From Ahaetulla prasina (taxonomy: Eukaryota; Chordata; Lepidosauria; Squamata; Colubridae): a stretch of DNA of 64,000 nucleotides. Position 1 is the stretch's first letter. Every line of letters starts with the position of its first letter. Location: the NCBI RefSeq assembly GCF_028640845.1, contig NC_080544.1:60030711-60094710 (forward strand), read 5' to 3'. The notes beneath the pieces were generated by a model that ran no database searches, was not told the DNA's origin, and worked only from the letters and a program-made list of their open reading frames with translations. The translations under genes were made by a program, and so were the position numbers. This document shows, piece after piece, positions 1 to 64,000 of this stretch.

Positions 1-1770
1 ATGAGTTTGATTCTGTGGCTCTCGAGGACGTGGACAGGTTACTGGGGAGGTTACATGCAACTACATGTTTACTGGACCCGTGTCCCTCCTGGTTGGTGCT
101 GGCCACACAGGAGGTGACACGACACTGGCTCCAGGGAATTATAAATGCTTCATTGTTGGAAGGGGTTTTTCCCGCTGCCTTGAAAGAGGCGGTGGTGAGA
201 CCCCTCCTCAAGAAGCTTTCCCTGGATCCAGCTATTTTGGGAACTTATCGTCCAGTCTCCAACCTTCGCTTTGTGGCGAAGGTTGTAGAGAGTGTGGTTG
301 CATGGCAGCTTCCCCGGTATCTGGATGAAGCTGTCTATCTAGATCCGTTCCAGTCCAGCTTCCGGCCCGGACATAGTACGGAGACAGCTTTGGTCGCGTT
401 GGTGGATGACCTCTGGAGGGCCAGGGATAGGGGTTGTTCCTCTGCCCTGGTCCTATTAGATCTCTCAGCGGCTTTTGATACCATCGACCATGGTATCTTG
501 CTGCACCGGTTGGAGAGTTTGGGAGTGGGAGGCACCGTTTATCGGTGGTTCTCCTCCTATCTCTCTGACCAGTCGCAGACGGTGTTGACAGGGGGGCAGA
601 GATCGACCACGAGGCGCCTTACTTGTGGGGTGCCCCAGGGGTCGATTCTCTCACCTCTCCTGTTCAACATCTATATGAAGCCGCTGGGCAAGGTCATCAG
701 TGGCTTTGGGGTGAGTTACCATCTGTACGCTGAGGACACGCAGCTGTACTTTTCCACCCCGGGCCACCCCAACGAAGCTGTCGAAGTGCTGTCCCGGTGC
801 TTGGAAGCCGTACGGGTCTGGGTGGGGAGAAACAGACTCAAGCTCAATCCCTCCAAGACGGAGTGGCAGTGGATGCTGGCACCCTGGTACAGTCAGCTAC
901 AATTGCAGCTGACTGTTGGGGGTGAGTCATTGGCCCCGATGGAAAGGGTGCGCAACTTGGGCGTTCTCCTGGATGGACGGCTGTCGTTTGAAGATCATCT
1001 GGTGGCCGTGTCCAGGAGGGCCTTTTACCAAGTACGCTTGGTCCGCCAGTTGCGCCCCTTCCTTGACTGGGATGCCTTATGCACGGTCACTCACGCTCTT
1101 GTCACCTCTTGTTTGGATTATTGCAATGCTCTCTACATGGGGCTACCCTGGAAGTGCACTTGGAGGCTTCAGTTAGTTCAGAATGCAGCTGCGCGGGTAA
1201 TAGAGGGAGCCACATGTTGCTCCCATGTAACACCACTCCTGCGCAGTCTGCACTGGCTTCCTGTGGTCTTTCGGGTGCGCTTTAAGGTCTTGGTTACCAT
1301 CTTTAAAGCGCTCCATGGCTTAGGGCCCGGGTACTTACGGGACCGCCTGCTGTTACCTTATGCCTCCCACCGACCCGTACGCTCACACAGAGAGGGTCTT
1401 CTCAGGGTGCTGTCCGCCAAGCAATGTCGGCTGGCGGCCCCCAGGGGAAGGGCCTTCTCTGTCGGAGCTCCTACTCTTTGGAACGAACTTCCCCCTGGTT
1501 TGCGCCAATTGCCTGACCTTCGGACCTTTCGCCGTGAGCTGAAAACGCATCTATTTATTCAAGCGGGACTGGCTTAAAAGTTTACTAAATTTTAATCGGG
1601 GTTATTTATGAATTTTAAGGGTTTTAAATTGATTGTTTTAAATTTCGGCCATTTATGAAATATGCTTGTTTTAAGTTTTTGTTTTAATTTGTATATTGTA
1701 TTGTTTTATAATCTGGCTGTACACCGCCCTGAGTCCTTCGGGAGAAGGGCGGTATAAAAATCTAATAAAA

Positions 1771-1801
<31 letters not shown>

Positions 1802-1802
1802 A
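1..1802 (+). mobile_element. L2/CR1-group LINE, RT domain to 3' tail (copy A)
   Basis: The reading frame is open from base 3 to the stop at 1575-1577 (524 residues) and continues off the left edge, so the true start is not in the window. Reverse-transcriptase motifs are visible in order: LLDLSAAFDTIDHG, then GVPQGSILSPLLFNIYM, then LYAEDTQLYF. A CR1/L2-type C-terminus follows (LDYCNALYMGLP, RAFSVGAPTLWNELP). The 3' end has the GGGAGAAGGGCGGTATAAAAAT motif region and an AAAT-repeat tail at 1766-1802. The catalytic box reads YAED instead of YADD (726-737), so this copy is probably inactive despite lacking stops. Similar fragments lie at 19911-21411 and 21660-22359. Confidence 0.85.
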
Positions 1803-4200
1803 TTTGTATGAAAAATATAAAGGCATCTGTTTGTATTCACATTTCCAACCAATACTGATCAAATGGGGAAAATGCTTGGAGAACTTAAGAAAATACACTC
1901 TTTGCTGCCTCCTTCAATTCACCTATAGATGCCATTGTCAGACTTCCTTGCTGGGCAGCAAACCTAGTTTTGAACTGGATCTGTGTAGAAACTCATAAGG
2001 ACCAAAGATCTTGTTTGGTATCCAGCAGGGTTGGGACTGAAGAAGAAAGAAAGGCAGGATGTTTATGTGTCTGCGTGGGAGGGTGAGAAGGGGGGACCAA
2101 TTGCAGCAGCATTTAATTTGAAATGTTTTGGCTGCTCATCGACTTTTACTTGAAGTGCCAACCCGGAAGCCCTTTTGCATCTAGGAAAGTAGTTTTCAGG
2201 CCCTTGACATTTTATTCATTTTAGCAGCAAATCCCAGGGGTGGATGATAATCCAGGAAAGCAGACACTGTGGCCTTTCTTTTCAAATTTAGTCTAAACAT
2301 GCATTGTTGGTGGATGACATGTCAGAGGACAAGTATACCTCAAATCTTCCATCTTGCCACTTCTGGAATTAGGTGAATGAGAAATTCATACAGAGCACTC
2401 CAGATGTTCCATAGAAAAAACATCTCAGCCTCTAATGCAGCAATCTTACATGTTCCAGTTCAGGACTAATACTATCGTGCAGGATCGAGACTCATATTTA
2501 AATATAGATGGGATTTATTTTCAGTATTATTAACTTAGGTCCCATTCCTTTCAGTAGGACTAACCTGGCTTAGTTAAGCTTGCTCCAGGGAAGTTTGCAT
2601 AGTATAGCCTTAGATAAAGGAGGGGGAGGGAGAGGGAGAGATGCTGTCTTTTTATTAACATGATGGGAAATGAGTTTTACTTAATCAAGTGTTTGGGCAA
2701 TTTATATTCTGCCAAAAATGGATGATTTAGCAGAGGTTTCCTCATTTTACCATACCCTTAATTTATAAGGTTCTTTGAGAGCCCTCTAGGTAGAAAGTTG
2801 AATAACTAATAATGCTTTGTTAGTAAAAGATAAGGAATGGATTGAAGATGGATTTGCTAGATCTCACAGGTCCTAGAGAACAGCCAAGGCTCTTATTCTG
2901 TTTAGTGATAGTATTCGGCTAACATTGGTTGAAGAAAAGATGGGCAGGAGAGGATTCCTGGAAAGCCTTTGACCGTCATTCAATTCCAAGGGAAAAGTCT
3001 GGGCTCAAAATATTCCAAAGGTTTGTGTTTTCTGGGCCAAACTTTGAACTTCCTGCCTCTGGCTTCTCTCCAGGCAGTTCTGAGGACAACTTCTGTGCTG
3101 CAGACTGCTGCTTGTGGAAGCTCTTTGTCACCTAGCTAAAACAGAAAGAGAGTGGCTTTCTCTGTAACCCAATTGTTGCTCTGCAAAAGTATACTTACTC
3201 TAAAGTATACTTACTCTAAAGTAAATTTTATTGAATTCAAGCAAGCCTGAGCTTCTTTCCATCTCCTGCCTGGCCTGGTTTTTGGGTACAAAAACCCTGT
3301 CTCCTAAATCTGAACTATTAATTTTCTGACTAAAATGAGGGCAGATGCTTTTTTTTTAATATACTGATGTCATATCTTGAAACATGGTAATTAATGACTT
3401 TCAAACAACAAAAAAAACCTTGGTTATATTTCTTTTCAAGATCTCCACAGAGAAAAAGATACCACTGCTTGAAGCCATAGGCTGTTGCTTGAGAACATTT
3501 TCAACTGACCCTGGAGGGAAATTCCTCAATGAATACATTGTTTGGTTTCCAAATGTGTATTGGGGTAGCTGAGAAGTATGCCTAACAATATTAAAACTAC
3601 AACAGCTAGAAACAGTGCAGAAGAGCAAAGAGATCCAGGGCTACTTTAAATCATTGTACTGAGAGCTTTCATGAGTTACAAATGTGCCCAATGCATGTTG
3701 CAGACCTGGCAATGGATCTCCAGAGAAAGGCTTCCAGACCTCTTCCATATCCAGGACTCTGTGATCTTTCTCATTAGTTCAGCAACTGGCACCTCCAGCT
3801 AAGTTATTATGAGGCCCAAGAGATTTTTGTTTAAACTTTATTATGACTTCATGATAGAGGGGGGAGGAAGCACCATGACTTGTTCTATGTCTTTTCATCA
3901 TGGTTTACCAAACCATATTTCAATAATCATAACACTCAGGGTAAAATTCTATGTCACCTGACTTGGAAAACCCTATAAACATGTTGGGACTTCTGAATAA
4001 ATAGACCCAGGATTTCAGTTGCACAAAAATTGGAATCTCTTTATCCATTAAGGATGGGTTTCTTTGAGTGGAGCTAATTCAGGACTGCTGCAGAAGCTGT
4101 AGGGAGGCATCAGTCTTCTTCCTGGTGGTTTATTTGACTGTAGTCTGCAGACCTAAATTATCTGGAGGTCTCCCATCCATCTTACTTGTGTTTGGGGTTT
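1803..4200. other. Intergenic, no gene recognised
   Basis: AT-rich unique-looking sequence. The open frames are short and unlike any family I know. A 16-base unit, gtatacttactctaaa, is tandemly doubled around 3188-3222. Confidence 0.5.
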
Positions 4201-5230
4201 TTGTTATTATTGTTATTTTTGAGATCAGCAATTAATTAACAGGTTCCAAGATAAGAGGAATTCGGCAAGGTTTCCTCTGCACTTGCTGCTCTGCTACTCC
4301 TGCAGCTACTGACTTTATTGAAGAAACGTTCTTCCAAGCTAATGCGATTCCCCCATACACACCTTGCTGGGTCGGAATTCCAGTTTCCAGAACGTCCAAC
4401 CGATGGCTATGTTTGCTGAGGGCCCAACATAACTGGAGGGCATCATGGTGGAAAGGAATCAAGGAAAGATTTGTACGTAGAGCAACCCGGGATCGGAAAC
4501 ATAAAAACTTGCTCCGCGGAGGATGTTTAGCCTCCGGGGAATTGAGGCTTGGGCTAGGCAATAAACTATGTTCATAAAAGAGATCGCGGACATCCATTAA
4601 ATACGCGGCTCTCCTGGCAGGAAAGGCGGATTTCGAGCGGGGCTGCGTCTTATCCATCTCTCTTACTCTTAATAATAATAATAAGCCCGCATCTTGCAAT
4701 GTTAAAAAGAAGCGATTGCCAGGGGAATATTCATATTTGCAGCGGCATTTTAAACTGTTTCGGGCCGCCGGCGGTCGGCGCAACTTATCATAAACAAGGA
4801 AGGAGGCTGAAGTTCGTGACGCGTTTTGCTAAACCTCTCGGCAATGACGGATGGCGGGCAGCGAAGTTCTCGCCAACCTTTACATCGAAAAGAACACTGC
4901 CTTCCTGCCTATGTGCTGGCCTGAAAGGTGGCGATGAACCGGCGTTCACTTACTTTCCAGCTCCTGCGGGATAATCCAGGACACGGTACTTTTAAGCGAC
5001 CCAGGTCGGAGCAAACACCGCCCGGTATGAGAGAGACGAATGCGGCTTTGGTCCTGGGAAAAGAGGAGGTGCGTCCGACGCTTTCCGTGAAATGCGCTTC
5101 CGAAGATAATAATAGCAAAGCAAGACCGCAGCTTCTGAATGTTTTGGCCTGGAGCTTCCCTGTTATTGGCCGTGCTGGCAGTGGTTAATAGGAATTAGCC
5201 AAAAGACAAGAGGGCACCAGGTTTCTTTTA
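4200..5230. promoter_or_regulatory. CpG-rich island-like block, function unknown
   Basis: CpG density and GC content rise sharply compared with the AT-rich flanks. There is no repeat signature. Open frames on both strands (one of 183 residues on the minus strand, 4232-4783) lack recognisable domains and are best read as by-products of high GC. It could be a promoter or enhancer of an unseen transcript. Confidence 0.4.
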
Positions 5231-5383
5231 ACAAAGTACTGCCTAAAACTCCAGGAGTGTGGCCCATGCTGGTTGGCTATTTTAGTACATACAGTCCCAG
5301 CAAGTGGAGGGGATTGTGGAATTTAATCTGATGGTGCCAGATTAAAGCATAGCAAATCAATATGAAATAATATTGCATTTAAG

Positions 5384-5616
5384 TAATTTATTTATTTATA
5401 TTTCATCTTTATGAATTTTACAAACAACTCATAATAGCGGACATATCCAACACTTCCTCCTCTATTTTACTCACAACTACAACCTTGTGAGATGAATTGG
5501 GCTAAGAGTGACTGCCCCAAAGTCACCAGCTGGCTTTCATGGTTAAGATGGGACTTGAACTCAAGGTCTCTCACTTTCTAGCTTGGTGCCTTAACCACTA
5601 AACCAAACTGGATCTC
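5384..5616 (-). mobile_element. tRNA-derived SINE with LINE-like tail
   Basis: Read on the minus strand it starts near the tRNA-like segment TGGTTTAGTGGTTAAGGCAC (A box). A B-box-like GAGTTCAAGTCCC follows, then a body with GTGACTTTGGGGCAGTCACT, and an AAATAAATAAAT tail at 5384-5400. This pattern is common in squamates. Degenerate, with no clear target duplication. Confidence 0.65.
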
Positions 5617-5639
5617 TTGATTAAGTGATGCAAAGAAAG

Positions 5640-8160
5640 TGATTCAGACTCCGTTTATGTTCAACTCTTGCTGGACCAGCCTAGGGGGACCCTACAGCAA
5701 TGCAGTCTATAGTAGTCCTTTGTTGCAATTGCAGATTCTAGAACAACTATCAGCAAAGAGGTCTGCAGGAAATGGAGCATATCATGGTTCTATTTTACAT
5801 CTGAGTAGAAATCTACAGATTTAATGCAGAGTTGGAATTTCAGTGTAATTCCACTGAGATTACGGTTACAGTGCAAATGTAAAAAATGATGACTAGAAAG
5901 ATATGGTTAAAGCAAATGGTTCAGAAATAGATGCAGTGATAGGAACAAATAGAATAGGATGAGATAACGGTGGTGGGAGAATATTTAGTTTCTTGTTTGT
6001 TGAAGTGCTGTTGAACTACATAGATTAGAAACAGTTTCTGATCTAAAGATCTGCAGTGTATCCCCCCATTAACTTCATTCATCTATTATTAGTTACAATG
6101 AAGTTTCTGATTAAAAATTAAACTAGAATTAGATAAAGAAGTTGACACTCAAAGCAAAAATATCATGAGAGAAATACAAAACAACCAAGTAGATACCTAT
6201 TATGGGAGCAATTTTGCTTGATACATGATGGAGGCCTTTTTGTTTATATAGAATTCAGTGGTTTTCTAGCTACTGAACAAATCCCGTAACTTTATTTTGT
6301 TGTATTCTAATAGGCCAACACACAGAAGAAAACCAAAACCCAAAAACAAATGACCAAGAAAATTTCATACCAGTCATTTACTAGGGAAACACATTATTTT
6401 GTTCCTTATTAAAAATTAGAAGAGGAATATGTGGTCTGATAAAATTTTAAGTGTAATTTGAAAGCTGTGAATGTGAAAGTAAATAAAAATATATTTGAAT
6501 ATAAATGATTCAACTGGCTTTCAACATTTTACCTGTAATGTGTGGAAGTAGAAAACCAGTGTCCCTCTATACATCCCTCTGATGCAGCTATCCTCAACTA
6601 ATGGTCAAGGATAATGACATCTCTAAAAAGATTTTGGCATCCATCAATATTCATCTCTGTTAAAATGACTAATTAAATGAAAATACCTGTTGAGAAACAT
6701 CTCTCATGTTATTTGTACCCTATGACTATCATTAAGTGTTGTACCTTATGATTCTTGATGAACGTATCTTTTCTTTTATGAAGTCCAATATATCAATGTT
6801 TATTTTCCTACTGAAAACATGTAAAAGAAAAATCAATTCCATTTCTTCATGACTTTGTGTCCTTCTGGAATGTTTAACTAGATTTCCTTTCAGAATTGCT
6901 GGTTAAATTAAGCAGGGATAATAATTATAAATTGGCTCATGAGAAGATAATTTAGTTGGGGAAAACTGCCCTCGTTCCATTCCTCAGTAAAAAAAAAAAA
7001 AATTGTAGTAGCAACCTGTATCTGAAAATTCTACCTGGAAAGTTTTCTTGGTCATCTTACAGTTTAGTAAATTCAGGCTTATTATTTGTTCATCAGGGCA
7101 CCCCAGCCAATCTCAGTTCTGTTACAAAAGTATAGCTATACTATGCATATATTCATACAGTACTATGCTGTACTTCCCCTTCATCCCAACTTGTAAATAG
7201 ATATCTGGAAGAGCTTTGCAAATCAGTCCAAACATAGTGGTTGAGTCCAAATATTATGCAGAAAGTTGTACATATAGTTCAGCTGCTGTGGTTTATGCCT
7301 CTGTGAATTAGATGTAGTTTTGTAGCATAGAGATGGGAATAAACCAACCAGGCAGGTTTAAGCCTGAACTGTTTCTGCCACCTCTTTAGAAGAGGAGAAA
7401 AAGGAGAAATGTGGAACAACTTTCACCCTAGATACGGGAAAAGAAACAGCTAAGAACTCTGAGGCACAAGACTGAGGAGAAGACGTGGAGCAATTTAAGC
7501 AGGAAGTTAATATCAGGAGTCAAGAGTAATCAATCTCTGTTTCTCTGAAACAGCGTGAAGAGGCAAATAAAAGTTCGGCACCTGATGTAGGGCAGCAGCT
7601 GAAAGCTGGTTGATTGTCCCTCCCCTTTCTTCTCTTTCTGTGTCATTCTCCTCGGTGCCTCCATTCATCACACTGTCACTGTCCGTTCTGGCTTCCCCTG
7701 GTGTTTAACTTGCCTCAGAGCTGATGGCACAAATTTAATTTGTTACAGGCAAAGGAGGGGTGATTGGAGCCTTGCCTGGGGCCACCATAGCTATAAATGG
7801 TGTCAGGTGGATGTATTGTTCCTTAATGGTGGCTGGCTGGTGAAGATAGAGGTGGCACAAGAACCAAACTGATTAAATTAAACCAAATTGCTTCTTTTTT
7901 CATCCTGCAAGTAGGCAGCTTTTGCCAAAAAACAATAACTTTGGAGGCAGATGCTCTTCGGAAGCAGAGGAGCAATTAATATTTATTAAAAAAGCTCAAC
8001 AGATAAAATGGCGTTCCTGCCCCAGTCTGGTGCCCTCCAGATGTGTGGACTACAACCCTCACCATCCCATCACCAACATGCCTATGAGGAAGCTGGCCTT
8101 TGAAGGGCAGCAGGTCAGGAAGGCTGAATGGAAGGATACAGCCATACTTTGGGAATAGGT
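5640..8160. other. Intergenic, no gene recognised
   Basis: AT-rich sequence. 7540-7830 is less AT-rich, repeat-free and looks like possible conserved non-coding DNA. 8020-8120 resembles a common old interspersed repeat (TGGTGCCCTCCAGATGTG). No exon with convincing splice sites was seen. Confidence 0.45.
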
Positions 8161-8253
8161 GGAGCTCTTCGATTACCATTAGCAATGCAATTCTATGCAT
8201 GTATTCTCAGAAGTGAGTTCCACAGGATTTCCTTGATAAAAGTCCATAGAACT

Positions 8254-9642
8254 TTTTTAAATTGCCCAATTTTAAATTATACTATGAAGCAGCTGCTCTC
8301 TCTGCAATAAGTGATTGGTTTAATTTAACGGAGGAAAGAATTTTGAATATAGAAGGTTATGACTTGCTATATGGATGGCATGCATATTTAATTTATGACA
8401 AAAAAGTGGATAAGGCCTTTAAAAATCATGTGTTAAGAATTGCTCTTCTGCGTGTTTGGAAAAAATACTTTTACAAACTAAATTATAAGGTTCCTATATG
8501 GGCAAGTCCTAGACATACAATAGAGAATATAAATATAGAACAGAATCAGGAAATGATTACGTATAAAGATCTTTTGTATACTGAAAGAGGTAATTTGCAA
8601 TTAAAATCGCTGCACGTACTAAAAGAAGAAGGGAAAAATTATACTTGGTTTCAATATGAGCAACTACGTGCTAGATGGAAGGAAGATCAGAAAATTGGTA
8701 TAGAGCAGAACGAGGGAAATTTGGTAAAGCAAATTAGAAATCAGTCTCAGGAGCATATAAAGAGATTGTATAATGTGTTACTTGAAATAGATTCTGAAAG
8801 GGACTTGGTAAAGGACTGTATGATAAAGTGGGCACAAAATTTTCAGGAGCCAATATTATTGGAAACTTGGGGAAAAATTTGGGTTAGAAATGTTAAATTC
8901 ACGCAGGCACAGAATCTGAGGGAAAATTTTTATAAAATGTTTTATAGATGGCACTTAGATCCTAAGAAATTATCATGTATGTACCCAGATATGCAAGCAA
9001 AATGTTGGAGATGTAATTGTGATGATGCTACATATTCTCATATTTGGTGGACTTGTAAGGATATAAAGGCCTTTTGGATAAAAATTTGGTGGATTTTACA
9101 AAATGTTTTGAAAAAGAAGATAAAGTTCCTGCCGCAATTTTTTTTGTTGGGAATTATTACGGACTGTACAGTAATTGAGACTAAATTGATTTTAAATCTA
9201 ATAACAGCAGCAAGATTACTAATAGGACAATACTGGAAGAAAAAAGAAGTACCTACAATAGAAGAATGGATATTGAAAGTTGCCAATTTGGCTGAGATGG
9301 CGAAGATATCAGCCTTTTTGAAAGACAATACGCAAGAAAGATACTTAAAGGAATGGAAAAAATGGATTGACTATATTCAAAGTAGATATCAGACTAAGAG
9401 TTATCAGACTGTTTTTGAATGATTATGATGTATTATTTTTGATTGTTTTCGGGGGAAGTTAGGAATTGATGATTGTAGGGGTATAATTAAGTTGGGACGA
9501 AAATTTTTTAGCATATGTTTGTTTTATTTTTAACTATACCTTGTGCTCGTTCCGGGAAATCGGGGAGGGGTTGTGAAGGAGGGGAGGGAGGTGGGGGAAA
9601 GGGGGAAAAAAATTTCTGTAAAACTTTTTGAATAAAAAAAAA
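8254..9642 (+). mobile_element. 5'-truncated L1 LINE with target-site duplication
   Basis: The insertion is flanked by a perfect 16-base duplication, aaaagtccatagaact, at 8238-8253 and 9643-9658. It contains the C-terminal part of L1 ORF2, a G-rich polypurine 3' UTR (9550-9608), AATAAA and a poly(A) tail. The start is typical of 5' truncation during target-primed reverse transcription. Confidence 0.93.
8262..9422 (+). pseudogene. L1 ORF2 C-terminal fragment
   Basis: An uninterrupted 386-residue frame corresponding to the region downstream of the L1 reverse transcriptase. It begins PNFKLYYEAAALSAISDW, which matches the L1 post-RT domain. A cysteine cluster follows around residue 245 (CWRCNCDDATYSHIWWTC), the CCHC-like motif of L1 ORF2. 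The endonuclease and RT domains are missing through 5' truncation, so the fragment cannot retrotranspose. Lack of stops over 1.16 kb suggests a fairly young insertion. It has no promoter of its own. Confidence 0.88.
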
Positions 9643-9659
9643 AAAAGTCCATAGAACTG

Positions 9660-10340
9660 TGCCATAATAGTTTCCCTTTTATATTTAACTCTTGTCTATG
9701 TGTTAATGCTGGTTTTGAAACTTGGTATTATGCCAAAGCTTCATCAGCTCTCAAAAGTAACTATTTTATTATATTTTATATTGTATTGTTTATATTTTAT
9801 TGCAGAAAACTCATCTCTATCCTGTTTACGCATTGGTCCATTTTATCTGTTGTTAATTTTAATGTTTTATCTTTTAATACTCAATATTTTAATGTACTTA
9901 ACCTCTTAATTTTTATATGATTATTTTTGACATTATAAGCCACTGAGAATCACTTGATGCAGAAATAAATGGCATATAAATAAAAATAAAATAAATAAAT
10001 AAAAATTGCTATTTGGAATAAAGTGTTTTTTTTAAATGGTGCTTGTATCTATGGGAGTAAAACAATATTAGTTTTAAAAATTACATAAACTTTAAAATAT
10101 ACTCACCTTAGGCATATAGGGAGAAATTTTCTCTTTTCCATCACAGAAAATATGTGAGAGGGTACCTTTATTACATGCTGGCAATATCCTAATAGTCAGA
10201 TGACACTAACGAAGTCTCTGACTTTATTACTAATTTCTTAGATTCCAAATCACATAGATCTGGTCCAGAGCAATATAAGAATGACAACCCCACGATACTC
10301 CCTTATTGGGTATAGCTATATTAATTGCAGATAAAATATA
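9660..10340. other. Intergenic AT-rich sequence
   Basis: No gene seen. An AAAT-rich run at 9970-10000 resembles the tail of an old SINE or LINE whose body is no longer recognisable. Confidence 0.4.
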
Positions 10341-10343
10341 TAG

Positions 10344-10590
10344 CAGTAGCAATAGCACCTAGACTTATATACCACTTCACAGTGCTTTACAGCCATCTCT
10401 AAGCGGATTACAGAGTCAATATATTGTCCCCAACAATCTGGGTCCTCATTTTACCCACCTCAGAAGAATGGAAGGCTGAGTCAACCTTGAGCCTGGTGAG
10501 ATTTGAAGTGCCAAACTGCTGGTTGCTGGCAGTTAGCAGAAGTAACATACAGTACTGCATTCTAACCATTGCACCACCACAGCTCTTGAT
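10344..10590 (-). mobile_element. Sauria-type SINE
   Basis: On the minus strand: the tRNA-like head (GTGGTGCAATGGTTAGAATG), then the body block with ACCCAGATTGTTGGGGACAA, then TATATAAGTCTAGGTGCTAT at the 3' end. Matches the lizard/snake SINE layout. Full-length and moderately diverged. Confidence 0.8.
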
Positions 10591-10699
10591 AAGATCCTGG
10601 GGGGCTGTAAAGATGAACACATTCATTATAGCATTTGTGTTATTGGACTCTGCCATAATAAACAGATTCAAGTTTAAGATGAACATTCTAACTTGAATG

Positions 10700-11642
10700 T
10701 TTTACCTTCTCATCTGTTGCTCAGAAGGCACATTTGCAAGATTAGGGATGGCCAGATCATCTCCTTAAAAACAGGCCAAAATCAAACCTCCAATTCTCAG
10801 ACATTGTTTTTAAATTAAAATAGCACCTCTCCATGGCGATTGGAACTATTGAAAATAAACTCCTTTGTCAGTTGACAGGTCAAGTATGTTGTAGACTTTG
10901 TAAAAACAGCAGCTTTTGGTTTTTTTTAAATCTATCCAAGTGAAAACTTATTCTAATTCTACTACCATATTGAAATGAATTCATAAATCAGATTTACTGT
11001 TTGGAAAAATACAATGACCAGTAAAAGTGGTGTTGCTACCAAAAACCAAATTATCTGTTAACTTTCTAATTTGGAAACTGTAGTTATACAATGCATCCTG
11101 AAACCCTTGAAAATCCTGTATAAGTAAGTTACTCTGTTGTTATTTTATTACAGACAGTTGATTATTGACCATTATGTTTTTAACTAAAACAAATTTTAAA
11201 AACTGACTTAGCTCAAAGTAGTTCTTTAACATTCTGTAGTGGAGATTAGGCTAACTGGACCAGGTTATTTAGTGAGTTATGTGATAGGGCAAAGTTAAAA
11301 CTTAACAAATCTTGAAGGACATTCCCTACCTTGGGAAACTTTGGCTTAATTTACTCTATATGGCAGAACTGGGCATTTTACGGCTTGTAAGACACATCCA
11401 GCCTATATGCTGTCTCTGTGTAGCCTGTGGCATTGGTGAAATTGATGGTAGCAGCCATAGTGGGGCAGCAGCATTGGGAATCTGCAGGGAGCAGGACAGT
11501 GGTAGCAGTGGCCCTCAATGGTCCCAGTTTCTCATGCGGCCCTTTGGGAAAATTGTCCATCTCGCTGTATGTTTTGTTTATATGCTAGTGTTGTGTCCGA
11601 CCCGGCCATCAGCGGAAGAGTGGAACATGACATCTATTCACT
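10700..11642. other. Intergenic, no gene recognised
   Basis: AT-rich unique sequence with only short open frames and no recognisable domain. Confidence 0.4.
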
Positions 11643-11650
11643 ATCATACC

Positions 11651-11818
11651 CAGTAGTAGATTTCAAACCCCGTTGCTATTAGTTTGCTCATGGGTGCGCT
11701 TGCGCACGTGCGTGACACTTCTGCACATGCGCAGAGACATCCGGGCAGGTGGGCAGAGCCTCCCACCACCACTAGCAGTTCGCCTGATCCGTGGCAAACC
11801 GGTAGCAAACCACCACTG
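11651..11818. mobile_element. Short hAT-like element with 8-bp target duplication
   Basis: 168 bases running from CAGTAGTAG to ACCACTG (imperfect inverted ends). It is flanked by atcatacc (11643-11650) and atcgtacc (11819-11826), matching at 7 of 8 positions. The size of duplication and CAG...CTG ends fit hAT. No transposase, so non-autonomous. Confidence 0.75.
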
Positions 11819-11826
11819 ATCGTACC

Positions 11827-12438
11827 TCATGAATGTTGGTATGCGGTTTTGCTTTAAGATTCCACAATAGTATATAGAATCTGTGTTCTTTTATATAAAT
11901 AGCTGAAGTTTTGATTAGACCATACCAAGATGACTTTGTTTGATTAAAACTCAGCTTGTAGATTAAAATCTATCAATCAGATTTTAGTTTGTTGACTCTT
12001 TATCAAGTTGTATTTCGAATCTCCCCAAAGAAGGAGGGGAAAAGAAGCCAAAGACCAGTCATTTTGTGCTATTGGTTTCAGCTCAGGGTGACTTGCGTCC
12101 TTAATCTTTAAGCATCATTCTGTGCATATAGAACATGATCTTCATTCTATTGAAGAGGTGAAGATATACTGCAGCCTATCCTTTAGATATATGTCCACAG
12201 TATATATATATCAACAATAATGTACGGTACTATTTTATATATACTCAAACATTAATTAAGCATCTGTTCTGAAATTAAGTGGCTAGGGAATACTGAAGTA
12301 AATGCCTGATGCTTCTTCCCTGCATTCCCAAGAGATGATGACTCTTTTCCCCTACTTTGCTTTTCGTTCGGCCATTATATACTAGTATAGAAGAAGGCCC
12401 AATCCTTCTGCTTGCATTTCCCATTCAGTTGTTGTTGT
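11827..12438. other. Intergenic AT-rich sequence
   Basis: No gene or clear repeat seen. Confidence 0.4.
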
Positions 12439-12439
12439 T

Positions 12440-12905
12440 TTTTTATTTTGTCACAACAGTATACGTAAACATCAACATACAACAACAACACATCATAAAA
12501 GAAAAACATATATATATAAGTAAAAGTATGCAATAACTATATTAATTTGATATAATGAAAGGGAACAATAGGACAGGAACGGTAGGCACTTTTGTGCTCT
12601 TATGCACACCCCTTATAGTCCTCTTAGGAATGCAGTGAGGTCAATAGTAGACAGTTTTTGGTTGAAGTTTTTGGGATTTTGAGTAGAGACTATAGAGTCA
12701 GGTAGTGAGTTCCAAGTGTTAACAACTCTGTTACAGATGTCATATTTTCTGCAATCAAGTTTGAAGCGGTTGACATTAAGTTTGAATCTATTGTTTGCTC
12801 TTGTATTATTGCAATTGAAGCTGAAGTAGTCTTTTACAGGAAGGATATTGCAATAGATGATTCTGTGTGTTAAACACAGGTCAGGTTGGAGTTGTTTAGC
12901 CACAG
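12440..12905 (-). mobile_element. CR1-like LINE 3' end
   Basis: On the minus strand a 96-residue frame (12903-12613) holds the end of a LINE ORF2, with NRFKLNVNRFKLDCRKYDI and VVNTWNSLPDSIV, the usual C-terminal block of CR1-like proteins. The non-coding 3' tail ends in TTGTGACAAAATAAAA. The same 3' end recurs at 45768-45975, 53550-53812 and, more diverged, 29340-29510. Confidence 0.75.
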
Positions 12906-12909
12906 GGTA

Positions 12910-15370
12910 ATAGTACCTAAAGTCATCTCCATTCTTATTTATCTAACAAGTATTTGTAATGACATCATTTTCTGTGTGGATTGCACCAAAGCACACTTGC
13001 AAAATAATGTTTTCTTAGATTCCATCCCCATAAAGTTTTGATCATTTAGTAACATAGAGAACCAATTAACAATTTGTAACTATAACTAGGGAAAAATGGT
13101 GTTTGGTCAGGTTCTTAAAATCATGCGTTTAGTCCCATCTCTTGAGCACAAGGCTCTTTATACTCATTAAGAGCTCCAGAGTGCTAAGTCATTATTATAA
13201 TAAGGATATATGCTGAATAAAAGGAGCCATGCTTCAGGCTCCATAAATTACAACTGTCAAGAACAGTATTCAAGGGATCCACAGAGCTGGGAATAATTAT
13301 TTACAGCATGCTTTATAGAGCAATTAAAAATTCCCCAAATGGTGTTAATTGCTTTTAATGTGCAGAAAGCTCTGTCTAGGCTCCAAGAGGATACACTGAA
13401 AAAATGTTTCTCTTTTAAACTGTTTATTTTTGAAAAGAAAATATTACTTTCTAAAGTACTAGCTCTTATAATTTCTGTCATTTTAAGCAACTGTGTCATT
13501 AGTGCTTGTTAAAACAATATTTTTGTTCTGAATCCACCTTCATCTGGATTTTCTCATTCAAGCAGATTGATCAAACTAATTAACATATCAAATTGAAATT
13601 TATAGGAATACAGAGCTTTAGAATTGGAAGAAAACGCCAGGCAATAAAGTTCAAATTTTATTTTTAACACCTGTGTAAAACAGCTATTAATTTGACATAT
13701 TCTCCTCAGTCATTTCACTAAGGCAACTCTGAAGCTTGACAGTATATTGTTAAAATTCAACATCAGAAACAATTTAGATTTCTAAAAGGAAAAAAAAGGC
13801 TTCTCCAGCACTACAAATTATTCTATTTTGTCTTTCCTTATAGTTTTTTCCCTAATAAGGAAAAAGGATAAAAAATTATTGGAAAATATGAGCAAACTAT
13901 ATGGAGTAAGCAATATCACCCAATGTCATTTCTATTGTCAAATAGGAATGGAAATGTCCATTGTCAAATTCTATGGACTTCATGTACTGATAAAATAAAC
14001 CTGAAATCACAAAATCTTTGTTTTGTTTTCTGAATGAAAATTAACCAAAAAACCGAAGCAAAACTTGGCAGCAGATATGAATATATCAGCAGGTATGAAT
14101 ATTTCAGAGCATAATTTCTACTTGACTAGATTAAGTGATGGGCAAGTTATCTTTGATTTGATTCGGAACTGGCATACAAAATTCTTGCTCACAAAATTCT
14201 CAAAACCATGATTTCCAAAAGTTGCATTCCAGTTCACAATTTGGTATAAGCTTGGCTAGTGTCTCCAAGTGGAACTGAATTCTACTCATTAGATAGTCCC
14301 AAATTTTGTAAGATCATTTCTTGCTGGACTCATTGAAAAGACTATGTCATGTTCTACATCAACAATAAATCACTTCAAAATCACACAACTTCAATAATCT
14401 CCTCCTTCATACATTCTAAAAAATGTTTTTGCAGAATTTGTCTTAAACCCAGCCTTGTAAAGGATGAAAGACTGGCTCAGATTATCCACATCAATAAAGC
14501 TACAATACCACCACCATTCATGTGAGCAACACATTGTTCTCTTCTTTATCTGTCAGTCACTAAGCCCTGGCTGTTTTGCCTTTCTGTTGCTAAAGCAGCA
14601 TTTCTTTCTATACCTTTCCAAGTTAAACTTTGTTCTTTAGAATCTCTTTGTAACCCTTTTCTTCTTTTGTCAATATATGCATACTTGTATGGATGGTTGA
14701 AACAAATCGTACATATTCAATCTTCCAAACGAAATCCACACTTTTGGCTTTGGCAAATCACAGTTTTCTTCAAATTGCTTTTTCAGATTAGCAACAATTC
14801 ACTGTTGGTATTAGCAAAAATCCCTATACACTGTGCCCAAACCTACAAGGATTACTTCTCTATAAATAGGAATTAAGAAAGGAGGTGTTTCCATTGATGA
14901 AAATAAATGTATGAAGCAACACTGTACACTATGCTCTGATGTCATTCCAATTAGATAACCTCAGTATATTTGAAGAAATTCAGAAATATCAGTTGATACA
15001 AGCTTGGCAGCAAAATTATTAACTATAACCAGTGATGAGTAATAGCAGAATTTAATGATTTCTACTAGTTTCCTGCATGTTTCCATACAATCAAAGACAT
15101 GTGGCTATCTTAAAAAAAAAAACAAACCTGCTGCTAATATTAGGATCTTTGTGAGACCTGCTCTATTGCTCCTGTGTTTTGAGTTTAGGCAGATGACTAT
15201 TGTAGACCATTTTTCTTGGGAAATTGATGCTGCAATAATTTCTTTCTAAGCATGTTCAACACTCTTTTAATTTTCAGGTTTTAAATATTCTCTTTAGGGG
15301 CTTAGCCTGAATGGTTCTGGTAAGCCATTCATTTGTCACTCATTTAACACAATGCATGTATCGAAAAATG
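12910..15370. other. Intergenic, no gene recognised
   Basis: AT-rich unique sequence. 13110-13260 and 13500-13600 have a less random, possibly conserved look, but nothing identifiable. Short open frames show no domains. Confidence 0.4.
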
Positions 15371-15447
15371 GTTTACAGGCAGAGGTGGGCTGCTGCTGGT
15401 TTGCACCGGTTCAGGCGTACCGGTAGTTAAGATTCTTTGCAGTTCGC

Positions 15448-15873
15448 TGCATTTTGTTCTGGGAAGTCGGGGTGGGGGGGGTGGGGGGTAAGGGGGAGGG
15501 GAACTGGGGGGGTTTGAGGGTAGAGATGGAGTGATGGTTAATGTACAGGGATTATTGAAGAATTAATGTAGGGTCGGGTCTGCCCAGTTACCATTTTAGA
15601 ATGGTGGGGAGGGAGAAAAGAGAGAGTAGGAGGTAGAAAAGAGGAGAAGAGGAAGGAAGAGGGGTAGAAGAGGGAGAAGGAGTGGAGGGTGGAGGGAGGA
15701 GAGGATGTAGATAAGAGAAGGAGAGGAAGGTTTGGAAAGTAAAAGAAGGTAGAAGAGGGAAGAGTGTTAAAAAGGGGGGTGGTGACTGGGCAAGCCCGAC
15801 TAATTGTATATACATTGGATGAATTATTTGATATGATTGTAAAAATAAAACTTTTTTATAAAAAAAAAAAAAA
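15448..15873 (+). mobile_element. L1 3' UTR-only insertion
   Basis: Flanked by a perfect 19-base duplication, aagattctttgcagttcgc, at 15429-15447 and 15874-15892. It carries a G-rich then GA-rich polypurine 3' UTR, AATAAA and poly(A). The G-run segment begins like that of the L1 at 8254-9642 (TTC.GGGAA.TCGGGG), so both probably come from related L1s. No coding sequence. Confidence 0.88.
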
Positions 15874-16573
15874 AAGATTCTTTGCAGTTCGCCAAACTGG
15901 CAAATGCCACCACCGCCCAGCCTGCCCTTCCCAGTCACTCCTTATCTCGCCTCGCCTGCCTTGGCCTAGAATCACACCCGAGGCATAGCTGCTGCTGCTG
16001 CACTCTGGTTCCCTTGCTTGCCTCAACCACGTGGCTAAACTGATCTCTGCCTGGTGAGCCTTCCTTCGCCAATCTCCATTCCTTGTCCAGCTGTCCCCCA
16101 CGCGGCCCAGCTCTCTCTGCCTGGTAAGTCTTCCTTTGCTCCTCACCCAGCGGCCCAGCCTGTTCACCTGCCTTCCCCACGGCCTACCACGCGGCCCAGC
16201 CTACTTGCCTGCCTTCTACGTGGCCTACCACATGGCCCTTGCAGCCCAGCTGACTTACCTTCCTTCCCTGTGGCTTCCAGCGCCGGAGAGGATGGGGAGG
16301 GAAAGCGGTCAGGCTTTCATTGGGGCACATGTAGCAAGATGGAGCTCCTCTTGCTGTCTCTTCTCCTCCCCACACCAGGAATGGCAGGGCTTCCTGCCCC
16401 TCACTTAGCCACCTGCCCCCTTTTTCAATGCAATTTGGGAGTGTGACAGGTGGAGCTGGGGAGAAAGGGTATTCCTGGCTGACTCTTGGGGCGACTGGCT
16501 TCCTCCAGGCAGCTCTTGCTCTGCCTTTTGGTATCATCCATCAAAGATGAGGCTTTTGTGGCAGAAGAGCTTG

Positions 16574-16907
16574 CCCCACCCACCACTGCCCAGGCCCTCG
16601 CTTTCCCCAAGCATTTCTTTGCCTACCTGATTTCCAGCTCCATTTCGTTTCTTGCCATCGTGGGCAGGGAAACAAAGTTTGTGGGACTAAGAAAAAACGT
16701 CAATCAATCAAATTCCGACTTCTTGCAAAAAAAAAAAAAAAAAATCTTACGAAGTTGGAATTGATTGATTGAAGGTTTTTTTTAGTCCCACAAACTTGTT
16801 CCCTGCACAAGACGGCAAGAAGCACAATGGAACAATGCATTGGAGGGGAAATCAGGTAGGCAAAGAAATGCTTGGGGGAAGCAAGGGCCTGGGCGGTGGT
16901 AGGAGGG
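16574..16907. repeat. Long inverted repeat (hairpin)
   Basis: About 150-base arms centred near 16735 around an A-rich loop (16724-16745). The inner arm AAGTTTGTGGGACTAAG (from 16675) pairs with its complement ending near 16796. The outer arm CCAAGCATTTCTTTGCCTAC (16608-16627) pairs with GTAGGCAAAGAAATGCTTGG near 16856-16875. The arms are interrupted in the middle by a less similar stretch. Confidence 0.8.
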
Positions 16908-16929
16908 GTGCTGAAATGGAGAAAAGGGC

Positions 16930-17217
16930 AACAGAGGAGCCACCATGAGGGAAGGAAACCACTTTTCTTCTTTCCTTGCTGCTTGTCTTTTCTTCATGCC
17001 CCTTTCTCATTTGCCTACTGAGCGCAGCGCCCAGGCAGGATCCTCTTTGATAGCAAGGCGGGTGGGGGAGGGACGACAGAGCAGCCAGCATGAGGGAAGG
17101 AAGCCACTTTTTCTCCTTGCCTGCTGCTTGTCTTTCCCTAGCTCCAGCAGCTCTCCTTCTCATTTCTCTATTAGTGCAGCGCCCAGGATCCTCTTTGATA
17201 GCGGGGGGGCGGGGGAC
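16930..17217 (+). repeat. Direct tandem duplication, about 145 bases, two copies
   Basis: CATGAGGGAAGGAA begins at 16944 and again at 17089. The rest of each copy is parallel, including GCTGCTTGTCTTT, GCAGCGCCCAGG and ATCCTCTTTGATAGC. It lies just beyond the long inverted repeat. Confidence 0.8.
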
Positions 17218-17256
17218 AGATTTAGCAACCGGGCTCACATTGGATGGAGCAAAAAC

Positions 17257-18438
17257 CAGAGGTGAAATTTACTTTACCTTCCCTACCGGTTCAGAAGTGT
17301 CACATGTGTCCACCGACCAGGGGTGAAATCTAAAATTTTTCCCTACCGGTTCTGTGGGCGTGGCTTAATTGGTGGGCGTGGCTTGGTGGTCAGGTGACCG
17401 GGTGTGGGCATGGCCAATAACAATAAATAATAAAAATAATAAACAAAGTACACAAAACAATAAGAGGTACCAAAAACCAAGTTTCACACTTTACACATAC
17501 ACACACAACACAACACAACTGACTCGCACACAATGTAAAAGCAGCTGCACTTCAGCTAAAATGGCCCCTGCAACAAGCAGGAACCTCACACAGCCACAAA
17601 AGCTCAAAAACCAACTTTTACACTTTATACACACACACACACACACACACAACACAACACAACTGACTCACACTCACACACAAAATGCCACATACAGCTT
17701 TGTGAGATTTTATGTATTTGTGTAGTTAGAGTGAAACACTACAGAAGCACACCAAATCTCAGAAAGCTGCACAAATATTTTATTTTATTATTTTATTTTA
17801 TTTATATTTTTAGACAAAAGCAGCTAAATTTAAAACTTCCTTAACTTTAAATTGCTATGTCTAAAAAAAAAAAGCTCGTAAAAAACCCCCAATTAACTAT
17901 TTTTTTAAAGCTCCCCCCCAAAACCAAACCCCAGTTACTTATCCAATTCAAGGGACAAGGCAGGCAGATTGAATTGCTCACCATGAGATGGATTGCAGGC
18001 AGGCAGATTGAGTTGCTAGCTGATGCAATTGATTGCAACAGCCAAAGCAAAGCCGGAATAGTGAGTGAGCCCGAAAGAAGCAACAAGCTGCCAAGCAGGC
18101 AAGTGGGGACCAGGCGATTGGGTGGGCATGGGTGGGGGGCCCAGGGATTTTTGCTACCAGTTCTCCGAACTACCTATCCCCATCGCTATCGGATCACCTA
18201 ATCCGGTCTGAACCAGGAGCATTTCACCCCTGGCACCAACCCTCTGCGCATGCACAAACCCTTCTACACATGCACAGAGGGTAAAAAACAGGTTACTTCC
18301 TGGTTAAAACCAGGAAGTAATGACAATCAGGTGGGTGGGCGGAGCCTCAAACTACCAACGCTACAGTTCTCTGAACCACCAGCTATAATCGCTACCGGCT
18401 CAGCCAAACCGGTCTGAACCAGGAGCATTTCACCGCTG
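17257..18438. mobile_element. hAT-like element split by a second hAT
   Basis: The ends are CAGAGGTGAAAT (17257) and the inverted ATTTCACCGCTG (to 18438). The flanking octamers are weak, gcaaaaac and ataaaaag (5 of 8). It is interrupted at 17318 by a related element. No transposase. Confidence 0.5.
17318..18232. mobile_element. hAT-like element, CAGGGGTGAAAT ends
   Basis: The inverted ends CAGGGGTGAAAT and ATTTCACCCCTG are perfect over 12 bases. The flanks ccaccgac (17310-17317) and gcaccaac (18233-18240) match at 6 of 8. It contains a CA-repeat run (17631-17650) and no transposase. Same ends as the element at 28259-28805. Confidence 0.7.
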
Positions 18439-18678
18439 ATAAAAAGGCCCTGATCTTTACACAGGAGGATGATAAAGGAAGGTTTTTTGGAGTAGGAACA
18501 TGCTTGGCACCCCTTCACTCCCCCTTCTCCACCTGTTTGTGGCCGACCAACTTCTCCCCTCACTGGACATTAGCCAAGGGGAAGCAGCCAGAGTAGAGCA
18601 TGGCGGGGAAGCCTTGTGCAAAAATGCATGGGCCAGGGAGGTGAGTTGGCAATGGAAGAGGGGTGGTCCAGGAGGATC

Positions 18679-18702
18679 TCTCTCTCTCTCTCTCTCTCTC
18701 TC
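18679..18702. repeat. TC dinucleotide microsatellite
   Basis: About 12 TC units in the nested transposon region. Confidence 0.9.
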
Positions 18703-19296
18703 GCCATCCCCGGTTTATTAGGGAGATGGAAGGGGAAAGAAGCAGGGCAGAGAAGAGAGTGGAGTGGCCGATCTCCTCTTCCATGGTTGGAAGCAGCTGA
18801 AGTCTGCTTTCTTTCTTCAGCATCGGCATTCTGCCTGCATTCCAACATCCGGGGGAACTGAGTCCAAGAGAGCTTGGCAGTGCCCTGAAGCGCAAAATCA
18901 GTTTTTATTTGTTTGCATGAAAGGGCATCCAGGATGCAGACCTGCTAATGCACAATCCCCAAAGGGCCAGATTGCAGGATGGTTCAGACCTCTAAGCCAA
19001 AACGGATGGTTTCCCAATGTTTTTTGAGCTTAGCCTAACATGCGAATACAGGCGTGAAGCTAGATCAGCTGCATATCTGCCTGGCTGCGGTTAGGAAACC
19101 AGCCAGGGCTAGCTGTCTGTCCCCAATGGGGTGCCTTCCAGTGGCAAGGAGCAGCTGAAAGGGGCAAGGCCAGGTGAGTGATGTTGAATTGGCCACACCC
19201 ACCTAGTCACATGACCACCCGGCCCTGCCTGCCCAGCCTATCATTAGAGCAGAGAACCGGTTGTTAAAAAATTTGAAGCCCACCACTGCTTACAGA

Positions 19297-19905
19297 TGGC
19301 AGGTTTGATAAGGATGTGACCCCAAAGCTTCCAGTTTGAAAAGAGTCATAGGAAAACAACACTGAAATGTTAAAGAGAAATGAAGACAAGGAAGAAAATA
19401 AGCAATCTTGGGAATTTACTGGGTGGAAAATGAAACATACATTTTCTTCCTACTCACATACAAATACAAGTTGTGTCTGTGCTGCTGACATAGCCAGCAG
19501 CACAGAGAGAAGGCACCTCTCCCACTACATGCTTGTGGATTTCAGTTTAGGATTTTAGGCAGTCTAACCCACATTTTATCCTCCAAATATACTGAACTTC
19601 AACACCATCCTCCTTAAGCAACACAGTTTAGGAAAACAGTATACATCTTCAGACATTAAGTATTTTGGTAAACATGAGTTTTGTTGATGAGAGGAATATG
19701 CAGAGTTTGCATTTAATTCACAAAATGGTTTGCTATACCTAACAGAAAAGTTATTGAGGGTTACATGTTAACCTTCAAAAGTCGGATGTGTGTGTGTTTG
19801 CCAATCACTTTCTCTCAGCCCTAGGAGGGAAGCAACAGCAAACCAATTCTGAAACACTGCTAAGAAAACTGCAGGGATTTTTCCAGGAAGTCATCAGGGG
19901 TCAAC
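19297..19905. other. Intergenic, no gene recognised
   Basis: Unique sequence of about 600 bases between the hAT complex and LINE copy B; nothing identifiable. Confidence 0.4.
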
Positions 19906-19910
19906 TGATG

Positions 19911-21411
19911 TTGAGAGTGTGGTGGCATATCAGTTACCCCAGTACCTGGATGAATCTGTCTATCTAGACCCGTTCCAGTCCGGTTTCCGGCCCGGGTACA
20001 GCACGGAGACGGCTTTGGTCGCGTTGGTGGATGACCTCTGGAGGGCTTGGGACAGGGGTTATTCCTCTGCCCTGGTCCTGTTAGATCTCTCAGCGGCTTT
20101 TGATACCATCGACCATGGTATCTTGCTGCGCTGGTTGGAGAGTTTGGGAGTGGGAGGCACTGTTTTGCGGTGGTTCTCCTCCTATCTCTCTGACCGGTCG
20201 CAGACGGTGTTGACAGGGGGGCAGAGATCGACTTCAAGGTGCCTTAATTGTGGGGTGCCCCAGGGGTCGGTTCTCTCACCTCTCCTGTTCAACATCTACA
20301 TGAAGCCGCTGGGTGAGGTCATCAGTGGTTTTGGGGTGAGTTATCAACTGTACACTGATGACACCCAGCTGTACATTTCCACCCCGGACCACCCCAATGA
20401 AGCTGTCGAAGTGCTGTCTCAGTGTCTGGAAGCCGTGCGGGTCTGGATGGGGAGAAACAGGCTCAAGCTCAACCCCTCCAAGACTGAGTGGCTGTGGATG
20501 CCGGCATCCCGGTACAGTCAGCTGCAACTGCTGCTGACTGTTGGGGGCGAATCATTGGCCCCAATGGAGAGGGTGCGCAATCTAGGCGTTCTCCTGGATG
20601 GACGGTTGTCTTTTTAAGAGCATTTGGCAACCGTCTCCAGGATAGCCTTCTACCAGGTACGCCTGGTTCACCACTTGCGCCCCTTTCTAGACCGGGATTC
20701 CCTATGCACGGTCACTCATGCCCTCGTCACCTCTCACCTAGACTACTGCAATGCTCTCTACATGGGGCTCCCCTTGAAGAGCACCCGGAGGCTCCAGTTG
20801 GTCCAGAATGCAGCTGCACGGGTGATAGAGGGAGCCACTCGCGGCTCCCATATAACACCTCTCCTGCACAAGCTGCACTGGCTACCTGTGGTCTTCCGGG
20901 TGCACTTCAAGGTGCTGGTTACCACCTTTAAAGTGCTCCATGGCATAGGACCCGGATATCTACGGGACCGCCTTCTGTTACCATATGCCTCCCACCGACC
21001 GGTGCGCTCCCATAGAGAGGGTCTCCTCAGGGTGCCATCAGCCAAACAATGCCGGCTGGCGACCCCCGGGGGAGAGCCTTCTCTGTGGGGGCACCTACCC
21101 TCTGGAATGAGCTTCCTCCTGGACTCCGTCAACTTCCTGACCTCCGGGCCTTTCGCCGCAAGCTGAAGACGTATTTTTTCTTCCGAGCAGGACTGGTATA
21201 ACATGGGTTTTAAATTGGATTTTAAACGGGGTTTTATATCATGTCTTTTATAGTTTTAATTTGGCCAATTGTTGAATAAGTTTATTAAATGGGTTTTATT
21301 GTATATCGTATAGTATTTTTATCTGGCTGTTAACTGCCCTGAGTCCTTCGGGAGAAGGGCGGTATAAAAATTAAAATATTATTATTATTATTATTATTTA
21401 TTATTATTACT
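19911..21411 (+). mobile_element. L2/CR1-group LINE, 5'-truncated (copy B)
   Basis: Same family as the element at 1-1802. The RT box reads YTDD (20351-20362), so both catalytic aspartates remain. The frame is broken by TAA at 20615-20617, where copy A has GAA, and by a one-base loss near 21075. Ends in the GGGAGAAGGGCGGTATAAAAAT region and an ATT-repeat tail. Truncation removed everything before mid-RT. Confidence 0.88.
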
Positions 21412-21659
21412 GTCTTGAAAACTCTCTCTCTCACACACACACACAAAGCCTCTTCAGAAGACAAGAACCCTGTGGAACTTGAGTGATATTTATGTTATAT
21501 TGTGGGTTCAGGTGCCGGCAAGGTGTAGGCAGGACTCTGGATAGCAGGTAATTTACTTTATTAACCTTAACATAGCTAACAGCAGTGACAAATACAAATG
21601 AACAAAAAACTCCCTCTCTCTCTGTTGACAGCCCTTTTATACCTGCTGTCAACTGGCTT

Positions 21660-22359
21660 ATTATTTATTATTATTTGATCAGATTTGTATACCGCCCTAT
21701 CTCCCAAAGGACTCAGGGCGGTTTACAGGCATTTAAAAACACATAAATACAATCTAAAAACAATTAAAAAACTTATTCTAAAAGCCCAATAATTAAAAAT
21801 ATAAAAGTAAAACCAATTTAAAACCCATAATTTAAAATCTAACTCAGTCCTGCGCAGTTAAATAAGTATGTTTTAAGCTCGCGGCGGAAGGTCCGAAGGT
21901 CCGGAAGCTGACGAAGTCCTGGGGGTAGTTCGTTCCAGAGGGTGGGAGCCCCCACAGAGAAGGCCCTTCCCCTGGGCGTCGCCAGACGACATTGCCTCGC
22001 TGACGGCACCCTGAGGAGTCCCTCTCTATGAGAGTGCACGGGTCGGTGAGAGGTATTCGGTAGCAGTAGGCGGTCCCGTAGATAACCCGGCCCTATGCCA
22101 TGGAGCGCTTTAAAGGTGGTCACCAAAACCTTGAAGCGCACCCAGAAGGCCACAGGTAGCCAGTGCAGTCTGCGCAGGATGGGTGTTATGCGGGAGCCAC
22201 GAGGGGCTCCCTCTATCACCCGCGCAGCCGCATTCTGGACTAACTGTAGCTTCCGGATGCCCTTCAAGGGGAGCCCCATGTAGAGAGCATTGCAGTAATC
22301 CAGGCGAGACGTCACGAGTGCGTGAGTGACCGTGCATAGGGCATCCCGATCCAGAAAGG
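21660..22359 (-). mobile_element. L2/CR1-group LINE 3' fragment (copy C)
   Basis: On the minus strand this carries the C-terminal part of the same LINE (LDYCNALYMGLP to LRTFRRELKTYLF, stop at 21839) and its 3' tail ending in ATAATAAATAA. It faces copy B, so the tails of B and C point toward each other across about 250 bases. Confidence 0.88.
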
Positions 22360-23735
22360 CTTAGCCAATCAACACAGAGAAGTACTATCCTCATTCTCCA
22401 CTAGGGGAACGGAGGGGGGCAGGGAAGAACTACAATTTAGATACCAGGAGGACAGGATGAAAATTAGAATTACTCACAATTACAATTACAATTGAATTGA
22501 ATAGGAACAAAAGGAATTTTAATATTGTGAACGTTTGACTTGTATACATATAAATAAAATATCCAGTACCTAATCTTAGGAAAGCAGAGGCCTAAATCAA
22601 TGCTTACACTTTAGAAGGTACCTTGCTTAGATCATTTAGGTGTGAAAGAACAAGGCGGGGGAAAGGGGGAGGTTTTGTGCAGCTTCTGCAAGACAGCTGC
22701 ATAAAGCTACTGCAGTCACACATTTATAGACACAAATGCCATTATGCAGGAATGTTTTTGTGTGTGTGTGTAGTGTAAAGTAATTCAAGGAGACTGATTT
22801 GTCCACAACATCTTTAGCATTTCGGCAAAACAAATTGTCCCTACTTTGCAACATTCTTCATCTGCAGTGGAAAATTCATGGAGAGCCCTTTCATGGTAGC
22901 CTTAAATCAAACTGATGGATTTCTCTCCAGTGTCTTTATTAATCCAGATTGAAGGAGGGACTCTAAACGCCCCCTTAGGAGTTTAAGGGGGGGGGATGAA
23001 AAGAAAAGGGAGCTCGGACCTTAGCCGATGATTGACTTCCACAAGAGCTGATAGGAACTAATAAATAAAGAGGCCAGCAATGGATTGCTCTTGCCAATAG
23101 ACACACTTTCAAAGAAGGTACTATGCTGATGTGAGGCTCTGCCAAGCATAGTCATTTATTAGAAGCAGTAAGGCAGATTGTTACTAGAGTTTCAAATACT
23201 TGTCCCACTCAGATTGGCTATTGCCCATTGGCACCCTAATACTGAAGTCCCCAATTATGCAAGATTGCCTGTAGATTGTCTTATTCCATATTTAATAGAA
23301 TTGATTACTGATGGGTGGTTTGTAATCTAATGATAAGATGACCTACCTGCCCATGACAGTAGAAGTCAATTGCTTTTCCTAATGGCCCATTGTTTCTTTG
23401 TATAAATGATGCGGGTTGCTTTGATTGTTTGAGCAGCCCTTCTGTGAACACAATGCCCACTAAAGGTTTCCAAGGGAACATCCATGAGTTAATGAACATT
23501 TGAGTTTTATTCTGAAACCCAAATTCACTTTCATTAAACATGTTCCAATCACACAATAGGGAGACAGAGTCAATCTGTCCAGTGAAATCATTGTCCTGGC
23601 TTCTAACCAGGCAAAGTGCCGATGGGCAATTAATTCCTATCATCTCTTCTGGTTTTGTTTTTCCAATTCTGTTGGGGAAAGTTGTAGGTGTTAAGATTAG
23701 AAAAGTCAACCATCTCAAGCCAAAGAGAGAATTTT
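22360..23735. other. Intergenic, no gene recognised
   Basis: 22870-23110 is a repeat-free block with AATCAAACTGATGG and TTATTAATCC motifs that could be conserved regulatory DNA. The 215-residue minus-strand frame ending at 23305 has no recognisable domain. Confidence 0.4.
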
Positions 23736-23737
23736 CC

Positions 23738-25722
23738 TTGATAGTATGGCCTTTATTGTCATTGTACATCATATATACAACGAAATTGGTTTTAGCATCA
23801 CTAGTGCAATCCATGACAAAAATACAAACAACATAAACAGTATAAAGAATAATCCCTATGCAAGTAATTAGGGGGGGAAAAGAAAAACTAGTCATACATT
23901 TCCACATATGCGTAGAGTGATTATAGTTGTGTTTAAGAGTCTGACAGCCCAAGGATAAAAACTATTTTTAAATCTATTTGTTCGGCTGGCTATGCTTCAA
24001 TGTCTTCTGTCTGATGGTAGAAGTGTGAAGAGACACTGACCAGGGTGTGAATCATCTCTGAGTATTTTCCTTAGTCTGCTAAAGCAGCGAGATCTGATAA
24101 TGTCATCCAGTGGTGTTAGAGAGCAACCAATGGTTTCTTGTCCCGAATTGATCACTCTCTGTAGTGCCTTCCTGTCCGCAGAAGTTAAACCAGCTTACCA
24201 TACTGTAATTTAGTATGTGAGGATAGTTTCTATCATGGACCAATACAAAGAGGTCATCAGCCATTATTCCACCTGATTTTTTTGCAGGACTCTAAGGAAA
24301 TGAAGTCTCTGTTGGGCCTTGCCAATCACCAGGGACGTGTTGTTTTTCCAGGTGAAATCTTGACTAATAAGCACTCCCAAGAATTTAAAAGAGCAAACCC
24401 TCTCCACACAGCCCCCCTCGATATACAGTGGGGCAGGTTCCTCTCTGTACTTCTGGAAATCTAGCACCATCTCCTTTGTCTTACTAGTATTTAGATGTAA
24501 GTTGTTTTTTGAGCACCATTCGGATGGATACCTTCTGGACTTCTTCCCTGTATGCGGATTCGTCCCCTCCAGTTATGAGACCCAGCACCGTTGTGTTGTC
24601 TGCAAACTTTATTATGATGTTGGATGGATCAGAGGATATGCAGTCATGTGCATACAGCAAGTACAGGTAGGGGCTGAACACACAGCCCTGAGGGGAGCCT
24701 GTGCTGAGCTTCAGGGTGGAAGGTGTAAAGGAACCAACCCTTACTGTTTGTGGACAATCCGTCAGGAAGTCTTTGATCCAGTCACAAGTGAGGGGAGGGA
24801 AATTCAGGTCAGTCAGCTTTTCAATGAGAATGCCTGGGAAGATGGTATTAAAGGCCGAGCTATAGTCTACAGAAAGAATTCTGACATAATTCCCAGATTT
24901 CTCAAGGTGGCTCAGTGCAATATGTAGAGCAGTGGCAATGGCATCCCCTGTTGACCTGTTGCTTCTATAAGCAAACTGGTGTTGATCGAAATTTGGTGGA
25001 AGACAGGACCTGAGGTGTTGTAGGACCAGTCTCGCAAAATATTTCATCACTATAGATGTCCATGCAATGGGCCTATAGTCATTTGGGCTGTTTATGGCTG
25101 CTTTCTTCAGAACTGGGATAATTGTGGCTGCTTTCAAGCATGATGGGACTCTAGCCTGTTTCAGGGAGATGTTAAAAATCCTTGTTAGTACCCCTGTTAA
25201 TTGGTCAGCACAGGTTTTTACTACTTTCCCCAGCACCACATCTGGACCTGCAGCTTTGTTGGGAATTACAGCCTTCAGCACAGTTCTCACTTGATGTTCA
25301 TCCAGGGTGAGTGGCTGGAGGTTAGAGGGCCTTTGGGCTAGACCCACAGTCTTTTGACCTCAAAGCGGGCAAAGAAGCTATTTAGCTCCTCCACCAGCAG
25401 GGCATCAGCATTGGCTGTTTTTTTCATATTGCCCTTATAGTTGGTTAGATTTGTAGCCCCTGCCACACCTGTCTTGAATTATTATCTTCCAGATGCTTCT
25501 CTACCTTTTGTTTGTATTTCTGTTTAGCCGCCTTAATGCCTCTCCTCAAGTTTGCCCTGGCCTCGTTATATTCATCTTCATTTCCTGCCTTGAAGGTGGA
25601 GTTTCGGGCTCTCAAAAGTGATTGTACCTCTGCTGACATCCAGGGTTTACGATTACTTTAAATTCTGATGCACTTATTCACTGTTACATTGTCCATGCAT
25701 GTTTTAATGTAAGATAGTACAG
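23738..25722 (-). mobile_element. Rex1-like LINE (RT domain to 3' end)
   Basis: On the minus strand: an upstream linker (RGIKAAKQKYKQKVEKHLEDN, about 25560-25450), then a frame at 25347-24484 with NKAAGPDVV, KTCADQLTGV, NDYRPIAWTS, VDYSSAFNTI, STGSPQGCVFSPYLY and FADNTTVLGLI. Next are FKFLGVLI and a decayed end with a HP.Q.LF.LLPS.RR-like block. The 3' end is the short CATTGTACATCATATATAC region typical of Rex1 tails. The catalytic box is FADN, not FADD, and several frameshifts are present, so it is dead. Confidence 0.8.
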
Positions 25723-26126
25723 CAGTGGTAGTCAACCTGCTCCCTACCGCCCACTAGTGAGCGTTCCAGCTTTCATAGCAGGCGGTAGGGGTTTTGTCCG
25801 ATACTGAAGCTCTTTCCTTTTTTTCATTTAATTGACTTTTTAAAAAAATTTCATAGCATTATTTAAAAATATTTTCATTAGGCTTTTATAAAATTCCCTG
25901 TGACAATTTAAATTTCTGAAAATATACTATTTGTATCGCTTGCACGTAAGTTTACTTCATGTTACGTAAGTGAAACTAAATAGCGCTATAGTGCGACCGC
26001 AAACAAAAGACCCTCATCCCAGAATAGCTCGTGCATCTCCCCCCGAACTGGTGGAGAGTTAGAAAATTTTACTACTAACAGAGATACAAAAGTGGGTGGT
26101 AGGTATAAAAAGGTTGACTACCCCTG
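25723..26126. mobile_element. hAT element inserted in the Rex1-like LINE
   Basis: 404 bases with ends CAGTGGTAGTCAACCTG and GGTTGACTACCCCTG. The flanks tagtacag (25715-25722) and gagtacag (26127-26134) match at 7 of 8. The sub-terminal sequence (GGCGGTAGGGG and GTGGGTGGTAGG) is also partly inverted. No transposase. It is younger than the LINE it interrupts. Confidence 0.85.
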
Positions 26127-26350
26127 GAGTACAGCATCAGTGAATTCTTACAGCTCCAAATGTTCAAATATACTCCACTCGGTAGTCTCAAAGCAGTCCT
26201 GCAACTGGCAGAATGCTCCCTCCGGCCAGATTTTGACAATTTTCCTGACTGGCCATATCCTTTTCCTATGGGAGATTTACTATGGGCACAGTAGCAGAGA
26301 GATGTGGTCAGACATACCCAGATGGGAGAGGGGGATTGCTCTTCATGTCT
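26127..26350 (-). mobile_element. Probable continuation of the Rex1-like LINE beyond a hAT insertion
   Basis: The text resumes after the hAT duplication in the same orientation, with no new boundary visible until about 26350. The assignment rests on continuity, not on recognisable coding sequence. Confidence 0.4.
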
Positions 26351-26371
26351 TCAGTTTGAGCACATATGGTC

Positions 26372-26450
26372 TAGAGCAGTGGTCACCAACTGGTGGTCTG
26401 CGAACCACTGGTGGTCTGTGAGAAAATTTTGGTGGTCCGTGGTGCACCCG
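26372..26450 (+). mobile_element. hAT-like 5' end
   Basis: CAGTGGTCACCAACTGGTGG is a typical hAT start, followed by repeated GGTGGTC motifs. No matching 3' end was found, so the extent is unknown. Confidence 0.4.
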
Positions 26451-26934
26451 GGTGGAGGAGCTGCTCCGGGATGAGCAATGGCCAGTCCTGTGGCTAGAGC
26501 TCTGGAATATGGGACTGGCCAGGCAGCTCATGGTGGGGTTGTAAAATTTGTGCAATTTTACAACTTTGTGCAATTTGCAACTTTGCAGCTGGAATGAGGT
26601 AATGGTGCAAGGGGGTGGTGGCTGTGCAGGCAGGCCGAAGGAACAGGTGGTGGCAACCCCAGGCTGTTTCTTCCCCATGCTGCGGCTTCCTGTCAGCTGA
26701 ACCCACCAGTGTCTGTCCCCGCCCCTCGCCCTCCCTTCCCAGTCACTCCTCACCTGGCCTGAGAAGGGAAGGGTGGGGGATGGAGATTTGCTCCATATTC
26801 CAGAGCGGGAGCGAAGCTTCATCTCTTGCTGGATCTCACTGGTGTTTCTTCCGGACCTTATTGGTGCTCCGTGCACTTCAGTCTCTCAGGGAGATGCTTG
26901 ACTTCCTCTCAGCCCCAAGACACTGGCTAGCCCA

Positions 26935-27387
26935 TGAGATGAGAGAGAGAAAGAGAATGAAAGAGAGAGAGAATCAGAGAGAGAATGAAAGAGAAAGAAT
27001 GAGAGAGAGAGAGAGAGAGAGAATCAGAGAGAAAATGAAAGAGAGAGGAGAGAGAAAGAAAGAGGGGGAGAGATATGAGAGAGAGAAAGAGAGGGGGAAA
27101 GAGAGAGGGGGAGAAAGAGAATGAGAGACAGAATGAAAGAGAGAGAGAATGAAAGTGGGGGAGAGAGAGAAAGAGAGAGAACGAGAGGGGGGAGACAGAG
27201 ATGAGGGAGAGAGAATGAGAGGGAATGAGTGGGAGAGAGAAAGAGAGAGGGGGAAAGAGAGAGAGAAAGAGAGAATGAGAGAGAAAGAGTCAGAGAGAGA
27301 GAGAGAAAGAGAGAGGAGGAAAGAGAGAGAGAAAGAGTCAGAGAGAGACAGAGAAAGAGAGAGGGGAGAGAAAAAGAGGAGGGAGAG
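26935..27387. repeat. GA-rich simple repeat tract
   Basis: About 450 bases almost purely purine on the + strand, made of GAGAGA, GAGAAAGA and GAATGAGA units. Open frames across it on both strands are low-complexity artefacts. Confidence 0.93.
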
Positions 27388-27880
27388 TGCCTGAAGGACC
27401 CCATCCCATCACTGGGAGTCCAGGTGCTTCAGCAAGTGACATGCTGGATTCGTATTAGTGGTCTAATTAATTATAAAAAAAAAATTTCCATGCTGGTGTG
27501 CTCATCCAGGGATATTATTAGTACTTCTGAATAAATATTTGCACTAAGTATATTACTGTTATAAATAATCCCCAATTATCTTATTACATAAGCTGCTACA
27601 AATAATTCCTAGCTATGTTATGAAATTAAAAACCATTAGATTGATTATTTTTATATAGCACCTTTTCTCCAAGAACTCAAGGCATGGTATTCTGTTCTCT
27701 ATTCTCTCCCTAATAACTCTGTGAGGTAGGTTTTCCTGAAAAATAGTAATTGGCTGAAAACTGCTCATTGAGCCTACCACCCCCTCTCCAAAAGAGCTAT
27801 AAACCAAGAGAAATATCTGAAATAAAAAACCTCTGTCTTATTCAGTTGTGCTGTAAGTGTCAGTTACCTACAGTATGTAC
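27388..27880. other. Intergenic, no gene recognised
   Basis: AT-rich. 27650-27760 faintly resembles an old SINE body. Confidence 0.35.
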
Positions 27881-28258
27881 TGATAATCCCATTGGCGGGA
27901 AAATCCATTTAGGGTTAGGGTTAGGCCCCCTTGAATTTGGACAGAAAAATGGAGGTCAGCAATGAATTCAGAGAACATGGATATGTTTAGGAGGGTACTG
28001 ACTTTTTGAGTCGGGCTTATCTACATTTCCTGGTAAAATACATGGGAAAATCCCATTCGCGGAAAATCCAGGTAGGATGAAGCTTAGGTCTTCATGATTC
28101 AGAGAGCAAAATGGACATTGCCAATAACTTTGGAGCCCATGGGTTTGGTTAGGAGGGTGCCTACTTTTTGTTCCTGCCTAATCTACATTTCCATTTTGCT
28201 CTCCGAATTCATCAAGACCTAACCCTAAAAAGTGGATTTTCCATGAATGGGATTTTCC

Positions 28259-28805
28259 CAGGGGTGAAATGCTCCCAGTTCGGACCAGATCACCCGATCC
28301 GGTGGTTTGGAGAACCAGTAGCAAAAATCTCTGCCCCCCCCATGCCCATCTGAGCCTCATGATCATCAGACGGGTTTTTTTTAACTTTTAAAAGCATTTT
28401 TTTTTCGGCTGAAAAAATGCTTTTAAAAGTAAAAAAGCCGAAAACCTCTCATGATCGCGCGGCTCAGCTGGGATTGTCAGAGGCTTTTAAAACCTCTTTG
28501 GCCGAAGAGATTGTAAAAAAAATGCTTTTAAAAGGCTCCTCTGGTGATCAGGCAACTCAGCTGGGATTGTCAGAACCCTTTAAAAGCTTTTAAAAGGCTC
28601 CTCTGATGATCCCAGCTGAGTTGCCTGATCATCAGAGGCTTTTAAAAGCTTTTCTTTTACAACCTCTTCGGCCAAAGAGGTTATTGAAAAAATGCTTTTA
28701 AAAGTTTAAAAAAAAAGTTGGCCACGCCCACCCAGTCACATTACCCCACCACCACCAAGCCACGCCCACAAAACCGGTAGTAACAAATTTTACATTTCAC
28801 CCCTG
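28259..28805. mobile_element. hAT element with perfect 8-bp duplication
   Basis: 547 bases with 12-base inverted ends (CAGGGGTGAAAT and ATTTCACCCCTG), flanked by gattttcc at 28251-28258 and 28806-28813, identical. The interior (28370-28700) is built from repeated and inverted GCTTTTAAAAG and CAGCTGGGATTGTCAG blocks and could fold into several hairpins. Non-autonomous, and inserted into the satellite-like array. Confidence 0.9.
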
Positions 28806-29339
28806 GATTTTCCCACGTATATTAACTGGAAATGTAAATAAGGCAGGGCCAAGGAGGAGGCACCCTACTAACCATATCCATGGGCTACGAATTTTGCTTT
28901 CTGAATTCATGCAGACTTAACCCTAACCGTAACTGGATTTTCCACAAATGGGATTTTCCCATGTATTTTTCCTGGAAACATAGATAAGGCAGGCTCGAAA
29001 ACTAGGCACCCTCCTAACCATACCCATGGGCTCCTAATTCATGTCCATTTTGCTCTCCAAATTCATGGAGACCTAACCCTAAATGGATTTTCTACGAATG
29101 GGATTTTCCCATTCGCACCTGGCTTATTTCCATTTCTTGACAAAATACATGGGAAAATCCCATTCATGGAAAATCCAGTTAGGGTTAAGGTTAGGTCTCC
29201 ATGAATTCAGAGAGCAAAATGGATATCACCAATGAATTTGGAGCCCTTGGGTATGGTTAGGATGGTGTGTACTTATTGGACCTGCCCTATCTACATTTCC
29301 TTGCAAAATACATGGGAAAATCCCATTCAGGGATGGTAG

Positions 29340-29510
29340 GCACACTGGTGTGCTTATGCACACTGCCTTAGGGACCTCTTAAGAAACATGAAAGGTCCAC
29401 GGTAGACAGTTTATGGTAAAAGGTATGGGGATTAGTGAGACTAACAACAGGATCAGGTAGATTGTTCCAGACATTTATTTCTCTATTGCAAAAGTCATGA
29501 GTTCAGAGCC
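29340..29510 (-). mobile_element. CR1-like LINE 3' fragment
   Basis: Short diverged copy of the CR1-like end seen at 12440-12905: CTTATGCACACTGCCTTAGG and GTAGACAGTTTATGG. Confidence 0.55.
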
Positions 29511-29762
29511 CTTGGGTACGGTTAGCAAGGTGTATACTTTTCAGGCCTGCCTTATCTATGTTTCCTGGCTAAATGGGGAAAATCCCATTTGCAAAAAATC
29601 TATTTAGGATTAGGATTAGGTCTCCATGAATTCAGAGAGCAAAATTGATTTTCCGTGAATTTTGTGGATTTGCCCCACAATCATTTCCTGTATATTTTAT
29701 GAGGAAACATAGATAAGGCAGTCTCAAAAAGTCTGCACACTTTTAAGTAATAAGTATAATAA

Positions 29763-29965
29763 TAGCAATAGCACTTGTATACTGCCTCATATTGCTATAC
29801 AGCAGTCTCAGTGTTTTACAATGTCAGCATATTGCTACCAACAATCTGGGTCCTCATTGTACTGAACTTAGAAGGATTGAATGCTGACCCCTTCAACTCC
29901 AGGCTATGGGCAGAGTTTACCTTCAATACTATATTCTAACCACTATGTCACCAGGGCTCCTAAGC
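29763..29965 (-). mobile_element. Old Sauria-type SINE
   Basis: On the minus strand the ACCCAGATTGTTGGTAGCAA block and AGTGCTATTGCTATT end are kept; the tRNA-like head is eroded (TGACATAGTGGTTAGAATA). Confidence 0.65.
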
Positions 29966-30430
29966 ATACCAGTATGCTACGAATTTATTTGTGATGTTCA
30001 TTTTGTTTTCTGAATTTATAGAGACCCAACCCTAACCATAAGTGGATTTGCCTACCCAATGAAGTTTTCCTATATATATTTCCAAGAAACGTAGATAAAA
30101 AAGGCTCAAAAAATCAGCACCATCCTAAATATATTAATACGCTATGAATCCATTGGCCATGTTCATTTTGCTCTCTGAATTCATGGAGACCTAACTATAA
30201 TCCCAAGTGGATTTTCCCTGAAATGGGATTTTCCCATGCATTTTACCAGAGGACATAAATATTGCAGTTTTGAAAAGTCAGCACCTTCCTAAGCATACCA
30301 ATGCACTATAAATCTTTTGGAATTATTCATTTTGTTGTCTGAATTCATGCAGCCCTAACACTAATCTTAAGTGGATTTGCCCCTCAATGGTGTTTTCCCA
30401 TTTATTTTCCCAGGAAACCTAGATAAAGCA

Positions 30431-30874
30431 GAATTGAATCATCATCGTTCTATGCATACTGTGGCTCAGGGGCAGTGTAGTGGCCCATTGCCTGTTGGGT
30501 TTGTTGGCTGGAAAACTGACAGCCCTGGTTCAGGACCTAAGTGCCGTGTGACGGAGTTATTTTCTGTTCTCGCTCACCTCCTGCCAACCTAGCAGTTTGA
30601 AATCATGTAAATGCTAGTTGATAAATATGTACTATTTCAGTAGTAATGGTAACAGCACTCCGTGCTGGCCACATGACCACAGAAACATCTTCAGACAATG
30701 CTGGCTGGCTCAACTACTCTTGATATGGAGATTAGCACTGCCCCCTACAGTCAGCAATATCTAGCCAAACAAAATCTGCAGGGATTCTTTTACCTATTTT
30801 TAAGATAAGAGTAAAAGATGTACCTACAAAAACACTCTCCCCATGCATAACTATTGTTGTAAATCTTACAAAGC
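30431..30874. other. Short intergenic stretch
   Basis: 30650-30720 (GGCCACATGACCACAGAAAC, CTGGCTGGCTC) looks like a fragment of an old repeat. No gene. Confidence 0.35.
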
Positions 30875-32085
30875 ACTGCACAAGAACTTAATCTTATTAG
30901 CGCATTGGAAGGTGGGGCTGAATCAGAGGGAGAAGCTTGCTAATTTGGACTTCAGTAAGGCATTTGATAAAGTAGACTACAACCTACTATTCGAGAAGAT
31001 AGAAATATGTGAGTTAGAGAGCATCACCACCAGATGGATTCATAATTGGCTGACCAACTGTACTCTACATGTAGTCTCTAATGGATCTGCATATACATGG
31101 AGGAAAATATGCAGTGGGTACCCAAGGCTCTCTCTTTGGCCCAGTATTCTTCAATATCTTCAACAATGACTTAGATGAGGGGATAGAATGGGAACTTGTC
31201 AAATTTGCAGATGACACCAAGGGGAACTTGTCAGATTTGCAGATGACACCAAGCCAACGCTCCTGAAGATAGACTCAATATACAGAAGGATTTGAACACT
31301 GGGCTCTGTCTAACAAAATAAAATTCAAGGATAAGAAAAGTAAGAAGGCAAGAAAATCCAAATGCACAAGTATAGTATACATGGTACCTGGTTCAATAGC
31401 AGTAACTGCAAAAGGGATCTTGGAGTCTTAGTGGACAATCTCTTAAGTATGAGCCAGCTGTATGCTGCAGCTGCCAAAAAAGCCACTACAGTCCTAGACT
31501 GCATTAACAGAGGTTTAGAATCATGTGAAGTGTTAGTGCCATTTTATAATACCTTGTTAAGACCACACTTGGAATATTGCATCCAATTTTGGTCACCATG
31601 ATAAAAAGAAAAGATATTGGGAGTCTAGAAAGATTGCAGAGAAGAGCAACAAAGATGATTAGGGGACTGGAGGCTAAAATAAATGAAGAACGGCTGCAGG
31701 AATTCAGTATGTCTAGTAGTTTAATGAAAAGAAGGACTAGGGGTGACATGATAGTAGTGTTCCAATATCTAAGGAGCTGCCACAAAAAGAGGCAGTCAAC
31801 ATTCTGCAAAGCATCTGAAGGCAAGATAAGAAACAATGAATGGAAACTAATCAAGAAGAGAACCAACTTAGAACTAAGGAGGAATTTCCTGACAGTTAGA
31901 ACAATTAATTAGTGGAATGACTTGCCACCAGAAGTTGTGGGTGCTCCAACACCTGAAGTTTTTAAGAAGAGATTGGATAACCATTTGTCTGAAATGATAT
32001 GGGGTTTCCTGCCTGAGCAGGAGTTTGGACTAGAAGACCTCCAAGGTCCCTTCCAACTCTGTTATTCTGTTATCAGGTCACCTGA
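30875..32085 (+). mobile_element. Decayed CR1 LINE
   Basis: Broken reading frames hold the CR1 RT and C-terminal blocks in order: LDFSKAFDKVDYNLL, then [13 protein letters not shown], then VKFADDTK, then RDLGVLVDNLLSMS, then RPHLEYCIQFW, then LERLQRRATKMIRGL, then RRNFLTVRTIN and WNDLPPEVV. A TAG interrupts just before WNDLPP. The 3' end is TTCCAACTCTGTTATTCTGT, typical of CR1. A 31-base segment around the FADD motif is tandemly doubled (about 31193-31254). Confidence 0.88.
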
Positions 32086-32156
32086 AATATTCAATGTGTT
32101 AACCAGATTCAGATTGGAACTGTCATTATTTCTCTTTAGCAAACTTGTACTAGACC

Positions 32157-32275
32157 AGTGTTTTCGAAGTTGGTAAATTTAAGATGTATGAACTCCAATT
32201 TGCAGAATTTCCTTTGCCTGTTCACTAGCCAGTTTTGGGAATTGAAGACCTCACATCTTAAGGTTCTCAAGTTTA
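32157..32275. mobile_element. Degenerate palindromic MITE
   Basis: CAGTGTTTTCGAAGTTGGTAA with a partly inverted second half (CATCTTAAGGTTCTCAAG). Resembles a short hAT-like palindrome common in squamates; the ends are eroded. Confidence 0.45.
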
Positions 32276-32456
32276 AAAAAAACATGTATTAGACTTAATC
32301 ATTCTTAAAGGAATTGAATTACTAATTCAATGAAACTTCAAGTAGTTATTTTACACCCCCCCCCCATGGTATTATTAAAATACGAACTATTAAATAATTC
32401 TTAGAAGTCCTATGCCACACTTAAAGAGGTTGAGTGAGACAGCCAACCTGCCATGC

Positions 32457-34138
32457 CGAATATAACCCGGTGTGCCTCTTTTTTGGAAAAGCAACAATAT
32501 TTTTTTGCCTAATGCCCATCCCCCTGATCTCGCAGTAGCCCATGGGAGGGCCATTAAAGGGCTCTCTTTCTTGAAGCAGTCATCAGCGCCTTCCTTTCTC
32601 TCCAGCAAGCGCCCACTCTCCCAAACAAATCACAAGGACTTTGGATGATGGAGGTGGCGCCGGCAGATTCCCTAAAGAACTCAGAAGAACTTTAGGTAGG
32701 TAGGGGAGGGGCAGCGGGGGAAACCCGATCACCTGCAGACAAGGCACGCCCCGGGAAGAAGGAATCCCGGGAGACCACGGAATGCAGCAGAGTTTTTTTC
32801 GCAGAGCCGGGAAAAAGGCTGAGTGAATCTCTCCGGATTCTGGCAGAGTCCCAGTCTCTTTCCCGGCGCCCCGCGGAGAGAAGCGCTTCGCCGCGCAGCG
32901 CCTCGTAAAAATTCAACAGGCGTGGTCAGGAAAACCTGTAAAAAGCTGACCCGGTTGAACTTCTGTTGTCAAATCGATGTGAAAAGTAAGTGCACCCGAC
33001 GGTTGTGGCACAGCACTAGGCCAGACAAAGAGGAGAAAGCAGATGAGTCCAGCCGTTAGGCCAGTGTTCTCTGCTGTCGCCCAAGTACATAAACTGGATT
33101 GGAGTTTCAGAAATATACAACGGTCAAAGGTAAAGTTGAAAGCAATATAGGGTAAGATAGAAGGGGCCCTTAGATGGTCCTTGGATGAACCCAAAGCTGT
33201 CGTGTGAGCTTGAAGAAAATCCGCCGCCCCAACACTCCCTGAATATACTGTAGTTATTGCATAACTCATGATTGGCAGGTCTTCCAGCAGCCTCATTCGC
33301 TCCGCCTAATGGTAAAGCTGGAGGAGCGGAGCTCTGCGGAAGGAGTGGAGTATCTTAAGCCTGCCTCTGAGCCTGCTGGGAATGCCCCGACTTGGAGTAC
33401 ATGGGCAGCCGCCATCGCCCCGGTGCAGAGGGCTCCTCTCGGCGCAAAGTGGCGCGCTTGCCTCCTTATATGTGTCTCGTGGCAAGGCATTCCTCTAAAG
33501 GCTACGTATAAATAAATGACCCTTTCAGACATACTCCTAAACTGCGAAGATTCGATATAGGGACCAAGGCACCAACTTCAACTTCCCAGTGGAACTTTAT
33601 TTCAAATAAATAAACAAACAAATATGTGGAAACTGGTAGGAGATAACGTGCATATCTACTCCTACATCCGGACAGCAGGGCAGTTTTGAGCAAGAGCTTA
33701 GAAGAATTCAGAAGTTAAGATAGTTTTCATCATAGTAAAAATACTGTATTGGCATCTTTAACGATGCTCTAAGATTTTAACTTTTTTCTATGCATTATTT
33801 TGGCTCCAATTAAAAAGCATCTAGAAGCTGGAACAATTTACACTTTTACTGTGGAAGCGAGCCCGTATTACCAAACAGCGCATACGTGAGGTGTATGGTA
33901 AAACTCCACTTCTTCAAACTGTGTTGACAATTACAAATGTAGTTGCCACAAGTGGAAAACTTTCGCTATCGAGTAAAAAAAGGGAAAGAGTACAGTTGGG
34001 TGGGGGGACCAATTCAACGTGGAAAAGGATCTTAATGAGTATTTCTCTCTCTTTTCTCTCTTCTTTTCCACCTTCTGCAACCCACCCCTTTCTTCCGGGG
34101 CCGGAGGAATCTGTGCATTGGGAGACGCAGACTATGCG
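32457..34138 (+). repeat. Tandem duplicate copy 1 of a CpG-rich unique segment
   Basis: 1,682 bases, repeated at 34139-35834. It contains a CpG-rich core at about 32640-33000, a good splice-donor-like gtaagt at 32986, and GCCGCCAT at about 33409. The open frames in it lack recognisable domains. No retroelement features, so the duplication is of ordinary sequence. Confidence 0.92.
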
Positions 34139-35834
34139 CGAATATAACCCGGTGTGCCTCTTTTTTGGAAAAGCAACAATATTTTTTTGCCTAATGCCCA
34201 TCCCCCTGATCTCGCAGTAGCCCATGGGAGGGCCATTAAAGGGCTCTCTTTCTTGAAGCAGTCATCAGCGCCTTCCTTTCTCTCCAGCAAGCGCCCACTC
34301 TCCCAAACAAATCACAAGGACTTTGGATGATGGAGGTGGCGCCGGCAGATTCCCTAAAGAACTCAGAAGAACTTTAGGTAGGTAGGGGAGGGGCAGCGGG
34401 GGAAACCCGATCACCTGCAGACAAGGCACGCCCCGGGAAGAAGGAATCCCGGGAGACCACGGAATGCAGCAGAGTTTTTTTCGCAGAGCCGGGAAAAAGG
34501 CTGAGTGAATCTCTCCGGATTCTGGCAGAGTCCCAGTCTCTTTCCCGGCGCCCCGCGGAGAGAAGCGCTTCGCCGCGCAGCGCCTCGTAAAAATTCAACA
34601 GGCGTGGTCAGGAAAACCTGTAAAAAGCTGACCCGGTTGAACTTCTGTTGTCAAATCGATGTGAAAAGTAAGTGCACCCGACGGTTGTGGCACAGCACTA
34701 GGCCAGACAAAGAGGAGAAAGCAGATGAGTCCAGCCGTTAGGCCAGTGTTCTCTGCTGTCGCCCAAGTACATAAACTGGATTGGAGTTTCAGAAATATAC
34801 AACGGTCAAAGGTAAAGTTGAAAGCAATATAGGGTAAGATAGAAGGGGCCCTTAGATGGTCCTTGGATGAACCCAAAGCTGTCGTGTGAGCTTGAAGAAA
34901 ATCCGCCGCCCCAACACTCCCCGAATATACTGTAGTTATTGCATAACTCATGATTGGCAGGTCTTCCAGCAGCCTCATTCGCTCCGCCTAATGGTAAAGC
35001 TGGAGGAGCGGAGCTCTGCGGAAGGAGTGGAGTATCTTAAGCCTGCCTCTGAGCCTGCTGGGAATGCCCCGACTTGGAGTACATGGGCAGCCGCCATCGC
35101 CCCGGTGCAGAGGGCTCCTCTCTCGGGCGCAAAGTGGCGCGCTTGCCTCCTTTATATGTGTCTCGTGGCAAGGCATTCCTCTAAAGGCTACGTATAAATA
35201 AATGACCCTTTCAGACATACTCCTAAACTGCGAAGATTCGATATAGGGACCAAGGCACCAACTTCAACTTCCCAGTGGAACTTTATTTCAAATAAATAAA
35301 CAAACAAATATGTGGAAACTGGTAGGAGATAACGTGCATATCTACTCCTACATCCGGACAGCAGGGCAGTTTTGAGCAAGAGCTTAGAAGAATTCAGAAG
35401 TTAAGATAGTTTTCATCATAGTAAAAATACTGTATTGGCATCTTTAACGATGCTCTAAGATTTTAACTTTTTTCTATGCATTATTTTGGCTCCAATTAAA
35501 AAGCATCTAGAAGCTGGAACAATTTACACTTTTACTGTGGAAGCGAGCCCGTATTACCAAACAGCGCATACGTGAGGTGTATGGTAAAACTCCACTTCTT
35601 CAAACTGTGTTGACAATTACAAATGTAGTTGCCACAAGTGGAAAACTTTCGCTATCGAGTAAAAAAAGGGAAAGAGTACAGTTGGGTGGGGGGACCAATT
35701 CAACGTGGAAAAGGATCTTAATGAGTATTTCTCTCTCTCTTTTTCTCTCTCTTCTTTTTCCACCTTCTGCAACCCACCCCCTTTCTTCCGGGGCCGGAGG
35801 AATCTGTGCATTGGGAGACGCAGACTATGCGCGA
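34139..35834 (+). repeat. Tandem duplicate copy 2 of a CpG-rich unique segment
   Basis: Copy 2 starts exactly where copy 1 ends (junction around the shared cga). Differences found by eye are few: one C/T change at 34919, and small length differences in CT, G, T and C runs near 35120, 35150 and 35735-35785. I estimate identity above 98 percent. After it the sequence continues as unique DNA. Confidence 0.92.
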
Positions 35835-38800
35835 TCTTTGGTTTAAATTGGATCTGACATCGAACAAAACAGCCTTGCAAATATTTATTCGGAGCTTGGG
35901 TCCCTGGGACATTTGAGCTCATCCCGAAGAGAGCTGCGGGCAACTGGAGAGGCGGTGTGGCTCGGCATCCTAAGTGAAGATGCGGGGGAAGGGTGCCTGA
36001 ACAGATGCCCTTCCCAATAAGATCGTCTCCCAATCACTTAGCGGCGGCGGCAGCAAGGCAAAGGCCATCTGGCCTGTTATTCTATAGCGGGGAAGGGCTA
36101 TATTTGGGGGTCCCGGGACCAACTGGGAATTGAAGCGTTGTTACAACAGAAGCACTGGATACATGTATGTATTAAGCGCACATGGGGAGGGAGGAATAAT
36201 ATTAATTTTAAATTCTTTCTGAAGGATTTGCAAATATTTTCACAATCACAAAAGAATGAATTGCGAATCTTTTGCTCCCATATTCGGGTTCCTGGTTAGT
36301 CACCACCATTACATTTTCTGGCCCGATTATTTGATTCGGAGCAAAAACATCTCTCTCACAGTAAGTATTGAATGCTTTCTGCTACTACAACTAGAAAACT
36401 TAAAATTGGGTATTTATCCCTATAGTAACCTTGTCCTCCCTAGGTAAATTGGCTTCTGTAGATAAATTGCACTACAGTTCCCATTATTCCAGTTTTTGGC
36501 CATGTCGGCAAGCAATATGAGATTATAGGGGAAAGCAGTTAGGAGGCCAGAGGCCTCTAGGGAAGAAGAGGACTCCCTTGTTTTTAAGTTTACATATATT
36601 TTCGACAATTTCAACTCACTGCATATTTGAGAATATTTCACTAAAGAAAACAATGAAAAAAACACAATACATTACAGTTTCCTTTACACCTAAGAAAACA
36701 TTATGGATTAAGTGCTCACAGGCTTTCAGCAGAAAGGACAAATCGGATGTATTACACTCCCGTTTATAATCACATTCGATGCCATGAATAGTTGATGGAT
36801 TACCTGATTGATTAACAGATGGATCCTTCCAGCATTTTTAACTGAAAAGTCTATTAATTCTGTCACATATCAAACTATACAGCGGATAGATTCATAATAG
36901 TTTAGCAATATAATCGCTAATTTGCCCACGAAGGGGATGTTTTTAAACCCAATGTCTAAATTCGTATCCTTCCTTCCAAACGCTGGATTCCTCTGAGTCA
37001 GGTAATGAAAGGGCTTCAAGTCGAACTTCCTAAGGATGCTGAAAAAAAAACGGAGCCGGCATTATACAGGTGTCGCCTCAGCGCCAACTATTTCTCAGAC
37101 GAAGGATTAAATTGATTTCCCTCCTCAGCGATTTTCATCCGAAGGATATCGCCAGCCACTCATTCTTGCTCTTTTTCCAAATTTCTGGTTGGTTGGTTGT
37201 GGATTTTATTGCAAGATCTCCCACAAACGAATTAAAAACACTCCAAAATAACTCTGAAGCGAAAGATGGACATTCTTTGATGGACGCTCGTTCGGCCACC
37301 AGCCGCCCCGGAAAGTTACGTTGCGTTCGGACCCCGTCGGGATTTAGCTCATTCCCTTGGCCTTGGTCCTTCGGCGGCCTGCCCAGTTCGCCCACGAATC
37401 TTCTCCAAATAATCACCCCGACCCAGTGGGGGGAACATTTCATTTTAATTTTTTACCTGTTAGTGAGAGGGCTACATCCCCATTTTTCAAGCTCCCCCTC
37501 CCCCTCCTCCCCGCTCATGGTTCTGTTCCTTTGGGCCGACGAGCCTTCTAAATCTGGCCAGCAGATCATTTCATTAAAATTTAATGCCCGTCAATTGCCT
37601 GACATAAAAAATATGGATCCCATTTAAAATATTAATACTTTAATGCTTGCAGTGAAATAAGCTAGGCCCCCGAGGGCCCCAAATCAATTCGCCAGAAGGC
37701 TCTCCTCGTTTGGCCACCGGCTCTGAGACATTTTTCTTATGCCGTTATTAACTTCTGTCAGTTGCTTACCCAATTAGTGCTCACGAGAGGAGGAAAAGTC
37801 TTCAAAGAGAGCAAGCGAGGGAATCGCTCTGCTCCTGAGAAACCCAACGATGAAAGCGAGGCCCGCCGCGAACTTTGGATCGCAGGAGAACTCGGGGCAG
37901 TGATGGCCGGCCAGCCAGCTACATAGGACCACTGGAGGATAAGAGAAGGAAGGAAGCAGTGGCGCTCACATCTCTGGCGTCCAAGAATAGCTTCGGTCGT
38001 CTTCCACTCCAATTCCCACCACCTTAGCCTCTGCCTCTGATCATGGTGAAAAGGAGTACTAGGACTTGAGCCCAGTGAATGTTCTTGTGATAGGGGTTGG
38101 AGGAGGCTGTAGTAGCTTAAGCCACAAAAATGTGGTAGCATCTCAAAGTAGGTCTTAGGAAGAAGTCTTAAGATGCATCAGTTCGAAATTTACACCCCAT
38201 GTAAAAAATCTGTTATAAACTAGAAAGCCAGGAGTCTGACTGCTGTGCAAGGGTTTTGCCTAAAGAGTTCAAAACAAAAGCCACCAGTCTTCAGTATGCA
38301 ATGTATTATACCACTGGAGTTTTCCCACTTGCGGTATGATCCGGGGGAACAGCATGACACTTCACTACCCTGAACTCATGTACTTGGAAGAAAATGCTCT
38401 TTCGAAAGAGCTTTCCTTTGGGTGAGCACTCTCCCCATTTACTGGGTGAACAATTGACAGTATTGTAATATCTGGGGTATTATTGTAAAATCGGGTATAT
38501 CTGGGCTTCCGCTGACTGTACCTTGAACTCGTGGCCCTTGGCAGGCTGCTCTGACCAAATGAAGCAATGGAAAAGTTGTTTTCACAGCAGAAAACGAATA
38601 AATATGTGTTCTTTTAATATTATTAAGACTCACTGCAGGGGATTTATGTCCATCTGTGCTCTCTACCTGATTTCAAAATAGTTTGAAAAATGAACCCTCT
38701 AACCATTCTTCAAAAATAAAAGAGATCACCGTCTCAACTCAATGTTTTCCAGACTTCTGAAACCCAAAGTCCAGGTGGGAGACTCTTACCAAGCAACTTT

Positions 38801-41800
38801 CCCTACTTCCCGATTCTTAACTGAAGATGAAATAGAAATGGAATGAAAGCAGCTCTTGTAAACTGGGCATCTTCCCAGCAAAGGTGAAAATGCTATCATA
38901 CTGGGATTATTTACACACGTATATCAAATACAGGCACAATTGTATTGTATAATGACAGATAATTTGAGTGCCAAAAGCATGTCCTACACATGGCACTCAA
39001 CCTTGCTCCCGGTTGCTGAGATGAACTTCTACTTACTTTCTGCTTTTCAAACTTACAATATGCTTCCTCCCCCACCCCCCAAACAGATACAGTTTTGCAG
39101 AAGAGAAAGAATATAGTTCTGTCCTCAGTCCTAATCAGAAAGGCTTTGCTTGCGCTACTCTAATATTCTGAGTATTAAAGTAGTCTAATCTTTTCCATCA
39201 TAAATTTCTTGACATGCTAATTTAGCAGACGAAACACACAGTTTTTTATAAAATTGTTTTATCTGAAACTACCACAGCATCTGATCAATTTTAAGTCAGC
39301 CAAAAGTTCTTTGGCAAGAAAGATGGGAGCTGAGAGCAAGCATGCTGTGTGCTCAAAACAAAACCTCTTGTGTTGATGTGTTGAACTGAAACTTCCTCCA
39401 TTTACCACCACCAACCCCTTTTTGACTAATCCCCCTTTCGGAACACAGCGTTTACAAAAAGAAAAGAATTAAAAGTTAATTCAGGTGTGTGTATTCATTG
39501 TAGAAGTATCTATGGCTTGTTTTAAACATTGCTGCAAAAAAGAACAATTTTGGAAGCAGAGAGCTACTAGATAATGGTATTGAAGAGCATACTGATACTG
39601 ATAATCATGCTGAATAATATTGAGACTTCATATGCGAACCATGGGAATATATTCGCAAGGAAAATTGTATTTTTACTACCAAAACCACAAAAAAGGCATT
39701 TAGTTTGGAACAAACATTTGGAATTAAACTCATGGTGTAACAAATTAATTTGTTTCCATAACAAATAACAAACACAGTAATATAATTACAATTTGAGAGG
39801 AAGGCATGAGTTGCTTTTAAAAATTAGTTGGATTGAAATGATGAGAAGTTTGTCAGACATTTGAGTCCCAATCCTGCCAATATCAAACCGAGTCTTTACC
39901 ACTGTTAAAGGTGGTGAAAATTCCTCCAGACTAAATAAGGCACATTGTACAAATACTTTTTAATTTAAACATACAGTTCTACAAAGGCACTAATGAATCC
40001 ATGTGAGTGCTGGGGGAATCTCTTGGGCTCAAGTCAAATCTGTTTCTTCCGTCTGGTCTGCTCTTGTTGAAGCAATGCTAAAGTTGAGCCACCCCACTTG
40101 GGAATTTGGTGCCAATTATGTTTCAGCAATTGCAGATGCCTCTGAAGATAGAATTTTGGATAGAGTAGAATTTTTTAAGTCACTTTGTCAACTCTGTTAA
40201 ATCTTACTTGATTATAATTAGTGCTATTATTATTATTATTCTAAATAATATTCAGGCATGGCACAGTTCTACAGGATTGAAAAAGATATAGTAAAAAATG
40301 TTTTGATTCAAATTAGCTGAATTTTCTATCTTGCTTAGCTCCCCTACCCCCAAAACCAATTAATTAATGTCACATAGCTGTATATCAATCCATAGATTTC
40401 AAAAACTTGCCACCAATTTCCTAAGGGAAAGTGATTCCAAACAAATGCTTAAGGAAGCTGCTGCAACCTTATGGTATAAAGAAGAAAAATTAGAGGTGAC
40501 AAAATAGCCATAGGAAGAGTTATGGTTGCAACGAACCCCCCCCCCCACCTTGTAATGCACCCAACTAAGCAAAGTGCTGTGAACGCTGAACATCAGTAAA
40601 TCCAAAAAGGGTTGCTTTCATCCAATTATAGAAAATGATTCAGTGCCTATACTGTGTATGTCTCCACTTATTTTGAAAATAAAACAGATCTACTTTGCCC
40701 TCCTTCATTTTAAAAACAAATATTATGTGTATGTCACTTCAAATTACAATGTCAGTAATTTTGACTTGTGTTCACTCACTTGAAGGTTTGTGAGTTGTTG
40801 AAACCGGTGGGGGAAACTTGAATAAACATGGGTGAATACTGTACTTACGGAAGGACCTACTTTGTTGATTTTGAAATTGTTTGATAATCTATCATTCAAT
40901 CTACATAAAATGTCAGGGTAATTGATGTGTGCGAATGTGTGTGTGAACGTCCCAAAGTCAAATGTGTCAAATGACTTCTGGTAGCCGTAGCAGCTGTTGA
41001 ACATAGACCAAATTTCCATCAGAGCTATAGAAAAAGAGCTTCCTGGGTACTGTTTTAAATGCTTTTAATCTAAAATTAAAAATAAATGCAAAATTTTTCC
41101 CACCAGCTTCTTAAAGAACATTGTATGAGGGATTGATTGTAGAAGGGACAGCACATTAAACAGTATATATTCACAGCTCTGGGTGATGAGGATTCTAATT
41201 TATCTTTAAGTATTGAAAACACTTCCAGAAAATCCTTGATAATTATTTTATCAATAATTTGTACCAAAGGTCTTCATTTGCCTTCGGCTTTATTACTGAA
41301 AGAAACTGCACACTGACTGTAGGGAAACAACTAAGAAAGTGAACACCAAGGCCCAGCTCCTTCTCCCACCTGCTTTCCTTTCTAGTTTTCACCCTTTCCC
41401 CACGAACATCTTCTGCTCCTTTCAAAAGCTCCCCATACAAACAATTCAGGCTGGAAGTCCAGAGCTCACTCGCATCCCTCTCCATGGAAAGCGCTGTCTA
41501 TTAATAGAATTGCACGCAGCTAATGAGCAAAGAGGGCTCTGGGGGCTTGGATAGCAAATGCTGAGGGCTGACGTTGTTTGCAAAATGGAAGGGTGAAGGT
41601 AAGCGAGGATTCCTGAATTTGCAGTCAGCCAGCCCCCAAAGTCTGAGAGAGCTTCATTTTGCTGACTCCAAAGGAGACCAAAAGGATTTTCAGGATTTTC
41701 CAATTTTGGCACCTGTTATTCAGAGTGAGAACCAGAACCGAGTAACTTCTGGAGATCATACACTCTACTATCTCACTCTTGATGAAATTTTACTTCCACA

Positions 41801-42639
41801 CTTAACACATAGTCATATGTGACTATTAGGTTAGGTAGTTGAAACACAGTCATTAATGAAGAGTTTATACTCTCTGCCTCTGAGTAGACACATTCTCCTA
41901 ATCAGATCAGAAGAGATTGGTAGGATTATGTAAAAAGGAGATCACTATCATAATTTGCTTTCCTCTTCTCTCTTTGTTCCCCACCCCATAATCTTTGTGG
42001 ATGAAGATGGGGATTATGAATAGTATAGTAATCTTTTGGCTCCTTACATTTTTGTACAGAAAAACCATTCAATATGGTACTTCTTATAGCCAGCACAACT
42101 TTGTGAAATTTCTTCCTTAATATTTTTATATCTATTTCCTTCCTTCCGAAGAGTCAAAATATTAAATGGGTATTTTTCCCTTTTTCTTTTAGCTAAAAGT
42201 TGAATGAGGTGTGGGATAAAAGTGCTGAGATGTTCAAAGCATACCAATTTCTAGAGAAATTTGTCCCAAAAACGTTCTTAAAATACTGTATATGCTTTGG
42301 AAAGGTTCAATCAATTAAAAGAAAATGGTTCTCTATTCTGCAGGGACCAATCTAGGCAGCAGCCAGGAGTCAACAGTAAATTGAAGGCTCACATGGAAGA
42401 TACACACTATTCTTGCCCAGTATTGAAGACACTTAATGATAAGCGGTTCTAGCCCAAATTAAATTCAGGGACGGTGATTATGATCTTTTAGACTTCAGGA
42501 TTCTCCCTAATCAGTGTGGGTCGAAAAGAAAAAAGGGAAGGGAAAGTGAAAGCGAAATGGAAAGGGGAAAGGAAAGGTCGAAGATAATTGGTAAAGAAGG
42601 AAGATACAAAACAACAGCTAAAACGAAAGAATTCCTTTT
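35835..42639. other. TLX1 upstream flank, low in repeats
   Basis: Mostly unique sequence with few interspersed repeats. Candidate conserved blocks are 37540-37790 (several TTAAT/ATTAA cores and CAATTAGTGC) and 41470-41535 (TCTATTAATAG, GCTAATGAGC). The longest frame (37070-37627, 185 residues) shows no domain. Short old-repeat fragments may lie at 36460-36540 and 41840-41900. Confidence 0.45.
37540..37790. promoter_or_regulatory. Candidate conserved non-coding element upstream of TLX1
   Basis: Non-coding and repeat-free, dense in homeodomain-type cores (ATTAAAATTTAATG, TTAATACTTTAATG, CAATTAG). Its character is inferred from composition and location only; no alignment was possible. Confidence 0.35.
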
Positions 42640-43229
42640 TGTTTTTATAGGACCGAACACACGTGGCGCTCAAAGGTTCAAAACACCGGAGCGAACGCTT
42701 CAGAGGCAACAGTTTCCGCGGGGAATTAGAACAGAGAGCCCCGCAGTTTCGCTGCCCACCTGGACCTTGCTTTCAGCGCGTGGCCGCCTGATTTGCTACT
42801 GCCGGGCTCCCGGGTTAGATTTTTGCTAGGGGAAGCTCCTTGGCCTCCGTCTCTTCTCCTCCCTCCTCGCTTCTCGGGGCTCCACCAATGGGGGAGCAGG
42901 GCCTAGCAGCGCCAGGCTTTGGGCCAACATGATTGATGCCCTCGGAAAGAGGCGAGAGAGGGAGCCCACGGGCGCGCATGTTCCCCCTCCCCACCCTCTC
43001 TCCTCCACCTCCTCCTCCTCCTCCTCCTCCTCTCCCCGCTTTTCCTTCCTCAGCTTCCGGCCGTCTTTTTACCTCTTCGGGAGCAAGTGAAGCGAGACCA
43101 GAAAAGCTGCGCGTATTTTTAAAAAATCTCTAGCACTGAATCAGGAGGAGGTGGTGGTGGCGGCGGTGGTGGCGGTGGCGGAGGAGGAGGGGGGGAAGTC
43201 ACCCTCTTTGGGGTGGCTCTCGGCCCAGC
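42640..43229 (+). promoter_or_regulatory. TLX1 promoter and 5' untranslated region
   Basis: Seen: the block just upstream of the TLX1 ATG is rich in GC and CpG. It carries an ACCAAT box (42884-42889), a TGATTGAT site (42930-42937), a CT-rich run (about 43000-43040), an AT-rich TATA-like patch near 43113, and a GGT/GGC triplet run (43148-43195) that is probably 5' UTR. The transcription start cannot be fixed from sequence alone. Confidence 0.7.
42930..42937 (+). promoter_or_regulatory. PBX/HOX composite site TGATTGAT in the TLX1 promoter
   Basis: An exact TGATTGAT lies 293 bases upstream of the TLX1 start codon. Known: this is the canonical PBX-HOX heterodimer site, and PBX1 is reported to act on the mouse Hox11/Tlx1 promoter in the spleen primordium. 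Use in this species is inference. Confidence 0.6.
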
Positions 43230-43713
43230 ATGGATCATTTAGGGGTGCACCACCTCCACCAGAGCCACGCCGAGCCCATTAGCTTTGGAATCGACCAGAT
43301 CCTGAACAACCCGGACCAAGGCAGCTGCATGATCTCCAACGCGCGGCTGCAGGACGCGGCGGACTACGGCCTGGGAGGATGCGTGGTGAGCAGTGCTTAC
43401 AACCCCATGAGTGGCCACTACGGCTCGGCCCCCGGCGGTGGAGGGTCCTCCTCCGTCGGGGGCTACGGTAACGGCGGCGCCTGCAGCATGGCTTCGTTGG
43501 CGGGTTCCTACAACCTCAACGTCGGGGTCGGAGCCATGAACGGAAATAACCTCAACGCGGCCGGGGGCGTGATCCGAGTGCCGGCCCACAGACCCATGGC
43601 CGGCGGCGTCCCCCAGCCACTCCCCACTGCCGTGCCCACCGTGAACAACCTGACGGGGCTGACCTTCCCCTGGATGGAGAGCAACAGGCGCTACACCAAG
43701 GACCGCTTCACGG
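43230..43713 (+). CDS. TLX1: TLX1 (HOX11) homeobox transcription factor, coding exon 1
   Basis: Seen: this exon encodes residues 1-161 plus the first base of codon 162 and ends at a consensus donor (gtgagt at 43714). The ATG has a good Kozak context, with A at -3 and G at +4. Residues 19-25 (FGIDQIL) form an EH1 motif. About residues 60-115 are Gly/Ser/Asn-rich. VIRVPAHRP (114-122) is a TLX signature, and FPWM (146-149) is the PBX-contact motif just before the homeodomain. Known: TLX1 is a nuclear DNA-binding regulator needed for spleen formation and for some cranial sensory and dorsal-horn neurons; EH1 recruits Groucho/TLE corepressors and FPWM contacts PBX. TLX1 is preferred over TLX3 or TLX2 because the N-terminus (HLGVHHLH, ending TKDRFT) and the exon 3 C-terminus (ending SVASSCE) match TLX1. 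The Gly-rich linker looks shorter than in mammals. Exons 2 and 3 lie at 48680-48917 and 60797-61019; the joined protein is 314 residues. Confidence 0.97.
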
Positions 43714-46700
43714 GTGAGTGAGAGGCTCCGGGGCTCTTTCCGCCCCGCGCGAGTTGCCGGCGCCTTCCAGCGCTGTCTCCCCGCTGTCTCCCCGCTCCTG
43801 CCTCCGCAAGCCAGTTGGCTGGATAGCCTCCCTCTCCTGCCCTCCAGCGAGAGACTTCCGGCCGTGCTCGCATTCGATTTGCAACTGCTTTAATTGAATC
43901 GATTGGTTTGATTTATAAACGGCGTTGACGGATGTGCCTTAGCTGTATGGCCCGAAAGAGCAGCGGTGCCAGAAATTCAGAAGGTTAAACATCAAGTAGC
44001 AAGCGTTTCCTAATACTTTTCATGGCGACTTGATTATCCTTATTAAATTAACGGTATTTTATAGCATAATTAGTAGGCGCTTTCACATTGATTAAAACTT
44101 CTACGGAAGAGATACTATACCATCTTTCTGAAACTCATACCGCTTCTCAGAAGCTCAAATCGGCGGGCAAATAATCTCGTTGCCTTCATGCAACTTTTAG
44201 AAACATTTAAACATTCAATTTTACTTTCTTGGGTCAAGCATGTTATTTCAACATTTTTAAATTAAACCTTGTTCCCGCAATGTAGGTTCTTTTCCAATTT
44301 TCTATACTTCGTTCACGAATAGATATATTTTGACCACCTCAATTCCTCATAAAACGCGTCCAACGGTAACAACATCTCTTAGGAACATTACAGATATGGC
44401 TAGAAACTATACTATAATATAATAATCCTATAACAATCACTAGCCTCGACATCATTATCTCTCTGTGTGTTTATGTGTATGTAAGTATACACATACTTAT
44501 GTACACAGAGAGACATACAGTTATCAAACGATTTCATATACATAGTTCACTAACTTTTGTTAGTATATATAGTCCAAGTTGGAAAATAACTAGGTTTTAA
44601 AAATGTATCATAACTAGAATTCCAAAACTTAGAAATCATAAATTGAACAAATAATGCGTCTGTCTACATATTCCCTGATCGGGTTTATTCTGTATAATTG
44701 TGTGCATCCCTCACAATTACTGTTATAAATTATGGAGCATGGAAATGCGGATAAAAATACTCATATAAAAGAAATGTATCTTTCAGCCAGACGGTACAAA
44801 AATGATATTAATACCGGTAGCGCTGAAAGGGAGAGTGGTAGAAGATGATTTATAGTTGAATCCAAGAAACCCTATGCCGTTTTCCCCCCTCCGGCCAGGT
44901 TCATCTTTTCCTAGAAGTATGGGGCATGCATGACCCATAAATTGGCAACTACATTATTCGACGTACCTTAAAAAGGGCAAGGGAGGGTGAGAAAAGAGAA
45001 AAAAATGTCAATTCATCGTTTAATGGCAGATCTATTGGAAGATAAATTTTAGCAATTCAATGCTCTTTCCGAATCGCCCAGATTTACGTTCATCCCGCTC
45101 CTCCCTCCAACCAGGATGCCACAAACAATAATTATATTTCAATTTTAATTTCAACAGCGAGCCCAACCTTCATCAATAAAGGCTCCCATTATCTGACGCT
45201 TCGGAGCAGGATACGACCTCCCGTCCCCAGGGCTAACCCTTTACCTGGCTTCCAGCCGGCGCAGAGAGATTATTACATGCAGATTAGAGTAATGGTTGCT
45301 GCGATGTCCCCGGCAAGACGGGCGAGCAGATCGAGGCTGTGGCGGCGCGATCTTGCTCTTTGACGCTCTGCTCTGAAGGGAGACCCACGGCGTTCAATGG
45401 CAGCAGCTCCCGGCCTGCGATGGTAAATCCAACCGGGAGTCATTACCACTGAACAAGGGGTGGGGGGTGGGCAATTTCGGACTAGACGCGGCCAGGAAGG
45501 AGGAAAATTTCCCTTCGGTTGTAGGCAGCCGCCCTCCCAGGATGGGACGCGCCTCGGTCCGCGCAAAGAGACCTGTAGTCCGTTTTGCACTGAGTTTTGA
45601 ATTGCCCGCCACGCCTCAGTTTCTATGGGAGTTGGCTGGTTTTACTTGAACGGCGGAGACAAATCGTAAACAGCCGCGGAAACTGGGGAGAAGGGAGACC
45701 GGCGCTTTTTGGCAGCGCGGCCGATGTCTGAACCCGAAGACTCGACGACCCAGGCGGCCGCTTTATTTATTTATTTATATATTTTTTTATTTTATTTTGT
45801 CACAACAGTATACACAAACAATTGTCATAGATAAAACAACATGTATTGAAGAAAATATATAAGTAAAAAATATGCATCAACTATATTAATTTGATATAAT
45901 GAAGGGAACAATAGGACAGGAACGGTAGGCACTATTGTGCTCTTATGCACGCCCCTTATAGTCCTTTTAGGAATTTCGCCTGGCCGTCGTCAGCCTGGGA
46001 TGGGGTGGGGGTCTCTAGGCCTTCTGGATTACACCGTCATCACCGCCAATAGCAAAACCGGACTAGAGGTGGATCTTTCGAAATTGCCATCCGCGAGGGC
46101 GCAGACGCGGCTGAAGGCCTTGCAGCCCGAAAAAGCCCTCGCCTGGGTCTCCACCCTGCCGAGGGCCTGCTTGCAAATGAGGCTGGGTCGTTTTAGATCG
46201 AAAAAAATCATTCTCCGGCCCGTCCTCATCGGGCTTTATATATAATATATATAAGATAATTTTTTGTTCGTTCTTCGGAAAGAAGAGATTCTGTTCTTGC
46301 TACAGAGGCCTAACCTTGGCCTTCTCCCCCCCCCCACCTTCCGCCGAGGGCCTCTGCTGGGGAAATGCGAGCCATGTTGGCGTGGAGAGCGAAGGCTGTG
46401 CGGAGCTGTAGGGCTATTTGTGGCAAAATCAGCCTCGGCACGGCCGAACAAGGTTCGTAGAATTTCCCTCCGTTCCTTGTTCGGTTGGGGACCCAGTACC
46501 CAGCTGAGATCTCAGGTGAGATAAGGGGATGTTGCTGGTAAATTAACCAAAAGTCGCCAGTTTCAGTTTTGGCATTATTTGCTATGTTCTCAAATGGATT
46601 TGCTGCCACTAAACGAGATACAAACAAAATCAGGTATCTAGGAGAGTTGGAGATAGATTGCAGTGCTATTCTATTTCAAACACTATTATCAGCTTCCTTC

Positions 46701-48679
46701 TATTTCTTCCCCCAGTTCCCAGTTACTTTTTTCTATGCCTCTCTGGTATCTGATTAGTATTCTCCAGAAAATGCTCAGCCTTAGAGGGAGGGGAAGAGGG
46801 TACAGCTAGATAACTCCCCCCCATTTGATAAAATAAAAAGACCAAAATAAAATCCCTGCAAGAGAGTCTTAAGTCAGAGTCCTTTTTGTTGCTGTTGTTG
46901 GTGATTTTGGTGTCAGTAATAGAACTGTAAACATCTTCTTAAGCTAGGAAGATTTTGGAAAATAGGTTAATTACAGCTGTCACAAGTGAAATATAGTCTT
47001 AGAGAAATTTAAAAGGAGCCTTCTTTAATTGCAAGAGGGGCTTTATTTAAGGCCCAAAGGACCCAATACTGTAAAAATAATCCCCTCGTGCAGAATAATT
47101 ATATAAAGCCATCTAACTAAAACAAAACACTACAATTGTAGTGGACAGTACAGTTATCCTGATAGTTTCAGTCCAATAATGCTATAAGATTTATACCAAG
47201 TTACATTTCCTAGATTTAAAATTAAAGCCATAAATGAAGGAATTCCAAAGAATGTCAAAGTAACTCAGAGCAATTATATCTAGAATAATTCTTGGAAAGC
47301 ATTCCCCTGCTGCTTTTTTCACTTCCTGCTTCCTTCAATAACACTTTTCTTAGTTTTATTACTTAAAACATTTTCCTTAGTTTTATGATTTCTTGGGAAT
47401 ATGTTCAAGTGAGTGAAGTTGGGAGGCAATCTATTTAAGGTTATAAATAAAATAGCAAAATATATATTCCCATAAGCATTATTTCAATTGGTAATTGCAT
47501 GGACATTTATGAATAAATCAAATATCAAAAGCAGATTTTGATAATGAGAGGGAGAGATGCATCCCACTTCCATATACATTTACAAATAATTGCACTCACT
47601 GTAATTGCAAGCTGAGTTATGTGACTGTGACGTACAGAGTCAGTTCCATTGAGTTCAGTGGCACTTAATTCTGAACAAACTGGACTCATCTTTAGCATCA
47701 AGAGTTAGCCCAATGCATATTTACTTAGACATTATTCCAATATTTTAAAAGCTGTTTTCGTTCATATGAAGATTATTGTAATTTACAGGCTGTATGATAC
47801 ACATCTTTTATCTAGAAAGAATGGCTCAAACTTCAGAAAGAACTGCCTGTTTAATTAGGTTTATTTTGAATTAATTCCTGTTGATTTTTCTAAGAGTACG
47901 AACTTTGCTCGGGTTATGGACTTCAATAAAAACAATCTTCAACAAAATAAAAACACATAAAAATGAAAAATGAAAATGTACTTTGATTATTACATAACTA
48001 CTAAGGATATGAATAATCATCATAATTTAAAAAAGGTTGTCAAAACAATGAAAAGGGGGGTGAACAGGAATCCCAGATTTGGATTTTTTATAGGGAAGGG
48101 TTTCAAGTTCTCTTTTGTTCCAAAATCTTAAATAACAGCAGCTCAATAATGCTCTTATTCAGGCTGCAGAAGTCTGAAGCTTTATTTTTACCGGAATTTC
48201 TCCCAGATAACATTCAAATGATTGGGCTATACAAGTACACAGTTTTGATCGCTCTGCTCCTAGCTTGCAAGGTAGATTTGGTGCTCCAAACAAGGATTTC
48301 TCCCCTCCCCATTCCTGCCCCCTGCCCACTTCGTATATGCCCTTCACTTGCTCCTCTGCCACAGAGCTCACTTCTTGCAGAGAGTCTGGTGCCTCCATAT
48401 TGGGATCCACCTGGGCATATGGGAAAGCTCCTCCACAGCAGCCCGTGAATAAGGAAATATTGGTGGGTTCCAAAACAGAGGTTTGTGCTTGGAAAAGCAA
48501 GGAGGAGATTGTGAGCCCTGTGACCAAGCCTTCTCTGCGCCTTCCTACTTCTCTGTTTGACTCTTGGTGTCTGTCTTTCTGTCTCTCCTCTGCCGCTGCT
48601 CTGTGGAGTCCTTCCTGATCATATCACTGCTTGCTTCTTTGCCCCTCCTCCCCCCCCGCCCGCCCTGTCTCCCCTCCAG
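43714..48679 (+). other. TLX1 intron 1
   Basis: A 4,966-base intron, GT...AG. It is mostly unique sequence. The first few hundred bases (43870-44120) are rich in TAAT- and ATCGAT-type motifs and look like conserved regulatory DNA. 45100-46240 is CpG-rich and interrupted by a CR1-like 3' fragment at 45768-45975. 46840-47130 is a second low-repeat block containing TTAATTA and CAGCTGTCA motifs. The open frames here are short and resemble no protein I recognise. Confidence 0.9.
45768..45975 (-). mobile_element. CR1-like LINE 3' end in TLX1 intron 1
   Basis: On the minus strand: GGACTATAAGGGGCGTGCAT, then GTGCCTACCGTTCCTGTCCT, and the TGTTGTGACAAAATAAAATA tail. Inserted in CpG-rich intron sequence. 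Close to the copy at 53550-53812. Confidence 0.8.
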
Positions 48680-48917
48680 TGGCCCTCTCACCGTTCACTG
48701 TAACACGCCGTATAGGTCACCCCTACCAGAACCGGACGCCCCCCAAGAAGAAGAAACCGCGCACCTCTTTCACCCGTCTGCAAATCTGTGAACTGGAAAA
48801 GCGCTTCCACCGACAGAAGTACCTGGCCTCAGCCGAGAGGGCGGCTTTAGCCAAGGCTCTGAAAATGACTGATGCCCAAGTCAAGACCTGGTTCCAGAAC
48901 CGGAGAACAAAATGGAG
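48680..48917 (+). CDS. TLX1: TLX1 coding exon 2 (most of the homeodomain)
   Basis: Seen: residues 162-241 of the joined protein. The main acceptor is the AG at 48678-48679, preceded by a long pyrimidine tract. The donor is gtaagc at 48918. The exon adds [13 protein letters not shown], then [18 protein letters not shown] and the homeodomain (residues 185-244, finished by exon 3). Helix 3 reads [11 protein letters not shown], with Thr at homeodomain position 47, Trp48, Phe49 and Asn51. Known: Thr47, in place of the usual Ile or Val, defines the TLX family. A second acceptor, AG at 48714-48715, would join in the same frame at the GHPYQN codons and shorten the protein by 12 residues. That short junction matches the form I recall for mammalian TLX1, while TLX2 and TLX3 keep the longer linker. 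The upstream acceptor looks much stronger here. Confidence 0.96.
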
Positions 48918-50665
48918 GTAAGCACACCAAGCAAGTGAGCTGTTGCTACTGTTGCTGTGTGGGAACATGTTTTTCAGCGGACTAGGTCACTTTCTGGGCC
49001 ATCAAGACCAGACTCTACAAACTTCCAGTAGGTTTCTTCTCCCTCCCCCCCCCCCCCCCCCGCAAACTTCTCAGTGGGAGTTGATCAGGAACAGGGGTGA
49101 TTTCCTAGGGTGAGCATGGTTAGATCTGGTCTGCCAAATGTGAAGCATGCCCCAAGGATCTACTGGGCACAGATCCCGTCATTTCTGGAAGAAGCTGGTC
49201 TCATTTAGGAATCAAAGAACTCATTTGGGTTCCTGTTTAAAAGTTCTTTGTAGGAGGACTTCCCCAACATGGTCCCTCCAAATGCTTAGCAAACAGAGTG
49301 GTGGAGCTCGTGGTAAATATGTGTCTTGCAATTTTGGCATATCTGGAGGGAAATTGATGAATGTTGTGCAGTTTTAATGTCAAAGGGATTGAGAGTTTTA
49401 TCAGAACTCAGATTTTTTTGTATTTGACTTGATCCTACCACCCAATCTGATATTTAATATTTATTTAATTTCATATATATCACTAAGTGTTCATACTTCT
49501 TTTTGAATGTGTCCCTTTATATGTAATACATAGACATTTTTACTACTTTTACCTGATTCACCCACTTCTCCTCCTCCAATTAATGTACGTTATCTACTTC
49601 AAGCTAGCTCTTTCTTATTTCTGGGTAAAAGAGCCTCTGCCTTGACCTTTCTGATTAGTCAAAGTTATTCTAATGCTTAAATTAGGAATCTTTGTGTCTT
49701 ATGTATGCCATTTCCCCCCAAAACATGACCAGTAGATGGGTTGGATATAAACTCCCATAATTCCTAGAAAATACAGTAGGAAATGGAGTCCATCTTTTTT
49801 AACCATTGAGATATATGTACAGGACTTCCTGTCCATCATGTGACTTTTGCTGTGGTGGAACATATTTCAATCATCATATATTGGCTTCTGTCTCCCATTT
49901 GTTTTGCTTTGGAAGCCAGCAATCTTTCTGATCTATTTTAAGCTTGGAACAGATGCTTTGAAAACTGATTGGTTAAAGCTGAGTCTTGGTTTATTGGCTG
50001 ATGGACTGGAAATGGTGGGGAGGGACTGGTTCCTGTGAGTTGCCATTCAAAATGAAGACAGCCAGGTTTGTTGTGGAAAGACAGCTTCCGTTGCTAGAGC
50101 TACAGGAGAAACAAACCAAGAAAAACTTTTTCATAGTGAGGTCTGATGCATCCGGTCTTCAGTCTTTGGAAACAAGTAAGGAATTTCAGAGGCTGTACTA
50201 TATGTACCATCTCTCATTCTGGGTGACTCTTCACCCATTTTACGAGCAGAATAGAGGTGGGGCTGACATCACCCACAGCAGAATCCCAAGCCATTTCCTT
50301 TGCTATTTTATGACTCAGCAACAGATGGGAGGGAGGTGGCTAGAAGTGGCTTAAACCATTAGTGTTCTGTATTTCTAGAAATGTTGTCTTTAAAATATTG
50401 GATAAGCTGCTCTGACATTTTTTGTTCCTTGTTCTACTTCTGATCTTTAAGTTGTCTAGGCATATGCTTAAAATATTGTTCCTGGGAACAACACAGGATT
50501 TAAGCAATATGAGGGGGTTTGTACTGAGAAGCCCACAGGTATTGAGGGCAAAATTTCATTGTTGGGACTGATCTAAAACTGGAGAGGTGAGCTTTCTTTC
50601 TATTGCTAGGACTGATACAAACTGTTTGGGCAGCAGAGGAGAAAGAATTTTCATGGCAGCTAAAG

Positions 50666-50794
50666 CAGGGGTGTCAAACTCCGTGTTGTTGTCATGTGAC
50701 ATATTGTGTCTTTTCCCCCCTTCCCTAAAATGGGGGTGGGGATGGCCAGCACATGATGCATCTGGCCCGCTGGTCTGCAAGTTTGATACCTCTG
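50666..50794. mobile_element. Small hAT element
   Basis: 129 bases from CAGGGGTGTCAAACTC to AAGTTTGATACCTCTG. The flanks agctaaag (50658-50665) and agctagag (50795-50802) match at 7 of 8. Confidence 0.85.
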
Positions 50795-51444
50795 AGCTAG
50801 AGACACCTAGGAGCTAATCTTTATTAAAGCAGCTTCCGGATAGATGAACTAGAAAGGATTGAACAGCGTCCCTTAAAAGAATAACTCAAGGACAATCTTA
50901 TTTTGCAGTTTCAATAAGTTTTAATGTAATCTGATCAACTAGATTGTCTGTGTATGCTATCATAAATATATAGCCTTGAAATTCATGAAGTTCCTAGTGG
51001 TTTTATTATAAAAAGTCTTCCAGACACCTACCATGAAGCCAGATATTAACATCCTGCTTAAAAATGACTATAGAGGCAAACAAGCTATTCTCCCATCTAA
51101 AATTTTAAATAGATAGTTTGTCTTTACCTGGACTTAAGGAGGCAATATAGGCAGCATAGTTGGTCTTTTCTCAGTGTAAGAAGAGGATAATCACTTCACA
51201 AGAAAATGATATGCTGTTATAGACATACAGTATATTACTCAGTTCTGACTTCTTACAGCCCTGAAAATTTGGTCCTTACATCCCCATAGGGAGTCTATAG
51301 CATTAGGATGGAAAATAAACAGTTTCACCTTTGAAAAAAAAAATCAACAAATATGAAGTATTTTCTCAGAATAGGGATATGGAGGGAGTGGGGACTAGTG
51401 ATATTGAAGTTCAATAAAAAAAGAAAATGCTAACATCCTGAATA

Positions 51445-51799
51445 CAAGTATTCCTCGACTTACAGCAGTTCACTTAGTTCAAAGTTACAACGGCAGAAAG
51501 TGACATGACCATTTTTCTTACTCATTGCAGCATCCTCATGGTCACATGGTTTACATTCGGATGCTTGACAGCTGACTCACATTTATGACGGATGCAGTGT
51601 CCCGGGGTCATGTGATTACCTTTTGCAACCTTCTGACCAGCAAAGTCAAGGGGGGAACTAGATTCACTTAACAACCATGTTACTAATTTAACAACAGCAC
51701 TGATTTACTTAACAAATGGGGCAAAACTCACTTAACAAACTTCTCACTTAACAACATAAATTTTGGGCTCAATTGTGGTCATAAGTTGAGGACTACATG
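51445..51799. mobile_element. Tigger/mariner-like non-autonomous element
   Basis: Inverted ends around ATTCCTCGACTTAC and its complement TAAGTTGAGGACTAC, with ACTTAACAA motifs inside and TA at the left flank. No transposase. Related to 56028-56438 and 58247-58634. Confidence 0.7.
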
Positions 51800-51971
51800 T
51801 TTCAAGCCATTATTATGTGTGTAATGCTAGGAATGATACATTAACATATTAAGGTAAGGCTTGTAATCATGGAATGGATACCAGTTATCTAGGAATACAA
51901 ATATTAATAAATAGAATCTTTTTTTAAAAAAAGCTACAACCAACCATACTAAAAATAAAGACACCCAATGC

Positions 51972-51993
51972 ATATATATATATATATATATAT
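51972..51993. repeat. AT dinucleotide microsatellite
   Basis: About 11 AT units in TLX1 intron 2. Confidence 0.9.
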
Positions 51994-52019
51994 TTGCAAA
52001 TGCATTCCAAATTAAAACA

Positions 52020-52720
52020 ATAGCTTCTCTTTTTTATCTTTATTAAGAGATTTTATACACTAATAAAAATCAAGATACTATATAAATGAAAAGAAAAAGA
52101 ATAAAGAAAGCAGAGCAAGTGAATAAGTACAAGACATACTGTAAATAAGGAAAGAAAAGAAATAGAAAAAAATACATCAAGCTTTGGCTTCCAACTTACT
52201 TTATAGCAATTATAAATTTTTCATCTATCCTTCTTCTTTATAATTACATCATAATTCCCTTCTTCCCATATTTTTCTCTTTCTAATTATCAAATCCATAA
52301 ATCATTAGTTCATTTTTTCCCATTTTTAGCAAAAAGTCCATAAAGGTTTCAAGTCACTAATAAATGTATTTGTCTTCTTCCTAATCAAACAAGTCAGTAT
52401 TGCATTTTTCAAGTTTTATCATTTTTACCAATCATTGCTCTGTTACGAGTATTTCAGAATCTTTCTGTCTTTGTGTATATAGTAGTCTTTCTGCTGTACC
52501 ATATATAAAGAAAACAATATTCCAGGAGTTTCTTCAAGTCATACATTAAAAAAAATCAGGTTTCTTATGTATTAAACTTTAAAATTCTTTGCATTGTTGT
52601 ATGTATTTGTACCCAATATTTTCTATTACAAATCCATTATGCATAGTAAAATAACCCTTTGTGTTTTTCACATTTCCCACCAGGTATCTTTATAGATTCT
52701 TGTTCTGGTATCATATACCA
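52020..52720. other. AT-rich segment, possible old LINE non-coding region
   Basis: Strongly strand-biased AT-rich sequence with polypurine (52080-52180) then polypyrimidine (52220-52330) stretches. No coding sequence; the LINE suggestion is weak. Confidence 0.25.
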
Positions 52721-53549
52721 ACAGTACCTCATTTTAGATTTGTCTAAAAGTGAGAATATTTAAATAGATGTTTAAATATTTAGTAGTTGACATTACAGTA
52801 CCTCCTCTTTTATATTTATGCCCATAATTGATCATTGGAAGAATTCATGGTTCCAGATGTTATAATTCCATTTGAAGTACAGCATGTTAAACTTTTCTAT
52901 TAATCAGTATGTCATAGGATATCTGGAGCTACATTTCTTGGCCCCTATTTAGTTAGCAGATTTATTAATAATTAGAACATTTTGAATCCTCTCTCTCTCT
53001 CTGGGTACATCATTCATTTTTTTAAGAGCAATAAAACATTATAAATAGGGCATTTGTGTTATTGGCATTTAATCATGAATGAAGAATACATTTCTGTTTT
53101 TTTTTTATTTGATGTGTCCATCTGTAATATCACTATAAGCTGTTTTATACTATAAATATGTCCTGAAAATGCTATTAAGGATGCAGTCCTATGCCAATAT
53201 ACATAGGAATAAGCCCCACTGAATAAGTAACATCTATTTCTAAATAAGCATGTGTAACATAATAATTAGCTTAAATTATATATACAGAGAAATGCATATT
53301 GTAAAAGAGCCAGGAAAGGTGTTAAAGTAAGAAGAAGCCCAGGCTTATGTCTGACCCCAGGCATGAAGGCTCACTGGATGACTGTGCCATTTATTGCCCG
53401 TCATTCCAGCTGTCTCCATTGGACTGCTGTTGGAAGAATAGGCAAAGGGAGTGTAAACTGATGGAGTAAAAGCAGAATTGGATATAAAACAATTAAATTA
53501 ATTATTGTAAGTAGAGATTGAGGCAGAATTTTTAACACACTACCTGACT

Positions 53550-53812
53550 CTGTGGTCTCTTCCCAAAATCCCAAAAGCTTTAACCAAAAACTGTCTACTA
53601 TTGACCTCACCCCATTCCTAAGAGGACTATAAGGGGCATGCATAAGAGCACAAAAGTGCCTACCGTTCCTGTCCTATGTTTCCTTTCATTATATCAAATT
53701 AATATAGTTATTGCATACTTTTGCTCATATATATGCTTATATGATGTATTGTTGTTTTATGTTGATGCTTGTGTATACTGTTGTGACAAAATAAAATTTA
53801 AAAAAATGATAT
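53550..53812 (+). mobile_element. CR1-like LINE 3' end in TLX1 intron 2
   Basis: Begins in the coding end (the CTACTATTGACCTCACC region ahead of AGGACTATAAGGGGCATGC) and ends in CTGTTGTGACAAAATAAAAT. Same family as 12440-12905 and 45768-45975. Confidence 0.8.
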
Positions 53813-54805
53813 TGAGTTTTGTAGGCTCAAAGGGTTTTATATCTCAATTTTAGAAATCGATGTTGAAGTATGCCTTCTCATAACACTTTAAATAGGTAAC
53901 ATATTCAGGCCCCAGAAGCATTTTTTCCCAGCTCAAGAATCTAATACCTTCCTTATATGTGGCTTTCAGCTCCCAGAATTCCCCAAATAGCATGTTTATT
54001 GCTGAGAATTCTGGGAATTTCCTAACACCCAGGTTGGAGAAAGGTGATGTATTTGGTAGGTCTTGGAAGTTTCCTTTTGAAATGAAAAAGGTTATGAAAT
54101 AGCCTTTACCTATGAAAGCTTCCTGGCTTTATGTGTTATAATGTCACCAATCTGAATTGTTCTTAACTTTGCTAAATATCAGTCATAGCCTACTAGTATG
54201 TTGCCATACAGAATCATCCAAAAAGCCAAGGACTCAGCCTGTCTGAAAGCTGGCAAGAAAAAAGAACTTATTTTGCACACTTGCCACCAGCAAAGCCTAA
54301 ATTATACACAACCAAGATAAAAGAATGCCAGGAAAATTATTGCAAGGAAAGAGACATGAACATGGTTGGTATAAATAATGAGTCCAGCTCTGCCAGAGAC
54401 CAAGAATGGGAATCTGCAGGAATCCATTACTTGAGCTCTGTTTATAAATTTACTTTTGTCAGTGGATTGTTCTATATGAAAAACAGAACTATTATTGCAG
54501 AAATTGCTACACTGAACTTGGAAGACTTTATTCTCAGATAAGATTGTACTGTCTTTACAGTTGTGGAATAACACATTTTTAACACTGCATGTGCAATATT
54601 GGACACCACTTGGTTTGCCCATATATGATGCTTAGCAACTACTCCCTTACTTTGTCTTTCCAGTTTACAATTCAAAGTGGGGCTCAACATAACACAACAG
54701 CATGTTATTTTTGGGATTGCCTCTTCATGAGGTTAATCAGGTTAATAAGGATGGGCATGTTCCAGGTCTATTCCTTTAAATGGTGCCATCTAGTAGGACT
54801 TTGGA

Positions 54806-55042
54806 AGCAATAGCACTTAGACTTATATACCACTTCACAGGGCTTTACAGCCCTCTCTAAGCGGTTTACAAAGTCAGCATATTGCCCCCAACAATCTGAG
54901 TCCTCATTTTCTGACCTCGGCAGGATGGAAGGCTGAGCTGGTGAGACTCAAACTGCCTAACTGCCAAATTGCAAGCAGCCGGCACTCAGCAGTAGCAGCC
55001 TGCAGTAGTGCATTCTAACCTCTGCGCCACTGCAGTTCTTAC
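54806..55042 (-). mobile_element. Sauria-type SINE in TLX1 intron 2
   Basis: Full-length on the minus strand: TGGCGCAGAGGTTAGAATGC head, ACTCAGATTGTTGGGGGCAA block, TATATAAGTCTAAGTGCTAT end. Confidence 0.85.
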
Positions 55043-55354
55043 CCCTGTCCCTTGCCCCTATTTTATGGAATACTTTCCCCTTAAGATTTGGCATCCCTCA
55101 CCCTTTTGTCTTTCCAGAAGAGTGTAAAGGGTTAACTGTTCCCCAAGGCATTGGAAAAGGTAAGGTTAGAGCCTGAAGATTGTTCTGTTCAATGGATTGG
55201 ATATTGTTGGCTAGGCACAAGGCTGTACCGTATTTGTTTTTTATTGTTATTGTGAGTCATCCAGAATTGGCCACAAAAGTGTCTCAAATAAATAACCACC
55301 TACCCAAACAAATGACTTCTGTGTAGATTTCAGGGAAGCATTCCTTTTCATATT

Positions 55355-55480
55355 AACTTGGACAGTCAGTGTGGTATAGTGATTAAGGTGTTGGGCAAGG
55401 AGCATGGAAACCTAGGTTCTAGCCTAATCTTAGTCATGGAATGCAGCTGCAGCCAATCTCTTCCTCTTATCACTGACAGG
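55355..55480 (+). mobile_element. Truncated tRNA-derived SINE
   Basis: Head AGTGTGGTATAGTGATTAAG and B-box-like GGTTCTAGCC, as in the SINE at 5384-5616; the tail region is lost. Confidence 0.55.
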
Positions 55481-56027
55481 TTCGGCAACAAGCTAGGTGA
55501 TAAACAGAACTTTTTGATAACTGTTATGTGAGAACTAGGCGAATACAGTGCAAAACAAGCAGACTCTGCACTTAATTGCAACAAATGCTGGGAAAAATAG
55601 TCCTCCTTCCGTATTTCCTTGGGCAGTTTTTTAAAAAAAATTCTCAAAAAGCCTGCTTATCTTCTATATCAGGCATACAACAAGTGTGATCGAGAGACAG
55701 CTCGTCTTTTATGGCTACAAAGTTTTCTAGAATGTTTGGTTCCTTTCCCTGCAGTTTGAGTTTGTGATGATTTTAAGAGATAAAATGGATGCCTTAAGCT
55801 TTTCTGATATTTATGAACCCTCCTTTAAGAATGGGCCTTTCCCATCAATGCAAAACCTGGAAAGGAAACCAGGACATCAGAAGAGTTCAAAGTGCAGCAC
55901 TACTAATTTTGTCTTTAAAATAATAACTTAGGAGGCAGATTGGATTGGGAAAGGGTGACTGGCCCAAGTTACTCAGTGACTTCATTGGTCCAGTGAGGAC
56001 ATGAAGCTGGGTCTCATCAGTCCAATA

Positions 56028-56438
56028 CAGATGGTCCTTACTTGTAACTGTCTTGTTTAGCAACCATTTTAAGTTGCAACAGTATAAAAAAGTCAGATTT
56101 AAGATCAATCTTTGCATATTTGACTATTGCAGCATCCTATAGCTTGCAGGACTACCGTTCCGGCATTTTGTAGCTGGCATGCATTAAGGACCATTACAGA
56201 ATCCATCATCACATGATTGCTATTTGTGTGCTTCCCAATCGGCTTGTGTCAAGCAGAGTTAATGGAAAATGCGGAAATAAAATCATAAGTCGTGGTTACA
56301 TGATGTTTTGCTTAAAGACTATGGTGACTCACTTAATAACTGAATGGGAAGTAAGATCATAAGATTTTTGTCTTAGCAGCCACAGATTAGCAACAGAGCT
56401 ACTGGTCCCAGTTTTGACAGTTAAGCGAGGACTTCCTG
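56028..56438. mobile_element. Tigger/mariner-like element, degenerate
   Basis: Inverted ends (CAGATGGTCCTTACTTGTAA and TTAAGCGAGGACTTCCTG), TA at the left flank. Internal GACTCACTTAATAAC and ATCACATGATTGC motifs match the other two copies. Confidence 0.65.
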
Positions 56439-57670
56439 TGTTCTAATGCACCAGGGTTTATTTCAGAGTAGGTGTGCACAGGATTTCATTCCTTTTGTAA
56501 TTAATATATGCTGGACTGTACTCAGAAGCAAATATTTCTTTTCTTCTTCTTCTTTTTTTTTGACAATGTTTCCAAGGTCCCAGTGCAGTCTGGATGGAAC
56601 TTTTCCCACGAGACATTTCTTCTCAGTGCCAGGAAAGCTTTACTTGAATTTGCATATTTCCAATTAAGGCAATGAAGGTCTGGCTGAAGAGCTGTAACTA
56701 AGCTGCTTTCTATTGCAGTCTTGAAACAAATTGAGGTGGGACGTGCTGCTTACTTTATTCTTTCCTTACTGCCATCCCCCAAGCCTGGGCTTTGTTTTTT
56801 GTTCTTTAACAAATTACTGCTTTTCTCTGCCAAGTGAACAACTTGGCTAACTGAGAAAAATATTCCATATTGAAATTAATAAATCTGTTTTCACTAATTA
56901 CAAACACAGCTAAAGAGCAACAGAAGAGGCCCGATTACATTTCTCTGAGTCAAAACAATATTAAATATGCATCAGGAGTAAATTTGTAGTGGAAAGAAAA
57001 CGGTACTTTTTATTCATGCAATTTTTTTTGTTAGAGGATGAGCAGAATATGGCTTTAGAATCCTTCTCCCAGTACACACACAGACCCTCGCATAGTGCAT
57101 TTGTAGACACACACATATACAGAGGGCTGAATTTAAAACATATTATTTATATGAAAAATTAACACACATTTAAACTATTTGTTCTCAACATCCCCTTCAA
57201 GAAATATTGGATCAAGGCTCCCATCCTTCTCAATCATTGCAAATGCTGAGAACCGTAGTCCCAAATAACCCGAAGGTACCAGACAGGATGAAAAAGGCAT
57301 AAGGGTATTTTTAGAGCATGATTGTTAAATGAATCACATGTCTATTCAGCACCCTAAGACAAATAATCCCCTTCCACACACACATTATGTCCTAGGGTAC
57401 TGTATACAAGCCTTTCACAATACACACCTTCAGTTTTATGTTAATCAACTCTAAGGAGTTTTTTTACAGTTATGTGTGGATGTAAAAATTCCACAACCAA
57501 AGCATCTAATTGCTCATCTACTCCAAAACTGTTGCATGTTTATTTGAGCATGCAGTATTTTTTAGTTCTTTGAGCATGCAGTATTTTTTAGTTCTGGTAC
57601 TTCCTTATCTATGGAGGTAGGTATATTCTTTCTCTCATGTTTTGGCTGCTGCAGTGCCTTGAAGGGATGA

Positions 57671-57863
57671 AGAGCCGTTGTGGCACAGTGGTTAGAATGC
57701 AGTACTGCAGGCTAACTCACTGCTCACTGCAGGAGTTTGATTCTGAGGTCCGTAAAATGAGGACCCAGATTGTTGGAGGCAATGTGCTGACTCTGTAAAT
57801 TGCTGTAAAGAAGGCTGTAAAGCATTGTGAAGTGGTATATAAGCCTAAGTGCTATTGCTATTG
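57671..57863 (+). mobile_element. Sauria-type SINE, + orientation
   Basis: GTTGTGGCACAGTGGTTAGA head (A box) and ACCCAGATTGTTGGAGGCAA block, ending TAAGTGCTATTGCTATT. A short internal deletion after the B box. Confidence 0.82.
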
Positions 57864-58246
57864 GGTAAAATCAACTCACTTGCTCTCAGGAGCGCTGTTC
57901 ATGGTTGTAATTTCAAATCTGCCAATCAGATCTGAAATATTTTTAATAGGCAGTTGATGGTTCTACTCTTAATACAGAAATGTTGGTCATGACCTAGTAA
58001 AAGTTAAATATTCGAAGCCACAATGAATTCATAAGATCAGGTTATAAACCTGCTTTGAAATCAGATTGATCTAAATGCTGTACCTATTTAAAGTTGTTTG
58101 TGTTTAGGGCTTGGATATTTTTTTGCATTTTCTTTTAGGTGTCATCTCCTGTAAGTTACAGTGATATCAATAGGGCATTTTTTGTGCAAAAAAAGCATAG
58201 TTTATATCTAAGCATAAATCACTTTCAGAAAGAGACGTAAACTTCT

Positions 58247-58634
58247 CAAATATCCTTGACTTAAAACTACAATTGACCCCAAAATGTCCATTGCTAAGCA
58301 AAGCAATTTTAAGTGAGTTGCACCTCATTTTATGACCTTTTTTGTCACAGTTGGTAAGCAAATCACTGCAGACGTTAAGTTGTTAAGCAAATCTGGCTTC
58401 CCCCATTGAGTTTGCTTGTTGGAAGCCAGCTGGGAAAGTTATAGATGGTGATCATATGACCCCAGGACAGTACAACTGTCATAAATACATGCCGGTTGCT
58501 TTGTGCCAAATTGTAAACATGTGACCATGAGGATGCTGCAGTGGTGGTGGGTGTGAAAATTGGTCATAAATCACTTTTAAAGTGCCATTGTAACTTCAAA
58601 AGGTCATTGAATGAATGGTTGTGAGGACTACCTG
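58247..58634. mobile_element. Tigger/mariner-like element
   Basis: Ends CAAATATCCTTGACTTA and GTGAGGACTACCTG, followed by TA. Internal GATCATATGACCCCAGGACA and GTGACCATGAGGATGCTGCA blocks match the copy at 51445-51799 in inverted orientation. Confidence 0.7.
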
Positions 58635-60796
58635 TAAGACAGAAATATTGTTTCTTTTCCCATCTCCACTCATCTTGAAAAGTATTGAAGTTTTTAGATT
58701 AATAATTTCCCTGTGCTTTAAGGAGTTTAACCTGCATTATGTACCACATTTCATTACTCTCTTTTTTGATAATTTTTTCAATAATCTTCCCAGATCCGAT
58801 GGAATCAAACTAAACCAATATCCCAGGCAGAAATTGTTTTATATTATGACTAAAAGTCTGACAGTTTGTGAACTGCAGCAATGGAAGGAGATCAATATCA
58901 ATAAAGATAATAAAAAGGAATCTCCTAGAGTTTCATTATAAAATAATTTTCAAAACAGTTTATTACCAAGTAAAGAGGAAATTAATAGTTTGATGGACAG
59001 TAAATCGGTCTCTTCCTAATTCCAATCAGAATGACTTTTTTTAAAAAAGGGTGTAGATTCTTGGAAATATTAACATTTGGGAGATTTCATCAGAATTTTG
59101 AACAGTGGAATGATCTTCTAAGAATGGTCTTATTAGTTAGCTTGTTGGCTTTAGCTTTGATCGCATTTGCTACATATTATAGGCCCTGGATTATTGGTTT
59201 CTGGCCTAGCTCAGCATGTTGGGAGATTCACTTCTTTGGGTATTATTTCACTTCTCAAATTTCTAAGTCTAAGTCAAAGCAAAAATGTTTTATGGGAATT
59301 GGGGAGTAAGGGTGCTTTCAACCTGTGATGATAACTGTAGATGCTGGTATGAAAGGGAGAGAAAAGTCAAATCTTTCCTGATATTAGCAATCTATAATAT
59401 TTTTTCTGGATTTCTGTTTTTAAAAGGCAGAGTATTGTAGCATCTATTTTAAGATACCACAGTTTTATTGTAAACTTGTCAAAGCAGAATACTTGATGCA
59501 TCTAATGACAGTGGCTCCAACAAGCCTGAAGTCTTCCGTTTCCTGTTTGAACACTGCTACTTGAGAGATAATTTCTAAAATCCAGAATAAATTCTTTATG
59601 AATCAGATTAGGATAAAGTGATTGAAGTTATAGAACTAGAAAGAGAACCTTTCATACTTCTTCCGATTCTGACAGTTTTCTTGTAAAACTTTTTATTTTT
59701 CTGCCTCTCTCAGTTTCTTTTTCTTGGTCCCTCCCTTGCCTTCCCCCTCCCCCCTGGCAGTGTCTTCTTGTGGACTTCTTTGCTCTTTTGATTATTTCCA
59801 TAGTCCTTAAATAAAATAGAAATAAGGAAAGTTATTTGTAGCAAAAAAGATGAAATATGTTACGTATCTCTTTGGGCATCATACTGTGGCATGAAATAAA
59901 TTCTTGTGAATTGAACGGCACCAACTTTAGATTATAATGGATTCTGTGGGATCTTTGATGGTCTCTCAGCTTGATTGTTTTGTTGCAGACTTTCATTACC
60001 AAACTAGGTAACGTCATCATGATGTTATCTACTTGGGTAACAACCAAGCTCAAAGAGTACCCAGAACCCCACAGTTCAACCCTGAGCCACAAATATTATC
60101 TTATTTATCTGTTTTTATTTTTTTGTTTTCATCTTCAATGCTTCTGATTATGACATGATTTCAGATACTGTTAGTTGTGGATGTGGACTAGATTAGTGTA
60201 TAAATTTTCCAAGGATTTGAAGTGTTTGTTCTGTGTAATTGTGGTACAGTTTTAAAACAAGAGGCATTCTTTTTATGAATATGAAGTAAAACATTCAGTA
60301 AATGGAGCAATGTTTAGAATCTGTAGCGTGTTTTTCACATTTTCCACTCACATAAATGTGTAAGGACAGAATAGTCCGATACACACCATCACACACACAT
60401 ACAGCTGATCCCTCATAATTCTAAAATTTAGCATCAACCAAATAACATTAATAGTTAATGGATGGATGCAGGTGCTGCTTCAGACAACACATAGTTAAGC
60501 TATTGGCTGCCACTAGGATGATCATTGATTCAGATGGTTTGAAAGAAGAGCTAGGTCTTTTAAGGGATGTTCCCTTTGACTGTTCCATGGATTCTCCATT
60601 CTCAGTTATTTAATATAACTGGGCAGCAGGTTGCCTTAAATGTGACTTTTCATTTTGGCTATAATAGAAGAAAAAAATCCTTGAGCATAAGAATGTTCCA
60701 AAAGATGGGAAGATCTTGTGTTGAAATGGAACTTTTACAAGTAACGGGCATCTGTTGTCCTGCTGAAACATGACACACTCTGTGCATTTCTCTTAG

Positions 60797-61019
60797 GCGG
60801 CAAACTGCAGAAGAACGGGAAGCAGAGCGGCAGCAAGCCAATCGCATCCTCATGCAGCTCCAGCAAGAGGCCTTCCAAAAAACCATCAATCAGCCCATCC
60901 AAGCAGACCCAATCTGTGTTCACAATTCCTCCCTCTTTGCCCTCCAGAACCTTCAGCCATGGTCAGATGACACTTCCAAGATCACCAGCGTTACTTCTGT
61001 GGCCTCTTCCTGTGAGTGA
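60797..61019 (+). CDS. TLX1: TLX1 coding exon 3 (homeodomain end and C-terminal domain)
   Basis: Seen: the acceptor is ttctcttag ending at 60796. The split Arg codon AG|G is completed and the frame runs to TGA at 61017-61019. The exon encodes residues 242-314: [17 protein letters not shown], a Gln-rich helical stretch ([10 protein letters not shown]), the conserved [13 protein letters not shown] block and the Ser/Thr-rich end [10 protein letters not shown]. Known: the block after the homeodomain is shared by all TLX proteins, and the SVTSVAS.CE ending is typical of TLX1. No frameshift or stop is present, so the gene appears intact. Exon lengths of 484, 238 and 223 bases add to 945, which is 315 codons including the stop. 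Confidence 0.97.
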
Positions 61020-63830
61020 AATCTTAACTTTGCCTATGCATGGACTCTTGCATTACAGAGTGGCTGGCCTTATTCAGCATCATCCGTAGAAGACACGGTT
61101 ACCTATGAATGAGCCAGCGGCAGCAACCAGACAATATCCCCTTGCTAGCCAAAGCTCTGAAAGGTCATACAGTGCTGGTCTAGTGGTATGTTCTAATAAA
61201 AGGCAACAATTTTCTTCTTTCTTTTTCATCACCATCACCATCACTATCACCGTCTTCTTGAAAAGGGTGACACTGGAACATTTGAAAACTCTTTCAGAGA
61301 AAAAACAACCCAAGGTTCTCCCTTTGAGCCATTTTCAAGAAACAACTGCTAGATCATTTTATCTGCTGACAACACAGGAGTTGTTCTCCCATGTAAGTAT
61401 TACAGGCTGATCATTTCAAGAAAAACCACAATTGCGATCTGAATGAAGAATAAGAACTCTTTTTTTTAACAACAACTGCATCTCCTGCTGGTGCCCTTTT
61501 CTTAAAAGACATTTAGATTTTACAAATAAATAAAATCTCGCACCTTTTTCTTTTGTCTTTTCCAAGATGAACTCCTTTGAGTTTTTCTTGCTTTATTTCT
61601 TTTCGTTCTGCTGAAGGAATGTTGATACTAGAATGACTGAGAAATGCAAAGCTTGCCTCATAAACTCTTGTGTGAAGGCTGAAATCAGTTTCACAGTTAC
61701 CCACAGACTCTGCATTGATCAACTTATATTTTAATAACTCTGAGGCATCTGTGGCATTTTGCAGGGGTAATGCGGTTTTACTTGATAGATTATTTTGGTA
61801 TTGTTGATGATATTGTTCAATATTTTATTTACTTTTGCTCAAGAAGTCAGCTCCACAAGAGGAGATGTGAACCAAATAGAACATCCTTCTCTTTCTATTT
61901 CTTGACCAGTAATTTCACGGTTTTCTTTTTATTGTATTGAGAAAAAGCTTGTGATTAATTTAAGCACTTCTTACAGCAAATTCCAAGAAGATACAAAATA
62001 TCTAAAATATATAGGGTTTTTTTTTGAGTTACTTTTTAACCTATGCATCATTTATATTTAAAAAGAGATGGTACACATAGCCAATTTATCAAAAAGAAAT
62101 ATTTTACTGCGTTTCTGAGATGCATTTTTTGGTTTGTTTTTAAGTTATGCACTTATAAGAAGATTTCTCTTTTGTGTAATCATTTTCTAAAGTGTTTGTG
62201 TAATTTATGTGGAAAAATGAATAAAAGGGGCAAAGTATTAGTCTCAATTATTAGAAATAACTTTTTTAAAATGACATTTCTTCAGCTGACCTTTATGTTG
62301 ATTTTTCTAGAGAAATCTTGTTTCAAAGATAAAACAGTAGTTGGCCAAAAGACCTACTTTGAGCTATGATAGAGAGGGGAATCTCTAATTTTTTAGTTTA
62401 CTTCAATTTTGTATCCTAACAGCCATGAATTTAAGTATGTTCTTAATTTCAGGCATAAAACTTGAAAATTAACCAAGGCTATAGACATACATAGTCCATC
62501 CAACCAGTTTTTCCCACTCTGGAATCTTCAAAAAGTGCTAAACTATCCTCTCTTTTCTAGCACATTTGGAGATTTTCAGTTGGCTAAATTGAATTATAAA
62601 ATATATTTAAATATTAAATAATAGGTAAATTTTAAATCTGAATGGTCTAGTCTTTTTATGTCCAATTTTTAAGAACTGTGGCTTCTGTTGTTTGTAATGA
62701 AAAGGTAATCTCACATTAAAACAGAATGATGATTCTGTTTGTGTTCACATAAACAATGAACAAACATTAATATAAATAAATGAAGAAGCCGAAAAACTTA
62801 CCTCAGCACAAATTCCAGCAGCTCAAAAATGCTCCAAAAACTGTCCCCATGAGTGACAGGCAGATTAAGCCCAGGGAGAGGCTCATCGACTTCCAAAACA
62901 TATTGTTTTTATATAAAGCCTCCTGCCCGCATATTATTTTTGTTTTCCTGGCATCATACCTTAGTATAAAAAATGCTGGACATTCATTTTTAAAACTTTT
63001 TTACTTTATTAAATGTTATTAATTTATTAGCTACCCACTCCACAAGATTCTGGCAGTTTACAAATCCAAATATACAATTGAAACTGTCAATTGAAACAGT
63101 CAAAAACATGGAACAAAATGGAGGATCCCAAACTTATAAATAGCCATAACAAAAACGTAATAGGGGCTCCACTAACAATTCCCTCAAGGCCTGGGAACAT
63201 AATTAATCATTTTATCATTAATCATAATTTTAGATTAAGGCACAGGCTTGAATATCAAGTACCATTAAATATTAAAGTATTGCTTGGAATCACACCTTTG
63301 AAGGGATTTAACCTTTAAGGAAAACAGCCATCTTTATAGCCTTATCTGGAATATCACCAGTTGGCTTCATACAGTGCATCAAACCCTAAATAAATCTAAT
63401 TAACAAAACACTAGTTTTGTGTTCCCACAACATGTTAAGCCCAAATAAACCATGTTAAATGATGGCCTGTTTCACATTATGTGCTAAATCAATGACTGAA
63501 TTTTCACAGTATGTTGAATAACAATATAGGGTAATTTCATTTTATCATAGATTAGTATATGGCATGAACCTAGCCAATTCTATCTGAATATTATAGGTTT
63601 TAGAAAGGGGAATGGATGTGTATATCGTACATGGTGTCAAAAAGATGTGTTAATCACATTTTAAAATATGTGCCTTGTTACCCCACCCCAATAACTGCCA
63701 GCTCATTTCTGTACATAGAATAAAAAGGATAAAATTTTGTCCTTTGTCTCAAGTACAATTTAAATTCTTTGCCTCAGTTTAAATTCTTAAATGGATTGTT
63801 ACAAGTTTTGCCGGATGATTAAGATGATTA
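61020..63830 (+). other. TLX1 3' UTR and downstream flank
   Basis: No coding exon is visible here. AATAAA signals overlap at 61525-61534, about 0.5 kb after the stop, and are the first plausible polyadenylation site; further AATAAA-like hexamers occur near 62221, 62775 and 63720. The rest is AT-rich unique sequence. LBX1, the usual downstream neighbour, is not reached. Confidence 0.45.
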
Positions 63831-63831
63831 A

Positions 63832-64000
63832 GATGGTGCAGTGGTTAGAGTGCAGTATTATAGGCTACTTCTGCTGTCCACTGGCTGCTAGCAGTTTGGC
63901 AGATCGAATCTTACCAGGCTCAAGGTTGACTCAGCCTTCCATCCTTCCAAGATTGTTAAAATGAGGATCCAGATTGTTGGGGGCAATATGCTGACTCTGT
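63832..64000 (+). mobile_element. Sauria-type SINE, cut by the window end
   Basis: GATGGTGCAGTGGTTAGAGT head, CAGATCGAATCTTACC B box, AAGGTTGACTCAGCCTTCCA body, and the CAGATTGTTGGGGGCAATAT block; it continues past base 64000. Confidence 0.85.

Follow-up and report, generated by a model that had tools for sequence, protein, structure and literature searches.

Does the near-identical tandem repeat that precedes TLX1 in the genome sequence of Ahaetulla prasina record a doubling of DNA in the snake, or did a single segment enter the sequence file twice? In the window (the whole stretch of DNA that was analysed, 64 kb), a head-to-tail repeat occupies 32457-34138 and then 34139-35831 (to 35834 with the common CGA included), with the following parts, none of which has a strand.

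32457-34138: copy 1 of the tandem repeat, 1682 nt, with the shorter form of all eight differing runs
34139-35834: copy 2 of the tandem repeat, 1693 nt plus the common CGA
34139-34141: junction CGA, identical to the first bases of copy 1 (32457-32459) and to the last of copy 2 (35832-35834)

The copies are 99.3% identical (blastn; 1696 columns), and their best alignment contains 1681 matching columns. A first-pass annotation of this DNA had described a tandem duplication at these positions, with copies that abut and overlap by a cga, and the alignment bears out both statements: the copies abut, and CGA at 34139-34141 is common to them. A near-identical repeat of 1.68 kb lies far outside what chance would produce; apart from it, the window has a single exact direct repeat of at least 40 bases, one of 49 bases (456 versus 20081). 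The 1.68-kb repeat contrasts with an older, clearly diverged tandem repeat at 30109-30413 (164-bp unit, 1.9 copies, 77% matches).

The repeat ends 7.4 kb and begins 10.8 kb before the start codon of TLX1, in agreement with its earlier placement 7-11 kb upstream of this gene, which has a role in spleen development and whose coding parts are listed here.

43230-43713, plus strand: TLX1 exon 1, coding part, start codon at 43230
48716-48917, plus strand: TLX1 exon 2, with most of the homeodomain
60797-61019, plus strand: TLX1 exon 3, coding part with the stop codon, completing a spliced protein of 302 aa

The spliced product of 302 aa has no internal stop, carries the homeodomain (Pfam PF00046, E 3.3e-21) and agrees with the annotated protein of Ahaetulla prasina in 302 of 302 residues. 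Among the best 120 of 1528 proteins, the next full-length snake sequences were those of Liasis (97%), Crotalus (97%) and Protobothrops (96%), and the shorter entries were Candoia (98% over 76% of the query) and, lower, Python and Ophiophagus; the entries compared are clusters at 90% identity, in which other colubrids may be hidden. Intron 2 (48918-60796, about 11.9 kb) is long compared with that in man.

A transposon or a retrocopy was considered as the identity of the repeat and rejected, as no sign of either appeared in the tests made (blastn, inverted repeats, Pfam). Copy 2 searched against the window (blastn, E 0.01) matched only itself and copy 1, no inverted repeats of at least 40 nt (20-base seed) were found in 31500-37000, and two stop-free frames, one of them crossing the junction, gave no Pfam match at E 0.01. 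There was no match to phage records, and a scan for bacterial promoters and terminators was disregarded because it is not meaningful for vertebrate DNA. The stretch just left of the repeat resembles the 3' end of a CR1-type LINE. Farther left, two reverse transcriptase fragments match Pfam RVT_1 (19853-20614, plus strand, E 5e-33; 24487-25359, minus strand, E 3.5e-23), the first of which has the 49-base exact repeat in common with 456-504.

The composition of the repeat bears on the regulatory function that had been proposed for it, and two features are needed here.

32580-33608, no strand: CpG-rich core of copy 1, with CpG-island-like stretches at 32580-33098 and 33255-33608, repeated in copy 2
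32986-32991, plus strand: GTAAGT, a donor-like hexamer with a counterpart at 34668

The CpG-rich core, already recognised in the first-pass annotation, is thus present in both copies. To the left of the repeat CpG is scarce (2 CpG in 31857-32456), its density climbs within a few hundred bases of entering copy 1, and CpG observed/expected in 500-bp windows is 0.40 to 0.93 from there onward to ~38.2 kb; in 30.0-32.25 kb it is only 0.05 to 0.28. Because the left flank is CpG-poor and the DNA stays CpG-rich to ~38.2 kb, the start of the repeat coincides with the left edge of a longer CpG-rich domain. For a developmental homeobox gene, it is ordinary to have CpG-rich DNA upstream.

From the CpG-rich core and a consensus-like splice donor, the same annotation had proposed that a promoter and the first exon of a non-coding transcript might lie in each copy. 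GTAAGT does stand at 32986 and 34668, but the consensus is weak: the exon side reads AAAA and not AG, the preceding base being A and not G. Its frequency is at chance level, ~0.34 per copy length on the plus strand, and in the 64 kb the hexamer occurs 13 times on the plus strand (the two in the repeat counted) and 11 times on the minus strand. No Rfam family reached its gathering score in the whole window, and within the repeat nothing in Rfam matched at E up to 1; both of the sub-threshold matches in 31800-38500 (E 0.53 and 0.69) lie outside it. One of these, a weak ZEB2_AS1_1 match at 36487-36604 on the minus strand (25.2 bits versus a gathering score of 80, E 0.53), is probably due to chance. 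Protein-coding content was rejected as well: the 130-aa stop-free frame of copy 1 (32916-33305, minus strand) has no Pfam match, and none of 12 candidates proved to be a relative at E 0.001 or better. With a donor at chance level, no Rfam family and no relative of the 130-aa frame, the proposed promoter and first exon received no positive support.

In man, TLX1 has a non-coding neighbour, TLX1NB. Chicken TLX1 was named among the genes that are paired with an antisense or divergent lncRNA (PMC7686352). The repeat is like these cases in being non-coding, CpG-rich DNA upstream of TLX1, and differs in that its donor, on the plus strand, is at chance level. Nothing ties the repeat to TLX1NB or to the chicken lncRNA, and the accessible portions of the snake TLX1 literature that was found contain nothing on this region. 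A real duplication that doubles a regulatory region of TLX1 was the reading preferred at first; it gained no positive support here, and nothing in the analysis shows a doubled regulatory element.

The differences between the copies are more informative about their origin, and the alignment places them as follows (no strand applies).

33240 T in copy 1, 34922 C in copy 2: the sole substitution, TpG versus CpG
33438-33467 in copy 1, 35120-35153 in copy 2: first cluster of shortened runs (TC, G, T)
34042-34088 in copy 1, 35728-35781 in copy 2: second cluster (CT, T, CT, T, C), in and beside a pyrimidine tract

Copy 2 has 11 extra bases spread over 6 gap groups of the alignment; inspecting the runs by eye, we resolve these into eight length changes of one unit each (TC, G, T, CT, T, CT, T, C). 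The observation that the copies differ mainly in CT and homopolymer runs therefore stands, with one substitution versus eight run-length changes. Copy 1 is the shorter in 8/8 of these (sign test, 0.008 if the changes are independent and 0.5 if the two clusters are the units). The five changed homopolymer runs are packed into two tight clusters (permutation among 342 runs, p 0.0016; the test was picked post hoc, when the pattern was already known). Independent mutation would be expected to strike the longest runs, and the finding that 0/6 homopolymer runs of at least 6 bases changed therefore speaks for an artefact. Three of the eight dinucleotide runs of at least 3 units did change, the two longest among them, which counts against an artefact since ordinary slippage would change these runs too. 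Between young real duplicates, or between two haplotypes, one would expect substitutions together with changes of the longest runs in either direction, and the observed differences fit this poorly.

The published A. prasina assembly was made from Nanopore reads by NextDenovo self-correction, wtdbg2, NextPolish (three long-read and four short-read rounds; 300-bp insert, 100-bp paired-end library) and Hi-C ordering, with cut-offs of 2 kb for reads and 20 kb for seeds and a contig N50 of 23.87 Mb (PMC9999515), and we infer that the present sequence was assembled by the same method. The 64-kb window is free of N, so that there is no gap between the copies, and this is consistent with such a contig N50. 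Nanopore sequencing was reported to underestimate the length of homopolymers and short tandem repeats (PMC8486125, PMC11912559). Taken with the one-sided, clustered shortening, this makes it most likely, judging from the letters of the two copies, that copy 1 holds uncorrected Nanopore consensus. A 100-base read with the sequence of copy 2 over the two clusters scores 100 on copy 2 and 80 and 63 on copy 1 (BWA-like scoring); accurate reads over the clusters would prefer the corrected copy 2, so that copy 1 would draw few correcting reads. Errors in copy 1 could be frozen in this way in a real duplication too, and this alone does not separate a real from a false one.

The best reading, which we consider moderately probable, is a homotype false duplication, i.e., a single-copy CpG-rich segment upstream of TLX1 that was assembled twice. 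Two long-read layout pieces with an overlap of ~1.7 kb would have been placed one after the other when they should have been merged, copy 2 would be the corrected sequence, and copy 1, presumably the faulty one, would retain Nanopore shortening errors in two places, the two copies deriving from different read piles. The consensus step of wtdbg2 joins layout units that overlap by about 1 to 1.5 kb; a limited literature search found no paper tying such false tandem copies to wtdbg2. False duplication is common in assemblies, having been put at 4 to 16% of the sequence in previous assemblies of three vertebrates (PMC9516828) and, by k-mers, at 0.3 to 2.3% in most of the HG002 assemblies compared (PMC9668749). 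The VGP authors described homotype duplications near contig boundaries, with copies of differing consensus quality (PMC8081667), a sign that the pattern of differences here would fit. In the parts of the sources at hand, the described cases (PMC8081667, PMC9516828) share with the present one adjacent near-identical copies, error-like differences and, probably, long-read assembly. The present case differs in two respects, both of which weigh against an artefact: no N gap separates the copies, though false duplications are mostly gap-separated (gapless unsupported joins were reported too; PMC9516828), and the Nanopore reads of the presumed assembly are much longer than 1.7 kb, homotype length being often, and only approximately, read-sized (PMC8081667). 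Heterotype and not homotype duplication was also reported as the main source, with sequencing errors a minor one (PMC9516828), and a wtdbg2 assembly of the dog (from Canu-corrected PacBio reads) was comparatively low in duplicated sequence, with less of it than two other dog assemblies (PMC8228171). The CGA microhomology, in turn, would suit a true repair event. The earlier warning of an assembly error nevertheless holds, as the clustered one-sided shortening of runs fits uncorrected consensus errors, and the pattern, while real in the sequence file, is probably not real in the snake.

Such an event in the snake would have duplicated the CpG-rich segment upstream of TLX1 in tandem very recently, the duplication being either fixed or polymorphic, and we regard it as possible if rather doubtful. 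Microhomology-mediated repair at CGA, or template switching there, might have produced it, in which case the run differences would be residual consensus errors or slippage. The gap-free junction agrees with it, and so do its 3 bp of homology, for which the chance is about 0.057 when breakpoints are drawn at random from 30-38 kb. The imperfect similarity that surrounds the breakpoints (ATGC-CGA) was rejected as a trace of repair, its chance of 0.55 being no better than random. The single difference, a C/T change at a CpG, belongs to a common kind of natural mutation. Short-read polishing would struggle in a real duplication too, given that ~80% of the 100-mers are identical in the other copy (1273/1583 and 1273/1597). 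The head-to-tail copies, the microhomology and the repeat ends, at which no transposon was recognised, resemble a true young tandem segmental duplication, whereas the differences between the copies are unlike independent mutations. The clustered, one-directional shortening is better explained by unequal consensus quality; long reads that span both copies of a real duplication should give both the same systematic errors. In a version that we hold to be highly improbable, the duplication is young and polymorphic and arose by error-prone microhomology-mediated copying, with clustered slippage in one copy, and by doubling the left part of the CpG-rich domain it would affect the dosage of TLX1 or the expression of a non-coding RNA next to it. 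The form of assembly error that had been suggested at first, with two haplotypes set in tandem, would be a heterotype false duplication, which we think improbable. This is the main reported source of false duplications, which were, however, located in regions of raised heterozygosity (PMC9516828), and here 1.68 kb contains one substitution versus eight length changes, all in one direction. The lone substitution (33240/34922) could be a heterozygous site that was sorted between the copies, but with the length changes clustered and one-way, the haplotypes fit worse than one sequence assembled twice.

If the repeat is false, as we suspect, it is a caution that a near-identical tandem copy next to a developmental gene, even with no gap, can mimic a regulatory duplication, and one-sided run shortening is a warning sign that is visible without the reads. 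If it is real, it is a very young structural variant adjoining TLX1 that could be typed in snakes that have already been resequenced.

Some further sites in the window are of note with respect to consensus quality. A consensus may fail at the run of ten C at 32356-32365, which lies ~90 bases to the left of copy 1, and at the CT tract, which stops ~70 bases short of the right end in each copy. An imperfect (GA)n of ~450 bp at 26936-27387 (period 2, 227.5 copies, 66% matches) is likely to be a trouble spot for long-read consensus and polishing.
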